Assembly: GCF_000717335.1 (NCBI RefSeq)
Contig: NZ_JNYZ01000038.1
Location: 1-64,000 of the forward strand
Length of the DNA: 64,000 nucleotides
From: Amycolatopsis jejuensis
Lineage (GTDB): Bacteria; Actinomycetota; Actinomycetes; Mycobacteriales; Pseudonocardiaceae
Direction: 5' to 3'
Shown: positions 1 through 64,000 of the stretch, piece by piece
Numbering within the stretch: position 1 is the stretch's first letter
Layout of the letters: each line of letters begins with the position of its first letter
Translations under genes and position numbers: made by a program
The notes under the pieces: generated by a model
The model's database searches: none
What the model saw: only the letters and a program-made list of their open reading frames with translations
What the model was told of the DNA's origin: nothing

Positions 1-226
1 TCACACGACCCTGCGGCCCCCGGCCCTCCCCGACCCCGATCACGGCAACCCCTGCACAACTCAGGCGTTGCAACAACCACTAGAACCCAAGCAGATTCCC
101 TCGTGGTTCCCTTCACGGACTTGGCTGAGCGCTGCCTGCCAGTGAGGGATTTCCCTCCGCTTTCCCCGGCACTGTCGATCATCGCGGCGGGAGCGGTATG
201 CAGGACGAAGCACAGAGGGGACGAGC
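1..226. other. Left-edge non-coding stretch
   Basis: I see no convincing gene here. The frames that are open lack actinobacterial codon bias and have no ribosome binding site. The stretch presumably carries the promoter of the decarboxylase-like gene at 227, whose Shine-Dalgarno GAGGGG lies at about 215-220. Confidence 0.5.
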
Positions 227-1030
227 ATGCGCGAACGAAACCTGGTGCGGATGTCCGACGAGGGCGTCGCACCCGAGGGCGCCCGGCCGAGCTTCACGCT
301 CGCCGAGGGGCTGGCCGACATCAAGCGGCGGCAGAACGCCAGCCAGGTCAAATACCGGGATGCGCGGTTCCTTTCCGCCACCGTGCCGGTGAACCGCGGC
401 CAGTGCGATGCCCTGCTGCCCGCCGGGGTGCGGATGGGCGAGGACTCGACGGCGCTCGTGTTCGTCGCGGATTATCCGTGGACCAACTTCAACAGCGTCT
501 ACCGCGAAGCGGCGATCTTCCTCAACGTGCGGCACGGCCCGTTCCGCGCGGCGCACTGCCCGTGGATCGTCGTCGACGACGACACCGCGCTGATCGGCGG
601 ACGCGAAACTCTGGGCTTTCCCAAGAAAATCGCCGAGATCGACTGGGTCGAGGACGGCGACGAGGTCCGCGCGAGCGTACGCCGCCGCGGGGTCGAGCTG
701 CTGCGCATGCACGGCACGCTGGGTGCGCCTGCGGTGTCACTGCCGCCGATTTTCAACCAGCCGTTCCGCAATGTGCTCGGGACGCTCGGGCTGTCCATCC
801 CACGGCTGGTCACTTTCCAGACCACCGACGAACCACTCGAACTGCGCACCGCCGAGGTCGACCTGACCGTGGGCGGCTCGTTCACCGATCCGCTCGACAC
901 GATCATCGCCGGACCACCCGAGTCCGGGCATTTCCGGCGGGTGAACATGCGGGTCGGCCGCCTGCCGCTGCCGGTCGGGCTCGTGTCGCCCACGTTCCTC
1001 CTGCGCACGCATCCGCTGCGCGCCAGCTGA
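227..1030 (+). CDS. Acetoacetate decarboxylase family protein
   Basis: 267 aa, the usual length for the acetoacetate decarboxylase (ADC) superfamily. The family signature GRETLGFPKKIAEI lies near residues 124-137, and its tandem lysines correspond to the Schiff-base lysine pair of true ADC. Known members decarboxylate acetoacetate, but the superfamily also includes dehydratases and aldolases with the same lysine, so the substrate is open. The ATG at 227 follows GAGGGG by 6 bases. The Zn alcohol dehydrogenase gene starts 27 bp downstream and is probably co-transcribed. A decarboxylase plus alcohol dehydrogenase could turn a beta-keto acid into a secondary alcohol, or run the alcohol to ketone direction; this is inference. 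Confidence 0.85.
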   Translation: MRERNLVRMSDEGVAPEGARPSFTLAEGLADIKRRQNASQVKYRDARFLSATVPVNRGQCDALLPAGVRMGEDSTALVFVADYPWTNFNSVYREAAIFLNVRHGPFRAAHCPWIVVDDDTALIGGRETLGFPKKIAEIDWVEDGDEVRASVRRRGVELLRMHGTLGAPAVSLPPIFNQPFRNVLGTLGLSIPRLVTFQTTDEPLELRTAEVDLTVGGSFTDPLDTIIAGPPESGHFRRVNMRVGRLPLPVGLVSPTFLLRTHPLRAS

Positions 1031-1057
1031 ACCGTCCCGACGAAAGGGCCTCTCGCA

Positions 1058-2107
1058 GTGACGCACGACCTCCCGGGCACGATGCGTGCGGTCCGGTTCG
1101 ACGCGGCGGCCAAAACCCTTGCCGTGCAGACGGTTCCGGTGCCGCGGCCGGGTCAAGGGGAGGTCGTGGTCAAGGTCGCCGCGTGCGGGATCTGCCAGTC
1201 GGACCTGAGCCAGCTCGACGGGCACATCCCGGCGCGGCTCCCGGTGATCACGCCAGGGCACGAGGCGGCCGGGACCGTCGCGGCGACCGGCGACGGCGTG
1301 GTCCATTGGAGACCCGGCGACCGGGTGGTGCTCGGCGCCGGCCGGGCGTGCGGGCGGTGTCCGGAATGCCGCGTCGGCGGGGGGACCAACACGTGTGAAT
1401 CCCTTGAGGTGATGGCGTTCCACTACGACGGCGCGTGGGCCGAGTATGTACTGACCGACGCCGCGAGCCTGGCCGCCGTCCCGGAATCCGTACCGCTGGA
1501 ACACGCCGCGGTGCTGGCGGATGCGGTGTCCACCCCGTACGGCGCGATCGACACCGCGCAGCTGCGCATCGGCGAGTCCGCGGGCATCTGGGGACTGGGC
1601 GGGCTGGGTACGCATTTGGTCCAGCTGGCGCGGATCTGCGGCGCCGCGCCCATCGTCGCGGTCGACCCCCTCCCGGCCGCCCGCGAACGCGCGCTGGCCC
1701 TCGGCGCCGACTTCGCCTTCGACCCGGCCGACGAGCGCACGCTCACCCGCATTGCGGAAGCAACCGGCGGCCTGCAGGTGGCGTTCGACTGCGTAGGCCG
1801 CGCGACGACGATGACCCAAGCCGACCGGGCCCTGGGCCCGCGCGGCCGCCTCGTGCTGGTCGGAATCACGCCGGACCCGGTGTCAGTCGGCCCGGAGATC
1901 CTGTTCGTCCGGAACCGGCACACAGTCGTCGGCCACACCGGGTACCGCATGCGGCACCTGGAAGAACTGGTGAAGCTGGTCGACCTGGGACGGCTGGACG
2001 TCTCGGGCTCGGTAAGCGCCGTGTTGCCGCTGGAGGAGGCCGAGGAGGGAGTCCGCCGCCTCCGCGACCACGACGGCAACCCGATCCGCATTCTCCTGCG
2101 TCCCTGA
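1058..2107 (+). CDS. Zinc-dependent medium-chain alcohol dehydrogenase
   Basis: 349 aa, starting at GTG. The N-terminal GroES-like domain has the catalytic-zinc region CGICQSD (about 47-53) and GHEAAG (about 67-72). A four-cysteine structural-zinc loop follows (CGRCPEC plus a later Cys, about residues 95-110), and then a Rossmann domain with the glycine-rich GLGGLG (about 174-179). The family oxidises alcohols or reduces carbonyls with NAD(P)H in the cytoplasm. It lies just downstream of the decarboxylase-like gene, and a ROK regulator begins 38 bp after its stop. The substrate cannot be read from the sequence. Confidence 0.9.
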   Translation: MTHDLPGTMRAVRFDAAAKTLAVQTVPVPRPGQGEVVVKVAACGICQSDLSQLDGHIPARLPVITPGHEAAGTVAATGDGVVHWRPGDRVVLGAGRACGRCPECRVGGGTNTCESLEVMAFHYDGAWAEYVLTDAASLAAVPESVPLEHAAVLADAVSTPYGAIDTAQLRIGESAGIWGLGGLGTHLVQLARICGAAPIVAVDPLPAARERALALGADFAFDPADERTLTRIAEATGGLQVAFDCVGRATTMTQADRALGPRGRLVLVGITPDPVSVGPEILFVRNRHTVVGHTGYRMRHLEELVKLVDLGRLDVSGSVSAVLPLEEAEEGVRRLRDHDGNPIRILLRP

Positions 2108-2145
2108 GCTGGCTTTGAACTCCGAAGTCATGACACACTGTCCGT

Positions 2146-3318
2146 ATGTCGACTTCCTCCGGGGGTTCCCTTCGGGGGCTCCGCGAAGCGAACCGGGCTC
2201 GGGTGCTGCAGATTCTGCAAAGCGGGCCTCGGCCGCAGGTGCAGATTGCCGCTGAGGCGGGGGTCTCGCCGGCGACTGTCACCAGTCTCGTGCGTGAGCT
2301 GGTCGACAGTGGGCAGGTGGTGGTTGCGCCCGGGACTTCGTCGGGGCGGCGTGCGACCATCGTGTCGCTCGCGACGCAGCCGCCTGGGTCGTTCGTGGGC
2401 GTCAGTCTGCGGCGGGACGGCGTTGACGTCGCGGTCTGGGGCCGGGACGGGGCTCGGTTCGAAACTGCCACGTGGGTCGGTCTTCCCGAGCCGGACCAGC
2501 CGATTCGGGAGCGGATCGCCCGGTTTGTGGCGCGGCTGCTGCCGGAGCAGGCGATCGGGGCGACGGTCGCCGTACCGGCTGCGGTGCCGCTGGCGAGGCG
2601 GGAGACGATCGTTCTTCCGCCGGATTATCCGCTCGCCGAGTGGCTCGATGACGACGCGATGGTCCCCCTCGAGCAGGTGCTCGGCACGGCTGTCACGGAG
2701 AAGAACGACGCGAACCTCGCGGCGCTCGCCGAGCTGAGACTTGGGGCGGCGCAAGGGCTTTCGCATGCGTTGTACCTCGAACTCTCCGACGGCGTCGGCG
2801 GCGCGTTCATCCTGAACAATGAGATCTTCGAGGGCGACGGCGGAATGGCCGGGGAGCTCGGGCACCTGCAGGGTTCGGAGCACGGCCCGCGGTGCTGGTG
2901 CGGTAACCGGGGTTGCCTCGAACTCCTCGTGGGTGCGGACGCGCTGCTCCCCGGCCTGCGGGCGCTGCATCCGGGGGAGCAGATCACGCTGCGGACGCTC
3001 GCCGACGACGTCGCGGCCGGTCGGGACCTTGCCCGGCGGATTGCGGTCGAGGCCGGGCGCGATGCCGGGTACGGCGTGGCGCCGCTCGTCCAGGCGCTCA
3101 ATCTCTCCACCGTCATCGTCGGCGGGCAGCTCGCTGCGTGTGGTGACCCGCTGCTGTCGTCGTTCACCGAAACGCTCAGTCATTTCTCGACGCTCGTCGG
3201 TCCCCGGGTCGAGACCCGGCTGGCGTCGCTCGGGGCTCCGGCGGTCGCGCTCGGGGCCGTCGTCGACGCGGCTGCTCGCACGGGATTGTATTCATTTTCT
3301 GAACTCAAACTCGGATAA
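2146..3318 (+). CDS. ROK-family transcriptional regulator
   Basis: 390 aa. The N-terminal winged helix-turn-helix (about residues 10-65, including ASPATVTSLVRELVDSG-like residues) is followed by a ROK sugar-kinase-like domain. The zinc-binding ROK signature CWCGNRGCLE sits near residues 249-258. The combination of HTH and ROK domain marks a repressor that senses a sugar or sugar derivative, not a plain kinase. The next genes are an MFS carrier and two esterases, so it probably controls uptake and deacylation of an esterified compound. The neighbours and domain order are seen; the ligand is unknown. Confidence 0.88.
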   Translation: MSTSSGGSLRGLREANRARVLQILQSGPRPQVQIAAEAGVSPATVTSLVRELVDSGQVVVAPGTSSGRRATIVSLATQPPGSFVGVSLRRDGVDVAVWGRDGARFETATWVGLPEPDQPIRERIARFVARLLPEQAIGATVAVPAAVPLARRETIVLPPDYPLAEWLDDDAMVPLEQVLGTAVTEKNDANLAALAELRLGAAQGLSHALYLELSDGVGGAFILNNEIFEGDGGMAGELGHLQGSEHGPRCWCGNRGCLELLVGADALLPGLRALHPGEQITLRTLADDVAAGRDLARRIAVEAGRDAGYGVAPLVQALNLSTVIVGGQLAACGDPLLSSFTETLSHFSTLVGPRVETRLASLGAPAVALGAVVDAAARTGLYSFSELKLG

Positions 3319-3408
3319 TCTCGCTTTTTAAATTCAAAGCTTGACTTTACGGCCGGTGGCGCCGTTCCATGGTCCTGCCCATCGTCGACGACGACGCAGG
3401 AGAATCCG
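3319..3408 (+). promoter_or_regulatory. Promoter region of the MFS/esterase genes
   Basis: This gap is A/T-rich against its surroundings. It holds the imperfect palindrome TCAAAGCTTGA at 3334-3344, overlapping a possible -35 element TTGACT at 3341. It is a plausible operator for the ROK regulator encoded just upstream. I assign it on position and symmetry only. Confidence 0.3.
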
Positions 3409-4680
3409 ATGACCACCGACCATCCCCCGGCGAGGGAACTCGCCCGGCCCCCGGCCGCCGAGGCGAGACCGCAGCGGCTCGCCGTCCAGTTCACGCTGCT
3501 GCTGCCCGCGACCGCGGCGATGTACTCCGTTTTCCAAGGGATGCAAGCGGTTCTGCTTCCCCAGCAGGTGGAACAGCTCGGTGGCGAAAACAAGGTCAGT
3601 GCGCTGGCGGTGCTCGCTGCGCTCGGCGCCCTCATCGCCACGGTGTTCGGGCCGATCGCCGGAGCGGTGTCGGATCGCACCCGCTCACGGTTCGGCCGGC
3701 GCGCGCCGTGGCTGCTCGTCACGCCGGTTCTCGCTGCGCTCGGGCTGCTTTTGCTTGCCGGGCAACGGCAATACTTCCTGCTCGGCGCGGTGTACTGCCT
3801 CGTGATGCTGGTGATGGGCTGCTACCAGGCGGTGATCACGGCCATCGTGCCGGACCGGGTACCGGTGGCGCGGCGGGGTGCGGCGTCCGCGGTGGTCGGC
3901 ATTGCGCTGCCGGTCGGGGTGCTTTTCGGGGTCAACATGGTTTCGCGGGTGTTCACCACGCCGGTGGCCGGTTACGCCGTGCTGGGTGGCACGCTGGTGC
4001 TTTTCGCTTTGCTGTTCGTGTTTCTCACCAAAGATCAGCCCGTTCTCGTTGCGCCACCACGTCGGCGCGGGAACGCGGTCGCCACGTTTTTCTCATCATT
4101 CCGGGTCGCCGACTTCAGCTGGGCTTTCGCGGCCCGCGCGCTGTACATGTTCGGGTACTGGGGAATTGCGAGCTACCTGCTTTACACGCTGCAGGATTAC
4201 GTAGTCAGGGACTCGATTCCCGGGGGCAATCCGGTCGCCGCGGTCGGCACGTTGACGTCGGTCGGCATGATCGCGTTGCTGATCGGGACCTTCCTGGGTG
4301 GCTGGCTTTCCGACCTGCTCGAGCGGCGCAAGGCAGTGGTGATTGCGTCGTCGCTCATCTGCGCGGTTGCGCTTGTCATCCCGCTGATGCAGCCGACGTT
4401 CACCGGGATGCTGGTCTTCGAGGCGATCAACGGCTTCGGATTCGGCGCTTACCTCGCCGCCGACACAGCGCTCATGACGCTCGTCCTCCCGGGTGCCGAC
4501 GACAATGGCCGGGACCTGGGAATTCTCAACGTAGCCGCGACGATCCCGCAGGTACTCGCGCAATTCGTCGGCGCGCTGGTGATCACTTTTGCAGGTGGGT
4601 ACCCGGCGTTGTTCGTGTTCTCGATCGTGTGCTCGATTCTCGGGGCCGCCGCGATCATTCCCATCAAATCAGTTCGCTGA
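3409..4680 (+). CDS. MFS transporter
   Basis: 423 aa with about 12 hydrophobic segments and a cytoplasmic N-terminal tail of about 30 residues. The loop between segments 2 and 3 holds SDRTRSRFGRRAPW, typical of GPH/sugar-type MFS carriers. The ATG at 3409 follows GGAGAA. It lies between a ROK regulator and two esterase genes (the next start is 10 bp after its stop), so it probably imports the glycoside or ester on which those enzymes act. The substrate is not readable from the sequence. Confidence 0.88.
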   Translation: MTTDHPPARELARPPAAEARPQRLAVQFTLLLPATAAMYSVFQGMQAVLLPQQVEQLGGENKVSALAVLAALGALIATVFGPIAGAVSDRTRSRFGRRAPWLLVTPVLAALGLLLLAGQRQYFLLGAVYCLVMLVMGCYQAVITAIVPDRVPVARRGAASAVVGIALPVGVLFGVNMVSRVFTTPVAGYAVLGGTLVLFALLFVFLTKDQPVLVAPPRRRGNAVATFFSSFRVADFSWAFAARALYMFGYWGIASYLLYTLQDYVVRDSIPGGNPVAAVGTLTSVGMIALLIGTFLGGWLSDLLERRKAVVIASSLICAVALVIPLMQPTFTGMLVFEAINGFGFGAYLAADTALMTLVLPGADDNGRDLGILNVAATIPQVLAQFVGALVITFAGGYPALFVFSIVCSILGAAAIIPIKSVR

Positions 4681-4690
4681 AAGGCTTTCC

Positions 4691-6151
4691 ATGAACGATG
4701 CGGTCGAGACCACCAGCGGAAGCGTGCGGGGGATTGCCGCCCCCGGGGTCACCGCATTTCTCGGAATCCCGTACGCCGATTCGTCTCGCTTTGCGCCACC
4801 GCGTCCGCGGAAGCCGTGGACCGGCACCCTCGACGCGACCGCGTTCGGCACGGCGAGTCCCCAGAACGATCCGCCGCCCGGAGCCGAGTACTACCAGGTC
4901 CTCCGGTTGTGCTATCCCGGCGTCCCGACCCCGCTCGAAGGACGGCCCAGCGGTGAGGATTGCCAGTACCTCAACGTGTGGACGCCAGGTCAGGGGAAAC
5001 GGCCGGTGATGGTGTGGCTGCACGGCGGGGCGTTCGTGCACGGCACCGGCGCGGAGGGCTGGTTCCAGGGAGACCAGCTGGCCGCGCACGAGGACGTCGT
5101 GGTGGTCACCCTCAACCATCGGCTGGGACTGCTCGGATTCCTGGGTCCGGCCGACCACGAGGTGTCGGGAATTGCGGGGATGCTCGACATCGTCGAAGCA
5201 CTTCGCTGGGTCCGGGACAACATTGCCGCTTTCGGTGGAGATCCGGGCAATGTCACGGTTTTCGGCCAATCCGGTGGTGGGGCGAAAGTCCTGGCCCTGC
5301 TTGCCATGCCCGCCGCGCAAGGCCTGTTCCATCGCGTAATTGTGCAAAGCGTTCCGACCGCCGATGCCGTGTCGCCGGAAGATGCCGCCCGGGTGCGGTG
5401 GGCGGTGGAAATGCTTTTGACCGCAGCAGGAACGAATCTGCACGACGCTCCGGTACCGGCGTTGCTGGCCGCGCAAAAGGCTGTGCTGCGCGAAAATGGG
5501 GTGCTCAGCCTCGGTCCGGTGCTGCATCCGGTGGAACTTCCGCAGCATCCGTTCCGCTGCAGCGCGCCGGAACAGGCGGCCACGATCCCCATGCTGATCG
5601 GCACGACAACCCACGAGTTCGCCTTGATGCTCGCGGAGAACAGTTGGTACCACCAGCTTTCCCGGGCCGATTTGCCCGCCCGTTTCGACACCCTGTTCCC
5701 GGAAAACGGCGACGGCGAACTCGACCGTTACTCGGCCCTCGAAGCCGGTGAACCGCCGCAGCTCGTCCTCGCCCGAGCCGCGTCGGACATCACCTTTCGC
5801 GCGGCCAGCGACCACGTCCGCGCCCGGAAAGCCGCGCAGAAGGCACCGGTTTACTCCTACCGCCTCGACTACCGCACCGAAGTCCTGAACGGAATCCTCG
5901 GTGCGCACCACAGCCTCGACCTCGCGCTCGTCTTCCGGAATGCCGACCGCGCCCCGATCACCGGGCAGCGGCCGGAACGGTTTGCCGTGTCTCGGATGAT
6001 GAGTGCCGCCTGGGCGTCCTTTGCCCGCAGCGGAGCCGCGGAATGGCAACCGTTCACCGCCGAAGCCCCGGAACAAATGGTTTTCGACGCAGTCCCACAG
6101 CTCGAACTCGACGTTCCGGTGCAGCTGCCGGACAGCGCGCTCGCGATTTGA
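4691..6151 (+). CDS. Carboxylesterase type B
   Basis: 486 aa from the ATG at 4691; an upstream in-frame ATG at 4589 lies inside the MFS gene and is unlikely. Family landmarks are the EDCQYLNVW motif (about 83-91), the oxyanion HGGAFVHG, the nucleophile elbow GQSGGG (Ser where most members have GESAGG), THEF near the acidic residue, and GAHHSLDLALVF with the catalytic His. These serine hydrolases cleave carboxylic esters. There is no signal peptide, so it is probably cytoplasmic and acts after uptake by the adjacent MFS carrier. The AGGAGG-led hydrolase gene follows 16 bp later. Confidence 0.9.
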   Translation: MNDAVETTSGSVRGIAAPGVTAFLGIPYADSSRFAPPRPRKPWTGTLDATAFGTASPQNDPPPGAEYYQVLRLCYPGVPTPLEGRPSGEDCQYLNVWTPGQGKRPVMVWLHGGAFVHGTGAEGWFQGDQLAAHEDVVVVTLNHRLGLLGFLGPADHEVSGIAGMLDIVEALRWVRDNIAAFGGDPGNVTVFGQSGGGAKVLALLAMPAAQGLFHRVIVQSVPTADAVSPEDAARVRWAVEMLLTAAGTNLHDAPVPALLAAQKAVLRENGVLSLGPVLHPVELPQHPFRCSAPEQAATIPMLIGTTTHEFALMLAENSWYHQLSRADLPARFDTLFPENGDGELDRYSALEAGEPPQLVLARAASDITFRAASDHVRARKAAQKAPVYSYRLDYRTEVLNGILGAHHSLDLALVFRNADRAPITGQRPERFAVSRMMSAAWASFARSGAAEWQPFTAEAPEQMVFDAVPQLELDVPVQLPDSALAI

Positions 6152-6167
6152 ACTCAGGAGGTATGTC

Positions 6168-7064
6168 ATGGAATTCGGCTTGCGCCCGCCACCGTTCCTG
6201 CCGCCGGTCGACCCGACCATCGACGCGGCCGGGGTCCGCCGTTACGACGGGAACACTTACGCCCAGACCACCGGTTATCGCCCGGTTCTCCTGGACGTGC
6301 ACGTTCCGCCGTCTGCCGAACCCGTCGGCGCGGTCGTCTGGATCCACGGCGGGGCGTGGCTCGACGGAGACCGGCGTTACCCGCCGCCGACGGTCGATCC
6401 GGATGCGCTGTTCGGCGGAATCGTGCGTGCCGGACTGGCGCTCGTGCGGGTGGATTACCGGCACAGCCTCGAATCGCCATTCCCGGCGCAACTGCACGAT
6501 GTCGAGGCGGCAATCCGGTACGTCCGCGAGTTCGCGGGTGAGTTCGGCATCGACCCGGCCCGGATCGGAGTCTGGGGTGAATCGGCCGGTGGGCACCTGG
6601 CGAGCTTGCTCGCCCTCGCCGACGGTCTCGAAGGAACAGTCGGCGTAACCGGACCGTCGAGTGACGTGTCCGCGGTGGTGAATTGGTACGGCGTCGCTGA
6701 CGTTGCCGCGCTGCTGTCCCGGCTGCATTCCCCGGAACAGCCGGACCCGTGCGAAGCGCTGCTCGGGCCGCGACGGGACCAATGGCCGATGCTCGCCGCG
6801 GCCGCGAGCCCGATCAATTACCTCGACCGCGGCCGGGGACCGGTCATTCCGATGTTGATCCAGCACGGTACCGCCGATTCCGTTGTGCCTTTCGATCACA
6901 GTGAACGGCTGGCCAAGGCGTTGGCGGCGGCCGGGGTTCCGGTCACTTTCGTCCCGGTTCCCGAAGCTGATCATTGTTTCGCCGGGCATCCGGACGTACC
7001 GGAAATCGTCCAACGGGGGATTGCTTTCCTGCGTGAGCACCTCTCACCCTGCGCGCACGATTGA
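6168..7064 (+). CDS. Alpha/beta hydrolase, HSL/BD-FAE-like esterase
   Basis: 298 aa. The ATG at 6168 is chosen because AGGAGG (6156-6161) precedes it at ideal distance. The oxyanion motif HGGAW is near residue 54. The nucleophile elbow GESAGG lies near residues 126-131, and the acidic and His residues are in GTADSVVPF and EADHCF. This is the hormone-sensitive-lipase-like or BD-FAE esterase group, which removes acyl groups from small esters. It is the second esterase in the ROK-linked cluster, so substrates may carry more than one ester. Confidence 0.87.
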   Translation: MEFGLRPPPFLPPVDPTIDAAGVRRYDGNTYAQTTGYRPVLLDVHVPPSAEPVGAVVWIHGGAWLDGDRRYPPPTVDPDALFGGIVRAGLALVRVDYRHSLESPFPAQLHDVEAAIRYVREFAGEFGIDPARIGVWGESAGGHLASLLALADGLEGTVGVTGPSSDVSAVVNWYGVADVAALLSRLHSPEQPDPCEALLGPRRDQWPMLAAAASPINYLDRGRGPVIPMLIQHGTADSVVPFDHSERLAKALAAAGVPVTFVPVPEADHCFAGHPDVPEIVQRGIAFLREHLSPCAHD

Positions 7065-7100
7065 TTCCGTTGCGCGACAAGGCCGGGTGATGGATGACGG

Positions 7101-8048
7101 GTGCGGTGCGAGCCGATGACGGCTTGGCAAACACGCGGCTTTCCGGCCGGTCCGGAGGTTACCGTTCCTGTCGTGCCGCTGAAAATGATCAAAGGTCGAT
7201 TTCGGATTTCAGGTGCGTCCCCGGACGGGGATTCGGTCCGGTTCTACCCGGACCGGCTCGACGCGTTCCAGGTCGCCGGGCTGAAAGTGCGGACGAATTC
7301 CCAGGGCGGGGCGCAGTTGCGGCTCGACGGGATCGACGCGCTCGAAACGCACTACCGCCCGCGCGTCGCCGGGGCGGAGCTGTGGCGGCAACCGGCCGGG
7401 CTCGCCGATGCGGCGAGTGCGGAACTGTTGCGGTACCTGGGTTTCACGAAGGTCGAACGCGACGAGGGTGGCCGCGTCACCACGAGCACGCCCGGCGAAA
7501 CGAGCGGGCACATCCTCACCCGGTTCGCGGACAAATACGGCCGCGCCGTCGCGTTCGCCTTCCCCGGCCAGCGCCCGGGGCGCTCCACCGACGGCGGCGA
7601 CGTGCACCTGGACGTCAAGGCATTGACCGGGTCGGCGAACTACCGGCTCCTGGAAACCGGCCTCGCGTACCCGACGTTCTATTCCCTGCTGTACCCGGAC
7701 ATCCGGCAGGCCATGGCCGATGTTTCGGTCAAGGCCCGCAATTCCGGCAAAGGCGTGTGGGAACACGACGTCACCCTGAGCGGTTTCCGCTTGCGCAGCC
7801 GCACCCAGTTGCGCGACGACGTGGTCATCCTGCCCAAGCTGTTCCGCCGTTTGGTCGATTACCTCAGCCTCGACGAAACGGGTGGTGTGTCACTCGCCGG
7901 TTTCGCCCATTACATCGACACCCGCAACGATCGGCTGTTCACCATTTCCGACGGCCATGCGACGGAACTGCACACATTACTGTCGGTCCGCCGCCAGACG
8001 CTGAAGCTGACCACGCCCCCGGAGAACATCGTTTTCCAGGAATCTTGA
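7101..8048 (+). CDS. Staphylococcal-nuclease-fold (TNase-like) protein
   Basis: 315 aa from GTG 7101; ATG 7116 is an alternative start. Residues resembling the SNase core are DGDSVRF followed by RLDGIDALETHY, which matches the family Arg...Asp...Glu pattern, and later a LLETGLAYPTFYS/GKGVWE segment. The spacing between the first two blocks is longer than in classical nucleases. No signal peptide is visible. About 100 extra C-terminal residues (after GKGVWE) match nothing I recognise. Its 3' end overlaps the convergent molybdenum hydroxylase gene by 72 bp. A nuclease-like fold is likely; activity and role are unknown. Confidence 0.6.
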   Translation: MRCEPMTAWQTRGFPAGPEVTVPVVPLKMIKGRFRISGASPDGDSVRFYPDRLDAFQVAGLKVRTNSQGGAQLRLDGIDALETHYRPRVAGAELWRQPAGLADAASAELLRYLGFTKVERDEGGRVTTSTPGETSGHILTRFADKYGRAVAFAFPGQRPGRSTDGGDVHLDVKALTGSANYRLLETGLAYPTFYSLLYPDIRQAMADVSVKARNSGKGVWEHDVTLSGFRLRSRTQLRDDVVILPKLFRRLVDYLSLDETGGVSLAGFAHYIDTRNDRLFTISDGHATELHTLLSVRRQTLKLTTPPENIVFQES

Positions 8049-10361
8049 GCCGAGTACATTCGCCCGCCAATCCGGCGGGATGTGCTTGTGCTGCACGGCA
8101 GGTACACCGTCGAGCAGTGCGAGTACCTCGGGTGGGGTGAGCGGAATCCGATCGACCGCACAGCCGGTCGCATCGGCGACCGCGCAGGCAATGGCGGCGG
8201 CCACATTCAAGATCGGTACCTCCCCGGCGCCTTTCACCCCGAGCGGCCCGATCGACGGCGCACCCTCGAACAGGTCCGCTGTCACCGCAACCGCGTCGGC
8301 CGCCAGCGGGACCCGGTAGGTCTCGAAACCGGACTGCGCGACCCGCCCGGAATCCTCGAACGTCACCGTCTCGTGCAGGGCGTAGCCGAGTCCCTGCACG
8401 ACTCCACCCTGGATCTGGCTGCGGATCGCCCGCGGGTTGATCGCCCGGCCGACGTCCTGCACCACCCGGTAAGCGAGCACGTCCACCTGCCCGGTCTCCG
8501 GGTCGACCGCGACCGCGCAGTCGTGCACCGCGAACACCGGGATGTCGAGGGCGTCGATCATGTGCCCGGTGGCGCAGCCGGGAATCGCGGGCGTGCCGGG
8601 GCCGGTGAACGCGCCCGACCCGGAGATCGGTCCGGTCGTGGTTTGCGCGTGGGCGGCGACTTCGGCGAGGGTGACCGACCGGCCCGGTACCCCGGTGACG
8701 GAGATTCCGTCCCGGTCGATCACGATGTCGGCCGGGGCGGCTTCGAGCAGGTCAGCGGCGACCTCGGCGATCTTCTTCTTCGCATCGTCGCAGGCCGCGC
8801 TGCTTGCCGCGCCGAGGGAAACCGTGGTGCGGCCGCCGCCGACGCCCAGGTCGAAGCCTGCTGCATCGGTGTCGGCCGCGCGGACCACGACGTCCTCCGG
8901 GCGGATCCCCAGCGCCTCCGCGACCAGTTGCGGCAGTGCCTGCATGGTCGACCCGGACCCGATCTCAACCCCGGCTGTCACGAGCGTCGCGGACCCGTCG
9001 GGATTCACGTTGACGGTTGCGGCCGACGGGCCGACGAACACGAACCAGGTACCCACCACCGTCGCCCGGCCGACCAACGCACCCGGTGTTGGCTCAGTAC
9101 GCAGCTCCGCCATTCGGTCCAGCATCGGGCCGAGGACGTCGCCCTCGAAAACCTGTCCAGTAGCGCCGAGATCCCCGTCGCCGAGCACTGCGCGGCGACG
9201 GAATTCGAAGCGGTCCATGCCGAGCGCGGCGCAGATCTCGTCGATGTGCCGTTCGAGCGCGAAGGTGTTGTAAGTGCCGTTGCAGGCGCGAAAGGCGCCG
9301 GTCGGGGCGGTGTTTGTGTACACCGCGCGGCTGACCAATCGGACAGAACCGAGCCGGTAATTGCCACCGAGGGTGTGTGCGGTCATCGTGGTGAGGAACG
9401 GTTGCTCACCGCCGTAAGCGCCGCAATCCATGAGCACCACGGCTTCGCGCGCGACGATCTCCCCTTCGCGCGTCACCGCCGAGCGCAGCCAGATGTCCGC
9501 GTTCTCCCGGAAAAGCGCGAGCCGCATTTCCTCGGCTCTGGTCAGGACGAGCCGCACCGGCCGGGCGGTGGCGCGCGCCAGCAGCGCGGCAATCGGCTCG
9601 ACCGACGCCTCGAACTTCATCCCGAAACCGCCGCCGACCGCCGGTACCACCACGCGTACCTCAGACGGCCGAAGCCCCAGCAGCCGAGCGGTCGCGTTGC
9701 GGACCGCCCAAGGGTTCTGCGTCGACGTTTCCATGACCACGCGGCCGTTTTCTACCCAAGCGAGGCACGCCCGCGGTTCCAGCGGAGCCTGGTTCTGCCG
9801 TCCGCTGCGGTACGAGCTTTCCACCACCACAACGTCGTCCCGCACGAAGGCGGCGTCGGTGTCTCCGCGGACCACGGTGGCTTCCCAAGCGATGTTGCCG
9901 CCTCGCGCGCCGTCCTTGACCAGTTCTTCGTAGTCGCGCCAGCCGGGATGGATCTCTCTGGAACTGTCCGCAATAGACTGTTCCATCGTCAGGTTCGCAG
10001 GCAGCGGCTCGATCTCGACGACAATCGCGGCCGCGGCGGCTTCAGCCTGCTCCAGGGTTTCGGCGGCTACTGCGGCGAGCGGCTCACCGTGGTACCGGAT
10101 GTCTCCGTCGGCGAAGAGTGGATGATCGGCGACGGCGATCCCATATCGGCCGGGTGCGTCAGCGGCAGTGACAATGCCGTGTACGCCCGGCATCTCTTGT
10201 GCGGCAGAGGTGTCCAGCCGGAGAATCCGGGCGGCCGCACAATCGGAGCGACGGATTGCCGCGTGTAGCATCCCGGGCTGCCGACGGTCCACAGTGAACT
10301 GGGTCCGGCCGCGCAGCTTGTCCTCGGCATCTCGGCGGGGTACATCACTGCCGATATTCAT
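7977..10361 (-). CDS. Molybdenum hydroxylase large subunit, xanthine dehydrogenase family
   Basis: 794 aa; the ATG overlaps the small-subunit stop (ATGA at 10358-10361). The Mo-pterin domain holds GGGFGMK (about 243-249), the active-site loop GAFRACNG (about 355-362) and the catalytic glutamate in KGAGE (about 710-714). The Arg loop is of the aldehyde oxidase/xanthine dehydrogenase kind. The cysteine loop of form I CO dehydrogenase is absent, so CO oxidation is unlikely. It hydroxylates an N-heterocycle or aldehyde using water. The last 40 or so residues after the usual family end are poorly conserved and are read through the convergent nuclease-fold gene. Confidence 0.9.
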   Translation of the reverse strand: MNIGSDVPRRDAEDKLRGRTQFTVDRRQPGMLHAAIRRSDCAAARILRLDTSAAQEMPGVHGIVTAADAPGRYGIAVADHPLFADGDIRYHGEPLAAVAAETLEQAEAAAAAIVVEIEPLPANLTMEQSIADSSREIHPGWRDYEELVKDGARGGNIAWEATVVRGDTDAAFVRDDVVVVESSYRSGRQNQAPLEPRACLAWVENGRVVMETSTQNPWAVRNATARLLGLRPSEVRVVVPAVGGGFGMKFEASVEPIAALLARATARPVRLVLTRAEEMRLALFRENADIWLRSAVTREGEIVAREAVVLMDCGAYGGEQPFLTTMTAHTLGGNYRLGSVRLVSRAVYTNTAPTGAFRACNGTYNTFALERHIDEICAALGMDRFEFRRRAVLGDGDLGATGQVFEGDVLGPMLDRMAELRTEPTPGALVGRATVVGTWFVFVGPSAATVNVNPDGSATLVTAGVEIGSGSTMQALPQLVAEALGIRPEDVVVRAADTDAAGFDLGVGGGRTTVSLGAASSAACDDAKKKIAEVAADLLEAAPADIVIDRDGISVTGVPGRSVTLAEVAAHAQTTTGPISGSGAFTGPGTPAIPGCATGHMIDALDIPVFAVHDCAVAVDPETGQVDVLAYRVVQDVGRAINPRAIRSQIQGGVVQGLGYALHETVTFEDSGRVAQSGFETYRVPLAADAVAVTADLFEGAPSIGPLGVKGAGEVPILNVAAAIACAVADATGCAVDRIPLTPPEVLALLDGVPAVQHKHIPPDWRANVLGSRFLENDVLRGRGQLQRLAADRQ

Positions 10362-10786
10362 CGCGCCACCGCCTCGACGATCCGCTGGTATCCCGTGCAG
10401 CGGCAGATGTTCCCGCTCAGATGTGCTCGTACGTCCTCTTCGGACGGTTGCGGATTCTCCCGTAGCAAAGCAGTGAGTGAGATCGCCATCCCGGGAAAGC
10501 ACATTCCACATTGGACAGCGTCGTTGTCCTTGAATGCTTGCTGTACCGGGGAGAGCGGAACGTAGCCCTCGATGGTCCGGACCTGCCGTCCGTCGAGGAG
10601 GCCGATCGGAACCTGGCAAGAGGGCACTGCGGCGTCGTCGACCTCGACCAAACATGCGCCGCAGAACCCTTCGCCGCAGACGAGTTTGGTGCCAGTCAAG
10701 GCAAGTTCGTCACGCAACACCGCACCCAGTGCGGTCATCGGCGGCGCATGCACCGTACGTTCGACGCCGTTCACGATCAGGCGCAT
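10358..10786 (-). CDS. Molybdenum hydroxylase small subunit, two [2Fe-2S] clusters
   Basis: 142 aa. The plant-type ferredoxin cysteines are in CGEGFCGAC (C37, C42, C45) with C57. The second cluster uses QCGMC (C93, C96) and NICRC (C128, C130). It carries electrons from the Mo site to FAD. The ATG at 10786 overlaps the end of the FAD subunit by 10 bp, and its own stop overlaps the large-subunit start, so the three subunits are translationally coupled in the order FAD, Fe-S, Mo. An upstream in-frame ATG at 10945 would add about 50 non-conserved residues and is rejected. Confidence 0.93.
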   Translation of the reverse strand: MRLIVNGVERTVHAPPMTALGAVLRDELALTGTKLVCGEGFCGACLVEVDDAAVPSCQVPIGLLDGRQVRTIEGYVPLSPVQQAFKDNDAVQCGMCFPGMAISLTALLRENPQPSEEDVRAHLSGNICRCTGYQRIVEAVAR

Positions 10787-11559
10787 GACACCGCCCGTCC
10801 TAACAGGACCGGAAGCACGCGTTCCCGGTACCAGCCAGGAGCATCGACGCCGTCGCGGCCACGCAGCCGACAGCCACGGGCAGCCTCGACCGCAGCCGCC
10901 GGATCGACCGGCTGCCCGACCAGCTGAGCCTCCACTTCGGACCACCGTCGCGCCACCGGCTCGACCGACCCGACCGCGACCCGGGCGTCCCGGACTATGC
11001 CGTCGTCCACCGTCAACGCAACGCTGACGATCGCCACCGGATAGTCCCCGGCCCGCCGCAGGGGGAGCCGAGCATGTCCGGACAGCCGGTTTCCGTTCGG
11101 TACCACCACCTCGGTCAGCAACCCGGGCGGCCGCTCGGCGAGGAAGTCCGCGAGCGGCAGTTCAGACCCGTTGAGCACGACCCGGGCGTCAAGACACAGC
11201 AGCGCAGGCACGAGGTCCGCCGCGGGAAAGCCGCGCGTGCACAGGTTTCCGCCCAGCGTCGCACGCTGCCGGACGCCCGGGTTGGCCGAATGCGCGGCGG
11301 CTTGGTGGAGCACGCGCAGGTCCGGGTCGTCGCGGGTGGCGGCAGCGAGCTCGGTGTGCGTCAATCCCGCGCCGAACGTTCGGGCGTCTCGGCGGCGGCC
11401 GGAGCCTCGCAGGAGTGGCCCCACCGACACGTACCCCGCGTGCCGCAACGGGCGCCGCATCAGCCAGGTCGCCCCGGCGAGTGGTGGGCAGTCGTCCGAG
11501 ATCAGGGCCAGTGCTTCGGGCAGCGAGCCGGGCCGGTGCAGCTCCGGTGCGATTGTCAT
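10777..11559 (-). CDS. Molybdenum hydroxylase FAD-binding subunit
   Basis: 260 aa. The start ATG at 11559 is preceded by GGAGG. FAD-binding landmarks are PLAGATWLM in the N-terminal part, and the RQRATLGGNLCTRGFPAAD segment that matches the family TIGGN loop. It completes a CoxM/XdhB-type subunit that passes electrons from the Fe-S subunit to the acceptor. It is the first gene of the three-gene operon. The divergent PucR regulator begins 142 bp away and probably controls it. No maturation gene (XdhC/CoxD type) is in the window. Confidence 0.9.
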   Translation of the reverse strand: MTIAPELHRPGSLPEALALISDDCPPLAGATWLMRRPLRHAGYVSVGPLLRGSGRRRDARTFGAGLTHTELAAATRDDPDLRVLHQAAAHSANPGVRQRATLGGNLCTRGFPAADLVPALLCLDARVVLNGSELPLADFLAERPPGLLTEVVVPNGNRLSGHARLPLRRAGDYPVAIVSVALTVDDGIVRDARVAVGSVEPVARRWSEVEAQLVGQPVDPAAAVEAARGCRLRGRDGVDAPGWYRERVLPVLLGRAVSCA

Positions 11560-11701
11560 GTCGCCGGACCTCCTTCGCAGGCGAACGAAGTATCCGAGGC
11601 CGCGGCCGCCGGGCACCATGGTGCGATTCGCGCAGCGCCGTCGCCGGACTGCGCGATCCGGAGATCGGCGAACCACGCCGCCGGGACCGTAGACTCCGGC
11701 G
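11560..11701. promoter_or_regulatory. Divergent promoter region, hydroxylase operon / pucR-like gene
   Basis: A 142-bp gap between the divergent FAD subunit and the PucR-type regulator, the expected place for PucR autoregulation and operon control. I see the ribosome binding site of the minus gene but no repeat strong enough to name as the operator. Confidence 0.4.
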
Positions 11702-13183
11702 ATGGCGTGGACTCTCGCGGACCTGGTCAGCCAGGCTGACCTGGGCCTCGTGCTGCGTTCGGGCAACGAGGCGACGCCGGTGCGGTGGGCGCACGCGTGC
11801 GACCTGCCCGACCCGGCGCCCGCCGTCGATCGCGGCTGGCTCCTGCTCACCACCGGACTGGCGCTGTCCGCCGAGGACTGCCCGGCTTACGTCCAGCGCC
11901 TGGTCCGCGCGGGCGTCGTCGCGCTGGGCTTCGGGATCGGACCGGTGCACCCGGCGATTCCGGACGAGCTCGCCGCCGCCGCACACCGGTACGGGCTGCC
12001 GTTGCTCGAGATACCCGAACGCACGCGATTCAGCGACGTACTCCGCGTGCTGACGCAAGATCGGGTCCGGGCCGAGGAGCAGGGCCGGTTGCGAGTCGTG
12101 CTGGAACAACAACGGCAGCTGATCGACGCCGCTGAAGCCCGGCCGTCGCGCCGAGCGGTCGTCTCGCTGCTCTCGCGGCACCTCGGCGCATGGGCAATGG
12201 TGCTGACCCCGGACGGCCGGTTTCTCGTCGGCGCCCCGGAAACCGCGGCCCGGCATGCCGAACTCGTGGGCATGGAGCTGCGTGCGGGACCGGCCGGGCC
12301 GAGAGCGTTCGACGTCGCGGGCAAGCGGGTCACCCTGATGCCGTTCGGGGCCACCGAGCGGACCTGCGCGTGGCTCGCGGTGGGCCGGGCCGAGCCGTTG
12401 ACCACGCTGGAGTCGGACCTGGTCGACACCGCGCTGACGCTGCTGCGGCTCGACAGCGCCCGCGCGATCGAACTGCTCGACGCCGAACGCCGGGAGCGGC
12501 GCATCGTGCTGGACCTGCTGCTGGCCGGCCGGGAGCTGCTCGCCGAGCGGGCGACCGACACGCTCGGCCTGCCGTTCCCCGACGGCGACCTGCGGGTGGC
12601 GCTGCTGCAGGAGGACGGCGACGGCCTCGCCCTGCTCGACCTCCTCGAAAACGACCGCAGCCTGCAGGTCGTGTCGGCGCTCGTGGCACCGGAACCTCGC
12701 GGGCGCGCGGCGGTCGTCGTACCCGATGTGCAGGGCATCCTCGACGTGCTGCACGGCGTCCTCAGCCAGGTCGCCGGTGGGCACGGGGTGGTCAGCGAGC
12801 CCATTGCGATCACCGGTGTCCCGCATGCCTGGCGGCGGCTCGGGATGCTGATCGACGCCGGTTCGTCCACCCGGTTGGCGGTGGCGAGCGACGTTGCGGC
12901 GGAGGGCGTGCTCGCGCATCTCGACAGCGCCGATGCCCGCGGCTGGGCCGACGCGTTGCTGAGCCCGCTCGACCAGAGCGGGCGGATCGATCTCATCGGG
13001 ACCCTTCGGACCTACCTGGCGCACAACTGCAATGGCGAGTCCGCGGCCGCTGCGCTCGGCATCCATCGGCGTACCCTGGGTTACCGGCTCGACCGCGCGG
13101 AGGAAGCGCTCGCCCGGTCGCTCACCGACCCGGCTTTACGCGCTGAGCTGTGGATTGCCTTGCGCCTGCGCGATCTTGGCTGA
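11702..13183 (+). CDS. PucR-family transcriptional regulator
   Basis: 493 aa, normal length. The N-terminal PucR domain (about 1-125) contains the typical WLLLTTGLAL and LPLLEIPERTRF segments. A GGDEF-like middle part follows, and a C-terminal helix-turn-helix (NGESAAAALGIHRRTLGYRL, about 445-465) ends the protein. PucR proteins activate or repress purine and other N-heterocycle catabolic genes in response to a pathway metabolite. It is divergent from a molybdenum hydroxylase operon, and the permease and PxpBC genes follow on the same strand. It is therefore the likely local regulator of all of region 8.0-16.8 kb. Confidence 0.92.
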   Translation: MAWTLADLVSQADLGLVLRSGNEATPVRWAHACDLPDPAPAVDRGWLLLTTGLALSAEDCPAYVQRLVRAGVVALGFGIGPVHPAIPDELAAAAHRYGLPLLEIPERTRFSDVLRVLTQDRVRAEEQGRLRVVLEQQRQLIDAAEARPSRRAVVSLLSRHLGAWAMVLTPDGRFLVGAPETAARHAELVGMELRAGPAGPRAFDVAGKRVTLMPFGATERTCAWLAVGRAEPLTTLESDLVDTALTLLRLDSARAIELLDAERRERRIVLDLLLAGRELLAERATDTLGLPFPDGDLRVALLQEDGDGLALLDLLENDRSLQVVSALVAPEPRGRAAVVVPDVQGILDVLHGVLSQVAGGHGVVSEPIAITGVPHAWRRLGMLIDAGSSTRLAVASDVAAEGVLAHLDSADARGWADALLSPLDQSGRIDLIGTLRTYLAHNCNGESAAAALGIHRRTLGYRLDRAEEALARSLTDPALRAELWIALRLRDLG

Positions 13184-13310
13184 CTGTCTTCTCGCCACTG
13201 TGCGCAGAAGCGGGTCGCCGATGCGCCACAACGCGCACTACTGCAGGCGTGCGGCGCCGCTCACACTTCCAACTCATCGCGCCCCCTTCCGACGAGTTGC
13301 GAGGATCCCC

Positions 13311-14882
13311 ATGCCGATCTCTCAAAAGCCGGCCCCGCTCGACGTCAGTTTCGCCGACGATCCGAGGGTGGTCCGCGCGGCGGCCACCGAGGACTATTCG
13401 ACCCACGTCGTACCCCGGTCCTGGCGGTCCGGCCGCTGGTCGCTCGCCTCGGCGTGGTGGGCGCTCTTCTCCGCCATGTTCTGGCTCTACCTGGCGGTCG
13501 CGTCGGCCGACGCGGTCGGCACACCGAACACGCTCGTCGCAATGGCGCTCAGCGTAGCCACGTACGGCGGTATCAACCTGGTGCTGAGCCGGTACGCCGC
13601 GAAGACCGGGCTCACGGTTGCGCTGCTGTCGCGACGGCTGTTCGGCCTTCTCGGCTCCGCACTCGCACCGTTGATCCTTGCCGCGACGGCGATCTACTAC
13701 GGCGTCTTCGAAGGCTCCATTGTGGCCACTGCGTTCCAGAAGTACTTCGGCGGCGACCTTCGGCTCTGGTACCTCGCAGTGGTCCTGTACGCGCTTCCGC
13801 TCGTGATCGGCGGCGTACGCATGTGGCTGGACAAGCTGAACGGCATTCTCCTGCCGTTCTACGCCGTGGGTCTGGTTGCCGTCGTCGTCGCCGCGACCGT
13901 GAAGCAGGGGTACCCGGGTAACTGGCTGTCGTCGGCAACCTCGGCGAGCCCGCTGCCCGGCTGGCTTACGGCGTACCTGATCTATATGGGCGTGTGGATC
14001 ATGATGATGTACACAGTGGACTACGCGCGGTTCGGCAAGGAGCGTGACGCGTCCTTCCACGGCACGGTCACCTTCGGCTGGGTGTTCTACTTCTTCACCT
14101 TCGCGATCAACGGGGTCGTCGGGATCTACCTGCTGCGGGCCTGGCACATCGCCGGATCGGAAACCGGGGTCGTCGACGCGTTCGTGAACTCGCTGGGGTT
14201 CGCCGGGGTGCTGGTGATCTTCGTGTCGCAGACCCGGATCAACACGGCCAACTACTACCTCGCGTCCACCAACCTCGAAGCGTTCGCCGCCAGGGTGTTC
14301 CGGATCCGCCCGCCGCGGATCGTGTGGGTGCTGGTGGCCGGTGTGATCGCGTATCTGTTCATGCTCACCGACGTGCTCAGCTACCTGCTGATCGCCTTGG
14401 CGTGGCAGGGAGTGTTCGTCACCGCGTGGATTGCGATCGCGCTCGTGCACATCGCGACGCACCGCACCGGGCAGCCGGAGTTCCGGCCGGGCCGGCTTCG
14501 TCCGCTCACCGCTGGTGCCGGGGTGTGGGTCGTCGCGTCGGCGATCGGGATCGTGCTGACCGTGCAGAACTCGGTAGCGGTGCTCTCGCAGCTGGCGCCG
14601 CTGGTCACGGTCGCCCTCGCGGCAGCCGGGTACTACCTGGCGGTGCGCTTCGGGCGGACCCCGGTGCTCGCCCGCGGCGACGACCCCCGCACCGAGGTCG
14701 ACGACCCGTGGGAGGCGCGAATCCGGTGTCACGCCTGCGACCTGTCCTATATTGCGGTGGAGATGGACCGCGATCCGGCGGCCGGCGGCGCGGCGATCTG
14801 CTCGGCGTGTGCCGCCGAGTCCCCGGGGATGCTCCGGGCAGCACGGGAGGAGGCCAGGATGACGGGGGACGGGCAGTCTTGA
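13311..14882 (+). CDS. NCS1-family permease with C-terminal zinc-ribbon-like tail
   Basis: 523 aa from the ATG at 13311. About 12 membrane segments span residues 45-450, in the pattern of nucleobase:cation symporter-1 proteins, which import purines, pyrimidines, hydantoins and related rings. After the last segment there is a soluble tail of about 65 residues with two CxxC pairs (C473/C476 and C497/C500), a spacing that suits a zinc ribbon. The tail is unusual for the family. The stop TGA overlaps the TTG start of the next gene. It probably supplies the substrate of the molybdenum hydroxylase. Confidence 0.88.
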   Translation: MPISQKPAPLDVSFADDPRVVRAAATEDYSTHVVPRSWRSGRWSLASAWWALFSAMFWLYLAVASADAVGTPNTLVAMALSVATYGGINLVLSRYAAKTGLTVALLSRRLFGLLGSALAPLILAATAIYYGVFEGSIVATAFQKYFGGDLRLWYLAVVLYALPLVIGGVRMWLDKLNGILLPFYAVGLVAVVVAATVKQGYPGNWLSSATSASPLPGWLTAYLIYMGVWIMMMYTVDYARFGKERDASFHGTVTFGWVFYFFTFAINGVVGIYLLRAWHIAGSETGVVDAFVNSLGFAGVLVIFVSQTRINTANYYLASTNLEAFAARVFRIRPPRIVWVLVAGVIAYLFMLTDVLSYLLIALAWQGVFVTAWIAIALVHIATHRTGQPEFRPGRLRPLTAGAGVWVVASAIGIVLTVQNSVAVLSQLAPLVTVALAAAGYYLAVRFGRTPVLARGDDPRTEVDDPWEARIRCHACDLSYIAVEMDRDPAAGGAAICSACAAESPGMLRAAREEARMTGDGQS

Positions 14883-15841
14883 GCGGAATCGTCGCCCATC
14901 GCCTTGCGACGGACGGGCATCCGGCGGTCACCTACCGCAGCGCCGGTGACCGCTGCCTGCTCATCGAGTACGGCGAAATCGCGCTCGACCTCGAACTGAG
15001 CTTCTTCACGATCGCCATGCGGGCAGCGCTGGCCGAACACCTGCCCGCCGGGGTCGTCGAGGTCGCGCCGGGGTTCCGGTCGCTGCTGGTGAGTTACTCG
15101 CCGTCGGTGCTGAGCCGCAAGGCACTGGTCGGCGCCCTCGACGAACTGCACGACGCGCAGCAGCCGGTGCGGTCGCTGGCGCTGCCGAGCCGGTGCCTCA
15201 GCCTGCCGATCGCGTTCGACGATTCGGCCAGCCGGGAGGCCGCGCAGCGGTACGCCGCGGTCACCCGGCCGGACGCGCCGAACGTGCGGGATGGGTCCAA
15301 CATCGGGTACCTGGTGGAGTACAACGGGCTCGACGGGCCGGAAGCGCTCTACGAAACGGTGCTCGGGACGGCCTGGTGGACTGCGTACACGGGGTTCTTT
15401 CCCGGCCTGCCGTTCCTGTACCCGCTCGACCCGCGGCACGCGATCACCGCGCCGCGGTACAACCCGACGCGCCGGTGGACGGCCGCCGGTACCGTCGGCA
15501 TCGGCGGGCCTTGTGTGGCGGTGTATCCGGTCGAATCCGGTGGGAGTTATCAGCTTTTCGGCCGCACCGTGCCGATCTACGACCACCTCGCCCGCCACGA
15601 CGCATTCGCCGACGACCCGCTGCTCCTCCGGCCGGGCGACCGCATCCGGTTCGAGCGGGTCACGGAGGACGAGCTGATGCATGCGCGCCGGGAGGTGCTG
15701 GAGAACCGGTACGCCTATTCGGTCAGCGATGAGGTGTTTGTGGTTGCTGATCATCTTGACCGGGTTGCGCTGGTGGCGGAGGAGGCAGCGCGGTTGCGGG
15801 CGGTTCGGGAGGCGGCGGCGTTGCGGACGGTGGTGCCGTGA
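14879..15841 (+). CDS. 5-oxoprolinase subunit PxpB / KipI-like protein
   Basis: 320 aa from TTG 14879, which overlaps the permease stop; no better start lies downstream. The family core (allophanate hydrolase subunit 1) is clear: GFFPGLPFLYPLD, then PRYNPTRRWTAAGTVGIGG and GSYQLFGRT. With PxpC these proteins open cyclic amides such as 5-oxoproline, or related rings, using ATP; in Bacillus the pair is KipI/KipA. An N-terminal extension of about 40 residues precedes the family core. The third subunit PxpA (LamB/YcsF) is not in the window, so the pair may act on another lactam. Confidence 0.85.
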   Translation: MSGIVAHRLATDGHPAVTYRSAGDRCLLIEYGEIALDLELSFFTIAMRAALAEHLPAGVVEVAPGFRSLLVSYSPSVLSRKALVGALDELHDAQQPVRSLALPSRCLSLPIAFDDSASREAAQRYAAVTRPDAPNVRDGSNIGYLVEYNGLDGPEALYETVLGTAWWTAYTGFFPGLPFLYPLDPRHAITAPRYNPTRRWTAAGTVGIGGPCVAVYPVESGGSYQLFGRTVPIYDHLARHDAFADDPLLLRPGDRIRFERVTEDELMHARREVLENRYAYSVSDEVFVVADHLDRVALVAEEAARLRAVREAAALRTVVP

Positions 15842-16830
15842 TGGTGCTGGAGGTGCTGACCCCGGGTTTGGAGACGACGATCCAGGATTGGCCGGGCCGG
15901 ATCGGGGTGCAGTCGCGGGGATTCTTCCCGTCCGGTCCGGCCGACGACCTGGCTTTCCGGATGGCGAACGCGTTGGTGGCCAACGAACCGTCGGCGGCGG
16001 CGCTTGAGATCACCATGGGCCGTTGCGAGTTCCGGGTCCTCGCTGACGTCGTCGTGGCGGTCACCGGGGCGGCGGGGGCGGTGGTGAAATGCGACGGCCG
16101 TCCGGTGCCGATGTGGCAGACGGTCCGCTTGCCGTCCGGGGCGGTGCTCGAGTTTCCGAACGTCAAGGGGCCCGGGTGTCGCCTGTACCTGGCGATTGCC
16201 GGGGGCATCGACGTTCCCCTCGTGATGGGTTCGCGTGCCACGTACACCGCGGGTGGCATCGGCGGGATCGAGGGCCGCCGTCTGATTCGGGGGGATGTGA
16301 TCCGCCGGTTCCGGCCGCCGGACATCCCCGCCCGGCGAGTTCCGCAGGACCTGCGTCCGGTGTTCACCGACACCTGGGAAGTGGAGGTGATGCGCGGCCC
16401 GCACGCCGACGAAACCCTGCTGACCGACGGGGATTGGCACGACTTCGTCACCCGCCGCTGGAAAGTGGACCTCAGCTCGGACCGCAGCGGCGTCCGGCTG
16501 AACCCGCACCGGTTCCGCTGGGCCCGGCCGACCGGCGGGGTCGCCGGGGCGCATCCGTCGAACATCCTCGACGGCCAGTTCCCCCTCGGCGGGATTGCCG
16601 CGCACGGAGACGTGCTGGTGATTCTGGGTCCGGAAGGCCCGACTTCCGACGGGTTCTGCGTGATTGCCACGGTCGTCAGTGCGGCGCGGTGGAAATCGGG
16701 GCAGGCTCGTCCGGGTCGGGATGAGGTCCGGTTTCGGGAGGTCTCGCTGGAGGAAGCCCTGCAGCTGGCCGAACGGACGGATTACGCCACCGATGCCGCG
16801 CACTACGAAACTCTCCCGGAGCATTACTGA
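15841..16830 (+). CDS. 5-oxoprolinase subunit PxpC / biotin-dependent carboxyltransferase-fold protein
   Basis: 329 aa; the ATG at 15841 shares one base with the stop of the PxpB-like gene, so the two are coupled. The family start LEVLTPGLETTIQDWPGRIG, the SGPADDLAFRMANALVAN segment and the C-terminal GGIAAHGDVLVILGPEGPTSDGF are all as in KipA/allophanate hydrolase subunit 2. It forms a complex with the upstream protein to hydrolyse a cyclic amide. Its end overlaps the convergent FAD/Fe-S dehydrogenase gene by 7 bp, so a terminator has no room between them. Confidence 0.87.
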   Translation: MVLEVLTPGLETTIQDWPGRIGVQSRGFFPSGPADDLAFRMANALVANEPSAAALEITMGRCEFRVLADVVVAVTGAAGAVVKCDGRPVPMWQTVRLPSGAVLEFPNVKGPGCRLYLAIAGGIDVPLVMGSRATYTAGGIGGIEGRRLIRGDVIRRFRPPDIPARRVPQDLRPVFTDTWEVEVMRGPHADETLLTDGDWHDFVTRRWKVDLSSDRSGVRLNPHRFRWARPTGGVAGAHPSNILDGQFPLGGIAAHGDVLVILGPEGPTSDGFCVIATVVSAARWKSGQARPGRDEVRFREVSLEEALQLAERTDYATDAAHYETLPEHY

Positions 16831-19580
16831 ACCGGTCGCGTGGCTTCCTCCAGTGACACCAGCACCGACCGGTACGGGCGCCCGGTTGCGCTGGTCAGGG
16901 CCATTTCGCAGGTACGGTTGGCGGAGAGATACCGGTCGTACGACGCCGCCTTGACCTCGGCGGCCTCCGCGGCGGTCGCCGACGCCGTCAGTTCCGGGTG
17001 CAGCAATCCGCGGTCTCCGGCGAACGCGCAGCAGCGCCAGTTGTCCGGGATTTCCACCGTGTCCGCGAAACATTCGGCGAGTTTGCGCAGCGTGTCCACC
17101 GCGCCGAGGTGGACCAGCGAGCACGTCGGATGCAGGACGACCCGCTGGAACGGGCGGGTGATTTCCAGCCTCGGCACGAGTTCGGAGTAGGCGAACTGCA
17201 CCGAATCCAGCACCCGGACAGCACTACCGAGATCGGCCAAGCCGTGGGTGCACGAGGACGCGTCCATCACCGCCGGGAGCTTGCCGTCGTCGGTCCAGGT
17301 CTGCAGGCGGCGCCTCATTCGCTCCGCCATTGCCCGGTGACCGGACTCCATTCCCTTGGAATGCCACGGCGTCCCGCAGCAGGAACCGGCCAGGTCGTCC
17401 GGGATGCGGACCGGCACCCGAGCCCGTTCGCACAACGTGAGGAACGCGTCGACCACTGACGGCTCATGCGGGGTGTCGGGGCCGAACATCGCGTTCACGC
17501 AAGCGGGGAAGTACACCGCGCGGGCGTCGGGTGGGTTCCGGCCGCTGGGGTATTTCGCTGCGGCGGTGGGCATTGTGGACGTCCACTGTGGAATGGGTCC
17601 GAGGACGGCGCGGCCTGCTCGGGTGAGGGCTTCGGTCGAGCCTCCCAGCAGGTGTCCGGTGCGGATTCCGGTGCGCGCGGCGGCGGTCACGCCACTCCAG
17701 CCGCTGGCGAATCCCCGCCACGCGGCCTTCGCGGGTTGCGAAGCCGACTCCGCGCGCAGTTGCCGCACCAGGTCACCGGTGTTGATGTCGACCGGACAAG
17801 CCTGCTGGCACATTCCGTCCACGGCGCAGGTTTGCAGGCCTTCGTACTGGTAATCGGCAAGCAGTTCATCCGACTGCCGTCGCTCGAGCTCGCGGTGGAC
17901 GACAATCCGTTGCCGCGGCGTGAGGGTGAGATCCGCGCTCGGGCAGACGGGTTCGCAGTACCCGCATTCGATGCAGCGGTCCACGACCTCGTCGACGGTC
18001 GTCGTGGTTTTGAGATCTCGCAGGTGGGCTTGCGGATCGTCGTTGAGGATGACCCCGGGATTGAGCACGCCGTCCGGGTCGAAGAGCTGTTTCACGCGCC
18101 GCATCACGCTGGTGAGACCGGCGCCCCACTGGCGTTCGAGGAACGGCGCCATGTTGCGGCCGGTACCGTGCTCGGCTTTGAGGGAACCGTCGAGCCCGAG
18201 CACCAGGTCGACCACGTCGTCGGTGAGATTCGCGTACTGCTGCACGGCAGTGTCGGTGCGGAAATCCTGGTTCACCAGGAAGTGGATGTTCCCGTCCTTC
18301 ACGTGCCCGAAGATGATCCCGTCGTACCCGTGCCGGTCGAACAGGCCGGTGAGCTCATCGCACAAAACCGAGGTCGACCCGGTGGGCACGACGACGTCTT
18401 CGAGCACCGGCGTGGTGCCGGTCGGCCGGGGACCGGCGACGGCGGTGTACAGCCCGGAGCGCATCTGCCACAGCCGATCGTGCCCGGCGCGGCTCGCGTC
18501 CAGCGCGGCCGGGGTGGACAGCGGCAGCCCGGCGAGTGCTTTTTCCGCCTGGAGAAGCGTTTCGCGCAGGGATTCGTCGTCAGTGGTGCCCCATTCGGCG
18601 AGCAACCCGGCGGTGGCCGGGCCGACCGTCTCCCGCGCCAGCACCGGATCGGACATCCCGGCGGCAACGCGCAGGGAAGCGTTGTCGAGGAGTTCGAGCG
18701 CGACCGCGCCGGAGTCGCGCAAGGCGTCCAGCGCGGCGCAGGCTCGGCCCAGGTCAGGGAAAAGCAGAAGCCCGGTGGCGGTTTTGGGCAGGATCGGGAC
18801 CGTGCGGAAGGTCCCTTCAGTAATGAACCCCAGCGTACCCTCCGACCCGACGAGCAGGTGCGCCAGCAGCTCAGCCGGACGTTCGTGGTCCAGGAACGCA
18901 TTGAGGCTGTACCCGAGAGTGTTCTTCATCGAGAACTGGTGGCGGATCTTCCGGACAAACCCAGCGTTGTCGAGGATTTCCCTACGCAGCAGGACAAGCC
19001 CGTCGTGCAACGCGCGTTCCCGGGTGTACAACTGGTGGTCCGCGTCCGGATCGCCGGTGTCGACGACCGTACCCGACGGCAGCACGACGACGAGCGACTC
19101 CAACGTCCGGTAAGCGTTCGCGACGATGCCGCAGCTCTTCCCGCTGGAGTTGTTGGCCACCATCCCGCCGATCGTGCACGCCACCGCACTCGACGGGTCC
19201 GGCCCGAGCTGCCTGCCGTACGGCTTCAACCGCGCGTTGACCTGCGCGATCGTGAGCCCAGGTTGGACTCGCACGCGTGCCCCGCCGTCCAGTACCTCGC
19301 AGTCTCGCCAATGCCGTTTGACCTCGACGAGCACGCCGTCCGAAACTGCTTGCCCGGCAAGGGAACTTCCACCGGCCCGGAACACCAGTGGGACGCCGAG
19401 CCGAGAACCGGTACGCATCAGCTTCGCCACCTCGTCCGCGCCGGACGCGTGGACCACGGCCTGGGGGAGGAGGTGGTAGAAACTCGCGTCGGCGGCGAAC
19501 GCGACCCGGTCGATCTCCCGCGAACGCACCCGCGACGGATCGGCAACGCAGGACCGGAGTTCGTCGTCGAGCGTGGTCAT
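16824..19580 (-). CDS. FAD-linked and Fe-S 2-hydroxyacid dehydrogenase (GlcD-GlcF-like fusion)
   Basis: 918 aa from the ATG at 19580. The N-terminal FAD-binding (PCMH) domain covers about residues 35-220, with IGGMVANNSSGKSCG. A FAD-oxidase C-terminal domain with GHVKDGNIHFLVN and EHGTGRNMAPFL follows. Two ferredoxin motifs are CIECGYCEPVCP (about 536) and CAVDGMCQQACP (about 585). The C-terminal CCG-type domain has GSCCG (about 735) and RCCAF (about 851). Such fusions oxidise D-lactate, D-2-hydroxyglutarate or similar acids and pass electrons to quinone, cytochrome or Etf. The ATG overlaps the stop of the GntR gene. It is divergent from the aconitase-X operon and probably belongs to the same pathway. 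Confidence 0.88.
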   Translation of the reverse strand: MTTLDDELRSCVADPSRVRSREIDRVAFAADASFYHLLPQAVVHASGADEVAKLMRTGSRLGVPLVFRAGGSSLAGQAVSDGVLVEVKRHWRDCEVLDGGARVRVQPGLTIAQVNARLKPYGRQLGPDPSSAVACTIGGMVANNSSGKSCGIVANAYRTLESLVVVLPSGTVVDTGDPDADHQLYTRERALHDGLVLLRREILDNAGFVRKIRHQFSMKNTLGYSLNAFLDHERPAELLAHLLVGSEGTLGFITEGTFRTVPILPKTATGLLLFPDLGRACAALDALRDSGAVALELLDNASLRVAAGMSDPVLARETVGPATAGLLAEWGTTDDESLRETLLQAEKALAGLPLSTPAALDASRAGHDRLWQMRSGLYTAVAGPRPTGTTPVLEDVVVPTGSTSVLCDELTGLFDRHGYDGIIFGHVKDGNIHFLVNQDFRTDTAVQQYANLTDDVVDLVLGLDGSLKAEHGTGRNMAPFLERQWGAGLTSVMRRVKQLFDPDGVLNPGVILNDDPQAHLRDLKTTTTVDEVVDRCIECGYCEPVCPSADLTLTPRQRIVVHRELERRQSDELLADYQYEGLQTCAVDGMCQQACPVDINTGDLVRQLRAESASQPAKAAWRGFASGWSGVTAAARTGIRTGHLLGGSTEALTRAGRAVLGPIPQWTSTMPTAAAKYPSGRNPPDARAVYFPACVNAMFGPDTPHEPSVVDAFLTLCERARVPVRIPDDLAGSCCGTPWHSKGMESGHRAMAERMRRRLQTWTDDGKLPAVMDASSCTHGLADLGSAVRVLDSVQFAYSELVPRLEITRPFQRVVLHPTCSLVHLGAVDTLRKLAECFADTVEIPDNWRCCAFAGDRGLLHPELTASATAAEAAEVKAASYDRYLSANRTCEMALTSATGRPYRSVLVSLEEATRPVQ

Positions 19581-20389
19581 GAGTTCTTTCCGTTGACGCG
19601 GACCAGCCGGGTCGACGGGGCGGAGAAGTCGTAGGCGGCGCCCTGCAGGTCGGCGGCGTTGATCCGCAGCTGCAGCTCGATGGCGTCCGGTCGCAGGTAC
19701 AGGTTCGTGCATTCGAGCATCGCGTCGTCCCGGTCGAAAGTGGTGCGCTGCAACACCAGCAGCGGTGAACCCAGTGGCGCGTCGAGTGCTTCGAGGTCTT
19801 CGGTGACCGCCAAGCTGCGCACGATCACGTCCGCGTGGTGCGGTTCGCGGCCCAGCTTGTTCTGGATCACCTGGTAAACCGGGTGATCCTCGAGGTCGGC
19901 GCGCGTGATGAGCAGGCCGAGCTGCTTGGGCACGAAGATGTCCGCAATGGACGTGGGGACCCCGTCCGCGCGGTAGAGCCGCCGGACGTGCAGTGCTTCC
20001 TGGTCGGTCTCCGCAATCGGCTCGGGAAGCCGGGCCGAATCGCTGACCCACTCGTGGATCAGCAGCTTTCCCTCGGGCTCCTGCCCGGCCTCGGTGAAGA
20101 TCGTGACGAACGGGCGCAGCTGGTCGAGGCCGTGTACCAGGCGGTTGTGCCGGACGAAGGTGCCCTTGCCGCGCCTGCGGGTCAGCAACCCCTCGTCGAC
20201 CAGGGTGTCGAGCGCGCGGCGGACGGTCGCGCGGCTGATCCCGTGCTCGGTCATCAGCTCCATTTCGGTGGGCAGCTGCCCACCCGGCCCGAGCTCCGCC
20301 GCGAGTGCGCGCAAACGCATGGAGAGCTGCTGGTGCACGGGTTCGGCGGACGCTCTCGTCAGTGCGTCCGCGGGATCTGGCCTCGTCAC
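19577..20389 (-). CDS. GntR/HutC-family regulator with UTRA domain
   Basis: 270 aa from GTG 20389, chosen because AGGGG lies just upstream; an in-frame ATG at 20431 would add 14 residues. The winged HTH (about 20-85) has LPTEMELMTEHGISRATVRRA and LTRRRGKGTFV; a UTRA ligand domain follows. These repressors usually bind a small carboxylate, sugar acid or amino acid derivative. It is co-transcribed with the FAD/Fe-S dehydrogenase (ATGA overlap) and divergent from the aconitase-X operon. It is therefore the likely switch for both sides. Confidence 0.9.
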   Translation of the reverse strand: MTRPDPADALTRASAEPVHQQLSMRLRALAAELGPGGQLPTEMELMTEHGISRATVRRALDTLVDEGLLTRRRGKGTFVRHNRLVHGLDQLRPFVTIFTEAGQEPEGKLLIHEWVSDSARLPEPIAETDQEALHVRRLYRADGVPTSIADIFVPKQLGLLITRADLEDHPVYQVIQNKLGREPHHADVIVRSLAVTEDLEALDAPLGSPLLVLQRTTFDRDDAMLECTNLYLRPDAIELQLRINAADLQGAAYDFSAPSTRLVRVNGKNS

Positions 20390-20462
20390 TCGGTCACCCC
20401 TAGGTATTGCAATGTCTGGTGTTGTGTGCATACATTACCATACAAATCGCGAAGGGGAAGTC
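20390..20462. promoter_or_regulatory. Divergent promoter/operator region of the aconitase-X cluster
   Basis: A short A/T-rich gap between divergent transcripts. It holds the 8-bp palindrome ATTGCAAT (20406-20413) and the direct repeat ATACATTACCATACA (about 20430-20444). Both are good candidates for binding by the GntR protein. The Shine-Dalgarno of the plus-strand gene is GAAGGGGAAG at 20451-20460. Confidence 0.45.
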
Positions 20463-21692
20463 ATGAAGCTGACTGATGACGAGCGCGCGATGATCGGCGG
20501 CGAAGCAGGTCCGGTGCTGCAGAAAGCCCTCACCTACCAGCTGCGGCTCGCGGAGTTCTTCGGTGCGGACCACTTCGTGCCGGTCACCAACGCGCACTTC
20601 ACCGGAGACTTCGAGGTCATGGACTCCGGTGGGCTCGCCTACGTCGAGGAGCTCGCCGCCGCGGGAGCCAAGGTCCGGGTGCCGACCACGCGCAATTCGA
20701 CCTGCGTCGACCCGGCCGCGGCCGGGCAGCTCAAGCAGCGCTGCACGCTGGTCGACGGCGAGCTGCGGGTGGGTCCGATGCTGCGCCGGATGGGTGTGCT
20801 CACGGTGAACACCTGCATCGGGTACCAGACCGTGTACACGCCGCGCCTCGGCGAACACGTGGCGTGGGGCGACACCGGCACGGTGGCGTACGCGAACTCG
20901 GTGCTCGGCGCTCGTACCAATTACGAGGCCGGACCGGCAAGCCTGTTCGCCGGGATCACGGGCCGCACCGCCGCCTACGGGTTCCATCTCGACGAGCACC
21001 GGCGCGCCAACGTCGTCTGCCGGGTGGATGCGCCGATGACCGACCTGGCCGACTGGGGAGTTCTCGGACTCCTGGTGGGCAAACGGTTCCGCGGCTACTG
21101 GAACGTGCCGGTGTTCGAGTTCACCCGCGCCGAACCGACGCCGGATGCGCTGAAGCACCTTGCCGCCAGCATTGCGAGTTACGGCTCGATGGCGATGTTC
21201 CACGTCGCCGGGGTGACGCCGGAGGCCGATGATGCCGTCGGCGGGCGCGAGGTGCTCGAGCGGATCGTGTTGTCCAAAAAGGACATCGAGGATGTCTATG
21301 CGGAGCAAGGGAAAGACGACCAGGTCGTCGACCTGGTGGTGTTCACCGCGCCGCAGCAGTCACTGCTCGAAGTGCAGCAGATCGCCGACCTGCTCGACGG
21401 GCGGCGGGTGCATCCGGACGTGGACGTCATCCTCACCACGAACTCGATGGTCGCGAAGGCGGCTGCCGAGGAAGGGCTCACGAATGTGCTTTCCCGGTCC
21501 GGCGCCATGCTGCTCGTGGGTACCTGCTGGTATTTGATGGACCCGGCGGAAATGCGCGAAAGCTTCGGATGGAAGCGGCTGGTGACCAATTCCGCGAAGC
21601 TCGCGAACATCATCCGGGCGCACGGATACGAACCGGTCCTGCGGCGGACGGCCGAATGTATTGACGCGGCCGTTTCGGGAAAGGTACGGTAA
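20463..21692 (+). CDS. Aconitase X (AcnX) catalytic large subunit
   Basis: 409 aa. The N-terminal LTDDERAMIGGEAGP and the whole length fit the separate large subunit of the aconitase X family. Known type II AcnX enzymes are dehydratases, such as cis-3-hydroxy-L-proline dehydratase and archaeal phosphomevalonate dehydratase. Three cysteines (C81 in NSTC, C118 in NTCIGYQT, C355 in GTCW) are likely Fe-S ligands. The stop overlaps the small-subunit ATG. It is the first gene of a ten-gene operon with a ComA-like protein and redox enzymes, none of which belongs to a proline or mevalonate route, so a different hydroxy acid is likely. Confidence 0.85.
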   Translation: MKLTDDERAMIGGEAGPVLQKALTYQLRLAEFFGADHFVPVTNAHFTGDFEVMDSGGLAYVEELAAAGAKVRVPTTRNSTCVDPAAAGQLKQRCTLVDGELRVGPMLRRMGVLTVNTCIGYQTVYTPRLGEHVAWGDTGTVAYANSVLGARTNYEAGPASLFAGITGRTAAYGFHLDEHRRANVVCRVDAPMTDLADWGVLGLLVGKRFRGYWNVPVFEFTRAEPTPDALKHLAASIASYGSMAMFHVAGVTPEADDAVGGREVLERIVLSKKDIEDVYAEQGKDDQVVDLVVFTAPQQSLLEVQQIADLLDGRRVHPDVDVILTTNSMVAKAAAEEGLTNVLSRSGAMLLVGTCWYLMDPAEMRESFGWKRLVTNSAKLANIIRAHGYEPVLRRTAECIDAAVSGKVR

Positions 21693-22099
21693 TGGAATTC
21701 ACGGCGAAACAGGCCACCGGGCCGGTAGTTGTCGCGCCCGCGTTGGTCACGCGAATGCCGTTCAGCGCCCGGTACGACCTCGACCGCACCACCGGGGTGA
21801 TTTCCCGCAACGACCACGAACTGCGCGGCGAATCCATTGCCGGACGGGTGCTCGTCACCCGCGGCGTGCAGGGCGGGGTGGCGGCCGGCTGGGCGCTGCT
21901 CGCGCTGGCCGCGCGGAAATGCGGGTTCGCCGGAATGGTGTTCGGGGACACGAATCCGGTGATGGTGCAGGGTGCCGTCGCCGCGGGAATTCCGGTGTTC
22001 GCGGGGATCGACCCCGAGTTCTTCGACGTCGTCCGGACCGGCGACACGGTGGAGCTCGACCCGGCGGCGCGGCTGGTGCGGATCGTGCCCGCCGCCTGA
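21692..22099 (+). CDS. Aconitase X swivel small subunit (DUF126-type)
   Basis: 135 aa, the usual size of the separate AcnX swivel subunit. The fold is recognisable in ESIAGRVLVTRGVQGGVAAGW and the C-terminal TGDTVELDPAARLVRIV. In typical members the glycine-rich loop carries serines (GRGSSxxS-like) thought to be catalytic; here the loop reads RGVQGG with no serine. This may indicate an altered substrate or mechanism. It starts within the stop codon of the large subunit. Confidence 0.8.
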   Translation: MEFTAKQATGPVVVAPALVTRMPFSARYDLDRTTGVISRNDHELRGESIAGRVLVTRGVQGGVAAGWALLALAARKCGFAGMVFGDTNPVMVQGAVAAGIPVFAGIDPEFFDVVRTGDTVELDPAARLVRIVPAA

Positions 22100-22128
22100 A
22101 ACGCTTCGAAAAGAAAGGTGCATCGAGA

Positions 22129-22926
22129 ATGAGCAACCGAGGATTCTCGGAAATCCCGCTCCCGGTCGAACGGGAGCCGAAACCGCGGAATTCCGCGATG
22201 ACGATGATGATCGACTGGGCGCTGCCGTTGCGGTACCAGGCCGACCTCGTGGAGATGAACGGCGAATTCATCGACCTCGCCAAGATCGCGGTCGGCCTTT
22301 CCGGGCTGCTGGACCGTGACAAACTCCGGGCCAAGGTCGGGAATTATCAGGAAAACGGCATCGAGCCCTTTCCCGGCGGCATGTTCCTGGAGTACGCTCA
22401 CCACATCGGCAAGGAAGAAGAATACTGGCGGGGCTGTGCCGAGGCCGGATACCGGCTGATCGAGGTTTCCGACAACGCCATTCCGCTCGATGCCGACACG
22501 AAGCGTCGCCTGATCAAGGAGGCGGCCGCCCGCGACCTGCGGGTGCTCGGCGAGGTGGGCAGCAAGCACACGGTCACCTCGGCCGACGCGCTCATCGCGG
22601 ACGTCACGCAATGCCTGGATGCGGGTGCGTGGAAGGTGTTCATCGAGGCCGCCGAGCTCGTCGAGGACGGGAAGCTGCGCACCGACCTCGTCGACCGCAT
22701 CCGCACCGAGCTCGACGCCGACCGGCTCCTGTGGGAGCTGCCCGGCTCGTGGATTTCCGGTACGCACGAATGCGACGTGCACGACCTGGCCGTGTACCTG
22801 CTCGAAAACCTCGGCCCGCACACGAACATCGCCAACGTGATGCCGCAGTGGATTGCCGAGCTCGAAACGCTGCGCACGCGCATCGGGGTCCGCACGCTCG
22901 CGGACGAAATGCCGCAGCACGCCTGA
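22129..22926 (+). CDS. Phosphosulfolactate synthase (ComA) family protein
   Basis: 265 aa from the ATG at 22129. It follows the ComA TIM-barrel family along its length: TMMIDWALPL (25-34), QADLVEMNGEFIDLAKIAVG (37-56), PFPGGMFLEYA (80-90), IEVSDNAIPL (111-120) and GEVGSKH (141-147). True ComA adds sulfite to phosphoenolpyruvate in coenzyme M synthesis, a pathway this bacterium would not be expected to need. In this operon it probably catalyses addition to, or elimination from, another unsaturated acid, perhaps C-S bond cleavage. The family call is well supported; the reaction is inference. Confidence 0.8.
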   Translation: MSNRGFSEIPLPVEREPKPRNSAMTMMIDWALPLRYQADLVEMNGEFIDLAKIAVGLSGLLDRDKLRAKVGNYQENGIEPFPGGMFLEYAHHIGKEEEYWRGCAEAGYRLIEVSDNAIPLDADTKRRLIKEAAARDLRVLGEVGSKHTVTSADALIADVTQCLDAGAWKVFIEAAELVEDGKLRTDLVDRIRTELDADRLLWELPGSWISGTHECDVHDLAVYLLENLGPHTNIANVMPQWIAELETLRTRIGVRTLADEMPQHA

Positions 22927-22942
22927 AGGGAGATTTTCTCGG

Positions 22943-24412
22943 ATGACCCAGCAGCTTCAGCGACCGCAGGACCGGACATTGCCGGACGGGGACCTGGTGA
23001 TCGGCGGCGAACATCGCGCGTCGTCGTCGGGGGAGACGTTCGACGTCTTCAACCCCAGCACCGGCGCCAAGCTCTGCTCGGTGGCGAAGGGCACAGCCGG
23101 TGACGTGGACGCGGCGGTACGCAGTGCCCGCGCCGCTTTCGCCGGATGGCGCGAGACGACGCCGCTCGAACGCGGCCGGATCCTCGCCAGGGCAGGCCGG
23201 ATGCTGGCCGAACGCCAGGCCGAGTTCGCCGACGTCGAATGCCGTGACGCCGGAAAACCCAAGCGCCAGGCCGTGGTCGACACCGTGGTCGCCGCCCGCT
23301 ACTTCGAGTACTACTCCGGCTACGCCGACAAGCTCCACGGCCGCACAATCCCGCTCGGGCCGGATTTCCTCGACTACACGGTCCTCGAACCCCACGGCGT
23401 CTGCGGCGTGATCACGCCGTGGAACTACCCGCTGGCCATTGCCTGCCGCAGCCTCGTGCCCGCGCTCGCGGTGGGCAACAGCGTGGTGTTCAAACCGGCG
23501 GAGGACGCGCCGCTCACCGGCCTGATGCTGGTCGACCTGCTGCACGAGGCCGGGCTGCCCGCCGGGGTGCTCAACGTGGTGCCCGGGCTGGGTACCGAAG
23601 CGGGGGCCGCGCTGGTCGAGCACCCGGACGTGGACCACATTTCGTTCACCGGCTCGGTTCCGGTGGGTCAGCGCGTGATGGCGGAATGCGCCAAGCACCT
23701 GCGCCCGCTCACCCTGGAGCTCGGCGGGAAATCGCCGCACATCGTGTTCGCCGACGCCGATTTCGACAAGGCGCTGCCGGTGATCATGAACTCGATCTTC
23801 CAGCACGCCGGTCAGACGTGCACCGCCGGTTCGCGGCTGCTCGTGCAGGAATCGGTGTACGACAAGTGGGTGGCGGCGGCCAAGGCACACGCGGCGAAGC
23901 TCGTCGTTGGCGATGCATCCGAAGACCTCGACCTCGGTGCGCTCATCAACGAGGCACAGCAGACCCGGGTCGCCGGATTCGTCGACCAGGCACGGGAATC
24001 CGGGGTCACGGTGGAAACCGGCGGCCGTCGTCCGGACGGGCTCGCCGGTGGCTGGTACTACGAGCCGACGGTGCTCAGCAACGTCGACCCGCTGTCGCCG
24101 ATCGCCCAGGAGGAGGTGTTCGGCCCGGTCCTCACGGTGATCCCGTTCCGCGACGCCGAACATGCCGTCGAACTGGCCAACTGCACGGAATACGGGCTGG
24201 CCGCAGGGGTTTGGTCTTCCGATGTGGACACGTGCGTGCGCACCGCGGCGCAGGTCCGGGCCGGGCAGGTGTACGTGAACAACTTCGGGGCCGGTGGCGG
24301 CGTGGAACTGCCCACCGGCGGGTTCGGCAAGAGCGGTTTCGGCCGCGAGAAGGGCCTCGAAGCGCTGCTGAGCTTCACCAGTGTCAAGAACGTGAGTTTG
24401 CGTCTCGGGTAG
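22943..24412 (+). CDS. NAD(P)-dependent aldehyde dehydrogenase
   Basis: 489 aa, full length. Landmarks are PWNYPLAIA (substrate/cofactor site), FTGSVPVGQ (cofactor loop), LELGGKSP with the general-base glutamate, and GQTCTAGSR with the catalytic cysteine (about residue 293). It oxidises an aldehyde to the acid. It resembles betaine- and semialdehyde-type members more than CoA-acylating ones. The gene starts 16 bp after the ComA-like gene, inside the same operon, so it handles an aldehyde of that pathway. Confidence 0.92.
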   Translation: MTQQLQRPQDRTLPDGDLVIGGEHRASSSGETFDVFNPSTGAKLCSVAKGTAGDVDAAVRSARAAFAGWRETTPLERGRILARAGRMLAERQAEFADVECRDAGKPKRQAVVDTVVAARYFEYYSGYADKLHGRTIPLGPDFLDYTVLEPHGVCGVITPWNYPLAIACRSLVPALAVGNSVVFKPAEDAPLTGLMLVDLLHEAGLPAGVLNVVPGLGTEAGAALVEHPDVDHISFTGSVPVGQRVMAECAKHLRPLTLELGGKSPHIVFADADFDKALPVIMNSIFQHAGQTCTAGSRLLVQESVYDKWVAAAKAHAAKLVVGDASEDLDLGALINEAQQTRVAGFVDQARESGVTVETGGRRPDGLAGGWYYEPTVLSNVDPLSPIAQEEVFGPVLTVIPFRDAEHAVELANCTEYGLAAGVWSSDVDTCVRTAAQVRAGQVYVNNFGAGGGVELPTGGFGKSGFGREKGLEALLSFTSVKNVSLRLG

Positions 24413-24439
24413 ATCCCCCACGACGAAAAGGTGGCAACA

Positions 24440-25771
24440 ATGTCGTACCACCGGACGGATTCCGGGCCTGTCCAACGCAATCCGTTGCGGGCCTGGTCGA
24501 TCACCGTGATGGCGATGGTCTTCATGCTCATCAACTTCGCGGACAAGGCCGTGCTCGGCCTGGTCGCGGTGCCGTTGATGAAAGACCTGCACATCAGTCC
24601 CGCGCAGTTCGGCTTCGCGGCCAGTTCGTTCTACTTCCTGTTCAACGTGGCTGCCGTGGTCTACGGGTTCCTGGCCACCCGGATGTCGCCGAAGAAAGCG
24701 TTGCTGCTGCTCGCGATCGTGTGGACGGTCGCGCAGCTGCCGATGGCGCTCAACGTCGGGTTCACCGTGCTGGTGCTCACCCGCGTACTGCTCGGGATCG
24801 GGGAAGGGCCGGCGTACCCACTGGCCAACCACGCGGTCTTCTCCTGGTTCCCGCCCAAGCGCCGCGCCCTGCCGAGCTCGCTGCTGACGGTCGGTGTCGG
24901 GCTCGGCGGCGTGGTGGCTGCCCCCGTGCTGGCCTACCTCATCGCCGAGCACGGCTGGCGCGCGGCTTTCCTGGCGATGGCCGCCGTCAGCGGGGTCTGG
25001 GCACTGCTGTGGATGGTCATCGGCAAGGACGGCACCGAAGCCGCTCCCGTCGAGGACCGTCCGGCGAGCGACCTGCGCGTGCCGTACCGGAAGCTGTTCC
25101 TGTCCCGGACCTTCCTCGGCGGCGTGCTCGGCGGGTTCGCGAGTTACTGGGGCCTGGCCACGATGATCTCGTGGCTCCCGGCCTACCTGGAGAACATCGG
25201 CGGCGTGAGCGCGCGGACCACCGGGGTGCTGCTGATGCTGCCGTGGGGCGCGATGGGATTGCTGACCCTGGTGTCCGGCTGGGTCGTGCACCGGTTGCTG
25301 CGCCGAGGTGTGCGCGGCAGGCTGGTCGTCGGCGTGGTCGGTGGCGGAATGCTCGCCGCGGGCGGGGTTTTCGTGCTCATTTTCGCGATGCTGTCGTACG
25401 GCGTGGTGCAGCTGGTGGTGATGACGGTCGGGTTCGGCACGCTGTCACTGCTGTATGCACTGCAGCAGACGTCGGTGTCCGAGATCTGCCCGAGTTCGCA
25501 GCGCAGTGCGGTGCTGAGCACGAGCAATGCGTTGCTGACCCTCGGCGGGATCGTCGCGCCGTTCGTCGCGGGATTGGTGATCGATTCCGCGAGTACGCCC
25601 GCGGCCGGGTACCGGTCGGTGTTCGTACTGGGCGGCGCGATCATGATCGTCGGCGGAATCATCTTCGCGGTGCTCGTGCGCCCCGACGCCGACGCGCGCA
25701 AACTCGGGACAGCGGCGGAGCCCCGGCCGAGCTCGGACGAAGCGGCGGACCTGCGTCCTTCGAACACCTGA
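24440..25771 (+). CDS. MFS transporter, anion:cation symporter-like
   Basis: 443 aa with about 12 membrane segments. The ATG at 24440 is preferred over GTG 24431 because AAAAGG lies 10-15 bases upstream. The pattern (NFADKAVLGLVAVPL in helix 1, GIGEGPAYPLANHAVFSWFPPKRRA after helix 4) is that of the ACS group. Members of that group import organic anions such as glucarate, phthalate or hydroxy acids. It lies in the aconitase-X operon and probably carries the pathway substrate across the membrane. Confidence 0.88.
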   Translation: MSYHRTDSGPVQRNPLRAWSITVMAMVFMLINFADKAVLGLVAVPLMKDLHISPAQFGFAASSFYFLFNVAAVVYGFLATRMSPKKALLLLAIVWTVAQLPMALNVGFTVLVLTRVLLGIGEGPAYPLANHAVFSWFPPKRRALPSSLLTVGVGLGGVVAAPVLAYLIAEHGWRAAFLAMAAVSGVWALLWMVIGKDGTEAAPVEDRPASDLRVPYRKLFLSRTFLGGVLGGFASYWGLATMISWLPAYLENIGGVSARTTGVLLMLPWGAMGLLTLVSGWVVHRLLRRGVRGRLVVGVVGGGMLAAGGVFVLIFAMLSYGVVQLVVMTVGFGTLSLLYALQQTSVSEICPSSQRSAVLSTSNALLTLGGIVAPFVAGLVIDSASTPAAGYRSVFVLGGAIMIVGGIIFAVLVRPDADARKLGTAAEPRPSSDEAADLRPSNT

Positions 25772-25798
25772 AGCTGTGCAACAGAGAGGAATTGTGAC

Positions 25799-26707
25799 AT
25801 GACCACACCGCGGATCGGATTCATCGGGCTCGGCGCGATGGGTGCCCCGATGGCGATGAACCTGGTGAAAGCCGGATACGCCGTGACGGTGTTCGACCTC
25901 AGCCCGCCGGCGGTCAACCGGCTGCGTGACGCGGGTGCGACGGCGGCGACCACCGCCCGCGAGGTCGGCGAGAACAGCGACGTGGCGATCACCATGCTGC
26001 CGCGTTCGGCGCACGTCGAGGCCGCGGTGACGGGCGAGTACGGGTTGTACCGGGGGCTCGCCAAGGGCGCGGTGCACATCGACATGAGCACCATCGAGCC
26101 GTCGGCGAGCAAGCGGTTTGCCGAGCTGGCACAGGAAAACGGGCTGCGGATGTTCGACGCGCCGGTCGGCAAGTCCACCGCGGCGGCGGCAGCGGGCGTC
26201 CTCACGATCATGGCCGGCGGCGATCCCGCGGTCGTGGACGAATGCCGCCCGATCCTCGACGTGATGGGCGAGATCGTCTACCACTGCGGTTCGGAGGTCG
26301 GGGCCGGGGCGGCGGTGAAGGTCGTCAACAACCTGGTGTCCGGCGGGATTCTCGTGGTGGTGGCCGAGGCGATGGGGCTGGGTGTCAAGGCAGGCGTGCG
26401 GCCGGAGATCATGGTCGAGGTGCTCGGGGCGACCGGCGCGGCCAACTGGCAGCTGGCGAACACGCTGGCACAGAAGGCACTCAAGCGCGACTACGAACCG
26501 GGCTTCGCGATTTCGCTGATCCACAAGGACTGCGGTCTCGGCGCGCAGATGGCCGAGGACCTGAAGGTGCCGATGCCGGTGTCCGGGCTGGTCAAGCAGC
26601 AGTACGAGGCCGCGATGGCGGCCGGGCACGCGGGGCTGGACTGGGGTGGCTATCTGAAGGTGATCGAAGCGGCCATCGGCGAGGACGTGGCGTTCGGCGC
26701 CGCCTGA
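25799..26707 (+). CDS. Beta-hydroxyacid dehydrogenase (HIBADH family)
   Basis: 302 aa. The Rossmann motif GFIGLGAMGAPMAMNLVKAG is at 7-26 and the catalytic lysine is K174 in VKVVNN. The substrate loop is not the usual DAPVSGG. It reads DAPVGKSTAAAAAG (120-133), close to the DVPVGRTSANA form that I recall from sulfolactaldehyde/hydroxybutyrate reductase YihU. The enzyme interconverts a beta- or gamma-hydroxyacid and its semialdehyde, matching the aldehyde dehydrogenase two genes upstream. An anionic, possibly sulfonated, C3 substrate is an inference. Confidence 0.87.
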   Translation: MTTPRIGFIGLGAMGAPMAMNLVKAGYAVTVFDLSPPAVNRLRDAGATAATTAREVGENSDVAITMLPRSAHVEAAVTGEYGLYRGLAKGAVHIDMSTIEPSASKRFAELAQENGLRMFDAPVGKSTAAAAAGVLTIMAGGDPAVVDECRPILDVMGEIVYHCGSEVGAGAAVKVVNNLVSGGILVVVAEAMGLGVKAGVRPEIMVEVLGATGAANWQLANTLAQKALKRDYEPGFAISLIHKDCGLGAQMAEDLKVPMPVSGLVKQQYEAAMAAGHAGLDWGGYLKVIEAAIGEDVAFGAA

Positions 26708-26728
26708 GCACGAAGGGAACGAAATCCG

Positions 26729-27562
26729 ATGAGCAATTCAGCAGAGCTCGACCTGATCCTGTCCGGCGAGCGTGACGAACCCATGACGGGGGAGGAGTTC
26801 CTCTCCGCGATGTGGGAACGGCGGCAGAACTACTGGTGGTCGAAGCCCGCCGAGGAAAGGACGCACTACGTCGGTTTTTCCACCGACATCGAGCAGGTCA
26901 AGGAACGGCTCAAGATCCAGTGTCACGCCGAGCTGTTCGCGGCGTACGTGGCGGGGAACATGCTGGAGATCTGCCCGTGGCAGGATCTGCGCGGGGACCT
27001 GGCCAAACAGGCGTACGACGAATTCCTGCACTTCAAGCTGATCAGGGGCAGGCTGCGGCACCTCGGCGGCGAGTACGAGGAGGGATACCGGCCGCCGGTA
27101 CGGGAATGGCGGGAACTGATCTCGAATGTCACGCTCACCGAGAACCGGTACTACAACGACCCGGTCACCTCGATGATCGCGATGTCGGCGAGCCTGCAGT
27201 TCGCCATCGAGGGCTGGGACGAGCTGTTCATCCACCCGCATTTCATGAAGGCGATCGAAACGAAGGACCCGGAACTGTACGAGATCTTCGACGAGCAGAT
27301 TGCCGCGGACGAGGTCGTGCACCACGAAAACGGTCTGCGGGCCATGCTGAAGTGCGGCGACAATCTCGATTGGCAGCGCACCGCGATCCGGCATTTCGAC
27401 AGTGCCGCCGACGGTTTGCACCAGGCAGGTCTCGGGTTCCGGAACTATTTCGCCGCGCAGGAAGGGATTCCCGCGTTCTCCGGGGAGGGCGACGACATCG
27501 CCGAGTCGATCCAGGAAGTCTCGTTCGAGAAGTTCTTCTCCGAACGCGGCCTGCCGCTGTGA
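26729..27562 (+). CDS. Ferritin-like diiron protein, putative oxygenase
   Basis: 277 aa. Four helices carry a complete carboxylate-bridged diiron set: E68, E98xxH101, E161 and E195xxH198. E68 and E98 are 30 residues apart and E161 and E195 are 34 apart, as in ferritin-like oxygenases and oxidases. I cannot place it in a named subfamily. The Rieske ferredoxin gene starts 6 bp after its stop and the Etf fusion follows, which suggests an O2-activating enzyme fed by that electron chain. Substrate and reaction are unknown. A heme-oxygenase-like diiron fold is less likely because of the twin ExxH pattern. Confidence 0.7.
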   Translation: MSNSAELDLILSGERDEPMTGEEFLSAMWERRQNYWWSKPAEERTHYVGFSTDIEQVKERLKIQCHAELFAAYVAGNMLEICPWQDLRGDLAKQAYDEFLHFKLIRGRLRHLGGEYEEGYRPPVREWRELISNVTLTENRYYNDPVTSMIAMSASLQFAIEGWDELFIHPHFMKAIETKDPELYEIFDEQIAADEVVHHENGLRAMLKCGDNLDWQRTAIRHFDSAADGLHQAGLGFRNYFAAQEGIPAFSGEGDDIAESIQEVSFEKFFSERGLPL

Positions 27563-27568
27563 GGGATC

Positions 27569-27901
27569 ATGCGTCTCAAAGCCGCTGACCTGGCACAGCT
27601 TGCCGAGGACGGGTCGTGGGTCCGGGTTCGGCACGAGCGCCTCGACGTGCTCGTGGCGAACTCCGGCGGTGACCTCTACGCCATCGACAACCGCTGTTCC
27701 CACGCCAATATGCCGATGCACAAAGGCCGGATCCGCAAATGCGTGGTCACCTGCCCGTCGCATCTGGCGCAATTCGATCTGCGGGACGGGTCGATCCGGC
27801 GCGGCCCGATGGAGGGAGACCCGGAAAACGTCCGCCCGCAGGCCGTGTTCGCCGTGGAAATCGAGGGCGGCGAGGTTTTCATCGAGGTTCCGGGAGAGTG
27901 A
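27569..27901 (+). CDS. Rieske [2Fe-2S] ferredoxin
   Basis: 110 aa, the size of a free Rieske ferredoxin. The cluster ligands are C43 and H45 (CSH) and C62 and H65 (CPSH), with the expected 16-residue spacing. It is a soluble one-electron carrier, as used by toluene and biphenyl oxygenases. It lies between the diiron protein and the Etf fusion with gaps of 6 and 2 bp, so it probably links the two. Confidence 0.92.
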   Translation: MRLKAADLAQLAEDGSWVRVRHERLDVLVANSGGDLYAIDNRCSHANMPMHKGRIRKCVVTCPSHLAQFDLRDGSIRRGPMEGDPENVRPQAVFAVEIEGGEVFIEVPGE

Positions 27902-27903
27902 TC

Positions 27904-29703
27904 ATGCTGGCACGAAACGGTCCGCTGACGGTGGTCTGCATAAAGCAGGTACCCGTTGCTGCCGCGGTGGAATTCGACGCGGAAACCGGGACGTTGCGCC
28001 GCGACGGAATTCCGGCGGAGGTGAACTCGCACGACGTTCGTGCCTTGCTTTCCGCCCTTGCCGTGCGGGAGCGGTGCGGCGGCTCGGTGGTGGTGGTCAC
28101 GATGGGTCCGCCGGATGCCGCCTCCGCGCTGCGTTACTGTCTTGCGCTGGGGGCGGATCGGGCAATCCACTTGTGCGACAAGGCATTCGCGGGTTCGGAC
28201 ACTCTCGCGACCGCTCGTGCGCTTGCTCTCGCGATCGGCCGGGAAGAGCCCGATGTGGTCCTGTGTGGACGGAGCAGCACCGATGCCGAGACGGGCAATG
28301 TCGGTCCGGAGATTGCCGAGCTGCTCGGATGGCCGCAGGTCACCGGGGTGTGTGCGTGGGAGCTCGGGGACACCGTCGTCGCCCGCAGGGAGGTCGACGA
28401 CGGGTTCGAGCAGGTCTCGGTGACCACCCCGGCGGTGCTGGTGGTCGGGGAGGATGTGGCGGAGGAGCGGTTCCCCTCGCGGGAGGCACGGTCGGCGGCA
28501 GCGTCGATGCCGCTTGAGGTGGTCGGGGTGACTGACCTGGGTGCCGATCCGGCGTTGTTCGGCGCGGCGGGTTCGCCCACCGTGGTCACGTCGGTGCAGG
28601 AGCAGCCGGGGGTCAAGCGCGCCAACGTGATTCTCGACGATTCTGCTTCCGCGCAGGCTGACGCGATCGTCGAATGGCTGTCGGCGCATGGCTCTTCGGG
28701 GGGCGATCGTCGTCTCCCGGCACCGGAAACCGTGCGGACCGAGGGTTCGTCGATCGCCGTGTACGTGGAGACTGGGCCTGATGGGATTACCCAGGTTTCG
28801 CGGGAACTGCTGGCCGCGGCCTCGGGGCTGGGACGGGTCGATGCGGTGCTGATCGGTGACCGGAAGCATTGCGCCGAGCTGGTCGCGTACGGGGCGGACC
28901 GGGTGCTCCACATCGACGCTGCCGGGTACGACACTCTGGTGCACACGGCCTTTGTCGTAGACGTGATCCGGGCGTACGCGCCGCGGGTGATGCTGTTCCC
29001 TTCCACCGGGCGTGGCCGCGACCTGGCGCCCCGTCTTGCCGCCCGGCTGGGGCTTGGTCTCACCGCCGATTGCGTCGGGTTGCACTTCTCGCGTGGACAG
29101 CTGGTGCAGCACAAACCTGCTTTCGGGGATGGGTTGCTGGCGATGATCACCTCGCGGACGAGTCCTGAGCTGGCCACCGTGCGTCCGGGGGTCTTTTCCT
29201 CGTTTCTTCCTCGATGGGACCGGCCGGTTCGAGTGGAGCGGCTCGCTCTTGATCATCGGCCGTCGCGCGGATATACTGTGCTGAAAGAAATTCCTGGCCT
29301 GCGGAGGTCCACTGTGGACCTTTTCGGGGCGGACATCGTGCTGGGCGTCGGCATGGGCGCGGCCGGTGTCCTGCCCGAGGTCGAGCGGCTGGCCGGGCTG
29401 CTGGGCGCCGGAGTGGCGTGCACCCGCAAGCTGGCCGACACCGGTGCCTTGCCTCGGCATGCGCAGGTCGGGTTGACCGGATGTTCGGTGTCGCCGCGTA
29501 TTTACGTGGCGATCGGGGTCCGCGGGGCGTACGAGCACGTGGTCGGCCTGAGCCGCGCCGAGCACGTCCTGGCCATCGACATCGACGAGGACTCGTTCAT
29601 GTTCGACCACGCCGACCTCGGCGTGGTCCAGGATTGCGGGATCCTGCTGCCACTGCTGGCGCAACGGCTTTCGCTGCTGGAGGAACAGTGCACACACGCG
29701 TGA
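27904..29703 (+). CDS. Electron transfer flavoprotein, fused EtfB-EtfA
   Basis: 599 aa. Residues about 1-255 match Etf beta (VVCIKQVP at the start, the nucleotide loop CGRSSTDAETGNVGPEIAEL near 120). Residues about 285-599 match Etf alpha, including PSTGRGRDLAPRLAARLGLG and the C-terminal FAD domain with GLTGCSVSPRIYVAIGVRGA and HADLGVVQDC. The usual GQTG of EtfA is GLTG here. The two subunits are normally separate genes; a single-chain form in the order B-A is uncommon. It may take electrons from the divergent FAD/Fe-S dehydrogenase and deliver them to the Rieske/diiron pair. That direction is inference. Confidence 0.88.
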   Translation: MLARNGPLTVVCIKQVPVAAAVEFDAETGTLRRDGIPAEVNSHDVRALLSALAVRERCGGSVVVVTMGPPDAASALRYCLALGADRAIHLCDKAFAGSDTLATARALALAIGREEPDVVLCGRSSTDAETGNVGPEIAELLGWPQVTGVCAWELGDTVVARREVDDGFEQVSVTTPAVLVVGEDVAEERFPSREARSAAASMPLEVVGVTDLGADPALFGAAGSPTVVTSVQEQPGVKRANVILDDSASAQADAIVEWLSAHGSSGGDRRLPAPETVRTEGSSIAVYVETGPDGITQVSRELLAAASGLGRVDAVLIGDRKHCAELVAYGADRVLHIDAAGYDTLVHTAFVVDVIRAYAPRVMLFPSTGRGRDLAPRLAARLGLGLTADCVGLHFSRGQLVQHKPAFGDGLLAMITSRTSPELATVRPGVFSSFLPRWDRPVRVERLALDHRPSRGYTVLKEIPGLRRSTVDLFGADIVLGVGMGAAGVLPEVERLAGLLGAGVACTRKLADTGALPRHAQVGLTGCSVSPRIYVAIGVRGAYEHVVGLSRAEHVLAIDIDEDSFMFDHADLGVVQDCGILLPLLAQRLSLLEEQCTHA

Positions 29704-29981
29704 CGAAGTACCAGCTGAAACCGGGCCGGACCGCCGAAGCCCTCCAGCTGGTCCGCGACCATTGGCTGAACCTGATCACCGGCGCGGAGGGTTTCGTGTC
29801 CTTCGAAATGATCGAAACCGACGCCGACGAACTGGTCGGCCTCCTCACGTTCACCACGGCGGAGCAAAGCCTTTCCGCACTGGAACTGGCGCGGGAATGG
29901 GTCTTCGAGAACTTCGGCGACCTGCTGGCCAGCCCGTCGGAGATGACGATGGGAACGGTCCGGATCTCCACGATGCGCTGA
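29688..29981 (+). CDS. Small ABM/dimeric alpha-beta-barrel protein
   Basis: 97 aa from GTG 29688, which lies inside the end of the Etf gene with AGGA upstream. The pattern (TKYQLKPGRTAEALQLVRDHW, then GFVSFEMIETDADELVGLLTFTT) is that of antibiotic-biosynthesis-monooxygenase or related ferredoxin-like dimers. Such proteins may be cofactor-free oxygenases, lyases or accessory proteins. It is the last gene of the operon. Confidence 0.65.
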   Translation: MHTRVTKYQLKPGRTAEALQLVRDHWLNLITGAEGFVSFEMIETDADELVGLLTFTTAEQSLSALELAREWVFENFGDLLASPSEMTMGTVRISTMR

Positions 29982-30000
29982 CGCCGGAGGGCGTGGCGGG

Positions 30001-30162
30001 TCACCGGGTCGGATCGCCGAGGTACTTTTCCCCGGTTGCCTGCCGCGCGTAGGCCCTTGAGACGTCCGCGAGCAAGATCGTGCGGGCGGTCGCGAACGCG
30101 GCGGCGAGGCACCCGCCGACCGCGCAGAGCCTGCGCCGCCGAATCGGGACCGGCTGCTAGTC
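30001..30162 (-). pseudogene. Remnant of an unidentified gene (3' end)
   Basis: On the minus strand an open stretch ending at TGA 30001-30003 reads like a real protein end (AAAFATARTILLADVSRAYA, then QATGEKYLGDPTR) with good codon bias. It has no start, and a stop closes the frame just upstream. A separate ATG with a purine-rich leader at 30205 is in another frame. This looks like a gene that lost its middle. I do not recognise the family. Confidence 0.35.
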
Positions 30163-30233
30163 GCCGCTCGGCCGCGGTTCGACCGGCTGCCCGGTGGCCG
30201 GTCATCCCTTCCCTTTCCGTTGCGGCCGCCCCT

Positions 30234-30697
30234 TCACCCGCGAGCGGCGGCTTCGACGAGCTGGTCGTGCGCGCGTGCCCGGGCTGCCGCGATCTCCGCC
30301 CGACAGGTCGACCGGGTCGAAAACAGCGTGCTCAGCAGCCGCAGGTCCCACGGAGTTGCGGCTGGGCTGATGAGCAGGGTGTGGAATTCGCGGTGGGAGT
30401 CCCAGCGGTGGTCGCCGGGGGCGGATTCGAACGTCTCGCGCTTGAGGGCGGCCAGCTCGGGTTCGATCATGAGCCGGAGCCGGTGGGTCGAGCGCAGGTC
30501 GTCGATGTCGAGTGGGGTCACGCAGGCACTGCGGGACGGGCTCAGCACCACGAGCCCCTGCGCTTCGAGGCGGCGCAACGGGATCGACCGCCGACGCCTT
30601 GCGGGCCACCACGGACCGGACTCCCTCCGGCTGTCCTGCCACGTCTCGTCTCCCGAAGCCCTGCGCTGCGTCCGGTCTGCGCACTCCTGGTTGACAT
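30234..30697 (-). pseudogene. Decayed GntR/FCD-family regulator
   Basis: The minus strand starts well (ATG 30697, MSTRSAQTGRSAGLRETR, like a GntR N-terminus). It then loses frame, and the rest is found in a different frame: IPLRRLEAQGLVVLSPSRSA and TPLDIDDLRSTHRLRLMIEP, typical of the wing and the start of the FCD ligand domain, then WDSHREFHTLLIS. The total length is only about 150 residues where 210-240 is normal, so there is a frameshift plus an internal deletion. It probably once controlled the divergent FAH-family gene, whose promoter carries a likely operator. Confidence 0.6.
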
Positions 30698-30719
30698 CAT
30701 ATAGCATATATCCTAGCGT
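30691..30719 (+). promoter_or_regulatory. Sigma70-type promoter with embedded operator
   Basis: TTGACA (30691-30696), a 17-bp spacer and TAGCGT (30714-30719) form a near-consensus promoter on the plus strand. The spacer contains the inverted repeat ATATA-GCA-TATAT (30699-30711), a likely repressor site. The start codon of the decayed GntR gene overlaps the -35 box on the other strand. The promoter would drive the FAH-family gene at 30915. Confidence 0.6.
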
Positions 30720-30745
30720 TTCGTCCTGGAAGACGAGGAGGGCGC

Positions 30746-30895
30746 ATGGCTGCACGGCCGGGGCCGGACCGGCGGTTCCGGTGCTGCACGGCGTGCGGAC
30801 CTCCCTGTCCTGCCGCGATCCGGACGGCAATTTTCGCCGAGCTCCAGGCGGACAGCCTCGCCGTCGGCCCGCTTCAGCCGTTCGCGCACGCCTGA
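30746..30895 (+). pseudogene. Possible fragment of a glyoxalase/VOC-family gene
   Basis: A 49-codon frame begins at ATG 30746 behind GAGGAGGGCG. In the overlapping frame the DNA encodes HGVRTSLSCRDPDGNF, the DPDGN turn typical of vicinal-oxygen-chelate proteins. If one T near 30832 is skipped, it continues as AELQADSLAVGPL. This looks like the last third of a VOC gene with a one-base frameshift, but a real small cysteine-containing peptide cannot be excluded. Confidence 0.35.
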
Positions 30896-30914
30896 CCAGG
30901 AGAGACGGAACATC

Positions 30915-31763
30915 ATGCGATTCATGAACCATGCCGGCCGGTTGACTCTCGTGGACCGCGAGGGGCGCGGCATCGACGTCAACCTGGCCAGCGGCGGCAG
31001 ATTGCCTGCTGCCGTGGCCGAAGCCTTCGATCGGTGGGACGAGGTCGCCGAATGGGCGCGGACGTTTTCCGGTTCCGGGGACGTCGAGATCCGGCCGGAC
31101 CTCGTCGGGCCGCCGTCCCCCGATCCGCGGCAGATTTTCGGAGTGGGCGTGAACTACGCGTCCCACGCGAAGGAAGCGGGCATGGAACTGCCGGAACATC
31201 CGTTGATCTTCACGAAACTTCGCGCGGCGGTGGCCGGTCCGTACGACGAGATCGAGATTTCCACCGATACCGTCGACTGGGAAATCGAGCTGGCGGTGGT
31301 GATTGGGGCGACCGCGCGGCGCGTTCCGGCCGAACGGGCGTGGGACCACGTCGCCGGGCTCACCGCCGGCCAGGATCTGTCCGATCGCGGGATTCAGCTG
31401 CGTCCCGCGTCGGCGCCGCAGTACACGCTCGGGAAGTCGCTGCCCGGATTCGGGCCGACCGGGCCGCTGCTCGCGACGGCCGACGAGTTCGCCGACCCGA
31501 ACGACCTCGAGCTGGTCTGCCTCGTCAACGGGGAAGAAATGCAGCGAGCACGCACGTCGGATTTCATCTTCTCCATTCCGGAAATCGTCGAATACCTTTC
31601 CGGGATCACGATCCTGTACCCCGGCGACGTGATTCTCACCGGCACCCCGGACGGGGTCGGCGCCACCCGGACACCGCCCCGCTACCTGCAGGCCGGGGAC
31701 GTACTGGAAAGCCGGATCGAGGGAATCGGCGAAATGCGGCACGTGCTCGTGGCCGCCGGATGA
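30915..31763 (+). CDS. FAH-family hydrolase/isomerase
   Basis: 282 aa. It is a full fumarylacetoacetase-like domain: IFGVGVNYASHAKEAG (about 75-90), the metal-binding glutamates in DWEIELAVVIG (about 120-130), the aspartate in AGQDLSDRG, and the C-terminal GDVILTGTPDGVGA. Members hydrolyse acylpyruvates or isomerise/decarboxylate oxo acids from aromatic catabolism, with Mg or Mn. A strong promoter lies at 30691. It may act on ring-cleavage products of the aromatic cluster at 39-48 kb, which lacks its own FAH gene; this link is inference. Confidence 0.88.
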   Translation: MRFMNHAGRLTLVDREGRGIDVNLASGGRLPAAVAEAFDRWDEVAEWARTFSGSGDVEIRPDLVGPPSPDPRQIFGVGVNYASHAKEAGMELPEHPLIFTKLRAAVAGPYDEIEISTDTVDWEIELAVVIGATARRVPAERAWDHVAGLTAGQDLSDRGIQLRPASAPQYTLGKSLPGFGPTGPLLATADEFADPNDLELVCLVNGEEMQRARTSDFIFSIPEIVEYLSGITILYPGDVILTGTPDGVGATRTPPRYLQAGDVLESRIEGIGEMRHVLVAAG

Positions 31764-32381
31764 GAAACGAGCTCGCCCGGGGCAATAGCTCGGACGAACC
31801 GGTGGGAAGGCGGGAGCGAACACAAAATCGGACGCAGAATTTCACAGTTCCGCTCCGCCTCGGCCGCGCAGCCGCCCCGGCGGCGGCTGATCGCGGACTA
31901 CCTCGCGCGGGAGGCAGGCGGGCTCACCGGTTCGCGCTGCGCACCGAAGCGATGACGGCCGATCTCGAACGGCTGGTGGACGGCAGTCCTCCTTACGCCG
32001 GGCCGATTGCCGCCGAATGAACCCTGGCCGACGGCACGGTCGTGAAACCGATAGCGCTACGGCCCACTCCGCAGCCGTGTCCCGCGATGCTGCCGGTGCC
32101 GGTCGAGCAGCACCGCCTGCTGCTCGACCAGACTCCGTCCGGCCCCCGGCCGCGCCTGACCTCGACGAAGTGGCCACCGTCCTCGGCCTGGACAGCACGT
32201 GCAGTTCGGTGGTGATCCCGCCGGTTCTCGGCTGCGGGATCCGCATAGTGGTCACCTCTGCCTGACGAAGATGAGGAGATGCCGGTGACCGTCGTCCCCG
32301 CCAGGAAATCCGTCACGACCCCGCGGTACCCCACCGGCTACTTCGAATCCGGACCGGCCGACAGTCGCTTTGCTCCATGGC
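31764..32381. other. Gene-poor stretch with decayed coding traces
   Basis: About 620 bp with no intact gene I can defend. An ATG at 31760 overlapping the FAH stop opens 86 codons, and protein-like runs continue in shifting plus-strand frames (LRTEAMTADLERLVDGSPPY, later LADGTVVKPIALRPTP and VVIPPVLGCGIRIVVTSA). This suggests a frameshifted gene of unknown family. A 45-codon frame at 32279-32416 ends inside the terminator hairpin and is not credible. Confidence 0.4.
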
Positions 32382-32416
32382 TTACCTCGCCCCGGAACGC
32401 TGTCGGGGCGAGGTAA
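32382..32416. terminator. Strong bidirectional hairpin terminator
   Basis: A perfect 13-bp stem, TTACCTCGCCCCG (32382-32394) and CGGGGCGAGGTAA (32404-32416), encloses a 9-base loop. It lies between the plus-strand FAH region and the end of the convergent minus-strand operon at 32545, as expected for a terminator serving both sides. No U tract is visible, as is common in actinobacteria. Confidence 0.75.
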
Positions 32417-32544
32417 ACGTAACCGTCCCGTACTTTCCCGGCGGCTTCAGAACTGCTCCCCGCTTCGGACCGTTGCACCTCCCAGCCGTAAGAACCCGCC
32501 AGGTCAGGAAGCGTAATTTCTCGATGACCGGTAGCACGCGTGGT

Positions 32545-32922
32545 TCACGGGGCAGCAGGTGCGTCCTGGCTCGGTACCCCGGCGTATTCCTCGATGCGCG
32601 TGATTCGGCCGTCCTCGAAGCGGAAGTACACGGCCGCGTCGAGGCGGAAATGTGCGCCGTCCTTCATGGTCACGTTCACGACGTGCTGCTGGAGGACTTC
32701 GCCGGGCCGGGAGAACTGGCGGATGATGTCGTAGCGCATCGACCGGATCGGATCGATCTGGGCTTTCATTCCCGCGATGTTCTCCTGGATCGTCGAATCG
32801 CCCTTTCCGTCGTTGTGCCACACGGTCGCGTGCTCGGTGCACAATGCCTGCGCGTCGGCCCATTCCCGGTTTTCCAGGTGGCGCAGGTAGGTGATCGCTG
32901 TGGTTTCGAGGTCCTTGCTCAT
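32545..32922 (-). CDS. SnoaL-like/NTF2-fold protein
   Basis: 125 aa from the ATG at 32922, which overlaps the upstream stop (ATGA). The cone-shaped NTF2 pattern is clear: ITYLRHLENREWADAQALC near the start and AVYFRFEDGRITRIEEYAGV at the end. The fold hosts small isomerases, cyclases, dehydratases and binding proteins; no specific activity can be named. It is the last gene of the operon with a DUF1684 protein and a methyltransferase. Confidence 0.8.
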   Translation of the reverse strand: MSKDLETTAITYLRHLENREWADAQALCTEHATVWHNDGKGDSTIQENIAGMKAQIDPIRSMRYDIIRQFSRPGEVLQQHVVNVTMKDGAHFRLDAAVYFRFEDGRITRIEEYAGVPSQDAPAAP

Positions 32923-33734
32923 CGCTGATTCCTTCGGTGTGGCTCGGTGTGGACGAGGGCGCGTTCTCCTGCCTCGACGCGCAGGGGCAGGTGGTTGCCG
33001 GGCGGTGGCAGCGGGCAGGTGAAGACGGCCGGGACCAGGTGGTGGTGCGACAGCGTTGCCTGGTTGAAGTCGACCGGCAGGGTGCTGCCGGGTTCCAGGA
33101 GGGGCAGGACCAGCCAGCGGCCGATGCCGGGGGTGTCCGTTCCGCTGGTTTCGTCGGTGAAGACCACCAGCCGCTGGCCCGGCATGTCTTCGAGCACGGT
33201 CAACACGTATTCGGTGCCATTGAGCGAGACGGCGAGGTCGGCCGGCGCCAGGATGGCTTCCGTGCTGCGGGGAGCCGTCAGGCGGCCCACCTCGATGCGG
33301 CGGCCTTCCGGCGCTGCCCGGTACTCGCCTTCGAAAACCCAGTCCGGGTCGTAGGGGTAGGTGTCGATCCCGCTGAGCCCCGATCGGGCGAGAGCTTCGT
33401 GGTCCATGACGACCACGCCGTAGAACCCGCCCGCGCCACCGGCGAAACCGACGCGTCCCCCGGAGAACTCGAGGGTGCTCCCGGAAGGTACTTCGACCGT
33501 TCCGTCGACTGCCTCGCCGTTGACCTTCACCGAGTCGCCTGCTGCTGCCGACACCGTCAGGGCACCGGCCTCGGTTGCCTGCCATTGCCCGGGTACGCCC
33601 GGGATGACCTGGCTGTCCGTACCGGCGATCCGGCCGTTGGCGACGACCTTCGCCTTGCCGTTCGGGCCGGCGATCTCGTCCCACCGCGCCTCGCGCCACG
33701 CGAGGTAGCCGGCCGGAATGTTGTTCGTGTCCAT
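32919..33734 (-). CDS. DUF1684 family protein
   Basis: 271 aa. The C-terminal half has the DUF1684 pattern: YPYDPDWVFEGEYR, then LPVDFNQATLSHHHL and FTCPLPPPGNHLPL followed by EAGER. The family is common in bacteria but has no established biochemical function. There is no signal peptide. It is followed by the SnoaL-like gene with an ATGA overlap and preceded by a methyltransferase gene 21 bp upstream. Confidence 0.85.
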   Translation of the reverse strand: MDTNNIPAGYLAWREARWDEIAGPNGKAKVVANGRIAGTDSQVIPGVPGQWQATEAGALTVSAAAGDSVKVNGEAVDGTVEVPSGSTLEFSGGRVGFAGGAGGFYGVVVMDHEALARSGLSGIDTYPYDPDWVFEGEYRAAPEGRRIEVGRLTAPRSTEAILAPADLAVSLNGTEYVLTVLEDMPGQRLVVFTDETSGTDTPGIGRWLVLPLLEPGSTLPVDFNQATLSHHHLVPAVFTCPLPPPGNHLPLRVEAGERALVHTEPHRRNQR

Positions 33735-33755
33735 GAGAAGTCCTTGGGGTCGAAG

Positions 33756-34598
33756 TCAGGCGCGTGCGGCCCATACGGTGCGTTCGGTGCGCACTGCGAG
33801 GTCGCTGCGGCGGAGGATGCTGTGCGGGCCGGTGGTGTCGAGCAGCTGATCCAGTGCGGCGAGATCCTCGGCCGTGAGCATCTCGGACACGGCGTTGCGC
33901 ATCCGGCGCAGTGCGCTGAGCGCGTAGCGGCCGACCGCAGCGGAGCTGGATTGCCCGACGTCGACGGTGACCGTCCGTTCGCCTTCGAGCGTGAATCCGG
34001 CAGCGGCCAGCTTCACGCCCCAGTCGGCTCCCCGGTGCGGTACGTGGCCGGCGTGCCGGCGATCGCTCGCGGCGTGGCAGCGCTTCTCCAAGCCGGGACG
34101 GTTCTCCGGGGCGTCGTCGGGCAGGAACCGGGGGAAACCGGCGAGTTCCACGACGGCGAACAGCCCGTCGTCGCCGAGCGTGTCGCGCACCTTGCGGAGC
34201 ACGCGGTCAGGATCGGCCAGGTGGTGCAGGGAGGCCGACGCCCACACCAGGTCGGGCTTGTCGAGTTCCGGCCAAGCCGAGTCGAGGTCGGCCTCGACGG
34301 TGCGGACGCGGTCGGCGACCGCGTGTTCGCGGGCCTTTCCCCGCAACCGGCGCAGGAGGTCGGCCGAGGAGTCGACGGCGGTGACGTGTGCTTCGGGGAA
34401 ACGGGAGAGCAGGGCGAAGGTCCCGGCCCCGGTCCCGCACCCCAGGTCCACGATCCGGCGGGGGCTCCGCGCGAGGGGCAGCCACGAGGTGATGGACGCG
34501 GTGTGCCCGGCGAGGACTTCCGCGTCGAGCTCCAGGATCTCCGCCTGGCCGTCCCCACCGTCCGGGAGGCCGTGCTGGTGCTGCGCAGTGGGCGTCAT
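33756..34598 (-). CDS. SAM-dependent class I methyltransferase
   Basis: 280 aa from ATG 34598. The AdoMet motif I VDLGCGTGAGTFALL (about 50-64), the acidic end of strand 2 (VTAVDSS) and motif IV region (PDLVWASASLHHL) are present. Substrates of such Methyltransf_25/11 proteins vary widely. An in-frame ATG at 34655 would place the inverted repeat 34618-34650 inside the coding region, so the shorter form is preferred. It heads the operon with DUF1684 and SnoaL-like genes. Confidence 0.85.
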   Translation of the reverse strand: MTPTAQHQHGLPDGGDGQAEILELDAEVLAGHTASITSWLPLARSPRRIVDLGCGTGAGTFALLSRFPEAHVTAVDSSADLLRRLRGKAREHAVADRVRTVEADLDSAWPELDKPDLVWASASLHHLADPDRVLRKVRDTLGDDGLFAVVELAGFPRFLPDDAPENRPGLEKRCHAASDRRHAGHVPHRGADWGVKLAAAGFTLEGERTVTVDVGQSSSAAVGRYALSALRRMRNAVSEMLTAEDLAALDQLLDTTGPHSILRRSDLAVRTERTVWAARA

Positions 34599-34617
34599 GG
34601 CAACGACGCTAGAGCGG

Positions 34618-34650
34618 TCATGCGCGAAATGCACGGGATCTTGCGCATGA
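34618..34650. promoter_or_regulatory. Inverted repeat upstream of the methyltransferase operon
   Basis: Perfect 8-bp arms TCATGCGC (34618-34625) and GCGCATGA (34643-34650) lie 17 bp apart, about two helical turns centre to centre. They sit in the gap between the XRE-cupin gene and the methyltransferase. It is a plausible operator for the neighbouring XRE regulator; a weak transcription attenuator is an alternative. Confidence 0.45.
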
Positions 34651-34679
34651 GGCAAGTCGATGGTCGCCTGGGCTGCTGA

Positions 34680-35282
34680 TCACGCAACCGGCCGATCCGC
34701 GCCCTTCGGGGCGGTCCGGCCGGGATCGTGCCCGCGGCGAGCCTCGCGGTCGAAGATGCCCATGATCTCGCACGGCCGGCCCGCGGCGCCGATTGCATGC
34801 GGGAGCATGGTCGGGAACTCCGCCGACTGGTTGGTCTCCACCCGGAAACGGCGGTTGCCCAGCATCAGGACAGCGGTCCCGGAGAGGACGACGAGCCACT
34901 CCCGGCCCGGGTGTGCGCGCATGGCGGCCGGATTGTCCGGTGGCGGGTCGGTCATGCGCTGGCGCATGACCGTCATCCCCGGCTCCGCCTTGATCGGCCA
35001 CCGCATCAGGCCGTGGGTGCCGTCGATCATCGGATTGCCGATCACGTCCTCGGTATCCGTCTCGACCAGCTGGTCGAGCGACGTGTCCAGGGCCCGCGCC
35101 AGGGTGACCAGCTGGTCGAGCGCGAGACGGCGCTGTCCGTTCTCGATCCGGCTGAGCGACGACGGGCTCAGCCGGGCCCGCGTCGCCAGCTCGTCCAGCG
35201 ACCAGCCCTGCGCCACCCGCAAGGCGCGGATGCGTTTGCGTACCAGGCCGTCCAGCCCGTCATCGTCTTGCGTCATAGGCAT
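34680..35282 (-). CDS. XRE-family regulator with cupin sensor domain
   Basis: 200 aa from ATG 35282; a second ATG at 35276 is equally possible. The helix-turn-helix (IRALRVAQGWSLDELATRAR, LSPSSLSRIENGQR) covers about residues 15-75. A cupin_2 domain (HPGREWLVVLSGTAVLMLG, LPHAIGAA) covers about 115-185. Such proteins repress nearby genes until a ligand binds the cupin. It is divergent from a DHA2 efflux pump and just upstream of the methyltransferase operon, so both are likely targets. Confidence 0.88.
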   Translation of the reverse strand: MPMTQDDDGLDGLVRKRIRALRVAQGWSLDELATRARLSPSSLSRIENGQRRLALDQLVTLARALDTSLDQLVETDTEDVIGNPMIDGTHGLMRWPIKAEPGMTVMRQRMTDPPPDNPAAMRAHPGREWLVVLSGTAVLMLGNRRFRVETNQSAEFPTMLPHAIGAAGRPCEIMGIFDREARRGHDPGRTAPKGADRPVA

Positions 35283-35293
35283 GACTGTATGCC
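35278..35293. promoter_or_regulatory. Candidate operator between XRE-cupin and DHA2 genes
   Basis: Inverted repeat GGCAT-GACTGT-ATGCC overlaps the start codon of the XRE-cupin gene and lies in the divergent promoter region of the efflux pump. The position fits autoregulation. The arms are short (5 bp), so support is modest. Confidence 0.35.
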
Positions 35294-35353
35294 GAAGTCG
35301 CAAACCGTGCTTACCGTCGACGACGGATTTTCCCTGCCTTCCGGAAGGACATC

Positions 35354-36952
35354 ATGAACACCACCCTGGTTTCGGACGGCCGCCAGCGCCGCTCGATCCT
35401 CATTGCGGTTTCGATCGCGCTGATGGCCGTCATCGCATCCGTCACCGGGCTGAACGTCGCCCAGCCGGACCTCGCCGTCGACTTCGCCGCGTCGCAGAGC
35501 ACCGTCCTGTGGATCATCAACGTCTACATCCTCAGCCTGGCTGCGCTGTTGCTGCCGCTCGGTGCGGTCGGGGATCGCTGGGGGCGCAAGCCGGTGCTCC
35601 TCGTGGGCCTTGCCGTTTTCGGGGTCGCGAACGTGGCCGCGGGTCTTGCTCCCACGGCGGGGATCATGCTCGCGGCACGGGTTCTCGCCGGGGTGGGCGC
35701 AGCGATGATCATGCCGGTCACGCTCGCCGTCATCACCTCGACCTTCCCGGAGAAGGAACGTGGCCGCGCGATCGGCGTGTGGACCGGCGTCGCCGGGGGC
35801 GGCGGCCTGCTGGGGATGTTCCTTTCCGCGGTCCTCATCGATGTGGCCAGCTGGCGCTACCTGTTCGTGCTTCCGGTCGCGCTCGTCCTCGTCGCGATCG
35901 CTGCGGCGTGGCGGTCAGTCCCGGACTCGCGCGAGGCGTCCTCGCATTCCTACGACACAGCCGGCGCCCTGGCGTCCGTCGTCGCGGTGGCCGGGCTTGT
36001 CTTCTTTCTCCACGAAGGCCCGGAGAAGGGCTGGGGCGCACCGGGCACCATCGTCAGCCTGCTCGCCGGTCTCCTCGGCACCGCCGGCTTCGTGGCGTGG
36101 GAGCTTCGCCATCGCGCCCCGCTGCTGGACGTCCGGCTCTTCCGCGAGCGCGGTCTGGCGACCGGATCCGTGGCGCTGCTGGCGGTCTTCGGAGTGCAAG
36201 CGGGAGTTTCCGTTGTCCTCTACCCGTTCTTCCAGACCGTCTTCGGCTGGTCGGGCCTGCTGTCCACGGTGGCATTGCTGCCGATGGCCGGGCTCATGAT
36301 GGTCGCGTCCGGTCTCGCGCCACGGCTGGCCGAGCGGGCAGGTGCGCGGGCGACCATGGCCGCGGGGATCGTGCTGGCCGGCGCCGGACTGGCCCTGCTG
36401 GCGATTCTCGTCTCCGCCGACCGTGGCTACCTGGCGGTCCTGCCCGGCATGATCGCGATGGGGCTGGGGATGGGCTTGTCGATGCCGCCTGCCACCGAGG
36501 CCATCACCAGCGCGCTGCCACGGGAACGGCAGGGCGTGGCTTCCGCGCTCAACGACGTCACCCGGGAGTTCGGCACCGCGCTCGGCGTCGCGCTGCTCGG
36601 AGCGCTGCTGTCGGCCGGTTACCGCAGTGCCATCACTCCCCGGCTCGACGGCGTTCCGGCCGACCTCGCCGACACCGCCCGCGAAGGCATCGCCAATGCT
36701 GTCGAAGCCGCCCACGGCGCCGGTGACCGTGGGCAGGCTTTGGTTCGAGCAGCGCAGGAATCCTTCGTCGACGGCTGGCGGACCGCGATGTGGGCGGGTG
36801 TCGTCATCATGGTCGTCGTGCTCGGCTACGTCCTGGTGCGCAATCGGCCACTGTGGACAGTCAGGAAGCCTTTTCGTAGTTCTCCATGGCCTCTTCGGCA
36901 TGCAGGTTGCGGTGCCGGGTTTCGCCGAGCAAGGCAATACAGATCAGGCTGA
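35354..36952 (+). CDS. DHA2-family MFS efflux transporter (14 TMS)
   Basis: 532 aa. The DHA2 pattern is clear: NVAQPDLAVDFAASQSTVLW after helix 1, GDRWGRKPVLL in loop 2-3, and 13-14 membrane segments to about residue 498. These proton antiporters export drugs or metabolites. The last 30 residues (from the RKPFRSSP region on) are arginine-rich, not conserved, and are encoded by the antisense of the convergent MHS gene, with a 92-bp overlap. The divergent XRE-cupin gene is the probable regulator. Confidence 0.9.
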   Translation: MNTTLVSDGRQRRSILIAVSIALMAVIASVTGLNVAQPDLAVDFAASQSTVLWIINVYILSLAALLLPLGAVGDRWGRKPVLLVGLAVFGVANVAAGLAPTAGIMLAARVLAGVGAAMIMPVTLAVITSTFPEKERGRAIGVWTGVAGGGGLLGMFLSAVLIDVASWRYLFVLPVALVLVAIAAAWRSVPDSREASSHSYDTAGALASVVAVAGLVFFLHEGPEKGWGAPGTIVSLLAGLLGTAGFVAWELRHRAPLLDVRLFRERGLATGSVALLAVFGVQAGVSVVLYPFFQTVFGWSGLLSTVALLPMAGLMMVASGLAPRLAERAGARATMAAGIVLAGAGLALLAILVSADRGYLAVLPGMIAMGLGMGLSMPPATEAITSALPRERQGVASALNDVTREFGTALGVALLGALLSAGYRSAITPRLDGVPADLADTAREGIANAVEAAHGAGDRGQALVRAAQESFVDGWRTAMWAGVVIMVVVLGYVLVRNRPLWTVRKPFRSSPWPLRHAGCGAGFRRARQYRSG

Positions 36953-38189
36953 CGGCCGACAATCCGACCAGGTATCCGCCGGTGGCCAGCGAGGAACCGG
37001 TCGAGGCGAACAGCGCGGTGGCGATGAACGGGGCGAGTCCGCCGCCGAGGACGGCGCCGATCTGGTAGCCCAAAGACGCGCCGCTGTAACGGACTTCGGT
37101 GTCGAACAGTTCCGCGAACAGTGCGGCCTGCGGTCCGTAGGTCGCCGCGAGAGACAGCGCCATCACGACCACTGCGAGCAGCATCAGCGGAAGGCTTGCG
37201 GTGTCGATCAAAGCGAACATCGGGATCGCCCAGGCCAAGCTCAGTACGCCGCCTGCGACGAAGACTGTGCGTCGGCCGAGGCGGTCGGACAGTGCCGAGA
37301 ACACCGGCAGCGCGGCTAGCCAGACCACGCTCCCGACGAGCACGACAGCAAGCATGGCCTTGTCGTTGACCTTCAGCACCGTCCGTCCGTAGGAGAGGAT
37401 GTAGACGATGATCACGTACCCGACGGCGTTGTTGGCCAGGAAGGTACCGCCGGCAAGGAGAACCTGTTTGGGGTGGCGGCGAAGTACCTCGATCACCGGG
37501 CTGCCGCGACGCGGGGTTTCCTTGCGCGACGCGGTGAACGCGGCAGTTTCGCCGATCCGCGAGCGGACGTAGAAGCCGACGCCGACGAGGATGATGCTGA
37601 GCAGGAACGGAATCCGCCAGCCCCAGTCGGCGAACTGCTTGGTACCCAGCGTGCCGACCACGATGAGGTACACCAGGTTCGCCAGTATCACGCCGATCGG
37701 AACGCCCATCTGCGGGAAGCTCCCGTAGAACCCGCGCTTGTGCTTCGGCGCGTTCTCCACCGCGAGCAGCGCGGCGCCACCCCATTCGCCGCCGACGCCG
37801 AGCCCCTGCACGAACCGCAGTACCACCAGCAGGATCGGCGCGGCGGCCCCGATGCTCGCGTATGTGGGGAGCAGGCCGATCCCGAAGGTCGCGAGCCCCA
37901 TCAGCAACAGCGACAGCACCAGCATCGACTTGCGGCCGATCTTGTCGCCGAAGTGGCCCATCACCACGCCGCCGATGGGCCGGGCGAGGAAGCCGATCGC
38001 GAACGTGCTGAATGCGGCGAGCGTTCCGGCGAGGCCGGAGTACTGCGGGAAGAACTGGGGCGCGAACACCAGTGCAGCCGCGGTGCCGTAGACGAAGAAG
38101 TCGTACCACTCGATCGCCGTGCCGATGAGGCTGGCGGTCGCGGCTCTGCGCAACGTGCGGGGAGGGACGGGGGCATCGGGTGCGGCCAT
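36861..38189 (-). CDS. MHS-family (metabolite:H+ symporter) transporter
   Basis: 442 aa with 12 membrane segments. It has the MHS hallmarks: ATASLIGTAIEWYDFFVYGT in helix 1, GDKIGRKSMLVLSLLLMG in loop 2-3 and RFVQGLGVGGEWGGAALLAV in helix 4. Family members such as PcaT, ShiA and KgtP import aromatic or dicarboxylic acids. Its promoter carries the paired ACCGAT sites (38211-38243) shared with the IclR cluster, so it is probably the uptake system for that aromatic pathway. Confidence 0.92.
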   Translation of the reverse strand: MAAPDAPVPPRTLRRAATASLIGTAIEWYDFFVYGTAAALVFAPQFFPQYSGLAGTLAAFSTFAIGFLARPIGGVVMGHFGDKIGRKSMLVLSLLLMGLATFGIGLLPTYASIGAAAPILLVVLRFVQGLGVGGEWGGAALLAVENAPKHKRGFYGSFPQMGVPIGVILANLVYLIVVGTLGTKQFADWGWRIPFLLSIILVGVGFYVRSRIGETAAFTASRKETPRRGSPVIEVLRRHPKQVLLAGGTFLANNAVGYVIIVYILSYGRTVLKVNDKAMLAVVLVGSVVWLAALPVFSALSDRLGRRTVFVAGGVLSLAWAIPMFALIDTASLPLMLLAVVVMALSLAATYGPQAALFAELFDTEVRYSGASLGYQIGAVLGGGLAPFIATALFASTGSSLATGGYLVGLSAVSLICIALLGETRHRNLHAEEAMENYEKAS

Positions 38190-38210
38190 GGCACTACCTC
38201 TCCAAAGGTT

Positions 38211-38243
38211 ACCGATAATCGGTCATTGCTACCGATTATGAAG
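38211..38243. promoter_or_regulatory. IclR-regulon paired operator, site A
   Basis: ACCGATAATCGGT (38211-38223), a near-perfect palindrome, and ACCGATTATGAAG (38231-38243) start exactly 20 bp apart. They lie 22 bp upstream of the MHS transporter start. The same pair occurs at four other promoters of this cluster. Confidence 0.8.
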
Positions 38244-38377
38244 AGGATGCGCTGCGGTCTTGCCGATGTCAACGGATTCACGGTCTCGATCTGCCGCGAA
38301 AACCGTTCTGGCGCATGGGAATGCGGACATGCCTCGAAGCGGCGCAAGAGCCTTGCGCCGCTTCGGGATCCGCCGGG

Positions 38378-39052
38378 TCAGGAGCCGTGGATCTCCCGGA
38401 TCACCTGGAGCGCCTCGGCCGGTTCCATGCGGGTGCGGTACGCCATCGACACGTGCCGCGCCCGTACGACGCCGTCCTGGTCCAGCACGAACGTGGCCGG
38501 GACCGGAAGGCTGTAATGCCCCTCGGGCTGCTGTTTCGCCAATGCGGCCAGGGTGGTGTCGAGCATGTGCTCGGTGACGTGTGGCGGGAGGTCGAAGCGG
38601 ACCTTGAACGCGGTCAGCACGCGTTGTTCGGTGTCGCTGAGAACGTCGTACTCGAGTTCGTGTTTCTCCGTCATGCTCAACGCGTCGTCGGGCTGTTGCG
38701 GGCTGATGGCGATCAACGCGGCGCCGGCTTCCCGGAACAGCGGCAGCGCCTGCTGGTACGCGCGGAGTTCGAGATTGCAGTACGGGCACCAGGATCCGCG
38801 GTAGAAGGTGAGGACGACCGGGCCTGCCGCCAGCCGGTCGGCCAGGCGGACCTCGGTGCCGCGCGCGTCGGGAAGGGTGAAGTCCGGCGCGATCTCGCCG
38901 ACGTCCAGTCCCGGTACGAGCCCCTGCCGCTCGATCTCGTCGAAGGCGTCGTTGATGGCGGCTTTGGCGTTCTCCGGCCGCTTGACCGCCGCCGCGAAGT
39001 CGTCGAGCTGCTGCTTGAGGGAAGCCAGTTGGTCGTCGCGCAGGGTGCTCAC
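38378..39052 (-). CDS. Peroxiredoxin-like AhpC/TSA-family protein
   Basis: 224 aa from GTG 39052, chosen because AAGGAG lies upstream and because the operator pair at 39065-39097 would fall inside a longer form. The thioredoxin fold has GEIAPDFTLPDARG, and the active site YRGSWCPYCNLEL has two cysteines in CPYC instead of the usual single peroxidatic Cys with a Thr. It probably reduces peroxides or acts as a thiol oxidoreductase. It belongs to the IclR regulon by its operator, which suggests that the pathway produces oxidative stress. Confidence 0.87.
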   Translation of the reverse strand: MSTLRDDQLASLKQQLDDFAAAVKRPENAKAAINDAFDEIERQGLVPGLDVGEIAPDFTLPDARGTEVRLADRLAAGPVVLTFYRGSWCPYCNLELRAYQQALPLFREAGAALIAISPQQPDDALSMTEKHELEYDVLSDTEQRVLTAFKVRFDLPPHVTEHMLDTTLAALAKQQPEGHYSLPVPATFVLDQDGVVRARHVSMAYRTRMEPAEALQVIREIHGS

Positions 39053-39064
39053 CCGTACTCCTTC

Positions 39065-39097
39065 ACCGATAAACGAAGATACTCGCCGATAACCGAA
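39065..39097. promoter_or_regulatory. IclR-regulon paired operator, site B
   Basis: ACCGATAAACGAA (39065-39077) and GCCGATAACCGAA (39085-39097), 20 bp apart start to start, sit directly upstream of the peroxiredoxin-like gene (start 39052). Confidence 0.75.
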
Positions 39098-39166
39098 GAC
39101 TACTCGCGCATGATTCGGTGTCAAGGCAGGGCAAAGCCGAGGTGTGCAGTGCAGGGCGGGGAAGGA

Positions 39167-39859
39167 TCAGCCGCTGGCCAGCGAAAGCGCCTCGGCCAGT
39201 TTGAGCACTTCGGCGGCCAGTTCGGGTACCTCGTCGCCGCGCGCGGCGGGGATCACGAGGCCCACGCTGGCGGTCGCTTCGCCGCCGATGTACACCGGCG
39301 CGGACAGGCCGGTGTAGCCGGGAACGACTTCGCCGGTGGTGGTGGCGTACCCACGCTCGCGAGCCTGGCTGACCAGCGCACGTTCGCCGGGTTGCGCGGG
39401 GCGGCCGGCGAGAATGGCGACCCCGTGCGCGGCCAGGTCGAGCGGCCCGCGGGCACCGACCCGCATGCCTACCCGGAAGTTGGCCGACGGCGGTTCGATC
39501 GACAGCACGGTGACCACTTCGTCGCCGTCCGCGACATGCAGGACCGAGGTGGCGACGACGCGTTCGGTGGCGTCGCGCAGCATTGGGGTGGCGATGGAAA
39601 TCAGGTCGCGCGACACCATCCGGGCCAGGCTGAACAGGCCGGTGCCGATCACGTAGCGCCCGTCGCTCATCCGGGTCGCGAACTTGCGGTGCGCCAAGGT
39701 GGCCAGCAGCCGCGCCGCAATCGACCGGTGGATCCCGACGTGCTGGGCGACCTCGGTGGCGGTGAAGCCGTTCACCGATGCGCCGAGGAACTCGAGGACC
39801 TGCAGGCCCCGGTCGAGCGTCTGGGCGAGCTCCGGCTGCGGTTTTGCCTCTTGAGTCAC
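39167..39859 (-). CDS. IclR-family transcriptional regulator
   Basis: 230 aa from GTG 39859, behind GGAGG; an in-frame ATG at 39922 would add 21 residues without a ribosome binding site. The winged HTH (TLDRGLQVLEFLGASVNGFT, TEVAQHVGIHRSIAARLLAT) occupies about residues 12-75. An IclR effector domain follows (VGARGPLDLAAHGVAILAGR, GLSAPVYIGG). IclR proteins bind small aromatic or organic acids as dimers of dimers. It sits at the centre of five promoters with paired operator sites, one of them (39946-39978) upstream of its own gene, and is the obvious candidate regulator. Confidence 0.92.
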   Translation of the reverse strand: MTQEAKPQPELAQTLDRGLQVLEFLGASVNGFTATEVAQHVGIHRSIAARLLATLAHRKFATRMSDGRYVIGTGLFSLARMVSRDLISIATPMLRDATERVVATSVLHVADGDEVVTVLSIEPPSANFRVGMRVGARGPLDLAAHGVAILAGRPAQPGERALVSQARERGYATTTGEVVPGYTGLSAPVYIGGEATASVGLVIPAARGDEVPELAAEVLKLAEALSLASG

Positions 39860-39945
39860 GGTCACCTCCTCCGGCTTCTCTTGTGTTGTTGTTCTACCAG
39901 CAATGCCGCCGGGGCTTGACAACCCGGCTCGCGCGAGCGCTAATA

Positions 39946-39978
39946 CTCATTATACGAACAGGATAACCGATTATCGGA
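39946..39978. promoter_or_regulatory. IclR-regulon paired operator, site C
   Basis: The weak copy CTCATTATACGAA (39946-39958) and the strong copy ACCGATTATCGGA (39966-39978) start 20 bp apart in the divergent gap between the IclR gene and the FAD hydroxylase. The last bases CGGAGA of the strong copy double as the Shine-Dalgarno for the TTG start at 39986. Confidence 0.78.
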
Positions 39979-39985
39979 GATTGCC

Positions 39986-41572
39986 TTGGTTCTCGACACT
40001 GCTGTCGCCCCGGTTGTCATTGTCGGCGGGGGTCCGATCGGACTGGCGGCCTCGTTGCTGCTGGCGCGCCAAGGCGTGCGCAGCATCGTGGTCGAACGGC
40101 GGGAAACGGCGAGTTGCGGACAGTCCCGCGCGGTCACCATCCAGCGCGACATCCTCGCGCTCTACGACCGGCTGGGCATTGCCGGCGACATCCTCCGCCG
40201 CGGCAGCAGCTGGTCGATCGGCCGGACGTACTTTGGTGACGACGAGATCCTCCGGCTCACCTTCGACGACGACGGGTCCAGCGGCTATCCGCCGTTCATC
40301 AACTTCGCGCAGTACCGCGTCGAGGAGCTGCTGCACGAAGCGGTCCGGCAGCAGGAATGCGTGGACCTGCGGCACGGCGAGACGGCCGAGGTCGTGCACG
40401 ACGGCGCCGACGCCGATTACGCCGTCGTGCGCATCACCGACGCTTCCGGGACGGCTCGCCTGGTCCACGCGTCCTATGTGGTCGCGGCGGACGGGGTCGG
40501 CAGCCGCACCCGCAAGGCACTCGGTATCGATTTCGACGGCTGGCGCACGAACGGCCGGTTCCTGGTCGCGGATTTCCGGGCGGAGCTGCCGTTTTCGGCC
40601 GAGCGGCGGCTGTGGTTCTCGCCGCCGTTCTATCCGGACGGCATTGTGCTGATGCACCAGATCGGCGACGACCAGTGGCGCCTCGACTGGCAGATCCCGC
40701 CGGAGCTCGACGTCGACGACGAGGTCGCGGCCGGACGTGTGCACCACCGGATCCGCGCCGTCCTCGACCACGCGGGAATCGGTGCGGTGGAGATCGAAAT
40801 CCTGCGCTGCAACGGCTGGACTTTCCAGCAGCGCCAGGCTTCCCGGTTCCGGCAGCACCGGGTCTTCCTGGCCGGCGATTCCGCGCACGTGGTGTCGCCG
40901 TTCGGGGCGCGCGGGATGAACTCCGGGATGGAGGATGCCGAGAACCTGGCGTGGAAACTGGCGCGCGTGTTGTCCGGGCGCGCCCCGGACGCGCTGCTCG
41001 ACAGCTATGCCACGGAACGCGAGTCGGCCGCCGCCCAGCACGTACTGGTCACCGGCGACTCGATGACGTTCATGACCCCCTCGACCCCGGAAGGGCTCGA
41101 CGACCGCAACGCCATCCTCGCGCAGGCCGCCGCAGACCCGGCGAAGGCGCACCTCGTCGACGCCGGCAAGTTGTACGTGCCACACGCATATCCGGACTCG
41201 CCGCTCACGACTCCGGGCAGGGTGGATTCCTTGCCACAGCCCGGTTCTCTGGTCCCGGACTGCGTGCTTGTTCGTGGCGGCGAGCCGACGACCATCCGCA
41301 AGATCGTGGCCGGGCGGTTCACCGTGATCCAGGTCGACCCCGATGCCCCGGACACGCTGACGTTCTACGCGATCGACGAATCCGGGGTCACGCCGCTGCC
41401 ACCGGCGCGCACTGCTGGCCTGCCACATCCGTTGAGCCACGCGCAGGCTGCGGTGTACCTCGTCCGCCCGGACTGTTATCTCGCTGCGGTACGGGAATTC
41501 GAGGACGACTGGGCGGATCACCTGCGCACCGCCTGGCACCGCGCGACGGCGGTGGCGCAGGTGAGCGCGTGA
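39986..41572 (+). CDS. FAD-dependent aromatic hydroxylase (MhpA/PheA-like)
   Basis: 528 aa from TTG 39986. Class A flavoprotein monooxygenase motifs are present: GGGPIGLAASLLLARQG (about 14-30), the DG motif VAADGVGSRTRKALG (about 165-180) and the GD motif FLAGDSAHVVSPFGARGMN (about 294-312). A thioredoxin-like C-terminal domain (about 400-528) is as in MhpA and phenol hydroxylases. It adds one hydroxyl group to a phenolic acid using NAD(P)H and O2. It is under the paired IclR operator. The exact substrate is unknown; a 3-hydroxyphenyl acid is a fair guess. Confidence 0.9.
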   Translation: MVLDTAVAPVVIVGGGPIGLAASLLLARQGVRSIVVERRETASCGQSRAVTIQRDILALYDRLGIAGDILRRGSSWSIGRTYFGDDEILRLTFDDDGSSGYPPFINFAQYRVEELLHEAVRQQECVDLRHGETAEVVHDGADADYAVVRITDASGTARLVHASYVVAADGVGSRTRKALGIDFDGWRTNGRFLVADFRAELPFSAERRLWFSPPFYPDGIVLMHQIGDDQWRLDWQIPPELDVDDEVAAGRVHHRIRAVLDHAGIGAVEIEILRCNGWTFQQRQASRFRQHRVFLAGDSAHVVSPFGARGMNSGMEDAENLAWKLARVLSGRAPDALLDSYATERESAAAQHVLVTGDSMTFMTPSTPEGLDDRNAILAQAAADPAKAHLVDAGKLYVPHAYPDSPLTTPGRVDSLPQPGSLVPDCVLVRGGEPTTIRKIVAGRFTVIQVDPDAPDTLTFYAIDESGVTPLPPARTAGLPHPLSHAQAAVYLVRPDCYLAAVREFEDDWADHLRTAWHRATAVAQVSA

Positions 41573-41635
41573 TGATCGGCGGGTGGGCGCACCGGCTTCG
41601 CTGAGGCATGCCGGTGGTCACGGCCTGTACTGGGA

Positions 41636-41682
41636 GGCGGCGGTGCTGATGATCGTCACCCGTGATCGTCCGCACCGCCGCC
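41636..41682. terminator. Possible terminator between convergent genes
   Basis: Arms GGCGGCGGTGC (41636-41646) and GCACCGCCGCC (41672-41682) form an 11-bp stem with a 25-base loop. They lie between the ends of the convergent hydroxylase and crystallin-like genes. The long loop makes it less certain than the other terminators. Confidence 0.45.
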
Positions 41683-41699
41683 CTGTCATTGTAGGTCGA

Positions 41700-42083
41700 T
41701 CAGACGATCCGGATCTTTTCGATTTTCACTCCGCCAGGGTGATTGGGGAACGTGTAGGTGGTGTTCTTGCCGATCGGGTTGCTCGGCTGCCACCTTCCGT
41801 CGCCAAACCACTGAACACGGTTGTTCCCGGTGTGAATTTCGTGAAGCCACCATGTCATCGTCGGCAGCAGTGGGCTGCGCGGAAGGTTCATTTCTCCGCC
41901 GTTTGCGTAGCAGTATTCTCTGCGGCCATCCCTGGCTGAGTGCACACTGATCTTTGTGTACTCACTGCTGTTGCAAGGAATCTCGCTGATCAGCGTCGAT
42001 GCGTCCGCCGTGGCAATAGGGCCGATTCCCATCAAAGCAGCGGCGGCGATCGTCACAACCGCCGATCTCTTCAATTTGGACAT
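41700..42083 (-). CDS. Secreted beta/gamma-crystallin-like protein
   Basis: 127 aa from ATG 42083, with GAGGAG upstream. An N-terminal signal peptide (KLKRS, then AVVTIAAAALMGIGPIATADA) should be cut near residue 29. The mature part has two cysteines (C37 and C58) and the tail NNRVQWFGDGRWQPSNPIGK. This tail resembles small secreted beta/gamma-crystallin proteins of streptomycetes, a fold also used by a metalloproteinase inhibitor. Function is unknown. It is not obviously linked to the catabolic neighbours and has no IclR site. Confidence 0.7.
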   Translation of the reverse strand: MSKLKRSAVVTIAAAALMGIGPIATADASTLISEIPCNSSEYTKISVHSARDGRREYCYANGGEMNLPRSPLLPTMTWWLHEIHTGNNRVQWFGDGRWQPSNPIGKNTTYTFPNHPGGVKIEKIRIV

Positions 42084-42321
42084 GGCTTTACTCCTCAGGC
42101 TGTTCGGTCGGGAGAACAAGGCGATTGGTCACTACGTCCGCCATGAATCACCGGCGAACGCGAAACGCTGTGAGTGACCGTCAAGATCGACATTACTGAC
42201 GAGCGCAGTGCATGTACAGCCACGAGGACCACCCGGGCAAGAATGTTGCACGTCGGCTGAAACCCCTCGGAGAACAGTTCCGGATGTTCGTCGGCTGCAC
42301 GATCGTCAGTGCGGCATCCAC
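42084..42321. other. Intergenic stretch upstream of the crystallin-like gene
   Basis: This probably holds the promoter of the secreted-protein gene (minus strand). A 38-codon plus-strand frame at 42211-42327 has no ribosome binding site and no similarity I recognise, so I do not call it. Confidence 0.35.
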
Positions 42322-42366
42322 GTGAAGTACTGGCTGACCGGCCAGGTCATCACCGTGGACGGGTGA
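42322..42366 (+). pseudogene. Tail fragment of a short-chain dehydrogenase gene
   Basis: Fifteen plus-strand codons including KYWLTGQVITVDG and then a stop match the typical C-terminal end of SDR enzymes (TGQxxxVDGG). No SDR body lies upstream, so this looks like the leftover end of a deleted gene. The match is short and could be chance. Confidence 0.4.
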
Positions 42367-42385
42367 CCACTCGAACTTCGGTGAG

Positions 42386-42422
42386 AAAAGAAAAGGACCG
42401 GCAGCGAATCCGCTGCCGGTCC
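42386..42422 (-). terminator. Rho-independent terminator of the metallo-beta-lactamase operon
   Basis: A perfect 12-bp stem GGACCGGCAGCG/CGCTGCCGGTCC (42395-42406 and 42411-42422) with a 4-base loop. On the minus strand a T-rich run (complement of 42386-42394) follows, the classical form. It is 16 bp past the stop of the gene ending at 42438. Confidence 0.88.
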
Positions 42423-42437
42423 CTTTCGCTGCACGGT

Positions 42438-43394
42438 TCAGGAAGTGAGCCGGTTCCACACCTCGTGGTCCCGGTCCACCGTCCAGATCGCCGGGGGTTC
42501 GCCGTTGAGTTCGTCCCACGCGCGCTGCACGTCGAACACCATCGCGTGCTCGAAGACCGGCATCTTGCCGTACTCCGCGAGCAGTTCGCTGCGTGCCGCC
42601 TGGTATGCGTCCTTGATGCTGCCGCCGCTGTTCTTCACCTTCTCCACCGTGGTGAACAGCCGCCCGATGAAGTCGCGCGTCAGCTCGATCGCCCGCGCGC
42701 ATTCCTCCCGGGTCTGCGCGATCCGGCCGCGGCCGCCGACGAGTACCTCGGCGTCCAGTGCCGCCACGTTGTCCAGCGTGGTCGTGATCCAGTCGCGGTG
42801 GTAGGCGTCGCCGGTGTAGACCGCTGACCCGTTTTCCACCAGGTCTCCGGCGAACAGGACCTTCTGCGCCGGGACGTACGCGACGATGTCGCCGGACGTG
42901 TGGCCGTTGCCGAGCCACGACAGCTCGACGGTGCCGCGCTTGCCGCCCAGGTCGATGCTGTAGTGCTGCTCGAACGTCTTCGTCGGCCAGGTCAGCCCGG
43001 CGACCTCTTCGCTGCCCTCGGCGAGCCGGGGCATCCGGCCGAACTCGACATCCCAGTCCTCCTTGCCGCGCTCACCGACGAGCCGTTCGGTTTCCGCCGA
43101 CGCCACGATTTCCTCGGCCTCGAACGCGGCGGCACCGAGCGCGCGCACCGCGTGGTAGTGCGACAGGACGAGGTACTTCACCGGCTTTTCGGTCTGCGTG
43201 CGCAGCTTTTCGAGCCACCGCCGGGCCATCGGCGGGGTCGCCAGCGCATCGAACGCGACGATGAAGTCCTCCCCCTCGATCGCGCCGACGTTCGGATCGC
43301 CTTCGGCGGTGAGCGCCCAGATCCCGTCGCCGATGACCTCTAGGGTCTCGGTCTTGGCTGCGGTGTCGCCGGAGGAGGCGAATGGCTTGGACAC
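42438..43394 (-). CDS. Metallo-beta-lactamase-fold protein with variant metal motif
   Basis: 318 aa. The fold is clear: GNGHTSGDIVAYVPAQKVLF with GD, and a C-terminal helical part. The signature HxHxDH is replaced by H79-Y-H81-A-V-R84, so the usual zinc-2 aspartate and histidine are missing. I recall other bacterial proteins with the same HYHAVR form, so this is probably a true subfamily, with one metal or a changed mechanism, and not a damaged gene. It is the last gene of the minus-strand operon with the enolase-family and hydrolase genes under IclR site D. Confidence 0.82.
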   Translation of the reverse strand: MSKPFASSGDTAAKTETLEVIGDGIWALTAEGDPNVGAIEGEDFIVAFDALATPPMARRWLEKLRTQTEKPVKYLVLSHYHAVRALGAAAFEAEEIVASAETERLVGERGKEDWDVEFGRMPRLAEGSEEVAGLTWPTKTFEQHYSIDLGGKRGTVELSWLGNGHTSGDIVAYVPAQKVLFAGDLVENGSAVYTGDAYHRDWITTTLDNVAALDAEVLVGGRGRIAQTREECARAIELTRDFIGRLFTTVEKVKNSGGSIKDAYQAARSELLAEYGKMPVFEHAMVFDVQRAWDELNGEPPAIWTVDRDHEVWNRLTS

Positions 43395-43421
43395 GGGTCA
43401 GCTCCTTGGATGTCGTCTCGG

Positions 43422-44498
43422 TCAGTGACGGTACTTGTCGAGGCCGTCGGGGTCGAACCGCAGCCCGTGCCCCGGACGGTCCGGCGGGACTGCGCGGCCG
43501 TCGCGGATCTCGATGGTTTCGAGCAGAACCTCGTCGATCAGCGGGAAATGCTCCACGTACGGGCAGTTGGGTACCGCGGCCGCGAGGTGGATGTTGAGCT
43601 CGGGCAGGAAATGCGGCGACAGCACGGCGGACCCGGCTTCGGCGATCGCGGAGATCCGGCGCCATTCGGTGATGCCACCACACAACGGCGGGTCCGGCTG
43701 GAGAATCGACGCCGCACCGCGCTGGAGGTACTGGGCGAATTCGAACCGGCCCAGCAGATGTTCGCCCACCGCAACCGGTAGACCGGTCTGTGCGGCGAGC
43801 TGGCGGTGCCCTTCGACGTCGTCCGAGCGCAGTGGCTCTTCGATCCAGTAGACGTCCAGCTCAGCCAGTTTCCGCGCGAACCACAGCGCGGTGGGCAGGT
43901 CGAGCCGTTCGTTGCAGTCGACCATAATGCGCACGGAATCGCCAACCGCCTCCCGCACGGCAGCGATCCGCGCGACATCGGTCTCCGCGGAGAAGGCGCC
44001 AGCGCGCAGCTTCACCGCGCGCAGGCCTTCTGCCACATACCGTTGGGTACCCTCGATGAGCTGGCTCACGTCCATCTGGTGCGTGGCCCGCCCACTGCCG
44101 TAGATCTCGACGGAATCCGTGTACGCGCCGAGATGCCGGTACAGCGGCAGGTTGCGGCGCTTCGCTTCGAGGTCGTGCACCGCAAGGTCCAAAGCGGACA
44201 GTGCGGGGAGCGCGTGGCCACGGCCGAGCCGGTGCGTCTTCGCCCACACCTTTTCCCAGGTCGACGGCCAATGGTCCAGCGCGGTCCCTGATGCGAGCGC
44301 GGTGAGTTCGTTGTCCAGCAACGACTTCACCGCACCCGCGCCGCCGGTGAGTCCGAAGGTGAAGCCGAGCCCGGTCGCGCCGTCGCTGTCGGTGATGGTG
44401 GTCAGCAGCAGGTCGACCTCGGTCGCCCCGGACCCGCCGCGGCCACTGCCCAGCGGGATCTGGTGCCAGGTCGTCTCGATCTTGTCCACGACGCTCAT
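43422..44498 (-). CDS. Enolase-superfamily enzyme (mandelate racemase/muconate cycloisomerase group)
   Basis: 358 aa; the ATG overlaps the stop of the upstream hydrolase gene. The capping domain is N-terminal. The barrel carries the lysine region GLRAVKLRAGA and the metal ligands in MVDCNE, WIEEPL and VGEHLL. A histidine in SPHFLPELN could be the general base. The enzymes abstract a proton alpha to a carboxylate, giving racemisation, dehydration or cycloisomerisation. In this IclR-linked aromatic cluster, muconate- or sugar-acid-like chemistry is possible; which one is open. Confidence 0.85.
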   Translation of the reverse strand: MSVVDKIETTWHQIPLGSGRGGSGATEVDLLLTTITDSDGATGLGFTFGLTGGAGAVKSLLDNELTALASGTALDHWPSTWEKVWAKTHRLGRGHALPALSALDLAVHDLEAKRRNLPLYRHLGAYTDSVEIYGSGRATHQMDVSQLIEGTQRYVAEGLRAVKLRAGAFSAETDVARIAAVREAVGDSVRIMVDCNERLDLPTALWFARKLAELDVYWIEEPLRSDDVEGHRQLAAQTGLPVAVGEHLLGRFEFAQYLQRGAASILQPDPPLCGGITEWRRISAIAEAGSAVLSPHFLPELNIHLAAAVPNCPYVEHFPLIDEVLLETIEIRDGRAVPPDRPGHGLRFDPDGLDKYRH

Positions 44499-45631
44499 CC
44501 GAGCTCCTCGATCCAGCCGACCAGGACGTCGGCCATGGTCTCGGTGAGTTCCGGCTGGCCGTTCAGATAATGCTTGCCGCCCTTGATCGCGCTGAGCTTC
44601 TTGCGCTCGTGCGGCACGGCGTCGTACAGCTGCTGCGCGTGTTCCGGGAAACACGCTTGATCGGCGGTGCCGTAGATGACATGCACCGGCACGTTCGTGC
44701 GCGTGAGCCGTTCCGGCCCGTTCCCGTGGCTCGTGCGCAGCGACCACTGCGAAAGCCACGACTGCGCGGACGTGAAGTGGCCGAGCGTGGTCGGGATGAG
44801 GTTGGCGACCGCGGCCTCACCCCAGAGCGTGCCGGGCTCGCGGTCTGACGGATCGATGGTCAGGTCGAGGTTGCGCGGGTCGGCGCAGGTCGCGTGGACG
44901 AGCATCGGGACGTCGTTGACCTGGCCCTCGCTCAGCTCGCGGACCTGTTCGATGCGTTCCAGCGCCAGGTTGGTGAGGCGGTCGTTGCGGGCGAGCTGAG
45001 CGGCCCGGTACTGCGCCAGCCAAGCCGGGTCGTACGGCGGGCCGTTGTCCTTGGCGAACATGTCGAGTGCGGGATCGCGCAGCGCGGGCGTGCTTTCGTC
45101 CACGATCGCCGGGTCGAGCATTTCCGCCAGCAGGTTCGCGCGGCCCGGGTGGGCCATGAGCGTGACCAGTGCGTCGACCGGGGGTAGCACCGCCTGCGTC
45201 AGGTCGGGACCGATGCCGCCCGGGGACGCGGTGATGGTCGCCCGGGTGGCCTGTTCCTGGTACAGCGCAACCAAACCACCGCCGCCGGAGTTGCCCACGA
45301 GCACGACTTGCTGGTAGCCCTCGTTCCGCAGGTGGCCGACCACTGCGGCGACGTCGAGTACGCAGTTCTCCAGCAGCAGCGCGCTGTCGTTGCCCAGGTA
45401 GCGGGTGGTCATCGCGATGGCATCGACGCCGCGCCGGGCCCAGGCGTCCAGGGCGTAGTGCCCGAGGAAGTTCGACGACGGGTGCACGACCACGACCGCG
45501 GTCGACGCCGTTTTGCCCGGTACGGCGCGGGCGCGCGTGCACCAGAGCACGCCGGCCATCCTCGCCACTCCCGAGTAGACCTCACTGGCCTTGGCTCCCG
45601 TGCCCATCGGGACGGTCATCAGCTCTCGCAC
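44495..45631 (-). CDS. Alpha/beta-fold hydrolase
   Basis: 378 aa from GTG 45631. The nucleophile elbow is VGNSGGGGL (about 114-122), with an acidic region IYGTADQACFPEH and a C-terminal KGGKHYLNG with the likely catalytic His. It has no signal peptide. Relatives cleave esters, lactones or C-C bonds. The paired IclR operator D lies 10 bp upstream of the start. It is the first gene of a three-gene operon with the enolase-family and metallo-beta-lactamase genes. Confidence 0.82.
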   Translation of the reverse strand: MRELMTVPMGTGAKASEVYSGVARMAGVLWCTRARAVPGKTASTAVVVVHPSSNFLGHYALDAWARRGVDAIAMTTRYLGNDSALLLENCVLDVAAVVGHLRNEGYQQVVLVGNSGGGGLVALYQEQATRATITASPGGIGPDLTQAVLPPVDALVTLMAHPGRANLLAEMLDPAIVDESTPALRDPALDMFAKDNGPPYDPAWLAQYRAAQLARNDRLTNLALERIEQVRELSEGQVNDVPMLVHATCADPRNLDLTIDPSDREPGTLWGEAAVANLIPTTLGHFTSAQSWLSQWSLRTSHGNGPERLTRTNVPVHVIYGTADQACFPEHAQQLYDAVPHERKKLSAIKGGKHYLNGQPELTETMADVLVGWIEELG

Positions 45632-45641
45632 TGCGGGCCCT

Positions 45642-45674
45642 CTCGATAATCGAACGTCTTTACCGTTAATCGGC
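45642..45674. promoter_or_regulatory. IclR-regulon paired operator, site D
   Basis: CTCGATAATCGAA (45642-45654) and ACCGTTAATCGGC (45662-45674) start 20 bp apart, immediately upstream of the minus-strand hydrolase operon. Confidence 0.78.
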
Positions 45675-45751
45675 TACGACGCTAACGCGCTGGTAGCGGG
45701 TTGTCAATCGACTCCGGGGCTTGACAGCGGCTCCGATTGCTCGCAAGCTTC

Positions 45752-45784
45752 ACCGTTATACGAGCTTAGCGACCGACTATCGGA
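45752..45784. promoter_or_regulatory. IclR-regulon paired operator, site E
   Basis: ACCGTTATACGAG (45752-45764) and ACCGACTATCGGA (45772-45784) start 20 bp apart, just upstream of the dioxygenase gene. As at site C, the end of the second copy (CGGAGG) is also the Shine-Dalgarno for the GTG start at 45792. A TTGACA at 45721-45726 could be the -35 element. Confidence 0.8.
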
Positions 45785-45791
45785 GGCAGAC

Positions 45792-46988
45792 GTGTTCTAC
45801 CGGAGGCTGGGCGAGGTTCCTCGCCGTCGGCACACCCAGTTCCGCGACGCGGCGGGAAACCTGTACTACGAGGAAATGCAGGGTGAGGAAGGCTTCACCT
45901 GGAACCAGTCGTTCCTCTACCACCGCGACCTGCCGACGGTGATCACCGACGCGGCGGAGGTCGCCGACGAGGGCCGCGAGCAGGTCCGGAACTCGCCGCT
46001 GCTGCCGCGGCACATCCTCACCCACAAGCTCGGCGTGACGGGCGACCCGGTCACGTCGCGCCGTTTCCTCATGGGCAACAACGACTTGTCCGTGCTGTAC
46101 GTGGCCGCGACGCGCAGCAGCGGCCTGTACCGCAACGCGGTCGGGGACGAGCTGTGTTACGTCGAATCCGGGTCCGCCGTGCTCGAATCCTCTTACGGGA
46201 CCATGGAAGTCGGCAGCGGCGACTACGTCGTCATCCCGACGTCGACCACCCACCGCTGGACCCTGACGTCGGACGAACTGCGCCTGCTCGTCGTCGAATG
46301 CACCGGCGGCGGCCACCTCCGTCCGCCCAAGCGTTTCCTGTCTCCGCTGGGCCAGTTCCTCGACGGTTCGCCGTACAACGAGCGGGACATCCGCGGTCCG
46401 GAAACCCTCCCCGAACCGGCGACCGGCGAGACCGACGTCCTCGTGCGCACGCGGACCGGCGTCACCCGATACACCTACGCGTACCACCCGTTCGACGTCG
46501 TCGGCTGGGACGGCTACAACTACCCGTACGCGCTGAACATCCACGATTACCTGCCCAGCACCGGCGCCCTGCACCTGCCGCCGCCCACGTACATCACGTT
46601 CGAGGGCCCGGGTTTCGTGATCTGCTCGTTCGTGCCGAGGCTGTTCGACTACCACCCGGACGCGATCAAGGTCCCGTACTCGCATTCCAACGTCGATTCC
46701 GACGAAGTCCTCTTCTACACCGGCGATTTCATGAGCCGCGCCGGTACCGGCATCGGCCAGGGCTCGATCTCACTGCACCCCGCGGGGTACGTGCACGGCC
46801 CGCAGCCGGGCAGCCACGAACGCTCGATGTCGGTGACCTCCACCGACGAAACCGCCGTCATGATCGACACCTTCGCGCCGCTCCTGCTCGGCCAGGACGT
46901 CGCCGGGATCGAAGACCCGGGCTACGCATGGTCGTGGGCGCGGGGTTCCGGCAAGACCGCGAAGGGGGACGTCTCGAATGCCGGCTGA
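45792..46988 (+). CDS. hmgA: Homogentisate 1,2-dioxygenase family protein
   Basis: 398 aa from GTG 45792; actinobacterial members are shorter than the 430-445 aa proteobacterial and human enzymes. The start [17 protein letters not shown] and the cupin-like body fit the family. Likely iron ligands are the His in VPYSHSN, the Glu in DSDEVLF, and a His in HPAGYVHGP. It opens a dihydroxylated aromatic ring (homogentisate or an analogue) with O2. The adjacent hydroxylase could make its substrate. Maleylacetoacetate isomerase and FAH genes are not in this cluster, so the symbol is tentative. Confidence 0.82.
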
Positions 46989-47922
46989 CCCGGAGGTGCA
47001 CGACCTGATCGTCGTCGGCTCCGGCCCGGCCGGTTACACCGCCGCGATCTACGCCGCCCGGGCGCAGCTGAGACCGGTCGTCCTCGAAGGCTCGGTGACG
47101 TCCGGCGGCGCGCTGATGACGACCACCGAGGTCGAGAACTTCCCCGGCTTCGAGGACGGCGTCGCCGGACCGGATTTGATGGCACGCATGCGAAAACAGG
47201 CCGACCGCTTCGGCGCCTGCCTGGTCCCGGAAGACGCCGTCGACCTCGCTCTGCAGGGGCCGGTGAAATCCGTGACCGACGGCTCCGGCCGCACCTACCA
47301 CGCCCGCGCGGTGGTGCTCGCGATGGGCTCCGGCTACCGGCGGCTGGCCGTGCCGGGCGAGGACCGGCTGTCCGGCCACGGGGTCAGCTGGTGCGCCACC
47401 TGCGACGGATTCTTCTTCAAGGACAAGGAAATCGCCGTCGTCGGCGGGGGAGACAGTGCCCTGGAGGAGGCGACGTTTCTGACCCGCTTCGCCACGAAGG
47501 TCCACGTCCTCCACCGACGTGGCGAACTCCGCGCGTCGAAGGCAATGCAGGAGCGGGCGTTCGCGGATCCGAAACTGGAGTTCAGCTGGCACTCCCAGGT
47601 CACGAAGATCCTCGGCGACCAGCGGGTCGAGGCCGTTGCCGTGCGCGACACACAGACGGGTGCCGCGCGGGAACTGCCGGTGAACGGCGTATTCGTCGCC
47701 ATCGGCCACGACCCGCGATCGTCGCTCGTGCGCTCCCAGCTGGACCTCGACCCCGCCGGTTACGTGCGGGTGCAACACCCGGCGACGCAGACCGGTGTCG
47801 ACGGGGTCTTCGCGTGCGGTGACCTCGTCGACTCGCGGTATCGGCAGGCCATCACCGCGGCCGGGTCCGGGTGCAGCGCGGCCCTTGATGCGGAGCGGTA
47901 CCTGGCTACCACCCCGTCGTGA
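46978..47922 (+). CDS. Thioredoxin-reductase-like flavoprotein
   Basis: 314 aa, the length of bacterial TrxB. It has FAD motif [16 protein letters not shown] (about 15-30), redox pair CATC (C139, C142), NAD(P)H motif [13 protein letters not shown] (about 158-170) and [15 protein letters not shown] at the end. It overlaps the dioxygenase gene by 11 bp and so is translationally coupled to it. With the peroxiredoxin-like gene of the same regulon it may form an NADPH-dependent peroxide reductase, or it may keep the dioxygenase iron reduced. Confidence 0.9.
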
Positions 47923-49240
47923 GCCGTTTCAGCTGTGCGGCTGATTCCGCTGCTGCCGAGGCGTAAATGCCGGTGCCCATCACGGTGGGTTCGGCGTCCC
48001 GGCGTTGTGCGTACACGTCGTGGCGGGTTTGCTGGATTTCCGTGTCCTCGGGGGCGGCCTGGCTGGCCCACTCGGCGAGCTGGCTGGCGAGGCGCAGGTC
48101 TCCCGACGCGGCCAGTTCGCGGGCGCGGACGCTCAACGTGTGGGCGCCACCGGCGAGCCGGGTGACCTCCTCGGCCAGGCTCGCGTCCCGCGGGGGCTGC
48201 AGCCGCGCCGGGTTGCCGTCGTACCAGCCGCCGTACAGGCGCCAGATGTTGCGGACGACGAATTCCGGGGCGTCATACGCCGGAGTGAGGTAGGGGAGCG
48301 CCAGTTTCTCTGGCGGGACTTGGACTTTCGCGAGAATCTCATCGAGTGGCGCGCCGGTGTTCATCAGCGCGACCGTCTGCTCCACGAGATCTTCGAGCAC
48401 GCTCGCCACGGTGCCGAGGACGGTGCGGATCCGGTCACGTCCGGCGAACGGCAGGCCGTGCGCAGGAAGGACCAGGTCCGGTTCGAGCGCGGCCATGGTC
48501 CGCAGCGCCGCTGCCCAATCGCCCGGATAACGCTGGACCTTCTGCGGATTGCCGCAGTTCGGGAACGACCATTTGACGAGGTCCCCGCTCACCACGGTGG
48601 AGTACTTCGGGACCCACGTCCAGGTGTGGTCGTCGGTTTCGCCCTTGGCGTGGTGCAGTTCGAAGGTGACGCCGCCGATGTCGAGCGTGAGCCGGTCGCG
48701 GTAGGTGACGTCCGGTTCGGCTACGTCCTCGGGCAGGAACGGGGGCAGCGTGGTGGTGGCATCACCGGTTTTCCCTGCCAGGTGCAGCAGGGTCTCCGGC
48801 AGCCAGCCGAACTGCCGCGTGTTGGCCGCCGCGTTGTACCCCTGCGTGGTGCGGTAGCGGGCAAACCGGCCGAGGACGTTCTCGTGTGCGACGAACCGCG
48901 GCCGCGCGTGCCCGGCGTCGGCGACGAACGCGGGGCTTCCGCCCACGTGGTCGACGTGCCCGTGGGTGTAGACGATCGTGTGGAACGGCAGGTCGCTCCA
49001 CTCCCGGATCGCCTTGACGATGCCCGGCCCGGCAGCCCGGACCCCGGTGTCGAAGGCGACGAGGCCTTCGCCGGTACGGAAAACCACGCAGTGGCCGAAC
49101 GAATGGACAACGGCGACGTCCTCGTTGATCACGTGCAGGCGGCTGCGTCCCTGCCCCTCGCCCTTGCGCGCCCGTTCGAACATCGCGAGCGGGGTGCGGC
49201 CGTCGAGGACGTCGCGGGACAAGGCAATGAGGTCGGTCAT
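47906..49240 (-). CDS. Alkyl-sulfatase-like metallo-beta-lactamase protein (copy 1)
   Basis: 444 aa. The metal motif THGHVDH (about 114-120) is intact. [19 protein letters not shown] and the segment [18 protein letters not shown] follow, and the C-terminal third matches the alkyl-sulfatase dimerisation region. SdsA/BDS1-type enzymes release sulfate from alkyl sulfates, but this shorter group has unknown substrates. It follows an acyl-CoA ligase gene by 42 bp and is paralogous to the protein at 55909. Its 3' end overlaps the convergent TrxB-like gene by 17 bp. Confidence 0.82.
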
Positions 49241-49282
49241 CGGGGTGCCTCCGAGGTCGTGGACGGAAACGGAAGAGGCCGG

Positions 49283-50914
49283 TCAGGCTTCGGCACAGGC
49301 GGTTTCCCTGGCCCAGACCCGGTCGATCTTCCCGGCGCCGGTACGCCGGATGGCGGGGACCCGGATGATGTCCTTGGGCAGCTTGTACCGCGCAAGGCGA
49401 GTGGCGGCACCGGCTTTGATGTCCTCGTCGGTGAGAGCGCTGTTTTCATCGAGGGCGACGATCGCCACCACCTCCTGGCCCCAGCGCGGGCTCGGCCGCG
49501 ACGACACCGCGATGTCACGCACCCCGGGTACGGCCGCGATGGCGAGTTCCACTTCCTCGGCGAACACCTTTTCGCCGCCGGTGTTGATGGTCGCCGAGTC
49601 GCGGCCGAGTACCTCGACGAGACCGTCGGCGCGATGCCGGGCCCGGTCGCCCGGAATCGACCAGCGGGTGCCGGCGATGGTGCGGAACGTCGCCGCGGTC
49701 TTGGCCTCGTCGCCAAGATAGCCGAGGGGGAGCCGGCCGCTCTTGGCGAACCAGCCGGTTTCGGCGGCACCAGGGGAAAGCACGTGCGTGAGGTCTTCGG
49801 AGAGAATGGCCACGTCGGGCAACGGCCGGAAGACGGCTGTCTCGTCCCAGCCGGAACCGGTTGTCGCAGTGCGTTCGAGGGCATTGCCGGTTTCGGTCGC
49901 CATGAGCAGTTCGACCAGTTTGGCGGACGGCAGCTTTTCGAGGAGCGCGGCTTTGAGCCGGGGCGCCAAGGGCGCGCCGCCGGTGACGATGAGCCGCAAC
50001 GACGAGGTGTCGTACGCGCGTTCGCCGAGTTCGCGAAGCAGTGGTGTCGCGTAGGCGTCGCCGACGATGGTGGTCGACGTGATGGCCTCGGACTCGATCA
50101 GACCGAGGAGCTGACGCGCGTCGAGCCGGCCGGACTGGGTCGCGAGCACGACCGTGTCGCCGTGGGCGAGCGCCGCGAGTGCCCCGGCCAGCCCGGACCC
50201 GTGCATCAACGGCGCGCTGGTCAGCACCCGGCCTTTCTTCCGTGCAGCCACGTACTCCACGAGTTGCTCCAGTGTGGCGTCGCTGAGGGTGCCGCGCGCG
50301 AGGGTGCCTGCCCAAACGTCACCTTGCCGCCAAAGCACTCCCTTCGGCATCCCGGTGGTCCCGCCCGTGTACATCAGGTAGACGTCGTCCGGGTTCGGGA
50401 TCGGGAGTGCCGCCGCGGGCGCGGTGCGAAGAAGCTCGCTGTAGTCCAGGGCTTCCGGCAGCAGTGGCTCGCCGGAATCGTCGGCGACCTGGATCAGCAG
50501 CGGCCGACGGCGAAGGAGCGGCAGGGTTTCCTTGACCAGCGGGGCATAGGAGCTGTGGTAGACGAGCGCGGCGGCGTCGGCGTCGTCGAAGAGGTAGTGC
50601 AGTTCGGCGGCGACGTAAGAGTGGTTGACGTTGAAGGTCGCCGTTCGCGCGGCGTACCCGCCGAGGGTGGCTTCCAGGTATTCCACGCCGTTGCGCAGAA
50701 GCAGGCCCACGGTGCTCTGCCCGAGCTGCCACGGCGCGAGGGTCTCGCGCTCCGCGGTGACGCCGAGACCGTGGGCGGCCAGTACGGCGGCAAACCGGGA
50801 CGAACGGTCCAGCAATTCGCCAAACGTGAATCGTCGTTCTCCATCGACGACGGCTTCATGATCCTTGATGGCCGTGCCGACGCCGCTGATCACTGTCCAG
50901 ATGCCGAGCTCCAT
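49283..50914 (-). CDS. Acyl-CoA synthetase (AMP-binding), FadD-like
   Basis: 543 aa. The ATP motif YTGGTTGMPKGVLW (about 180-193), the A5-like motif LLMATETGN, and the C-terminal INTGGEKVFAEEVE with the catalytic lysine region YKLPKDIIR ... GKIDR are all present. It activates a carboxylic acid as its CoA thioester. The series resembles actinobacterial FadD enzymes of steroid or branched acid metabolism. It is divergent from a CaiB-family gene and upstream of the metallo-beta-lactamase gene in one operon. Confidence 0.9.
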   Translation of the reverse strand: MELGIWTVISGVGTAIKDHEAVVDGERRFTFGELLDRSSRFAAVLAAHGLGVTAERETLAPWQLGQSTVGLLLRNGVEYLEATLGGYAARTATFNVNHSYVAAELHYLFDDADAAALVYHSSYAPLVKETLPLLRRRPLLIQVADDSGEPLLPEALDYSELLRTAPAAALPIPNPDDVYLMYTGGTTGMPKGVLWRQGDVWAGTLARGTLSDATLEQLVEYVAARKKGRVLTSAPLMHGSGLAGALAALAHGDTVVLATQSGRLDARQLLGLIESEAITSTTIVGDAYATPLLRELGERAYDTSSLRLIVTGGAPLAPRLKAALLEKLPSAKLVELLMATETGNALERTATTGSGWDETAVFRPLPDVAILSEDLTHVLSPGAAETGWFAKSGRLPLGYLGDEAKTAATFRTIAGTRWSIPGDRARHRADGLVEVLGRDSATINTGGEKVFAEEVELAIAAVPGVRDIAVSSRPSPRWGQEVVAIVALDENSALTDEDIKAGAATRLARYKLPKDIIRVPAIRRTGAGKIDRVWARETACAEA

Positions 50915-50987
50915 GGTCGGGTATCTTGCCTGAGGAGACGGCAATATGTAAACCTTTGTTTGGAGACAATCGGGTCGGTGGAGCGGA
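50915..50987. promoter_or_regulatory. Divergent promoter with AAAC-CTTT-GTTT repeat
   Basis: A short gap between the acyl-CoA ligase and CaiB genes. The inverted repeat AAAC-N4-GTTT (50950-50961) is the only symmetric element. It is a weak operator candidate; no regulator gene is adjacent. Confidence 0.3.
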
Positions 50988-52223
50988 GTGGTGATGACCG
51001 GTGGGCACGGGTACGACGAGGAGAACACCGGACCGCTGGCCGGGATCCGGGTTGTCGAGATCGCCTCGGTCCTGATGGCGCCGTTCGGCGGACAGGTGCT
51101 CGCGGACCTCGGGGCCGACGTCGTGCGGATCGAGGGCGCCCGGCTCGACCCGGGGCGCATTCTCGGCAGCGGACCGCATCCGCAGCTGTCCGGGATGGCG
51201 CTGAACATGCATCGCAACAAGCGTTCGGTGCAGCTGGACCTGGCGTCCGCCGCCGGCCGGGAGGTGCTGCTGCGGCTGCTCGGTACCGCCGACGTACTCC
51301 TGACCAACTTCCGCCCGGCCGCCCTGCGCCGGCTCCGCCTTTCCTACGACGACCTGCGGCACGACCATCCCGGCCTGATCTACTGCGAGGCGCATGGCTA
51401 TCACACCGCCACCGGGGAGGCCGACCTGCCGGTGTTCGACGAGATCGTGCAGGCGGCGGTCGGGCTGCCGAGCCTGATGGAGTCGGCCGGTCTGCCGGTT
51501 TCGTTCCTGCCGACGGTCGTCGCCGACAAGGTGGCCGGGCTGTATCTCGCGCAGGCGGTGCTCGCGGCGCTGGTGCACAAAGCCCGTGGCGGCGGCGGAC
51601 AGCGGGTGGAGGTCCCGATGTTCGACGCGCTGCTCGCGTTCACCCTGTGCGAACACCTCGGCCGCGCGGTGACCCCCGGCCTTCCCGCGGGGTACCTGCG
51701 CATCCTCACCGCGCATCGGGGCCCGCATCGCACGAGTGACGGCCACATCGCGGTGCTGCCGTACTCCGACGAGAACTGGACCGATTTCTACCGGGCGGTC
51801 GGGCACGAGCACGAGCTGGACCAACCGTGGTTCGCGAGTCAGCGTGCCCGGCACACGCACCCGGACGAGGTGTACTCCAGTCTTGCGGCGATCCTCGCCG
51901 AGCGGACCACGGACGAGTGGATGGAGCTGTGCCGCAAGCTCGGCATCCCGTGTGCGCGGGTGCCGAGTCTCGACCGCATCGTCGAGGACGAGGAACTGCA
52001 TCGCGGGGTCCTGCAGGAGCTCGACCATCCGGTGATCGGGCGGCACCGGAGCATCCGGTCCCCGTTCGGCTTCGAACGCACGCCGGTCGCGATGCGGCAT
52101 CCGGCGCCGTTGGTGGGGGAGCAGTCCCTGGAAGTGCTGCGCGAACTCGGCTACGGCGAGGACGAACTCGACCGGCTGGTCGCCGATAGCACCGTCGGCG
52201 ACCCGGGAAACCCGTTGCCGTAA
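50988..52223 (+). CDS. CaiB/BaiF CoA-transferase family protein (copy 1)
   Basis: 411 aa from GTG 50988; ATG 50994 is an alternative. The family start LAGIRVVEIASVLMAPFGGQ, LADLGADVVRIE, HRNKRSVQLDL and the putative catalytic Asp in DEIVQAAVG are present. Type III CoA-transferases move CoA between organic acids, while racemase relatives invert alpha-methylacyl-CoA. It stops 6 bp from the stop of a convergent second CaiB-type gene. Confidence 0.87.
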   Translation: MVMTGGHGYDEENTGPLAGIRVVEIASVLMAPFGGQVLADLGADVVRIEGARLDPGRILGSGPHPQLSGMALNMHRNKRSVQLDLASAAGREVLLRLLGTADVLLTNFRPAALRRLRLSYDDLRHDHPGLIYCEAHGYHTATGEADLPVFDEIVQAAVGLPSLMESAGLPVSFLPTVVADKVAGLYLAQAVLAALVHKARGGGGQRVEVPMFDALLAFTLCEHLGRAVTPGLPAGYLRILTAHRGPHRTSDGHIAVLPYSDENWTDFYRAVGHEHELDQPWFASQRARHTHPDEVYSSLAAILAERTTDEWMELCRKLGIPCARVPSLDRIVEDEELHRGVLQELDHPVIGRHRSIRSPFGFERTPVAMRHPAPLVGEQSLEVLRELGYGEDELDRLVADSTVGDPGNPLP

Positions 52224-52229
52224 GCCGTT

Positions 52230-53387
52230 TTACCCGGCGCCGATGGCACCAGCGCCGAGCAGAGTCGCCACTTCTTGGCGGTCCACCCCGAGTTCGGCCA
52301 GCACGGCAAGCGTGTCCGATCCGACGACCCGCGCGGCTTGCGGCCGACGCCGTTCGTGGGCACCGAACCGCGGCGCGGTACCCGGCTGGAGGATTCCCTC
52401 GTCGACGTAATAACTACCCAGCTCCGCGTTCTGCGGGTGCGTAGCCGCCTCGGCGAGCGACAGCACTGGCGTGACGCAGGCTTGCGCGCCTTCGAAGCAC
52501 GCGACCCAGTGGTCACGCGGTCGTCCGGCGATGACTTCGGCAATCCGGTCGATCATCGCGGGCCAAGCGGCGCGATCGTTCTGCCGGGCGAGAACCGGGT
52601 CGTCGGACAATCCCAGCACCCGCAGGAAAGCCGTCCAGAACCGCCGTTCGACGCAGCCGACGGCGAGCTGCCCGCCATCGGCGCAGGCGTAGACGTGGTA
52701 CCAGGGTGCTCGGCCGGTCATCGCGTTCGAATCGTGGCCCTCGTCCGCCCACTTCCCGTGGGACCGCACGGCAAGTACGACCGACAGCAACGACGCGACA
52801 CCGGTAAGCATCGCGACGTCGACCACCTGCCCGCGGCCGGTGCGGTGCGCCTCCAGCAGGGCCGTGCTGACGCCGAAGGCCAGGAGCATTCCGCCGCCGC
52901 CCATGTCCGCGACCAGATTCAGCGGGATCGCAGGTACGCCTTCGGTATGCGGCATTTGCGCCAATGCGCCCGCCATCGCGAGGTAGTTGAGGTCATGGCC
53001 GACGTCCTGCGCGGCCGGGCCCTCCTGGCCGTACCCGGTCATCCGCGCGTAGACGAGGCGGGGGTTGCGGGCGAGCATTTCCTCCGGGCCAAGGCCCAGC
53101 CGTTCGGTCACGCCCGGCCGGAACCCTTCGATCACCGCGTCGGCCGATTCGATCAGCCGCGCGGCGAGCCCGGCGCCGCCGGGGGTCTTCAAGTCGATCG
53201 CGACCGAGCGCCTTCCCCGGTGCAGCACGGGTTCGAGCGGGCCTTTCCCGGCTGCGGCGGCGGGGTCGATGCGGATGACCTCCGCGCCTTGGTCGGCCAG
53301 CAGCATCGCGCCGTAGGGGCCCGGGCCGATGCCGCCCAGCTCGACGATCCGGGTTCCGGCGAGGGGGCCATGGCTTCGCAGGTGCAT
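52230..53387 (-). CDS. CaiB/BaiF family protein, alpha-methylacyl-CoA racemase-like (copy 2)
   Basis: 385 aa from ATG 53387. The pattern GTRIVELGGIGPGPYGAMLLA, LIESADAVIEGFRPGVTERL and ARMTGYGQEGPAAQDVGHDLNYLAM is that of alpha-methylacyl-CoA racemase (AMACR, mycobacterial Mcr). The His in GHDLNYLA corresponds to a catalytic residue in Mcr. Such enzymes convert (2R)- to (2S)-methylacyl-CoA ahead of beta-oxidation of isoprenoid or steroid side chains. It is divergent from a thioesterase-like gene. Confidence 0.87.
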   Translation of the reverse strand: MHLRSHGPLAGTRIVELGGIGPGPYGAMLLADQGAEVIRIDPAAAAGKGPLEPVLHRGRRSVAIDLKTPGGAGLAARLIESADAVIEGFRPGVTERLGLGPEEMLARNPRLVYARMTGYGQEGPAAQDVGHDLNYLAMAGALAQMPHTEGVPAIPLNLVADMGGGGMLLAFGVSTALLEAHRTGRGQVVDVAMLTGVASLLSVVLAVRSHGKWADEGHDSNAMTGRAPWYHVYACADGGQLAVGCVERRFWTAFLRVLGLSDDPVLARQNDRAAWPAMIDRIAEVIAGRPRDHWVACFEGAQACVTPVLSLAEAATHPQNAELGSYYVDEGILQPGTAPRFGAHERRRPQAARVVGSDTLAVLAELGVDRQEVATLLGAGAIGAG

Positions 53388-53474
53388 GACATCAACGTAA
53401 TAAGTAAGACGTCGTTCGTCTATACGAGAGCGCATCAGCTGCGGTATCGTCCCGAATATCGAGCTGAAAGTGAG
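53388..53474. promoter_or_regulatory. Divergent promoter with AGACG-TCGTT-CGTCT repeat
   Basis: This is an A/T-richer gap for the region. The inverted repeat AGACG-N5-CGTCT at 53407-53421 is a TetR-like operator candidate lying between two divergent lipid-metabolism genes. Confidence 0.4.
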
Positions 53475-54272
53475 ATGGAGTTCATGCTCAATTCGATTGG
53501 CGGCTTCCGGAGCGCGAGCGCCGTGGCAGAACGGGCGCCGGGACGCTTCGAGGCCGAGGTGCTGGACGCGTGGGGGTATCACCGGCGAGCCAACGGCGGT
53601 TACCTGCTCGCCATCGCCGCGCGGGCCGCGCTGGCCGCGACCGGGCGGGAGCACGTACAGGTGATCAGCGGCTCGTTCTGCAGCCCGGTTGCGCCGGGCC
53701 GCGTCGAGCTGGCGGTCGAACAGGTCAAGGGCGGGCGGGTCGACCAGCTCCGGCTGACGCTCACCCAGGACGCCCGTCCCGCGCTCGCCGCGCTCGTCAC
53801 GGTGGGGGACCGGCCCGCCGGCCAGGAACTCTGGCCCGGCGTGATCACGTGTCCGCTGGCGCCGTACGAGGTGTGCGTTCCGGTCCGTGAACGGCCGGGG
53901 CTGCTGGAACAGGTCGAGGTCCGCTACGACCCGGATGCGACGCCACGGGCACCGCGTGGCCTCGGCGAGCGACCGGAGCTGCGGGCCTGGGTGAGTTTCC
54001 GGGACGGCTCGGCGCCCGACGAGACAGCGGTGTTGCTCGCCGCTGATCTGCTGGCTGCGTCGATTCACCGGCTGGGCATCGACGGATGGGCGCCGACCGT
54101 CACCATGACCACGTACCTGCGGCGTGCACCGGCGCCGGGTCCGCTCGGCGTCGTGGTGAAGGCGGGGCTGGTGGCGGACGGCTGGTTCGACGAGACTGCC
54201 GACGTCTACGACTCGGCCGGGGTCCTCGTGGGCCAGGCTCGGCAGTACGCGCTGGTCGGGGTGAAGGGATGA
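53475..54272 (+). CDS. Acyl-CoA thioesterase family protein (TesB-like double hotdog)
   Basis: 265 aa from ATG 53475; ATG 53484 is an alternative. The N-terminal hotdog motif RANGGYLLAIAARAAL and HVQVISGSFCSPVAPGRVEL, and the second half WAPTVTMTTYLRRAPAPG, fit thioesterase-like (TesB/4HBT_3) proteins. They hydrolyse acyl-CoA. The stop overlaps the ATG of the next acyl-CoA ligase gene. A thioesterase beside a ligase is common where acids and CoA esters must be balanced. Confidence 0.82.
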   Translation: MEFMLNSIGGFRSASAVAERAPGRFEAEVLDAWGYHRRANGGYLLAIAARAALAATGREHVQVISGSFCSPVAPGRVELAVEQVKGGRVDQLRLTLTQDARPALAALVTVGDRPAGQELWPGVITCPLAPYEVCVPVRERPGLLEQVEVRYDPDATPRAPRGLGERPELRAWVSFRDGSAPDETAVLLAADLLAASIHRLGIDGWAPTVTMTTYLRRAPAPGPLGVVVKAGLVADGWFDETADVYDSAGVLVGQARQYALVGVKG

Positions 54273-55897
54273 CGGTGGCAGCACAGGAACTCGGCCGGCG
54301 GGAACTGCACTACGTCGATGCCGGGGTGGATGCCCTGCTGGCCGGAGCAGCGGCGGAGTACGGCGACGCCATCGCGATCAGCGACGGCCGGGACTCGCTG
54401 TCGTACCGCGAGGTCGAGGATTTCGCCCGCCGGATCGCCACCAGCTTGCGGAATCGGTCGGTCGGGCCGGGCGATGTGGTCGCGTTGCATCAGCCGAACT
54501 CGTTGGTGCTGCCCGTTCTCTACTACGGCATCCTGCTTTCGGGCGCGGCCGCGGCGCCGCTGAATCCGACGATGCCCGCTGCGGTACTGCAGACCCAGTT
54601 GAGCGCACTCGGTGCCACCGCGGCGATCATGCACTCGTCCGGTGCCGATCGCCTGCGGCCGGTGCTGCCGGACGGGATCGCGTGGGCCGTCGAGATCGAC
54701 GACCTGGCGAGTGCCGGGGAATTCGCGCCGGTCGCGCGACAGTTGCCCGCAGCCGGCCCGGACGCAGTGGCGCACCTTCAGCTCACCGGCGGCACCACGG
54801 GTACTTCGCGGGGAGTCCGGGTGCTGCACCGCAATCTCGTGTCCCACACGATTCAGGCGCTGGCCTGGCGGATGGGGTACGAGGGCAGGCTCGACGGCTC
54901 CGGTGCGGTCCGGGTGACGCCGATTCCGGGCCTGGCCGAGATCGCGCCGGTGTCTCCCGGCAGTGGCGTCAGCAATGTCGTCGCGCCGATGTTCCACGCG
55001 CTGGCGCTGGTCGGGCTCACCTACAACCTCATGTCCGGGACGCGGGTCAACCTCGTCGGCCGCTTTGATCCGGTGGATTTCCTGGCAGGCATCGAACGCG
55101 ACCGGGTCACGACGCTGAGCGGCACCCCCGCCTTCTACCACCGGCTGATCGGGGAACCTTCGCTCGCCGAGCGCGACCTGGGCTCGGTCCGGCTGATCAG
55201 CAGCGGCGGCGCACCACTCGACTCGGCGACGATGCGGCGGCTCAAAGCGGCTTTCGCCAATGCCGTGGTCATCCAGGGCTACGGGCTGAGCGAGGCGACC
55301 GCGACAGTGCTGTCGACTCCGGCCATTCCTCCGGCCGAGGTTCCGGAAGGGTGCGTCGGCGGTCCGCTCCACGACACGGAGATCGAACTCCGCGGCACCG
55401 ACGGCCGATCGGTCGTCGGCGCCGGGCAGATCGGCGAGATCTGGGTTCGGGGGCCACAGGTCGCCGCCGGTTATCAGGGAGACCCGGAGATGACCGCGCA
55501 CCAGTTTGCCGACGGCTGGCTCCGCACCGGCGACCTCGCCCGTCGCGACGAAGCCGGTCGCTACTACGTCGTCGGGCGGGCGAAGGAAGTGATCCTCTAC
55601 AAGGGGTACAACGTTTACCCGGCCCCGCTGGAGGAGCTCATTGCGAGACATCCCGCGGTTGCGCGCGTGGCCGTCGTTCCGCAGCCGCGCGAGGGGGTCG
55701 GCGAGATCCCGGTCGCGTGTGTCGTGCCCCGCCGGGAGGTGGAACGGGCCGGGCTGGCCGACGAGATTATCGCCTACGTCGCCGGACAAGTTGCGCCGTA
55801 CCAACGAATCCGCGCCGTCGTGGTGCTCGACGAACTGCCGACCAGCGCCGCCGGAAAGGTGCTCAAGCGCGAACTCGTGCGCATAGTGGACAAGTAG
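54269..55897 (+). CDS. Class I acyl-CoA ligase (AMP-binding)
   Basis: 542 aa. The ATP loop LTGGTTGTSRGVRV (about 172-185), the YGLSEAT motif, GDLARRDEAGRYYVVGRAKE and the C-terminal AAGKVLKREL catalytic lysine are present. Its series resembles 4-coumarate/long-chain CoA ligases. It makes the CoA ester that enters the downstream beta-oxidation genes. It overlaps the thioesterase gene by 4 bp and is followed 11 bp later by the second metallo-beta-lactamase gene. Confidence 0.9.
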   Translation: MTVAAQELGRRELHYVDAGVDALLAGAAAEYGDAIAISDGRDSLSYREVEDFARRIATSLRNRSVGPGDVVALHQPNSLVLPVLYYGILLSGAAAAPLNPTMPAAVLQTQLSALGATAAIMHSSGADRLRPVLPDGIAWAVEIDDLASAGEFAPVARQLPAAGPDAVAHLQLTGGTTGTSRGVRVLHRNLVSHTIQALAWRMGYEGRLDGSGAVRVTPIPGLAEIAPVSPGSGVSNVVAPMFHALALVGLTYNLMSGTRVNLVGRFDPVDFLAGIERDRVTTLSGTPAFYHRLIGEPSLAERDLGSVRLISSGGAPLDSATMRRLKAAFANAVVIQGYGLSEATATVLSTPAIPPAEVPEGCVGGPLHDTEIELRGTDGRSVVGAGQIGEIWVRGPQVAAGYQGDPEMTAHQFADGWLRTGDLARRDEAGRYYVVGRAKEVILYKGYNVYPAPLEELIARHPAVARVAVVPQPREGVGEIPVACVVPRREVERAGLADEIIAYVAGQVAPYQRIRAVVVLDELPTSAAGKVLKRELVRIVDK

Positions 55898-55908
55898 TCA
55901 TCTCTGCC

Positions 55909-57180
55909 ATGACAGTCAACTCCGCCAACCCGTTTTCCGCCCGCCGTGGTGCGCGCGACGAGTTTTCCGACGACGCCGGGATTTTCTGGCGCGGCGGAAG
56001 GATCGAGATCGCGCCGGGTACCTGGTTTCTCAGCCATTTCTCCGGTGTCACGGCGTTCGAGACCGCCGACGGGCTGGTGCTCGTCGACGCTTCATCCGAG
56101 CCGAGCAGCGGCCACATCGCCGACCGCCTCCGCGAAGTGACCTCGGCGCCGGTGCACACCGTGGTGTACACCCACGGTCATCGTGATCACGCCTACGGCC
56201 TGCCTGCCCTGCTGGCCGAGGGGCAGGCTCCGCCGGAGGTCATCGCACATCCGGCCATCCTCGACCGGTTCGACCGCTACGGCGCGCTGTCCGGCTACAA
56301 CGAGGCGGTCCGCAACCGGCAGTTCGCAGGCGATCCGCAGAACGGGTTTCCGGGGCCGGTCACGTACGGCGCGCCCGAGCATCTGCCGACGCGGCTCGTC
56401 GAGTCCGCGACGATCACCGTCGGCGGCTGCACGTTCGAGATCCACCATGCCCGCGGCGAAACCGACGACGCGCTCTGGGTGTGGAATCCCGACCACGAGG
56501 TCGTCTGCACCGGCGATCTGTTCATCTGGGCCGTGCCGAACGCGGGGAATCCGCAGAAGGTGCAACGGTATCCCTGGGAGTGGGCGGCAGCACTCCGCGA
56601 GATGGCGGCAAAGCGGCCGCGGACGCTGTGTCCCGGGCACGGCGGACCGGTCGTCGATGATCCGGACAAGGTCCAGCGCATGCTGCTGGAGACGGCCGCC
56701 TATCTTGAGCAGATCGTGGAACAGACGATCGCTCTGCTCAACGATGGCGCGCCGCCGCACGTCGACATCGTGCACGCGGTCCGGCCGCCGGAGAGCGACG
56801 CGCCTTGGCTGCGGCCGGTTTACGACGAGGCAGAGTTCATTGTCCGCAACGTCATCCGCTACTTCGGCGGATGGTGGTCCGGTCGGCCGAGCGAGCTCAA
56901 GCCTGCGTCTCGCACGTCACTGGCGGCCGCGGTAGTCGGCCTGAGCGGCGGCGTCGAGCCGTTGCTGGCGGAAGCGGAGCGCGCAACCGCCGACGGCGAG
57001 CTCCGGCTGGCCTGTCACCTGGCAGACTGGGCACTGGAGCATGCGCGGGACGATCACTCGGTCCGAGCCCGGACGGCCGCGATCTACCTCGCCCGAGCCG
57101 AGTCCGAGACCAGCCTGATGGCGATCAACCTGTTCCGGTCGGCAGCCTCGTACGCCACCTTGGGCCGAGACTTCCGGTGA
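55909..57180 (+). CDS. Alkyl-sulfatase-like metallo-beta-lactamase protein (copy 2)
   Basis: 423 aa from ATG 55909. Motif THGHRDH (about 86-92), HHARGETDDALW, TGDLFIW and [18 protein letters not shown] follow copy 1 (47906-49240) closely, including the identical decamer [10 protein letters not shown]. Both proteins have the C-terminal alkyl-sulfatase dimerisation-like region. The pairing of each copy with an acyl-CoA ligase suggests a hydrolase for an ester or thioester of the same pathway, though sulfate esters remain possible. Confidence 0.82.
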   Translation: MTVNSANPFSARRGARDEFSDDAGIFWRGGRIEIAPGTWFLSHFSGVTAFETADGLVLVDASSEPSSGHIADRLREVTSAPVHTVVYTHGHRDHAYGLPALLAEGQAPPEVIAHPAILDRFDRYGALSGYNEAVRNRQFAGDPQNGFPGPVTYGAPEHLPTRLVESATITVGGCTFEIHHARGETDDALWVWNPDHEVVCTGDLFIWAVPNAGNPQKVQRYPWEWAAALREMAAKRPRTLCPGHGGPVVDDPDKVQRMLLETAAYLEQIVEQTIALLNDGAPPHVDIVHAVRPPESDAPWLRPVYDEAEFIVRNVIRYFGGWWSGRPSELKPASRTSLAAAVVGLSGGVEPLLAEAERATADGELRLACHLADWALEHARDDHSVRARTAAIYLARAESETSLMAINLFRSAASYATLGRDFR

Positions 57181-57186
57181 GCTGGC

Positions 57187-57215
57187 GGCCCCTGCGATCG
57201 GTGATCGCAGGGGCC
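57187..57215. terminator. Bidirectional hairpin terminator
   Basis: A perfect 13-bp stem GGCCCCTGCGATC (57187-57199) and GATCGCAGGGGCC (57203-57215) with a 3-base loop. It lies between two converging operons, 6 bp after one stop and 11 bp before the other. Confidence 0.85.
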
Positions 57216-57226
57216 ATCCGCCGAAG

Positions 57227-58153
57227 TCATTCCACCCCGCAGCGCCGGGCGCGTTCGAGCACCGTCTCGAACAGCCGCACCGAGGCGACGTCGACCATGA
57301 CCCCGTCGTGCGTCACTGCGCCGAGGCCCCGGTTTTCGGCTTCGGTGAAGGCATCGACGACCGCGCGGGCGTCGGCGACCTCGTCGGGAGTGGGCGAGAA
57401 GTCCCGGTTCGCGACCTCGATCTGGCTCGGGTGGATGCACCACTTGCCGACCGCGCCGAGTGCCCTGGCCCAGCTCGCTTCCCGGTGATAGCCGGGCCCG
57501 TCGGCGAAATCGGCGAACGGTCCGTCGATCGCGTCGAGCCCGTGCATGCGCGCTGCCCCGATCAGCCGGCAGCGCGCGTAATGCCAGATGTCGCCGGGGT
57601 ACGCCGTCCCGTCCGCACCGCCGATGTGCCCGATGGGCATTCCCTGGCTGGCGGCCAGATCGCCGACGCCGAGGATGAGCGCTTCGAGCCGGGGTGAGCA
57701 TCCGGCGATCTCCTCGACCCTGGCCAGCGCGTCGACCTCCTCGATGAGCACCTCGAGCCCGATCCGCCCCGGTTCGAGGCCGAGCCCCAGTTCGAGCTGG
57801 GTCAGCAGATCGTCGACGAACCACACCTCACGGGCCGATTTCACCTTCGGCACGATGACGACGTCGACCTGCTCGCCGGCGCCCGAGATCACCTCGACGA
57901 GATCGTCGTGACACCACGGGGTGTGCACTCCGTTGATACGGAAGGCTTTCACCTTGGTTCCCCAGTCGAGGGTGCGCAGCCCTTCGACGATGTTCGGCCG
58001 CGCCGCCGCTTTCGCCGCGGGTGCCACGGCATCTTCGAGGTCGAGGAAGACGAGGTCGGCGTTGCTTGCCGCGGCCTTGGCGATCATCTTCGGATTCGTG
58101 GCCGGGGTGGAGAGCTCACTTCGCCGCAGGCGCTCGGGATGACGTGCTGACAC
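57227..58153 (-). CDS. CitE-like CoA-ester lyase (HpcH/HpaI family)
   Basis: 308 aa from GTG 58153. The CitE-type barrel has ADLVFLDLEDAVAP (Mg site), FRINGVHTPWCHDDL (catalytic Arg), LEVLIEEVDAL and KWCIHPSQI. These enzymes cleave malyl-, citramalyl- or hydroxymethylglutaryl-type CoA esters by retro-aldol reaction. It is the last gene of an operon MaoC, acyl-CoA dehydrogenase, MaoC, CitE, close in content to the mycobacterial Rv2498c-Rv2500c group, where a MaoC hydratase feeds a citramalyl-CoA lyase. Confidence 0.88.
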   Translation of the reverse strand: MSARHPERLRRSELSTPATNPKMIAKAAASNADLVFLDLEDAVAPAAKAAARPNIVEGLRTLDWGTKVKAFRINGVHTPWCHDDLVEVISGAGEQVDVVIVPKVKSAREVWFVDDLLTQLELGLGLEPGRIGLEVLIEEVDALARVEEIAGCSPRLEALILGVGDLAASQGMPIGHIGGADGTAYPGDIWHYARCRLIGAARMHGLDAIDGPFADFADGPGYHREASWARALGAVGKWCIHPSQIEVANRDFSPTPDEVADARAVVDAFTEAENRGLGAVTHDGVMVDVASVRLFETVLERARRCGVE

Positions 58154-58168
58154 GAGAGTTCCAATCTG

Positions 58169-58627
58169 TCAGGGAGTGGGGCGGCGGCGGATCAGAAGAG
58201 ACCGTTCGCCTTCGAAGACCACGACGCGGTCGTGGCGGCGCCCCCAGTGATGGAAGACGACCATTCCGGCGTCGTCCTCATCGGACGGGCGCACCGAGAC
58301 CACCTCGGTGAATGCCTCAATCGTGTCGCCGTGGTGCACGGGCGCGCGGAACCGCAACCCGGTACAGCCCAGCTCGCGGATGGCATGCTCGGCCGTGTCC
58401 TGCGAAGCAAGGCCGAACACGACCGACGCGGTGAGCAACCCGTACACGAGCCGCCCCGAGCCGAGGCCGGGAATCTCCGGCAGATGGTCGTTCCAGTGCG
58501 CGTGCGCGGTGTTCATGACCAGTTTGGCGAGGAACGATCCTTCGACGTCGTCGATCGTCGCGGCCCGGGCGTGCCGCATCCGCTGTCCCGGAACGAAGTC
58601 CTCGAACCAGCCGTCGGGGGAGGTCAT
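58169..58627 (-). CDS. MaoC-family enoyl-CoA hydratase
   Basis: 152 aa, a single hotdog domain. GWFEDFVPGQRMRHARAATI at the start and VMNTAHAHWNDH (in place of the usual NDxNPxHxD-like site) fit mesaconyl/itaconyl-CoA hydratase-like MaoC proteins. It adds water to an unsaturated acyl-CoA for the lyase gene that follows 15 bp later. The ATG overlaps the stop of the acyl-CoA dehydrogenase gene. Confidence 0.85.
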   Translation of the reverse strand: MTSPDGWFEDFVPGQRMRHARAATIDDVEGSFLAKLVMNTAHAHWNDHLPEIPGLGSGRLVYGLLTASVVFGLASQDTAEHAIRELGCTGLRFRAPVHHGDTIEAFTEVVSVRPSDEDDAGMVVFHHWGRRHDRVVVFEGERSLLIRRRPTP

Positions 58628-59835
58628 GACAGCGGACTCCGCGGCAGCATGCGGTCGGCGATGATCCGCTTCTGGATCTGGCTGGTCCCTTCGAAGATGG
58701 TGGTGAGCCGAGCGTCGCGCCAGTGCCGTTCCACCTGGTGCTCGGTCGTGTAACCGTTGCCGCCGAAGAGCTGCATGGCCTGGTTCGTGACCCGGACTGC
58801 CATCTCGGTCGCCGTGAGCTTGCACATCGCCGCCTCGCGTTCGCATCGTTCGCCGAGGTCGATGCGGTGCGCGACGGCCTGGTAGAACGAGCGCGCCTGC
58901 TCCACCGCGGCAGCCATCTCCGCCAGGTCGAAACGCAGCGCCTGGAAATCCGCCAGCGGATGGCCGAACTGCTCTCGCTGCTGGAGATAGGCGACGCAGT
59001 CCTCGACTGCCGCGCGTGCCAACCCGACCGCGCGAGCTGCCGTGTGTACCCGCGCGACGTTCAGTTGATGCTGCACGGCGCGGAAGGACTCGGTGCCGTT
59101 GCCGTCCTCGCCGAGCACGTTACCCGCGGGGACCCGGACGTCGTCGAGGTCGAGCTCCCAGGTGGTGAACCCGTGATAGCCGATCTTGTCGATGGGCCGT
59201 CCGGTGATGCCGGGCGGAAACGACCCGCGCTCCTTCGGCACGAGCAGGTTGACCAGCCCGGCGGCGCGCGGCTCACCGGGTCCGGGATCGCGGGTGCGGG
59301 CCAGTACCTGGATGAAGTCGGCCTTGAGCGCGAAACCCGTCCAGCGCTTGCGGCCGTCGATGACCCAGGAGTCCCCGGTGCGGGTGGCCCGCGTGGCGAC
59401 CCCGGCGAGGTCCGATCCCGCGCCCGGTTCGGAGAACCCGGCGGCACCGATCCACCGTCCGGCCGCACTCCGCTTCAGCAGCTCGGCGCGCCGGTCCGGG
59501 TCGGGCACCGCGGTGCCCATGCCCTGTCCGCGCGCGATGATGCTGGCCACGCTCATCCAGGCGCGGGCGAGCTCTTCCGCGACGAGGCAGTACTCGAATA
59601 CGCCGAGCCCGAGGCCACCGCCGGCCGTGGGCACCATGATCCCGAAGTAGCCCTGCTGTGCGATCCGGTCGAGGAACCCGTCGGGGAAATCGGCGCGCCG
59701 GGGGTCGAGTTCGTCGGCGACCGGGAGCACCTCGTCGCGGGCGAAGCGGCGGGCTTCGGCCTGGAGTTCGAGGCGGGACGGCGTTGCCCACGGAGAGGCG
59801 AGAACCGGGGGCGGCAGGGGACGGACGTCGGTCAT
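58624..59835 (-). CDS. Acyl-CoA dehydrogenase
   Basis: 403 aa. The FAD and substrate signatures are GAAGFSEPGAGSDLAGVATRA (about 145), DSWVIDGRKRWTGFAL, and the C-terminal QLFGGNGYTTEHQVER then FEGTSQIQKRI, where the Glu is the usual catalytic base. It introduces the alpha-beta double bond for the downstream MaoC hydratase. The ATG overlaps the stop of the first MaoC gene and its stop overlaps the next MaoC start, so all are coupled. Confidence 0.92.
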   Translation of the reverse strand: MTDVRPLPPPVLASPWATPSRLELQAEARRFARDEVLPVADELDPRRADFPDGFLDRIAQQGYFGIMVPTAGGGLGLGVFEYCLVAEELARAWMSVASIIARGQGMGTAVPDPDRRAELLKRSAAGRWIGAAGFSEPGAGSDLAGVATRATRTGDSWVIDGRKRWTGFALKADFIQVLARTRDPGPGEPRAAGLVNLLVPKERGSFPPGITGRPIDKIGYHGFTTWELDLDDVRVPAGNVLGEDGNGTESFRAVQHQLNVARVHTAARAVGLARAAVEDCVAYLQQREQFGHPLADFQALRFDLAEMAAAVEQARSFYQAVAHRIDLGERCEREAAMCKLTATEMAVRVTNQAMQLFGGNGYTTEHQVERHWRDARLTTIFEGTSQIQKRIIADRMLPRSPLS

Positions 59836-60317
59836 GCGGGACTCCGATGCGCTACGAGATTGGTGCGGGTGAGGTGCAGGACGAGGTCGCCGCGCTGGTT
59901 GTGCGCCCGGGTCCGCCAGGTCACGATTCCTTCGGGGCGGCTGGCGGAAGCACGCATGGACAGCACGGTCGAGGACGCGGTCAGCGTGTCGCCGGGGTAG
60001 ACGGGGCGGCGGAACTCGCAGTCGTCGACGCCGAGGAACGGGCCACCGGCCTCGCTGAGGTCCTCGACCGACAGCCCGATCACGGTGGCCAGCACGAGCA
60101 TCGGGTTGACCGGGGGCTCGGGATGCCCGGCGGCGCGGGCGAACTCGGCGTTGAGGTAGAGCGGCAGCCAGGTACAGGTCGCGGTGGAGAACACGACGTT
60201 GTCGGCGGCGGTGAGCGTGCGGCCCCAATGGTGGTGCAGTACCTGGCCGTCGGCGAAGTCCTCGAACTTCCGTCCGCGCATGCGAACGGGGAAGGCGTCG
60301 AGATCGGGTTCGGGCAT
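59832..60317 (-). CDS. MaoC-family dehydratase
   Basis: 161 aa. KFEDFADGQVLHHHWGRTLT at the start and FLGVDDCEFRRPVYPGDTL near the middle fit MaoC hotdog proteins. The site usually containing Asn-Asp...His reads TAADNVVFSTATCTWLPLY, a known variant in mesaconyl-CoA-hydratase-like members. It is the first gene of the four-gene operon ending at 57227 and is divergent from a second acyl-CoA dehydrogenase operon. Confidence 0.83.
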   Translation of the reverse strand: MPEPDLDAFPVRMRGRKFEDFADGQVLHHHWGRTLTAADNVVFSTATCTWLPLYLNAEFARAAGHPEPPVNPMLVLATVIGLSVEDLSEAGGPFLGVDDCEFRRPVYPGDTLTASSTVLSMRASASRPEGIVTWRTRAHNQRGDLVLHLTRTNLVAHRSPA

Positions 60318-60465
60318 CGGGGTCCTGCTTTCGTCCGCTGGCGGCGCATTCGGCCAAACGTAAGAGCTTGTTTTGTCATGAATGTTCACGTGCTTCCGCG
60401 CTGTGTACCTGGACAGTATCCCAACTATGTTGACATGGCGAGCCGTAAGTGAAACTCTGTTTGGC
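60318..60465. promoter_or_regulatory. Divergent promoter with CAAC-TAT-GTTG palindrome
   Basis: A 148-bp gap between divergent beta-oxidation operons. CAAC-TAT-GTTG (60422-60432) is a perfect 4-bp-arm palindrome that overlaps a TTGACA-like box. It is reminiscent of, but not the same as, TetR-type sites of lipid genes. No regulator gene is next to it. Confidence 0.35.
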
Positions 60466-61701
60466 ATGAACGGAGCTGACGACATCCCCTCCCGGGAGTC
60501 CTTCGCCGCCGACGCGGAGGCCTGGCTCGAGCGCAATGCCACTCGCCGTCCGCCGCGTGCCGAACTCGAATGGGGCGTCGGCTCCGACGGCGTCTCGGTG
60601 TTCCGCAACACCAGTCCCGAGGCCGAGGCCGCGCTGGTCGAGGAAGCGGTTGCCTGGCAGCGGACCAAGTTCGACGCGGGTTACGGTGCGATCGGCTGGC
60701 CCGCCGAGTTCGGCGGCGCCGGGCTGCCCCGCTCGTACGAGGCGGCTTTCCGTGCCCTGGAACGAGGTTTCGTGCTTCCCCACGCGCCCGAGATCATCGG
60801 GATCAGCCTCGAGATCGAAGCCCCGACGATTCTCGAGCTGGGCAGCCAGGAGCAGAAGGAGCGATGGCTTCGCCCGTTGCGGCGGATGGACGTGATCTGC
60901 TGCCAGCTGTTCTCCGAGCCCGGCGCCGGGTCCGACCTGGGTGCCATCAGCCTGCGGGCGGACCGCGAGGGGGACGGCTGGGTCCTCAACGGCCAGAAGG
61001 TGTGGACCTCGGGTGCGCAGTTCGCCGATCTCGGGTGGGTGATCGCGCGCACCGATCCTCAGGCGGACCGGACGAAGGCGCTGACCGCGTTCGTGGTGCC
61101 GATGGACACGCCGGGCGTCACCGTCCGCCCGCTCCGCCAGATGAGCGGTGGCACCAACTTCAATGAGGTGTTCTTCGACGATGTGCACGTCGCCGACGAG
61201 GACCGGGTCGGCCCCGTCGGCGCAGGCTGGTCGGCGATGATGACCACGCTGGGCTTCGAACGCGCGTCGAGCGAGGGCAGCGGCGGTGGGCCCAACTTCG
61301 TGGGCCGCCTGCTGATGACCGCGAAACACTTCGGCCGCCTGGACGATCCTCTTGTCCGGCAGGCGATCGCGAACGTGCATGCCCGCAACCGGATGCGCTC
61401 GTGGACCGCGCAGCGCGCGGCGGCCGGGGCCAGGGCGGCGGGCGGGGTACCCGGGCCGGAGGGCTCGGCCGTGAAGCTCGCGATGACCGGTTTCCTCCGG
61501 GAGGTCAGCGAGGCGGCGACGATGCTGCTCGGTCCGTCGCTGGCGGTCGACACCGGGGAATGGGGCACGTTCGCGTGGTCCGAGCTGGTCTGCGGGTTCC
61601 CCGGCACGCGGATCGGCGGCGGCACCGACGAAATCCAGAAGAACACCATTGCCGAGCGCGTTCTCGGCCTTCCGCGGGAACCGAAGGCCGCCCGCTCCTG
61701 A
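60466..61701 (+). CDS. Acyl-CoA dehydrogenase (FadE/IPD-associated type)
   Basis: 411 aa from ATG 60466; ATG 60427 is an alternative with no better leader. The signatures CCQLFSEPGAGSDLGAISLRA, GWVLNGQKVWTSGAQ and the C-terminal RIGGGTDEIQKNTIAERVLG belong to the actinobacterial acyl-CoA dehydrogenases seen in steroid and cyclic-acid degradation. It oxidises an acyl-CoA with FAD. Thiolase and SDR genes follow, so it starts a beta-oxidation operon. Confidence 0.9.
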   Translation: MNGADDIPSRESFAADAEAWLERNATRRPPRAELEWGVGSDGVSVFRNTSPEAEAALVEEAVAWQRTKFDAGYGAIGWPAEFGGAGLPRSYEAAFRALERGFVLPHAPEIIGISLEIEAPTILELGSQEQKERWLRPLRRMDVICCQLFSEPGAGSDLGAISLRADREGDGWVLNGQKVWTSGAQFADLGWVIARTDPQADRTKALTAFVVPMDTPGVTVRPLRQMSGGTNFNEVFFDDVHVADEDRVGPVGAGWSAMMTTLGFERASSEGSGGGPNFVGRLLMTAKHFGRLDDPLVRQAIANVHARNRMRSWTAQRAAAGARAAGGVPGPEGSAVKLAMTGFLREVSEAATMLLGPSLAVDTGEWGTFAWSELVCGFPGTRIGGGTDEIQKNTIAERVLGLPREPKAARS

Positions 61702-61732
61702 GCGGCGCGGACCGTACGAGAGAAGGAAAAGG

Positions 61733-62923
61733 ATGACCGCACGCACTTTTGTCATCGGGGTCGGCATGACCAAGTTCGTGAAGCCCGGCAGTGACTGGAC
61801 GTACCCCGAGATGGGCGTCGAGGCAGGCCAGGCCGCGATTGCCGATGCCGGGATCGCGTACGACGTGGTCGGCCGCGCGTTCACCAGCTATGTGAACGGC
61901 GACTCCTGCTACGGCCAGCGGGTGATGTACGACCTCGGGATGACCGGTATCCCGGTCATGAACGTGCACAACAACTGCGCGTCCGGATCGTCGGCGCTCT
62001 ACCTCGCCAACGAAGCGGTCCGCTACGGCAGCACCGAGGTCGCGATGGCGGTCGGCTTCGAGAAGATGAGCATGGGCGCCATCCCGAACATGTGGAAGGA
62101 CCGCGAGTCCGCCAACCGGCGTGCGGTGTTCGCGATGTGGGAACGGCGCGGCCGCGGCAGCAAGGGTCCGGTGGCGGCGCAGACGTTTGCCAACGTCGGC
62201 CGCGAGTACCACGAGAAATACGGCATTTCGTGGGAGACGATCGCGAAGATCTCGGTCAAGAACCGGGCACACGCCACGAACAACCCGCGGTCGCAGTTCC
62301 AGCAGGCCGCGACGCTCGAGGAAGTGCTTGCCGCACCGATGGTCGAGGACCCGCTCACCCGCATGCAGTGCTGTCCGACGTCCGACGGCGGCGCCGCGGC
62401 AATCGTCGCGAGCGAGCGTTTCGTCGATGAGCACGACCTCTGGGACCGGGCGATCGAGATCGCGGGACAGTCGGTACGCACCGACGGCCCGAACATGATG
62501 GACGGCACCGACCGCGGCATTGCCGGGTTCTACATGGGCCAGGAAGCTGCTGTCGAGGCGTACGAACAGGCGCAGGTGGCGCCGTCCGACCTCGACGTCA
62601 TCGAGTTGCACGACTGTTTTGCGCCCGCGGAGCTGATGGCGTACTCGGCGTTGGGGCTGTGCGAGGACGGCGACGTCGGCAAGCTGGTCGAGAACGGCGA
62701 CACGACCTACGGCGGCAGTGTCGTGGTCAACCCGTCGGGTGGTCTGCTGTCCAAGGGACATCCGCTGGGCGCGACCGGGCTCGCGCAGTGCGCGGAGCTC
62801 ACCTGGCAGCTGCGGGGCACGGCCGAGAAGCGTCAGGTCGAGGGCGCGACTGTCGGCCTTGCGCACAACGTCGGCCTCGGTGGTGCCGCAGTGGTCACGG
62901 TGTTCCGCAAGGTGGGTAAGTGA
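61733..62923 (+). CDS. Thiolase, SCP-x/lipid-transfer type
   Basis: 396 aa. VHNNCASGSSALYLANEA carries the nucleophilic Cys (about residue 84), HDCFAPAELMAYSALGLCEDG is the thiolase HDxF region, and NPSGGLLSKGHPLGATG carries the catalytic His. This is the SCP2-thiolase group (Ltp), which releases acetyl- or propionyl-CoA, or in some cases acts as a retro-aldolase on side chains. The leader AAGGAAAAGG precedes the ATG. The SDR gene starts at its stop codon. Confidence 0.9.
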   Translation: MTARTFVIGVGMTKFVKPGSDWTYPEMGVEAGQAAIADAGIAYDVVGRAFTSYVNGDSCYGQRVMYDLGMTGIPVMNVHNNCASGSSALYLANEAVRYGSTEVAMAVGFEKMSMGAIPNMWKDRESANRRAVFAMWERRGRGSKGPVAAQTFANVGREYHEKYGISWETIAKISVKNRAHATNNPRSQFQQAATLEEVLAAPMVEDPLTRMQCCPTSDGGAAAIVASERFVDEHDLWDRAIEIAGQSVRTDGPNMMDGTDRGIAGFYMGQEAAVEAYEQAQVAPSDLDVIELHDCFAPAELMAYSALGLCEDGDVGKLVENGDTTYGGSVVVNPSGGLLSKGHPLGATGLAQCAELTWQLRGTAEKRQVEGATVGLAHNVGLGGAAVVTVFRKVGK

Positions 62924-63819
62924 TGGGCGCGCTCACGGGACGGGTAGTTGCGGTCACCGGTGCCGGTGGTGGTCTCGGCCGCGAGCACGCGTTGTTGATG
63001 GCGCGTGAAGGTGCGCAGGTCGTGGTCAACGATCTCCGTGGCGCACAAGGGACTGTCGACGAGATCGCCGCTGCCGGTGGGCAGGCGGTCGCGGTCGACG
63101 GCAATGTCGCCGACCTCAAGGTCGGAACCGAGATCGTCGCCGCCGGGGTGGATGCGTTCGGCGACCTGCACGCGGTGGTCAACAACGCCGGGTTCATCCG
63201 CGACGCGGTCATCTGGAACATGTCGGAGGAAGACTTCGACGGCGTGCTCGGCGTACACCTCAAAGGCACGTTCTCGGTGACCAAGGCGGCGGTCACGTAC
63301 TGGCGCGAGCAGGCAAAGGCGGGTGCGACGGCCGACCGGTCGATCGTCAACACCTCGTCGGGATCGGGTATCCACGGCAACGCCGGCCAGTTCAACTACT
63401 CGGCCGCGAAGGCGGGTTCGGCGATGATGGCGGTGTCGGGGGCGAAGGAGTTCAAACGCTTCGGCGTCCGTTCCAACGCCATCGCGCCGGTCGCCCGCAC
63501 CGCTCCGGTCATGGCGACCCCCGGGCTGGACGAGCTGATGGGCCAGGCGGACGACCCGGTGGTCTTCGACAAGTTCGACCCCGCACACGTTTCGCCCCTC
63601 GTCGCCTACCTCGTCACGGCGGACTGCCCGTTCACCGGACAGGTGTTTTCGGTGTACGGCGGTCATGTCGGCCTTTTCCGCGGCTGGTCGGTGGAGCACG
63701 AGATCAACGCGCCGCGGCAGTGGCCGGTGAGTGAGCTGGCGGCCGAGCTGGCCGCGTTCCCGCGCCACCTCAAGGTCAACCGCCAGCGGGTGTCGCCGAA
63801 CGAGAAGGCGCCGTCATGA
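62923..63819 (+). CDS. Short-chain dehydrogenase (17-beta-HSD type 4-like)
   Basis: 298 aa from ATG 62923, one base overlapping the thiolase stop. NAD(P) motif TGAGGGLGREHALLMAREGA (about 12-31), VVNNAGFIRD, the serine in NTSSGSG and the catalytic NYSAAKAG are present. It resembles 3-hydroxyacyl-CoA dehydrogenase domains of multifunctional enzyme 2. It oxidises the hydroxyacyl-CoA that the thiolase then cleaves. Its stop overlaps the start of a MaoC-type gene. Confidence 0.92.
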   Translation: MGALTGRVVAVTGAGGGLGREHALLMAREGAQVVVNDLRGAQGTVDEIAAAGGQAVAVDGNVADLKVGTEIVAAGVDAFGDLHAVVNNAGFIRDAVIWNMSEEDFDGVLGVHLKGTFSVTKAAVTYWREQAKAGATADRSIVNTSSGSGIHGNAGQFNYSAAKAGSAMMAVSGAKEFKRFGVRSNAIAPVARTAPVMATPGLDELMGQADDPVVFDKFDPAHVSPLVAYLVTADCPFTGQVFSVYGGHVGLFRGWSVEHEINAPRQWPVSELAAELAAFPRHLKVNRQRVSPNEKAPS

Positions 63820-64000
63820 GCTGGACGATGCCGATCGAGTTCAGCAAGGTCCGGGAGTTCGCCCGGGCGGTGAAGTCGAAGAGCCCGGAGCACCGCAGTC
63901 CGGACGGGGTGATCCCGCCGACGTTCCTGGTGTCCGGACGGCTCAACTGGGAGCCGGGCCGCGAGAGCGCCGGTGCCGGGCTGGATTTCGACCTGCGCCG
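63816..64000 (+). CDS. MaoC-like dehydratase N-terminal domain, cut by the window edge
   Basis: 61 codons visible from ATG 63816. WTMPIEFSKVREFARAVKSK, then HRSPDGVIPPTFLVS, match the N-terminal MaoC (FAS1-type dehydratase) domain, the hydratase expected between the dehydrogenase and SDR steps. It overlaps the SDR stop by 4 bp and continues past the right edge. Confidence 0.8.
   Translation, partial: MSWTMPIEFSKVREFARAVKSKSPEHRSPDGVIPPTFLVSGRLNWEPGRESAGAGLDFDLR

Follow-up and report, generated by a model that had tools for sequence, protein, structure and literature searches.

A run of ten plus-strand genes at 20463–29981 of a 64,000-nt stretch of Amycolatopsis jejuensis DNA (the window) looks like a real, undescribed degradation pathway, as most of its gene families co-occur in another phylum. 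We tentatively read it as an operon for the catabolism of a small anionic compound, beginning with an oxygenase: hydroxylation by a diiron protein would be followed by two oxidations, an elimination by a ComA-like protein, most likely of sulfite, and hydration by an Aconitase X (AcnX) enzyme. The initial annotation had described ten same-strand genes with short gaps or overlaps, and all ten were found where it had placed them, with neighbours overlapping or at most 29 bp apart (Table 1). Its family calls held for the eight proteins that exceed their curated Pfam cut-offs; no Pfam family covers the diiron protein, and the ABM call is sub-threshold (17.8 bits, cut-off 23.1), as is its homologue in Rhodococcus jostii RHA1 (18.8), with a Chloroflexi homologue above the cut-off (30.5). 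The MFS transporter scored 144.8 bits against TIGR00893 (cut-off 395).

Table 1 Features of the ten-gene run and its flanks in the window
Feature	Coordinates	Strand	Gap or overlap with preceding gene	Match
GlcD-GlcF-like FAD/Fe-S 2-hydroxyacid dehydrogenase (918 aa), divergent	16824-19580	-		NCBIfam YdiJ 173, GlcD 164.3, GlcF 58.9 bits, all below cut-off
GntR/UTRA regulator, divergent	19577-20431 (start may be GTG 20389)	-		UTRA 76.3, GntR 65.4 bits on 19577-20389
Intergenic region, regulator to operon	20432-20462			31 bp; 73 bp if GntR starts at 20389
AcnX large subunit (AcnX-L), GDTG subclass	20463-21692	+		PF04412 374.9 bits (cut-off 31.5)
AcnX small subunit (swivel, AcnX-S)	21692-22099	+	1-nt overlap	PF01989 70.4 bits (cut-off 27)
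ComA-like protein, FPGGM/EAAE subfamily	22129-22926	+	gap 29	PF02679 181.2 bits (cut-off 25.2)
NAD(P)-dependent aldehyde dehydrogenase (ALDH)	22943-24412	+	gap 16	PF00171 (Aldedh) 574.1 bits
MFS transporter, anion:cation symporter-like	24440-25771 (or GTG 24431)	+	gap 27	MFS_1 178.6 bits
Beta-hydroxyacid (HIBDH-type) dehydrogenase	25799-26707	+	gap 27	PF03446 (NAD_binding_2) 164.9 bits, PF14833
Ferritin-like diiron protein	26729-27562	+	gap 21	Predicted ligand letters; no Pfam family
Small Rieske ferredoxin	27569-27901	+	gap 6	PF00355 53.8 bits
Fused EtfBA	27904-29703	+	gap 2	ETF 238.9, ETF_alpha 70.6 bits
ABM-like small protein	29688-29981 or 29700-29981 (GTG starts)	+	overlaps EtfBA	Sub-threshold ABM match
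FAH-family gene, outside the run	30915-31763		933 bp past operon end	

Two genes were said to diverge from the run. The GntR/UTRA regulator, borne out by Pfam matches to both domains, would control the pathway; an imperfect palindrome (71%) lies at 20395–20424 beside the region between regulator and operon, in which no sigma-70 match was found. The neighbouring dehydrogenase does resemble the YdiJ, GlcD and GlcF models, but it reaches the cut-off of none.

Synteny beyond close relatives, which had been proposed as a check, is present. Homologues of 11 of 12 window proteins, a count that takes in the regulator and the GlcD half, are 29–60% identical and lie on two contigs of a Chloroflexi metagenome-assembled genome (MAG), G742. 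One contig (L006) carries the HIBDH-type dehydrogenase (56% identity), both AcnX subunits, the ComA-like protein, the diiron protein and the Rieske ferredoxin; the other (L117) carries the ALDH (60%), EtfBA, the ABM-like protein, a GntR homologue (40%) divergent from EtfBA and, beside EtfBA-ABM, a homologue of GlcD (29% identity across 472 of 918 residues, with the GlcF half unmatched). No MFS homologue was found on either. A binning error would weaken the count of 11 of 12, yet six families share L006. Because another phylum contains a genome with most of the same families, the set represents more than chance. The ten genes are a composite of separable modules, since plasmid pRHL1 of RHA1 has diiron-Rieske-EtfBA-ABM without AcnX or ComA, and locus L118 has AcnX with ALDH and HIBDH, with no ComA or diiron gene.

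The diiron protein scored 19.4 bits against DUF455, under the cut-off of 34.3. Its predicted ligands, E68, E98, H101, E161, E195 and H198, are invariant in 14 of 14 sequences and kept in the copy at locus L123, and in the predicted structure (pLDDT 87.7, pTM 0.88) they fall on helices 54–81, 85–111, 145–179 and 181–208; this E/ExxH/E/ExxH set on four helices is that of a putative ferritin-like diiron oxygenase. The gene clusters with a Rieske gene in all five contexts (the window, a paralogous module elsewhere in the same genome (C20), L006, L123 and RHA1), and an HIBDH gene belongs to the cluster in four of them, with two genes intervening on C20 and none present in RHA1. We rejected a bacterial multicomponent monooxygenase, as the domain-model scan reported neither an effector nor a flavin/2Fe-2S reductase domain in the ten operon proteins and, unlike toluene 4-monooxygenase, the window encodes one short hydroxylase chain.

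Electrons would instead run from EtfBA through the Rieske ferredoxin to the diiron protein. The best solved matches of EtfBA were 5ol2, 4kpu, 6fah, 7koe and 7qh2, and its closest solved relatives include LctBC of lactate dehydrogenase among ETFs that we take to be of the bifurcating kind (5ol2, 4kpu, 6fah and 7qh2). Unlike these, the window protein fuses beta and alpha, and its gene stands next to those for the Rieske ferredoxin and the diiron protein. A GlcD-type gene lies near it, and LctD, the partner of LctBC, is likewise a GlcD-type dehydrogenase. EtfBA is absent from L123, so ETF need not be the sole electron donor. In the literature searched we found no description of an ETF supplying electrons to an oxygenase; if ETF feeds the diiron enzyme, it would be an electron-supply route new to that literature.

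The closest precedent is the aib cluster for 2-aminoisobutyrate degradation in Rhodococcus wratislaviensis, in which, according to the sections of the report consulted, a dinuclear hydroxylase and a Rieske ferredoxin yield a hydroxymethyl product that AibD1 (HIBDH family) and AibE (ALDH) oxidize to a carboxylate (PMC7782822). Both clusters have a dinuclear hydroxylase (predicted in the window), a small Rieske ferredoxin, HIBDH-family and ALDH enzymes and a transporter, and by analogy the window operon matches the logic of methyl hydroxylation followed by HIBDH and ALDH. Unlike the window, the aib cluster uses a TIM-barrel amidohydrolase-fold pair (AibH1H2) and a reductase (AibF), and the portion of its gene table examined has no EtfBA, AcnX or ComA (PMC7782822). 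SfbO, an amidohydrolase-related dinuclear oxygenase located through its neighbouring Rieske ferredoxin, is described in the sections consulted as converting aminoethanesulfonate buffers to sulfoacetaldehyde; it shares the Rieske neighbour with the predicted dinuclear window protein but differs in fold (PF04909) (PMC10811679). That the initial annotation knew of no characterised pathway with this combination agrees with our literature searches, whose partly surveyed results gave none.

By its domain match the ComA-like protein is a member of the ComA family PF02679. Phosphosulfolactate synthase proper was rejected, with 150.4 bits against the archaeal equivalog model TIGR03849 (cut-off 280). 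With the ComA proteins of PDB 1qwg, 1u83, 9cm1 and 24fo it shares the Pfam family, the Lys of K-[FI]-[GA] and EVG-[KS]-K, and the N-[LI]-A-N motif. It differs in having IDW for LDK or IDN, in belonging to an operon that encodes neither a kinase nor a phosphatase, and in having EAAE for the E-[GA]-R-E found in four of four solved sequences (three nearly identical); EAAE occurs in 24 of 24 sequences compared from its subfamily, which is spread over many bacterial phyla. The initial annotation had noted that AcnX enzymes dehydrate hydroxy acids and that ComA forms a C-S bond. The families stand, but neither reaction can be read off the names, because equivalog cut-offs are missed and active-site letters changed, and the window versions are not the enzymes that have been characterised. 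We propose that the ComA-like protein is a beta-elimination lyase.

What the sequences show is the gene content, its conservation, the families to which the proteins belong and the constancy of the ligand letters; from these parts we infer the substrate class, the electron path, every reaction and the direction of the AcnX and ComA-like steps. The MFS transporter would import the substrate, the diiron protein would hydroxylate an unactivated C-H bond (R-CH3 to R-CH2OH), the HIBDH-type dehydrogenase would turn the new alcohol into an aldehyde and the ALDH would give the carboxylate. The ComA-like protein might then take the proton alpha to the carboxylate and expel a leaving group from the beta position, sulfite being the likeliest; this would be ComA chemistry in the reverse sense on a non-phosphorylated substrate. 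AcnX could hydrate the enoate to a hydroxy acid for oxidation by HIBDH/ALDH or the GlcD-GlcF-like dehydrogenase. Against the hydration, which is assumed, characterised AcnX enzymes dehydrate. As a worked example, a C3 alkanesulfonate would pass through a hydroxyalkanesulfonate, 3-sulfopropanal and 3-sulfopropanoate to acrylate and sulfite, and then to 3-hydroxypropanoate. The scheme proposes functions, which a single strain would suffice to test, for three orphan groups: the Pfam-less diiron family, GDTG AcnX and EAAE ComA.

A sulfonate substrate is favoured by gene context and unproven. The L006 operon encodes an ABC ATPase together with a binding protein of the SsuA family (110.1 bits, cut-off 163.5) and a permease resembling TauC (168.7, cut-off 342), and is followed by a SulP gene (PF00916, 259.3 bits, over cut-off). 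The C20 module is preceded by a Pta-like gene and an Xsc-family gene (TIGR03457, 681.7 bits, cut-off 676.4). At L020, ComA-AcnX lies near a gene with weak similarity to SsuA (43.1 bits) and near a TauD-family gene, which exceeds the cut-off of PF02668 (260.7 bits) but not that of the taurine dioxygenase model (251.3, cut-off 313); L027 has the same TauD gene (81%). Several observations count against the sulfonate. SsuA-like binding proteins have broad specificity; the Xsc-family protein of C20 is a second, divergent copy, the typical Xsc being on C15 (1026.9 bits), and so may act on something else; the Arg of E-[GA]-R-E is missing from the ComA-like protein; and the domain-model scan recognised no sulfite-oxidising or sulfite-exporting gene in the operon. 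Of the dedicated O2-dependent pathway for an unusual hydroxy acid or sulfonate first suggested, dedication is supported by the second phylum, an O2 step is likely given the ligand set, the Rieske protein and the Aib precedent, and the sulfonate is a matter of context. Rather unlikely as a whole is the sulfonate-specific version, a new aerobic organosulfonate route with an ETF-Rieske-fed diiron monooxygenase, a ComA-like lyase freeing sulfite and a new AcnX subclass that hydrates; if true, it would couple an ETF with an oxygenase and give a fold from coenzyme-M biosynthesis a role in desulfonation.

The pathway could quite possibly, if somewhat doubtfully, begin with the same oxygenase and serve a sulfur-free branched or hydroxy carboxylic acid, with the ComA-like protein as a C-C/C-O lyase or aldolase and AcnX as the dehydratase for its hydroxy acid. 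The missed equivalog cut-offs, the EAAE motif and the L118 arrangement are consistent with this. At L123, the partners of diiron-Rieske-HIBDH are a 2-hydroxyacyl-CoA lyase and an acyl-CoA mutase domain, each exceeding its cut-off, a pairing that fits branched carboxylic acids better, and the RHA1 module neighbours tartrate-dehydrogenase-like (468.3, cut-off 470.4), citrate-synthase and fumarase genes, with no sulfonate gene recognised among the neighbours scanned. The SsuA-like transporter and SulP of L006 and the Xsc-family neighbour on C20 point back to sulfur.

It is improbable that the diiron-Rieske-EtfBA module, instead of hydroxylating the substrate, acts last to oxidize or detoxify a product, for example sulfite. 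It does co-occur with sulfite-handling families (ComA-like, Xsc-family) and SulP, but no sulfite-releasing neighbour was recognised at the L123 or RHA1 diiron loci, and we know of no diiron sulfite oxidase. The HIBDH-ALDH-Rieske arrangement fits a hydroxylase pathway, judging by the sections of the aib report consulted (PMC7782822).

Likewise improbable is a biosynthetic or stress/tolerance unit. The diiron gene is rare and strain-specific (1 of 80 genus genomes), and its best fold matches include biosynthetic N-oxygenases, though helical bundles score alike. Against this, in none of the ten proteins did the domain-model scan find a synthetase or tailoring domain, and a transporter, ALDH, HIBDH and GntR/UTRA regulator are the usual content of catabolic operons.

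By sequence the window AcnX is a member of the Aconitase X family. In common with the characterised enzymes (cis-3-hydroxyproline and mevalonate-5-phosphate dehydratases), as presented in the sections consulted, it has the two-subunit Type II layout, the catalytic Lys (Lys361 of the mevalonate-5-phosphate enzyme) and two of three cluster-site Cys; unlike them, it has GDTG at the Glu motif, with Asp137 in place of the catalytic Glu, and no Tyr near the Lys, and it probably belongs to one of the Type II subclasses not yet characterised, IIc–IIf (PMC8184944, PMC5144071). That it is one of those two dehydratases, serving their pathways, is very improbable: the family cut-off is exceeded and L118 has a proline-racemase/hydroxyproline-epimerase-like gene (below cut-offs) about 7.5 kb past AcnX, but it scored 240.1 against a cut-off of 700 for NF051439 (the fused Type I form), Glu129-Ser130-Ser131 and Tyr365 of the Type IIb mevalonate-5-phosphate enzyme are Asp-Thr-Gly and Ile, with one Cys absent, and the domain-model scan found neither a proline nor an isoprenoid gene among the ten. 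GDTG occurs in 13 of 13 members checked and in none of six other AcnX proteins. Within the fetched stretches, 5 of 63 other ComA loci have AcnX of this subclass close to the ComA-like gene; it is found elsewhere in the genome in 7 of 41 further ComA-bearing genomes, against 2 of 246 genomes in the class of the window (its own genome among them; an unmatched control of other taxa). Besides the window, the loci that pair it with ComA-like genes are labelled Chloroflexota, Myxococcota and Pseudomonadota.

The operon proposed in the initial annotation was confirmed as ten plus-strand genes that overlap or lie 29 bp or less apart, and the GntR/UTRA regulator and GlcD–GlcF-like protein described as divergent from it were likewise found in that arrangement. 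Eight of the ten operon proteins passed a curated Pfam cut-off. A Pfam search of the diiron protein returned no family, and the ABM identity of the last protein gains support from a homologue scoring above the Pfam cut-off. The GC content of the operon (66.9%) lies at the low end among 9.5-kb stretches of the window (66.9–69.5%), and promoter and terminator scans gave counts near background (1 versus 0.9 and 8 versus 5.7, respectively).

Scanning a collection of genomes from 84,980 species with a pattern from the ComA-like alignment yielded 63 loci, among them L006, from a Chloroflexi metagenome-assembled genome (G742), whose six proteins in common with the window are 48–59% identical to their counterparts. 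A second G742 contig, L117, carries further counterparts, including a GlcD protein 29% identical to the GlcD half of the window protein. Together, their contents give a single genome of another phylum homologues of 11 of the 12 window proteins (the operon plus the two divergent genes), a count that spans two contigs both assigned to G742 by MAG binning; no match to the window MFS protein was found on these two contigs. The initial annotation had named synteny limited to close relatives as grounds for rejecting its proposal. The homologues in another phylum speak against such a limit.

Coordinates and content of the features discussed
Feature	Location	Strand	Content or call
Operon	window 20463–29981	+	AcnX-L, AcnX-S, ComA-like, ALDH, MFS, beta-hydroxyacid dehydrogenase (HIBDH), diiron, Rieske, EtfBA, ABM-like
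Permuted tmRNA call	window 10619–11050		ARAGORN
FCD-like stretch	window 30234–30720	−	no evident intact start
FAH-family protein	window 30915–31763	+	nearest 2,4-didehydro-3-deoxy-L-rhamnonate hydrolase, 184.6 bits (cut-off 500)
tRNA-Pro call	window 33630–33714	antisense to ORF	ARAGORN
C20 module, own genome	L005 (C20:212000–230000) 9535–16311		single run: HIBDH, Xsc-family, Pta-like, diiron, Rieske, EtfBA
Typical Xsc, own genome	C15:14203–15945		1026.9 bits
L006, G742			in order: HIBDH, AcnX-L, AcnX-S, SsuA-like binding protein, ABC ATPase, ComA, permease, diiron, Rieske, SulP
L117, G742			ALDH 60%, CynX/NimT-type MFS, GlcD, ABM 46%, EtfBA 45%, divergent GntR 40%
L118, G550 (window's class, another family)			AcnX-L 52%, AcnX-S 51%, ALDH 35%, HIBDH 43%; without ComA or diiron
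L123, G978 (phylum of G742)	389–7150		acyl-CoA mutase domain, 2-hydroxyacyl-CoA lyase, diiron, Rieske, histidine-phosphatase-like, HIBDH
L123 protein	10298–11833		see text

That the ten genes form one indivisible unit is ruled out by partial sets in Rhodococcus jostii RHA1, in L118 and on C20, another contig of the same Amycolatopsis genome. Plasmid pRHL1 of RHA1 has the diiron, Rieske, EtfBA and ABM genes only (54–61% identity to the window), and in L123 the identities are 36% for the diiron protein, 44% for Rieske and 34% for HIBDH. Over five contexts the diiron gene is accompanied by Rieske in all five, by HIBDH within the cluster in four and by EtfBA in four, the last count including G742, where EtfBA is on the second contig. 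The C20 module would be compatible with a route in which hydroxylation yields isethionate or a homologue and sulfoacetaldehyde-type cleavage comes next. The reading of its diiron gene as broken was rejected: one scan placed a TGA inside the match and another none, and from the gene's own start codon the reading frame is uninterrupted. Further along L123, a protein resembles by eye the large subunit of a diiron monooxygenase; an NCBIfam search with it gave no match.

The large aconitase X subunit scored far below the hydroxyproline dehydratase cut-off and has an Asp, within a GDTG motif, at the place of Glu129, the catalytic Glu of TkAcnX (PMC8184944). GDTG is found in the window protein and all 12 further members, whereas ESS or ESN stands at this place in six AcnX proteins of other kinds. 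That paper describes the remaining Type II subclasses as being without the residues that mark the two known enzymes (PMC8184944); the GDTG form is probably one of these. In 5 of the 63 ComA loci the sequence retrieved around the gene also contains AcnX, in L019 about 4 kb off and on the other strand. The AcnX label is clustered on the ComA tree (3 changes, a number so low in none of 500 shuffles), in groups of the window with L006 and L007 (93/78) and of L019 with L020 and L027, a clustering helped by L020 and L027 being near relatives. Among 41 further ComA genomes, the GDTG subclass occurs elsewhere in 7 (583–639 bits), other AcnX in 5 (225–304 bits), weak matches alone in 5 and none in 24; within the window's class it occurs in 2 of 246 genomes, one being the Amycolatopsis genome itself.

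The ComA-like protein is below the archaeal ComA cut-off and, at the E-[GA]-R-E site, lacks the Arg that enzymes of solved structure carry. Clustering of its neighbours gave sulfatase-like, TRAP, ABC, CocE hydrolase and DUF3604 families, neighbourhoods so mixed that a single substrate cannot be derived from them. A DUF3604-family protein (about 747 aa) is near the ComA-like gene or a GDTG-type AcnX in L019, L020, L027, L062, L063 and L148, and its neighbour cluster also takes in L022, L030, L039 and L058; it is present in three of the five AcnX-linked ComA loci. L148 has a TauE-family gene further along. A family that looks sulfatase-like by eye adjoins the ComA-like gene in ten loci, several labelled Poribacteria (L023, L025, L026, L029, L033, L037, L041, L042, L046 and L061).

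In a confident structure model of the diiron protein, the six predicted ligand residues (Glu68, Glu98, His101, Glu161, Glu195 and His198) sit on four long helices; all are invariant in 14 of 14 relatives, and the L123 copy retains them. Fold comparison matched the model at similar Z values to numerous proteins of diiron and TenA type, and so does not separate ferritin-like from heme-oxygenase-like; the ligand pattern favours a ferritin-like assignment. Searching 5.8 billion proteins retrieved 7 relatives, and then 14 with an alignment query, the latter being clusters at 90% identity and an under-count, as the L123 copy is absent from them. No relative was found by scanning contigs of the genome collection with the diiron alignment, a scan that under-counts because L006 belongs to that collection but differs from both patterns used. 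Scans of overlapping samples found the gene in 1 of 80 genomes of the genus (absent from 79), in 1 of 297 of the family and, as matches, in 7 of 394 of the class, six of them at 20–24 bits; across these three scans true orthologues were confined to the Amycolatopsis genome. For G742, there was 1 true diiron gene among 29 genomes of its class and 2 among 400 in the sample of its phylum, which also overlaps the others. A plasmid search with the diiron protein returned one record, that of RHA1.

The closest characterised logic is that of the aib cluster for 2-aminoisobutyrate degradation in Rhodococcus wratislaviensis, in which a dinuclear hydroxylase with a Rieske ferredoxin gives a hydroxymethyl product that an HIBDH-family enzyme and an ALDH take to the carboxylate (PMC7782822). 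The two systems share the roles of hydroxylase, Rieske ferredoxin, HIBDH-family enzyme and ALDH, whereas the window's putative hydroxylase is of another fold and EtfBA stands where aib has a flavin reductase. The operon parts are of known kinds, and the pathway logic has precedent. After carboxylate formation, the ComA-like protein would abstract a proton and bring about beta-elimination, and AcnX would then hydrate the product to a hydroxy acid, a substrate for HIBDH, ALDH or GlcD–GlcF. The nearest solved relatives of EtfBA include 5ol2, 4kpu, 6fah, 7koe and LctBC (7qh2), which are ETFs of the bifurcating kind; this kinship suggests NADH or GlcD-type partners.

Whether the substrate is a sulfonate is about an even question. 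L006, with its ABC and SulP genes, points to one, as do L020 and L027, where ComA–AcnX has a TauD-family gene nearby, but the transporter scores fall under their curated cut-offs and no sulfite-handling gene was recognised among the operon genes. The Xsc-family neighbour on C20 also argues for a sulfonate. Against one, this Xsc is the divergent one of two copies, and the gene contexts in L123 and RHA1 resemble carboxylic acid metabolism. With a typical Xsc on C15, the organism can probably also break down a C2 sulfonate along the established pathway. Searches of the open-access literature, with subscription papers mostly not covered, returned no description of such an operon, nor of one combining an ETF with a Rieske ferredoxin and a diiron protein, no paper joining aconitase X with phosphosulfolactate synthase, and none for RHA1 ro08814–ro08817.

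Between the operon and the FAH-family gene, visual inspection shows a stretch resembling the FCD portion of a FadR/GntR-type regulator. A plasmid search with the FAH-family gene gave no match above 60% identity. The two ARAGORN calls may be spurious, with coding sequence mistaken for RNA genes. Six plasmid records have DNA matches to the window, all from Streptomyces, Pseudonocardia or Nocardia.
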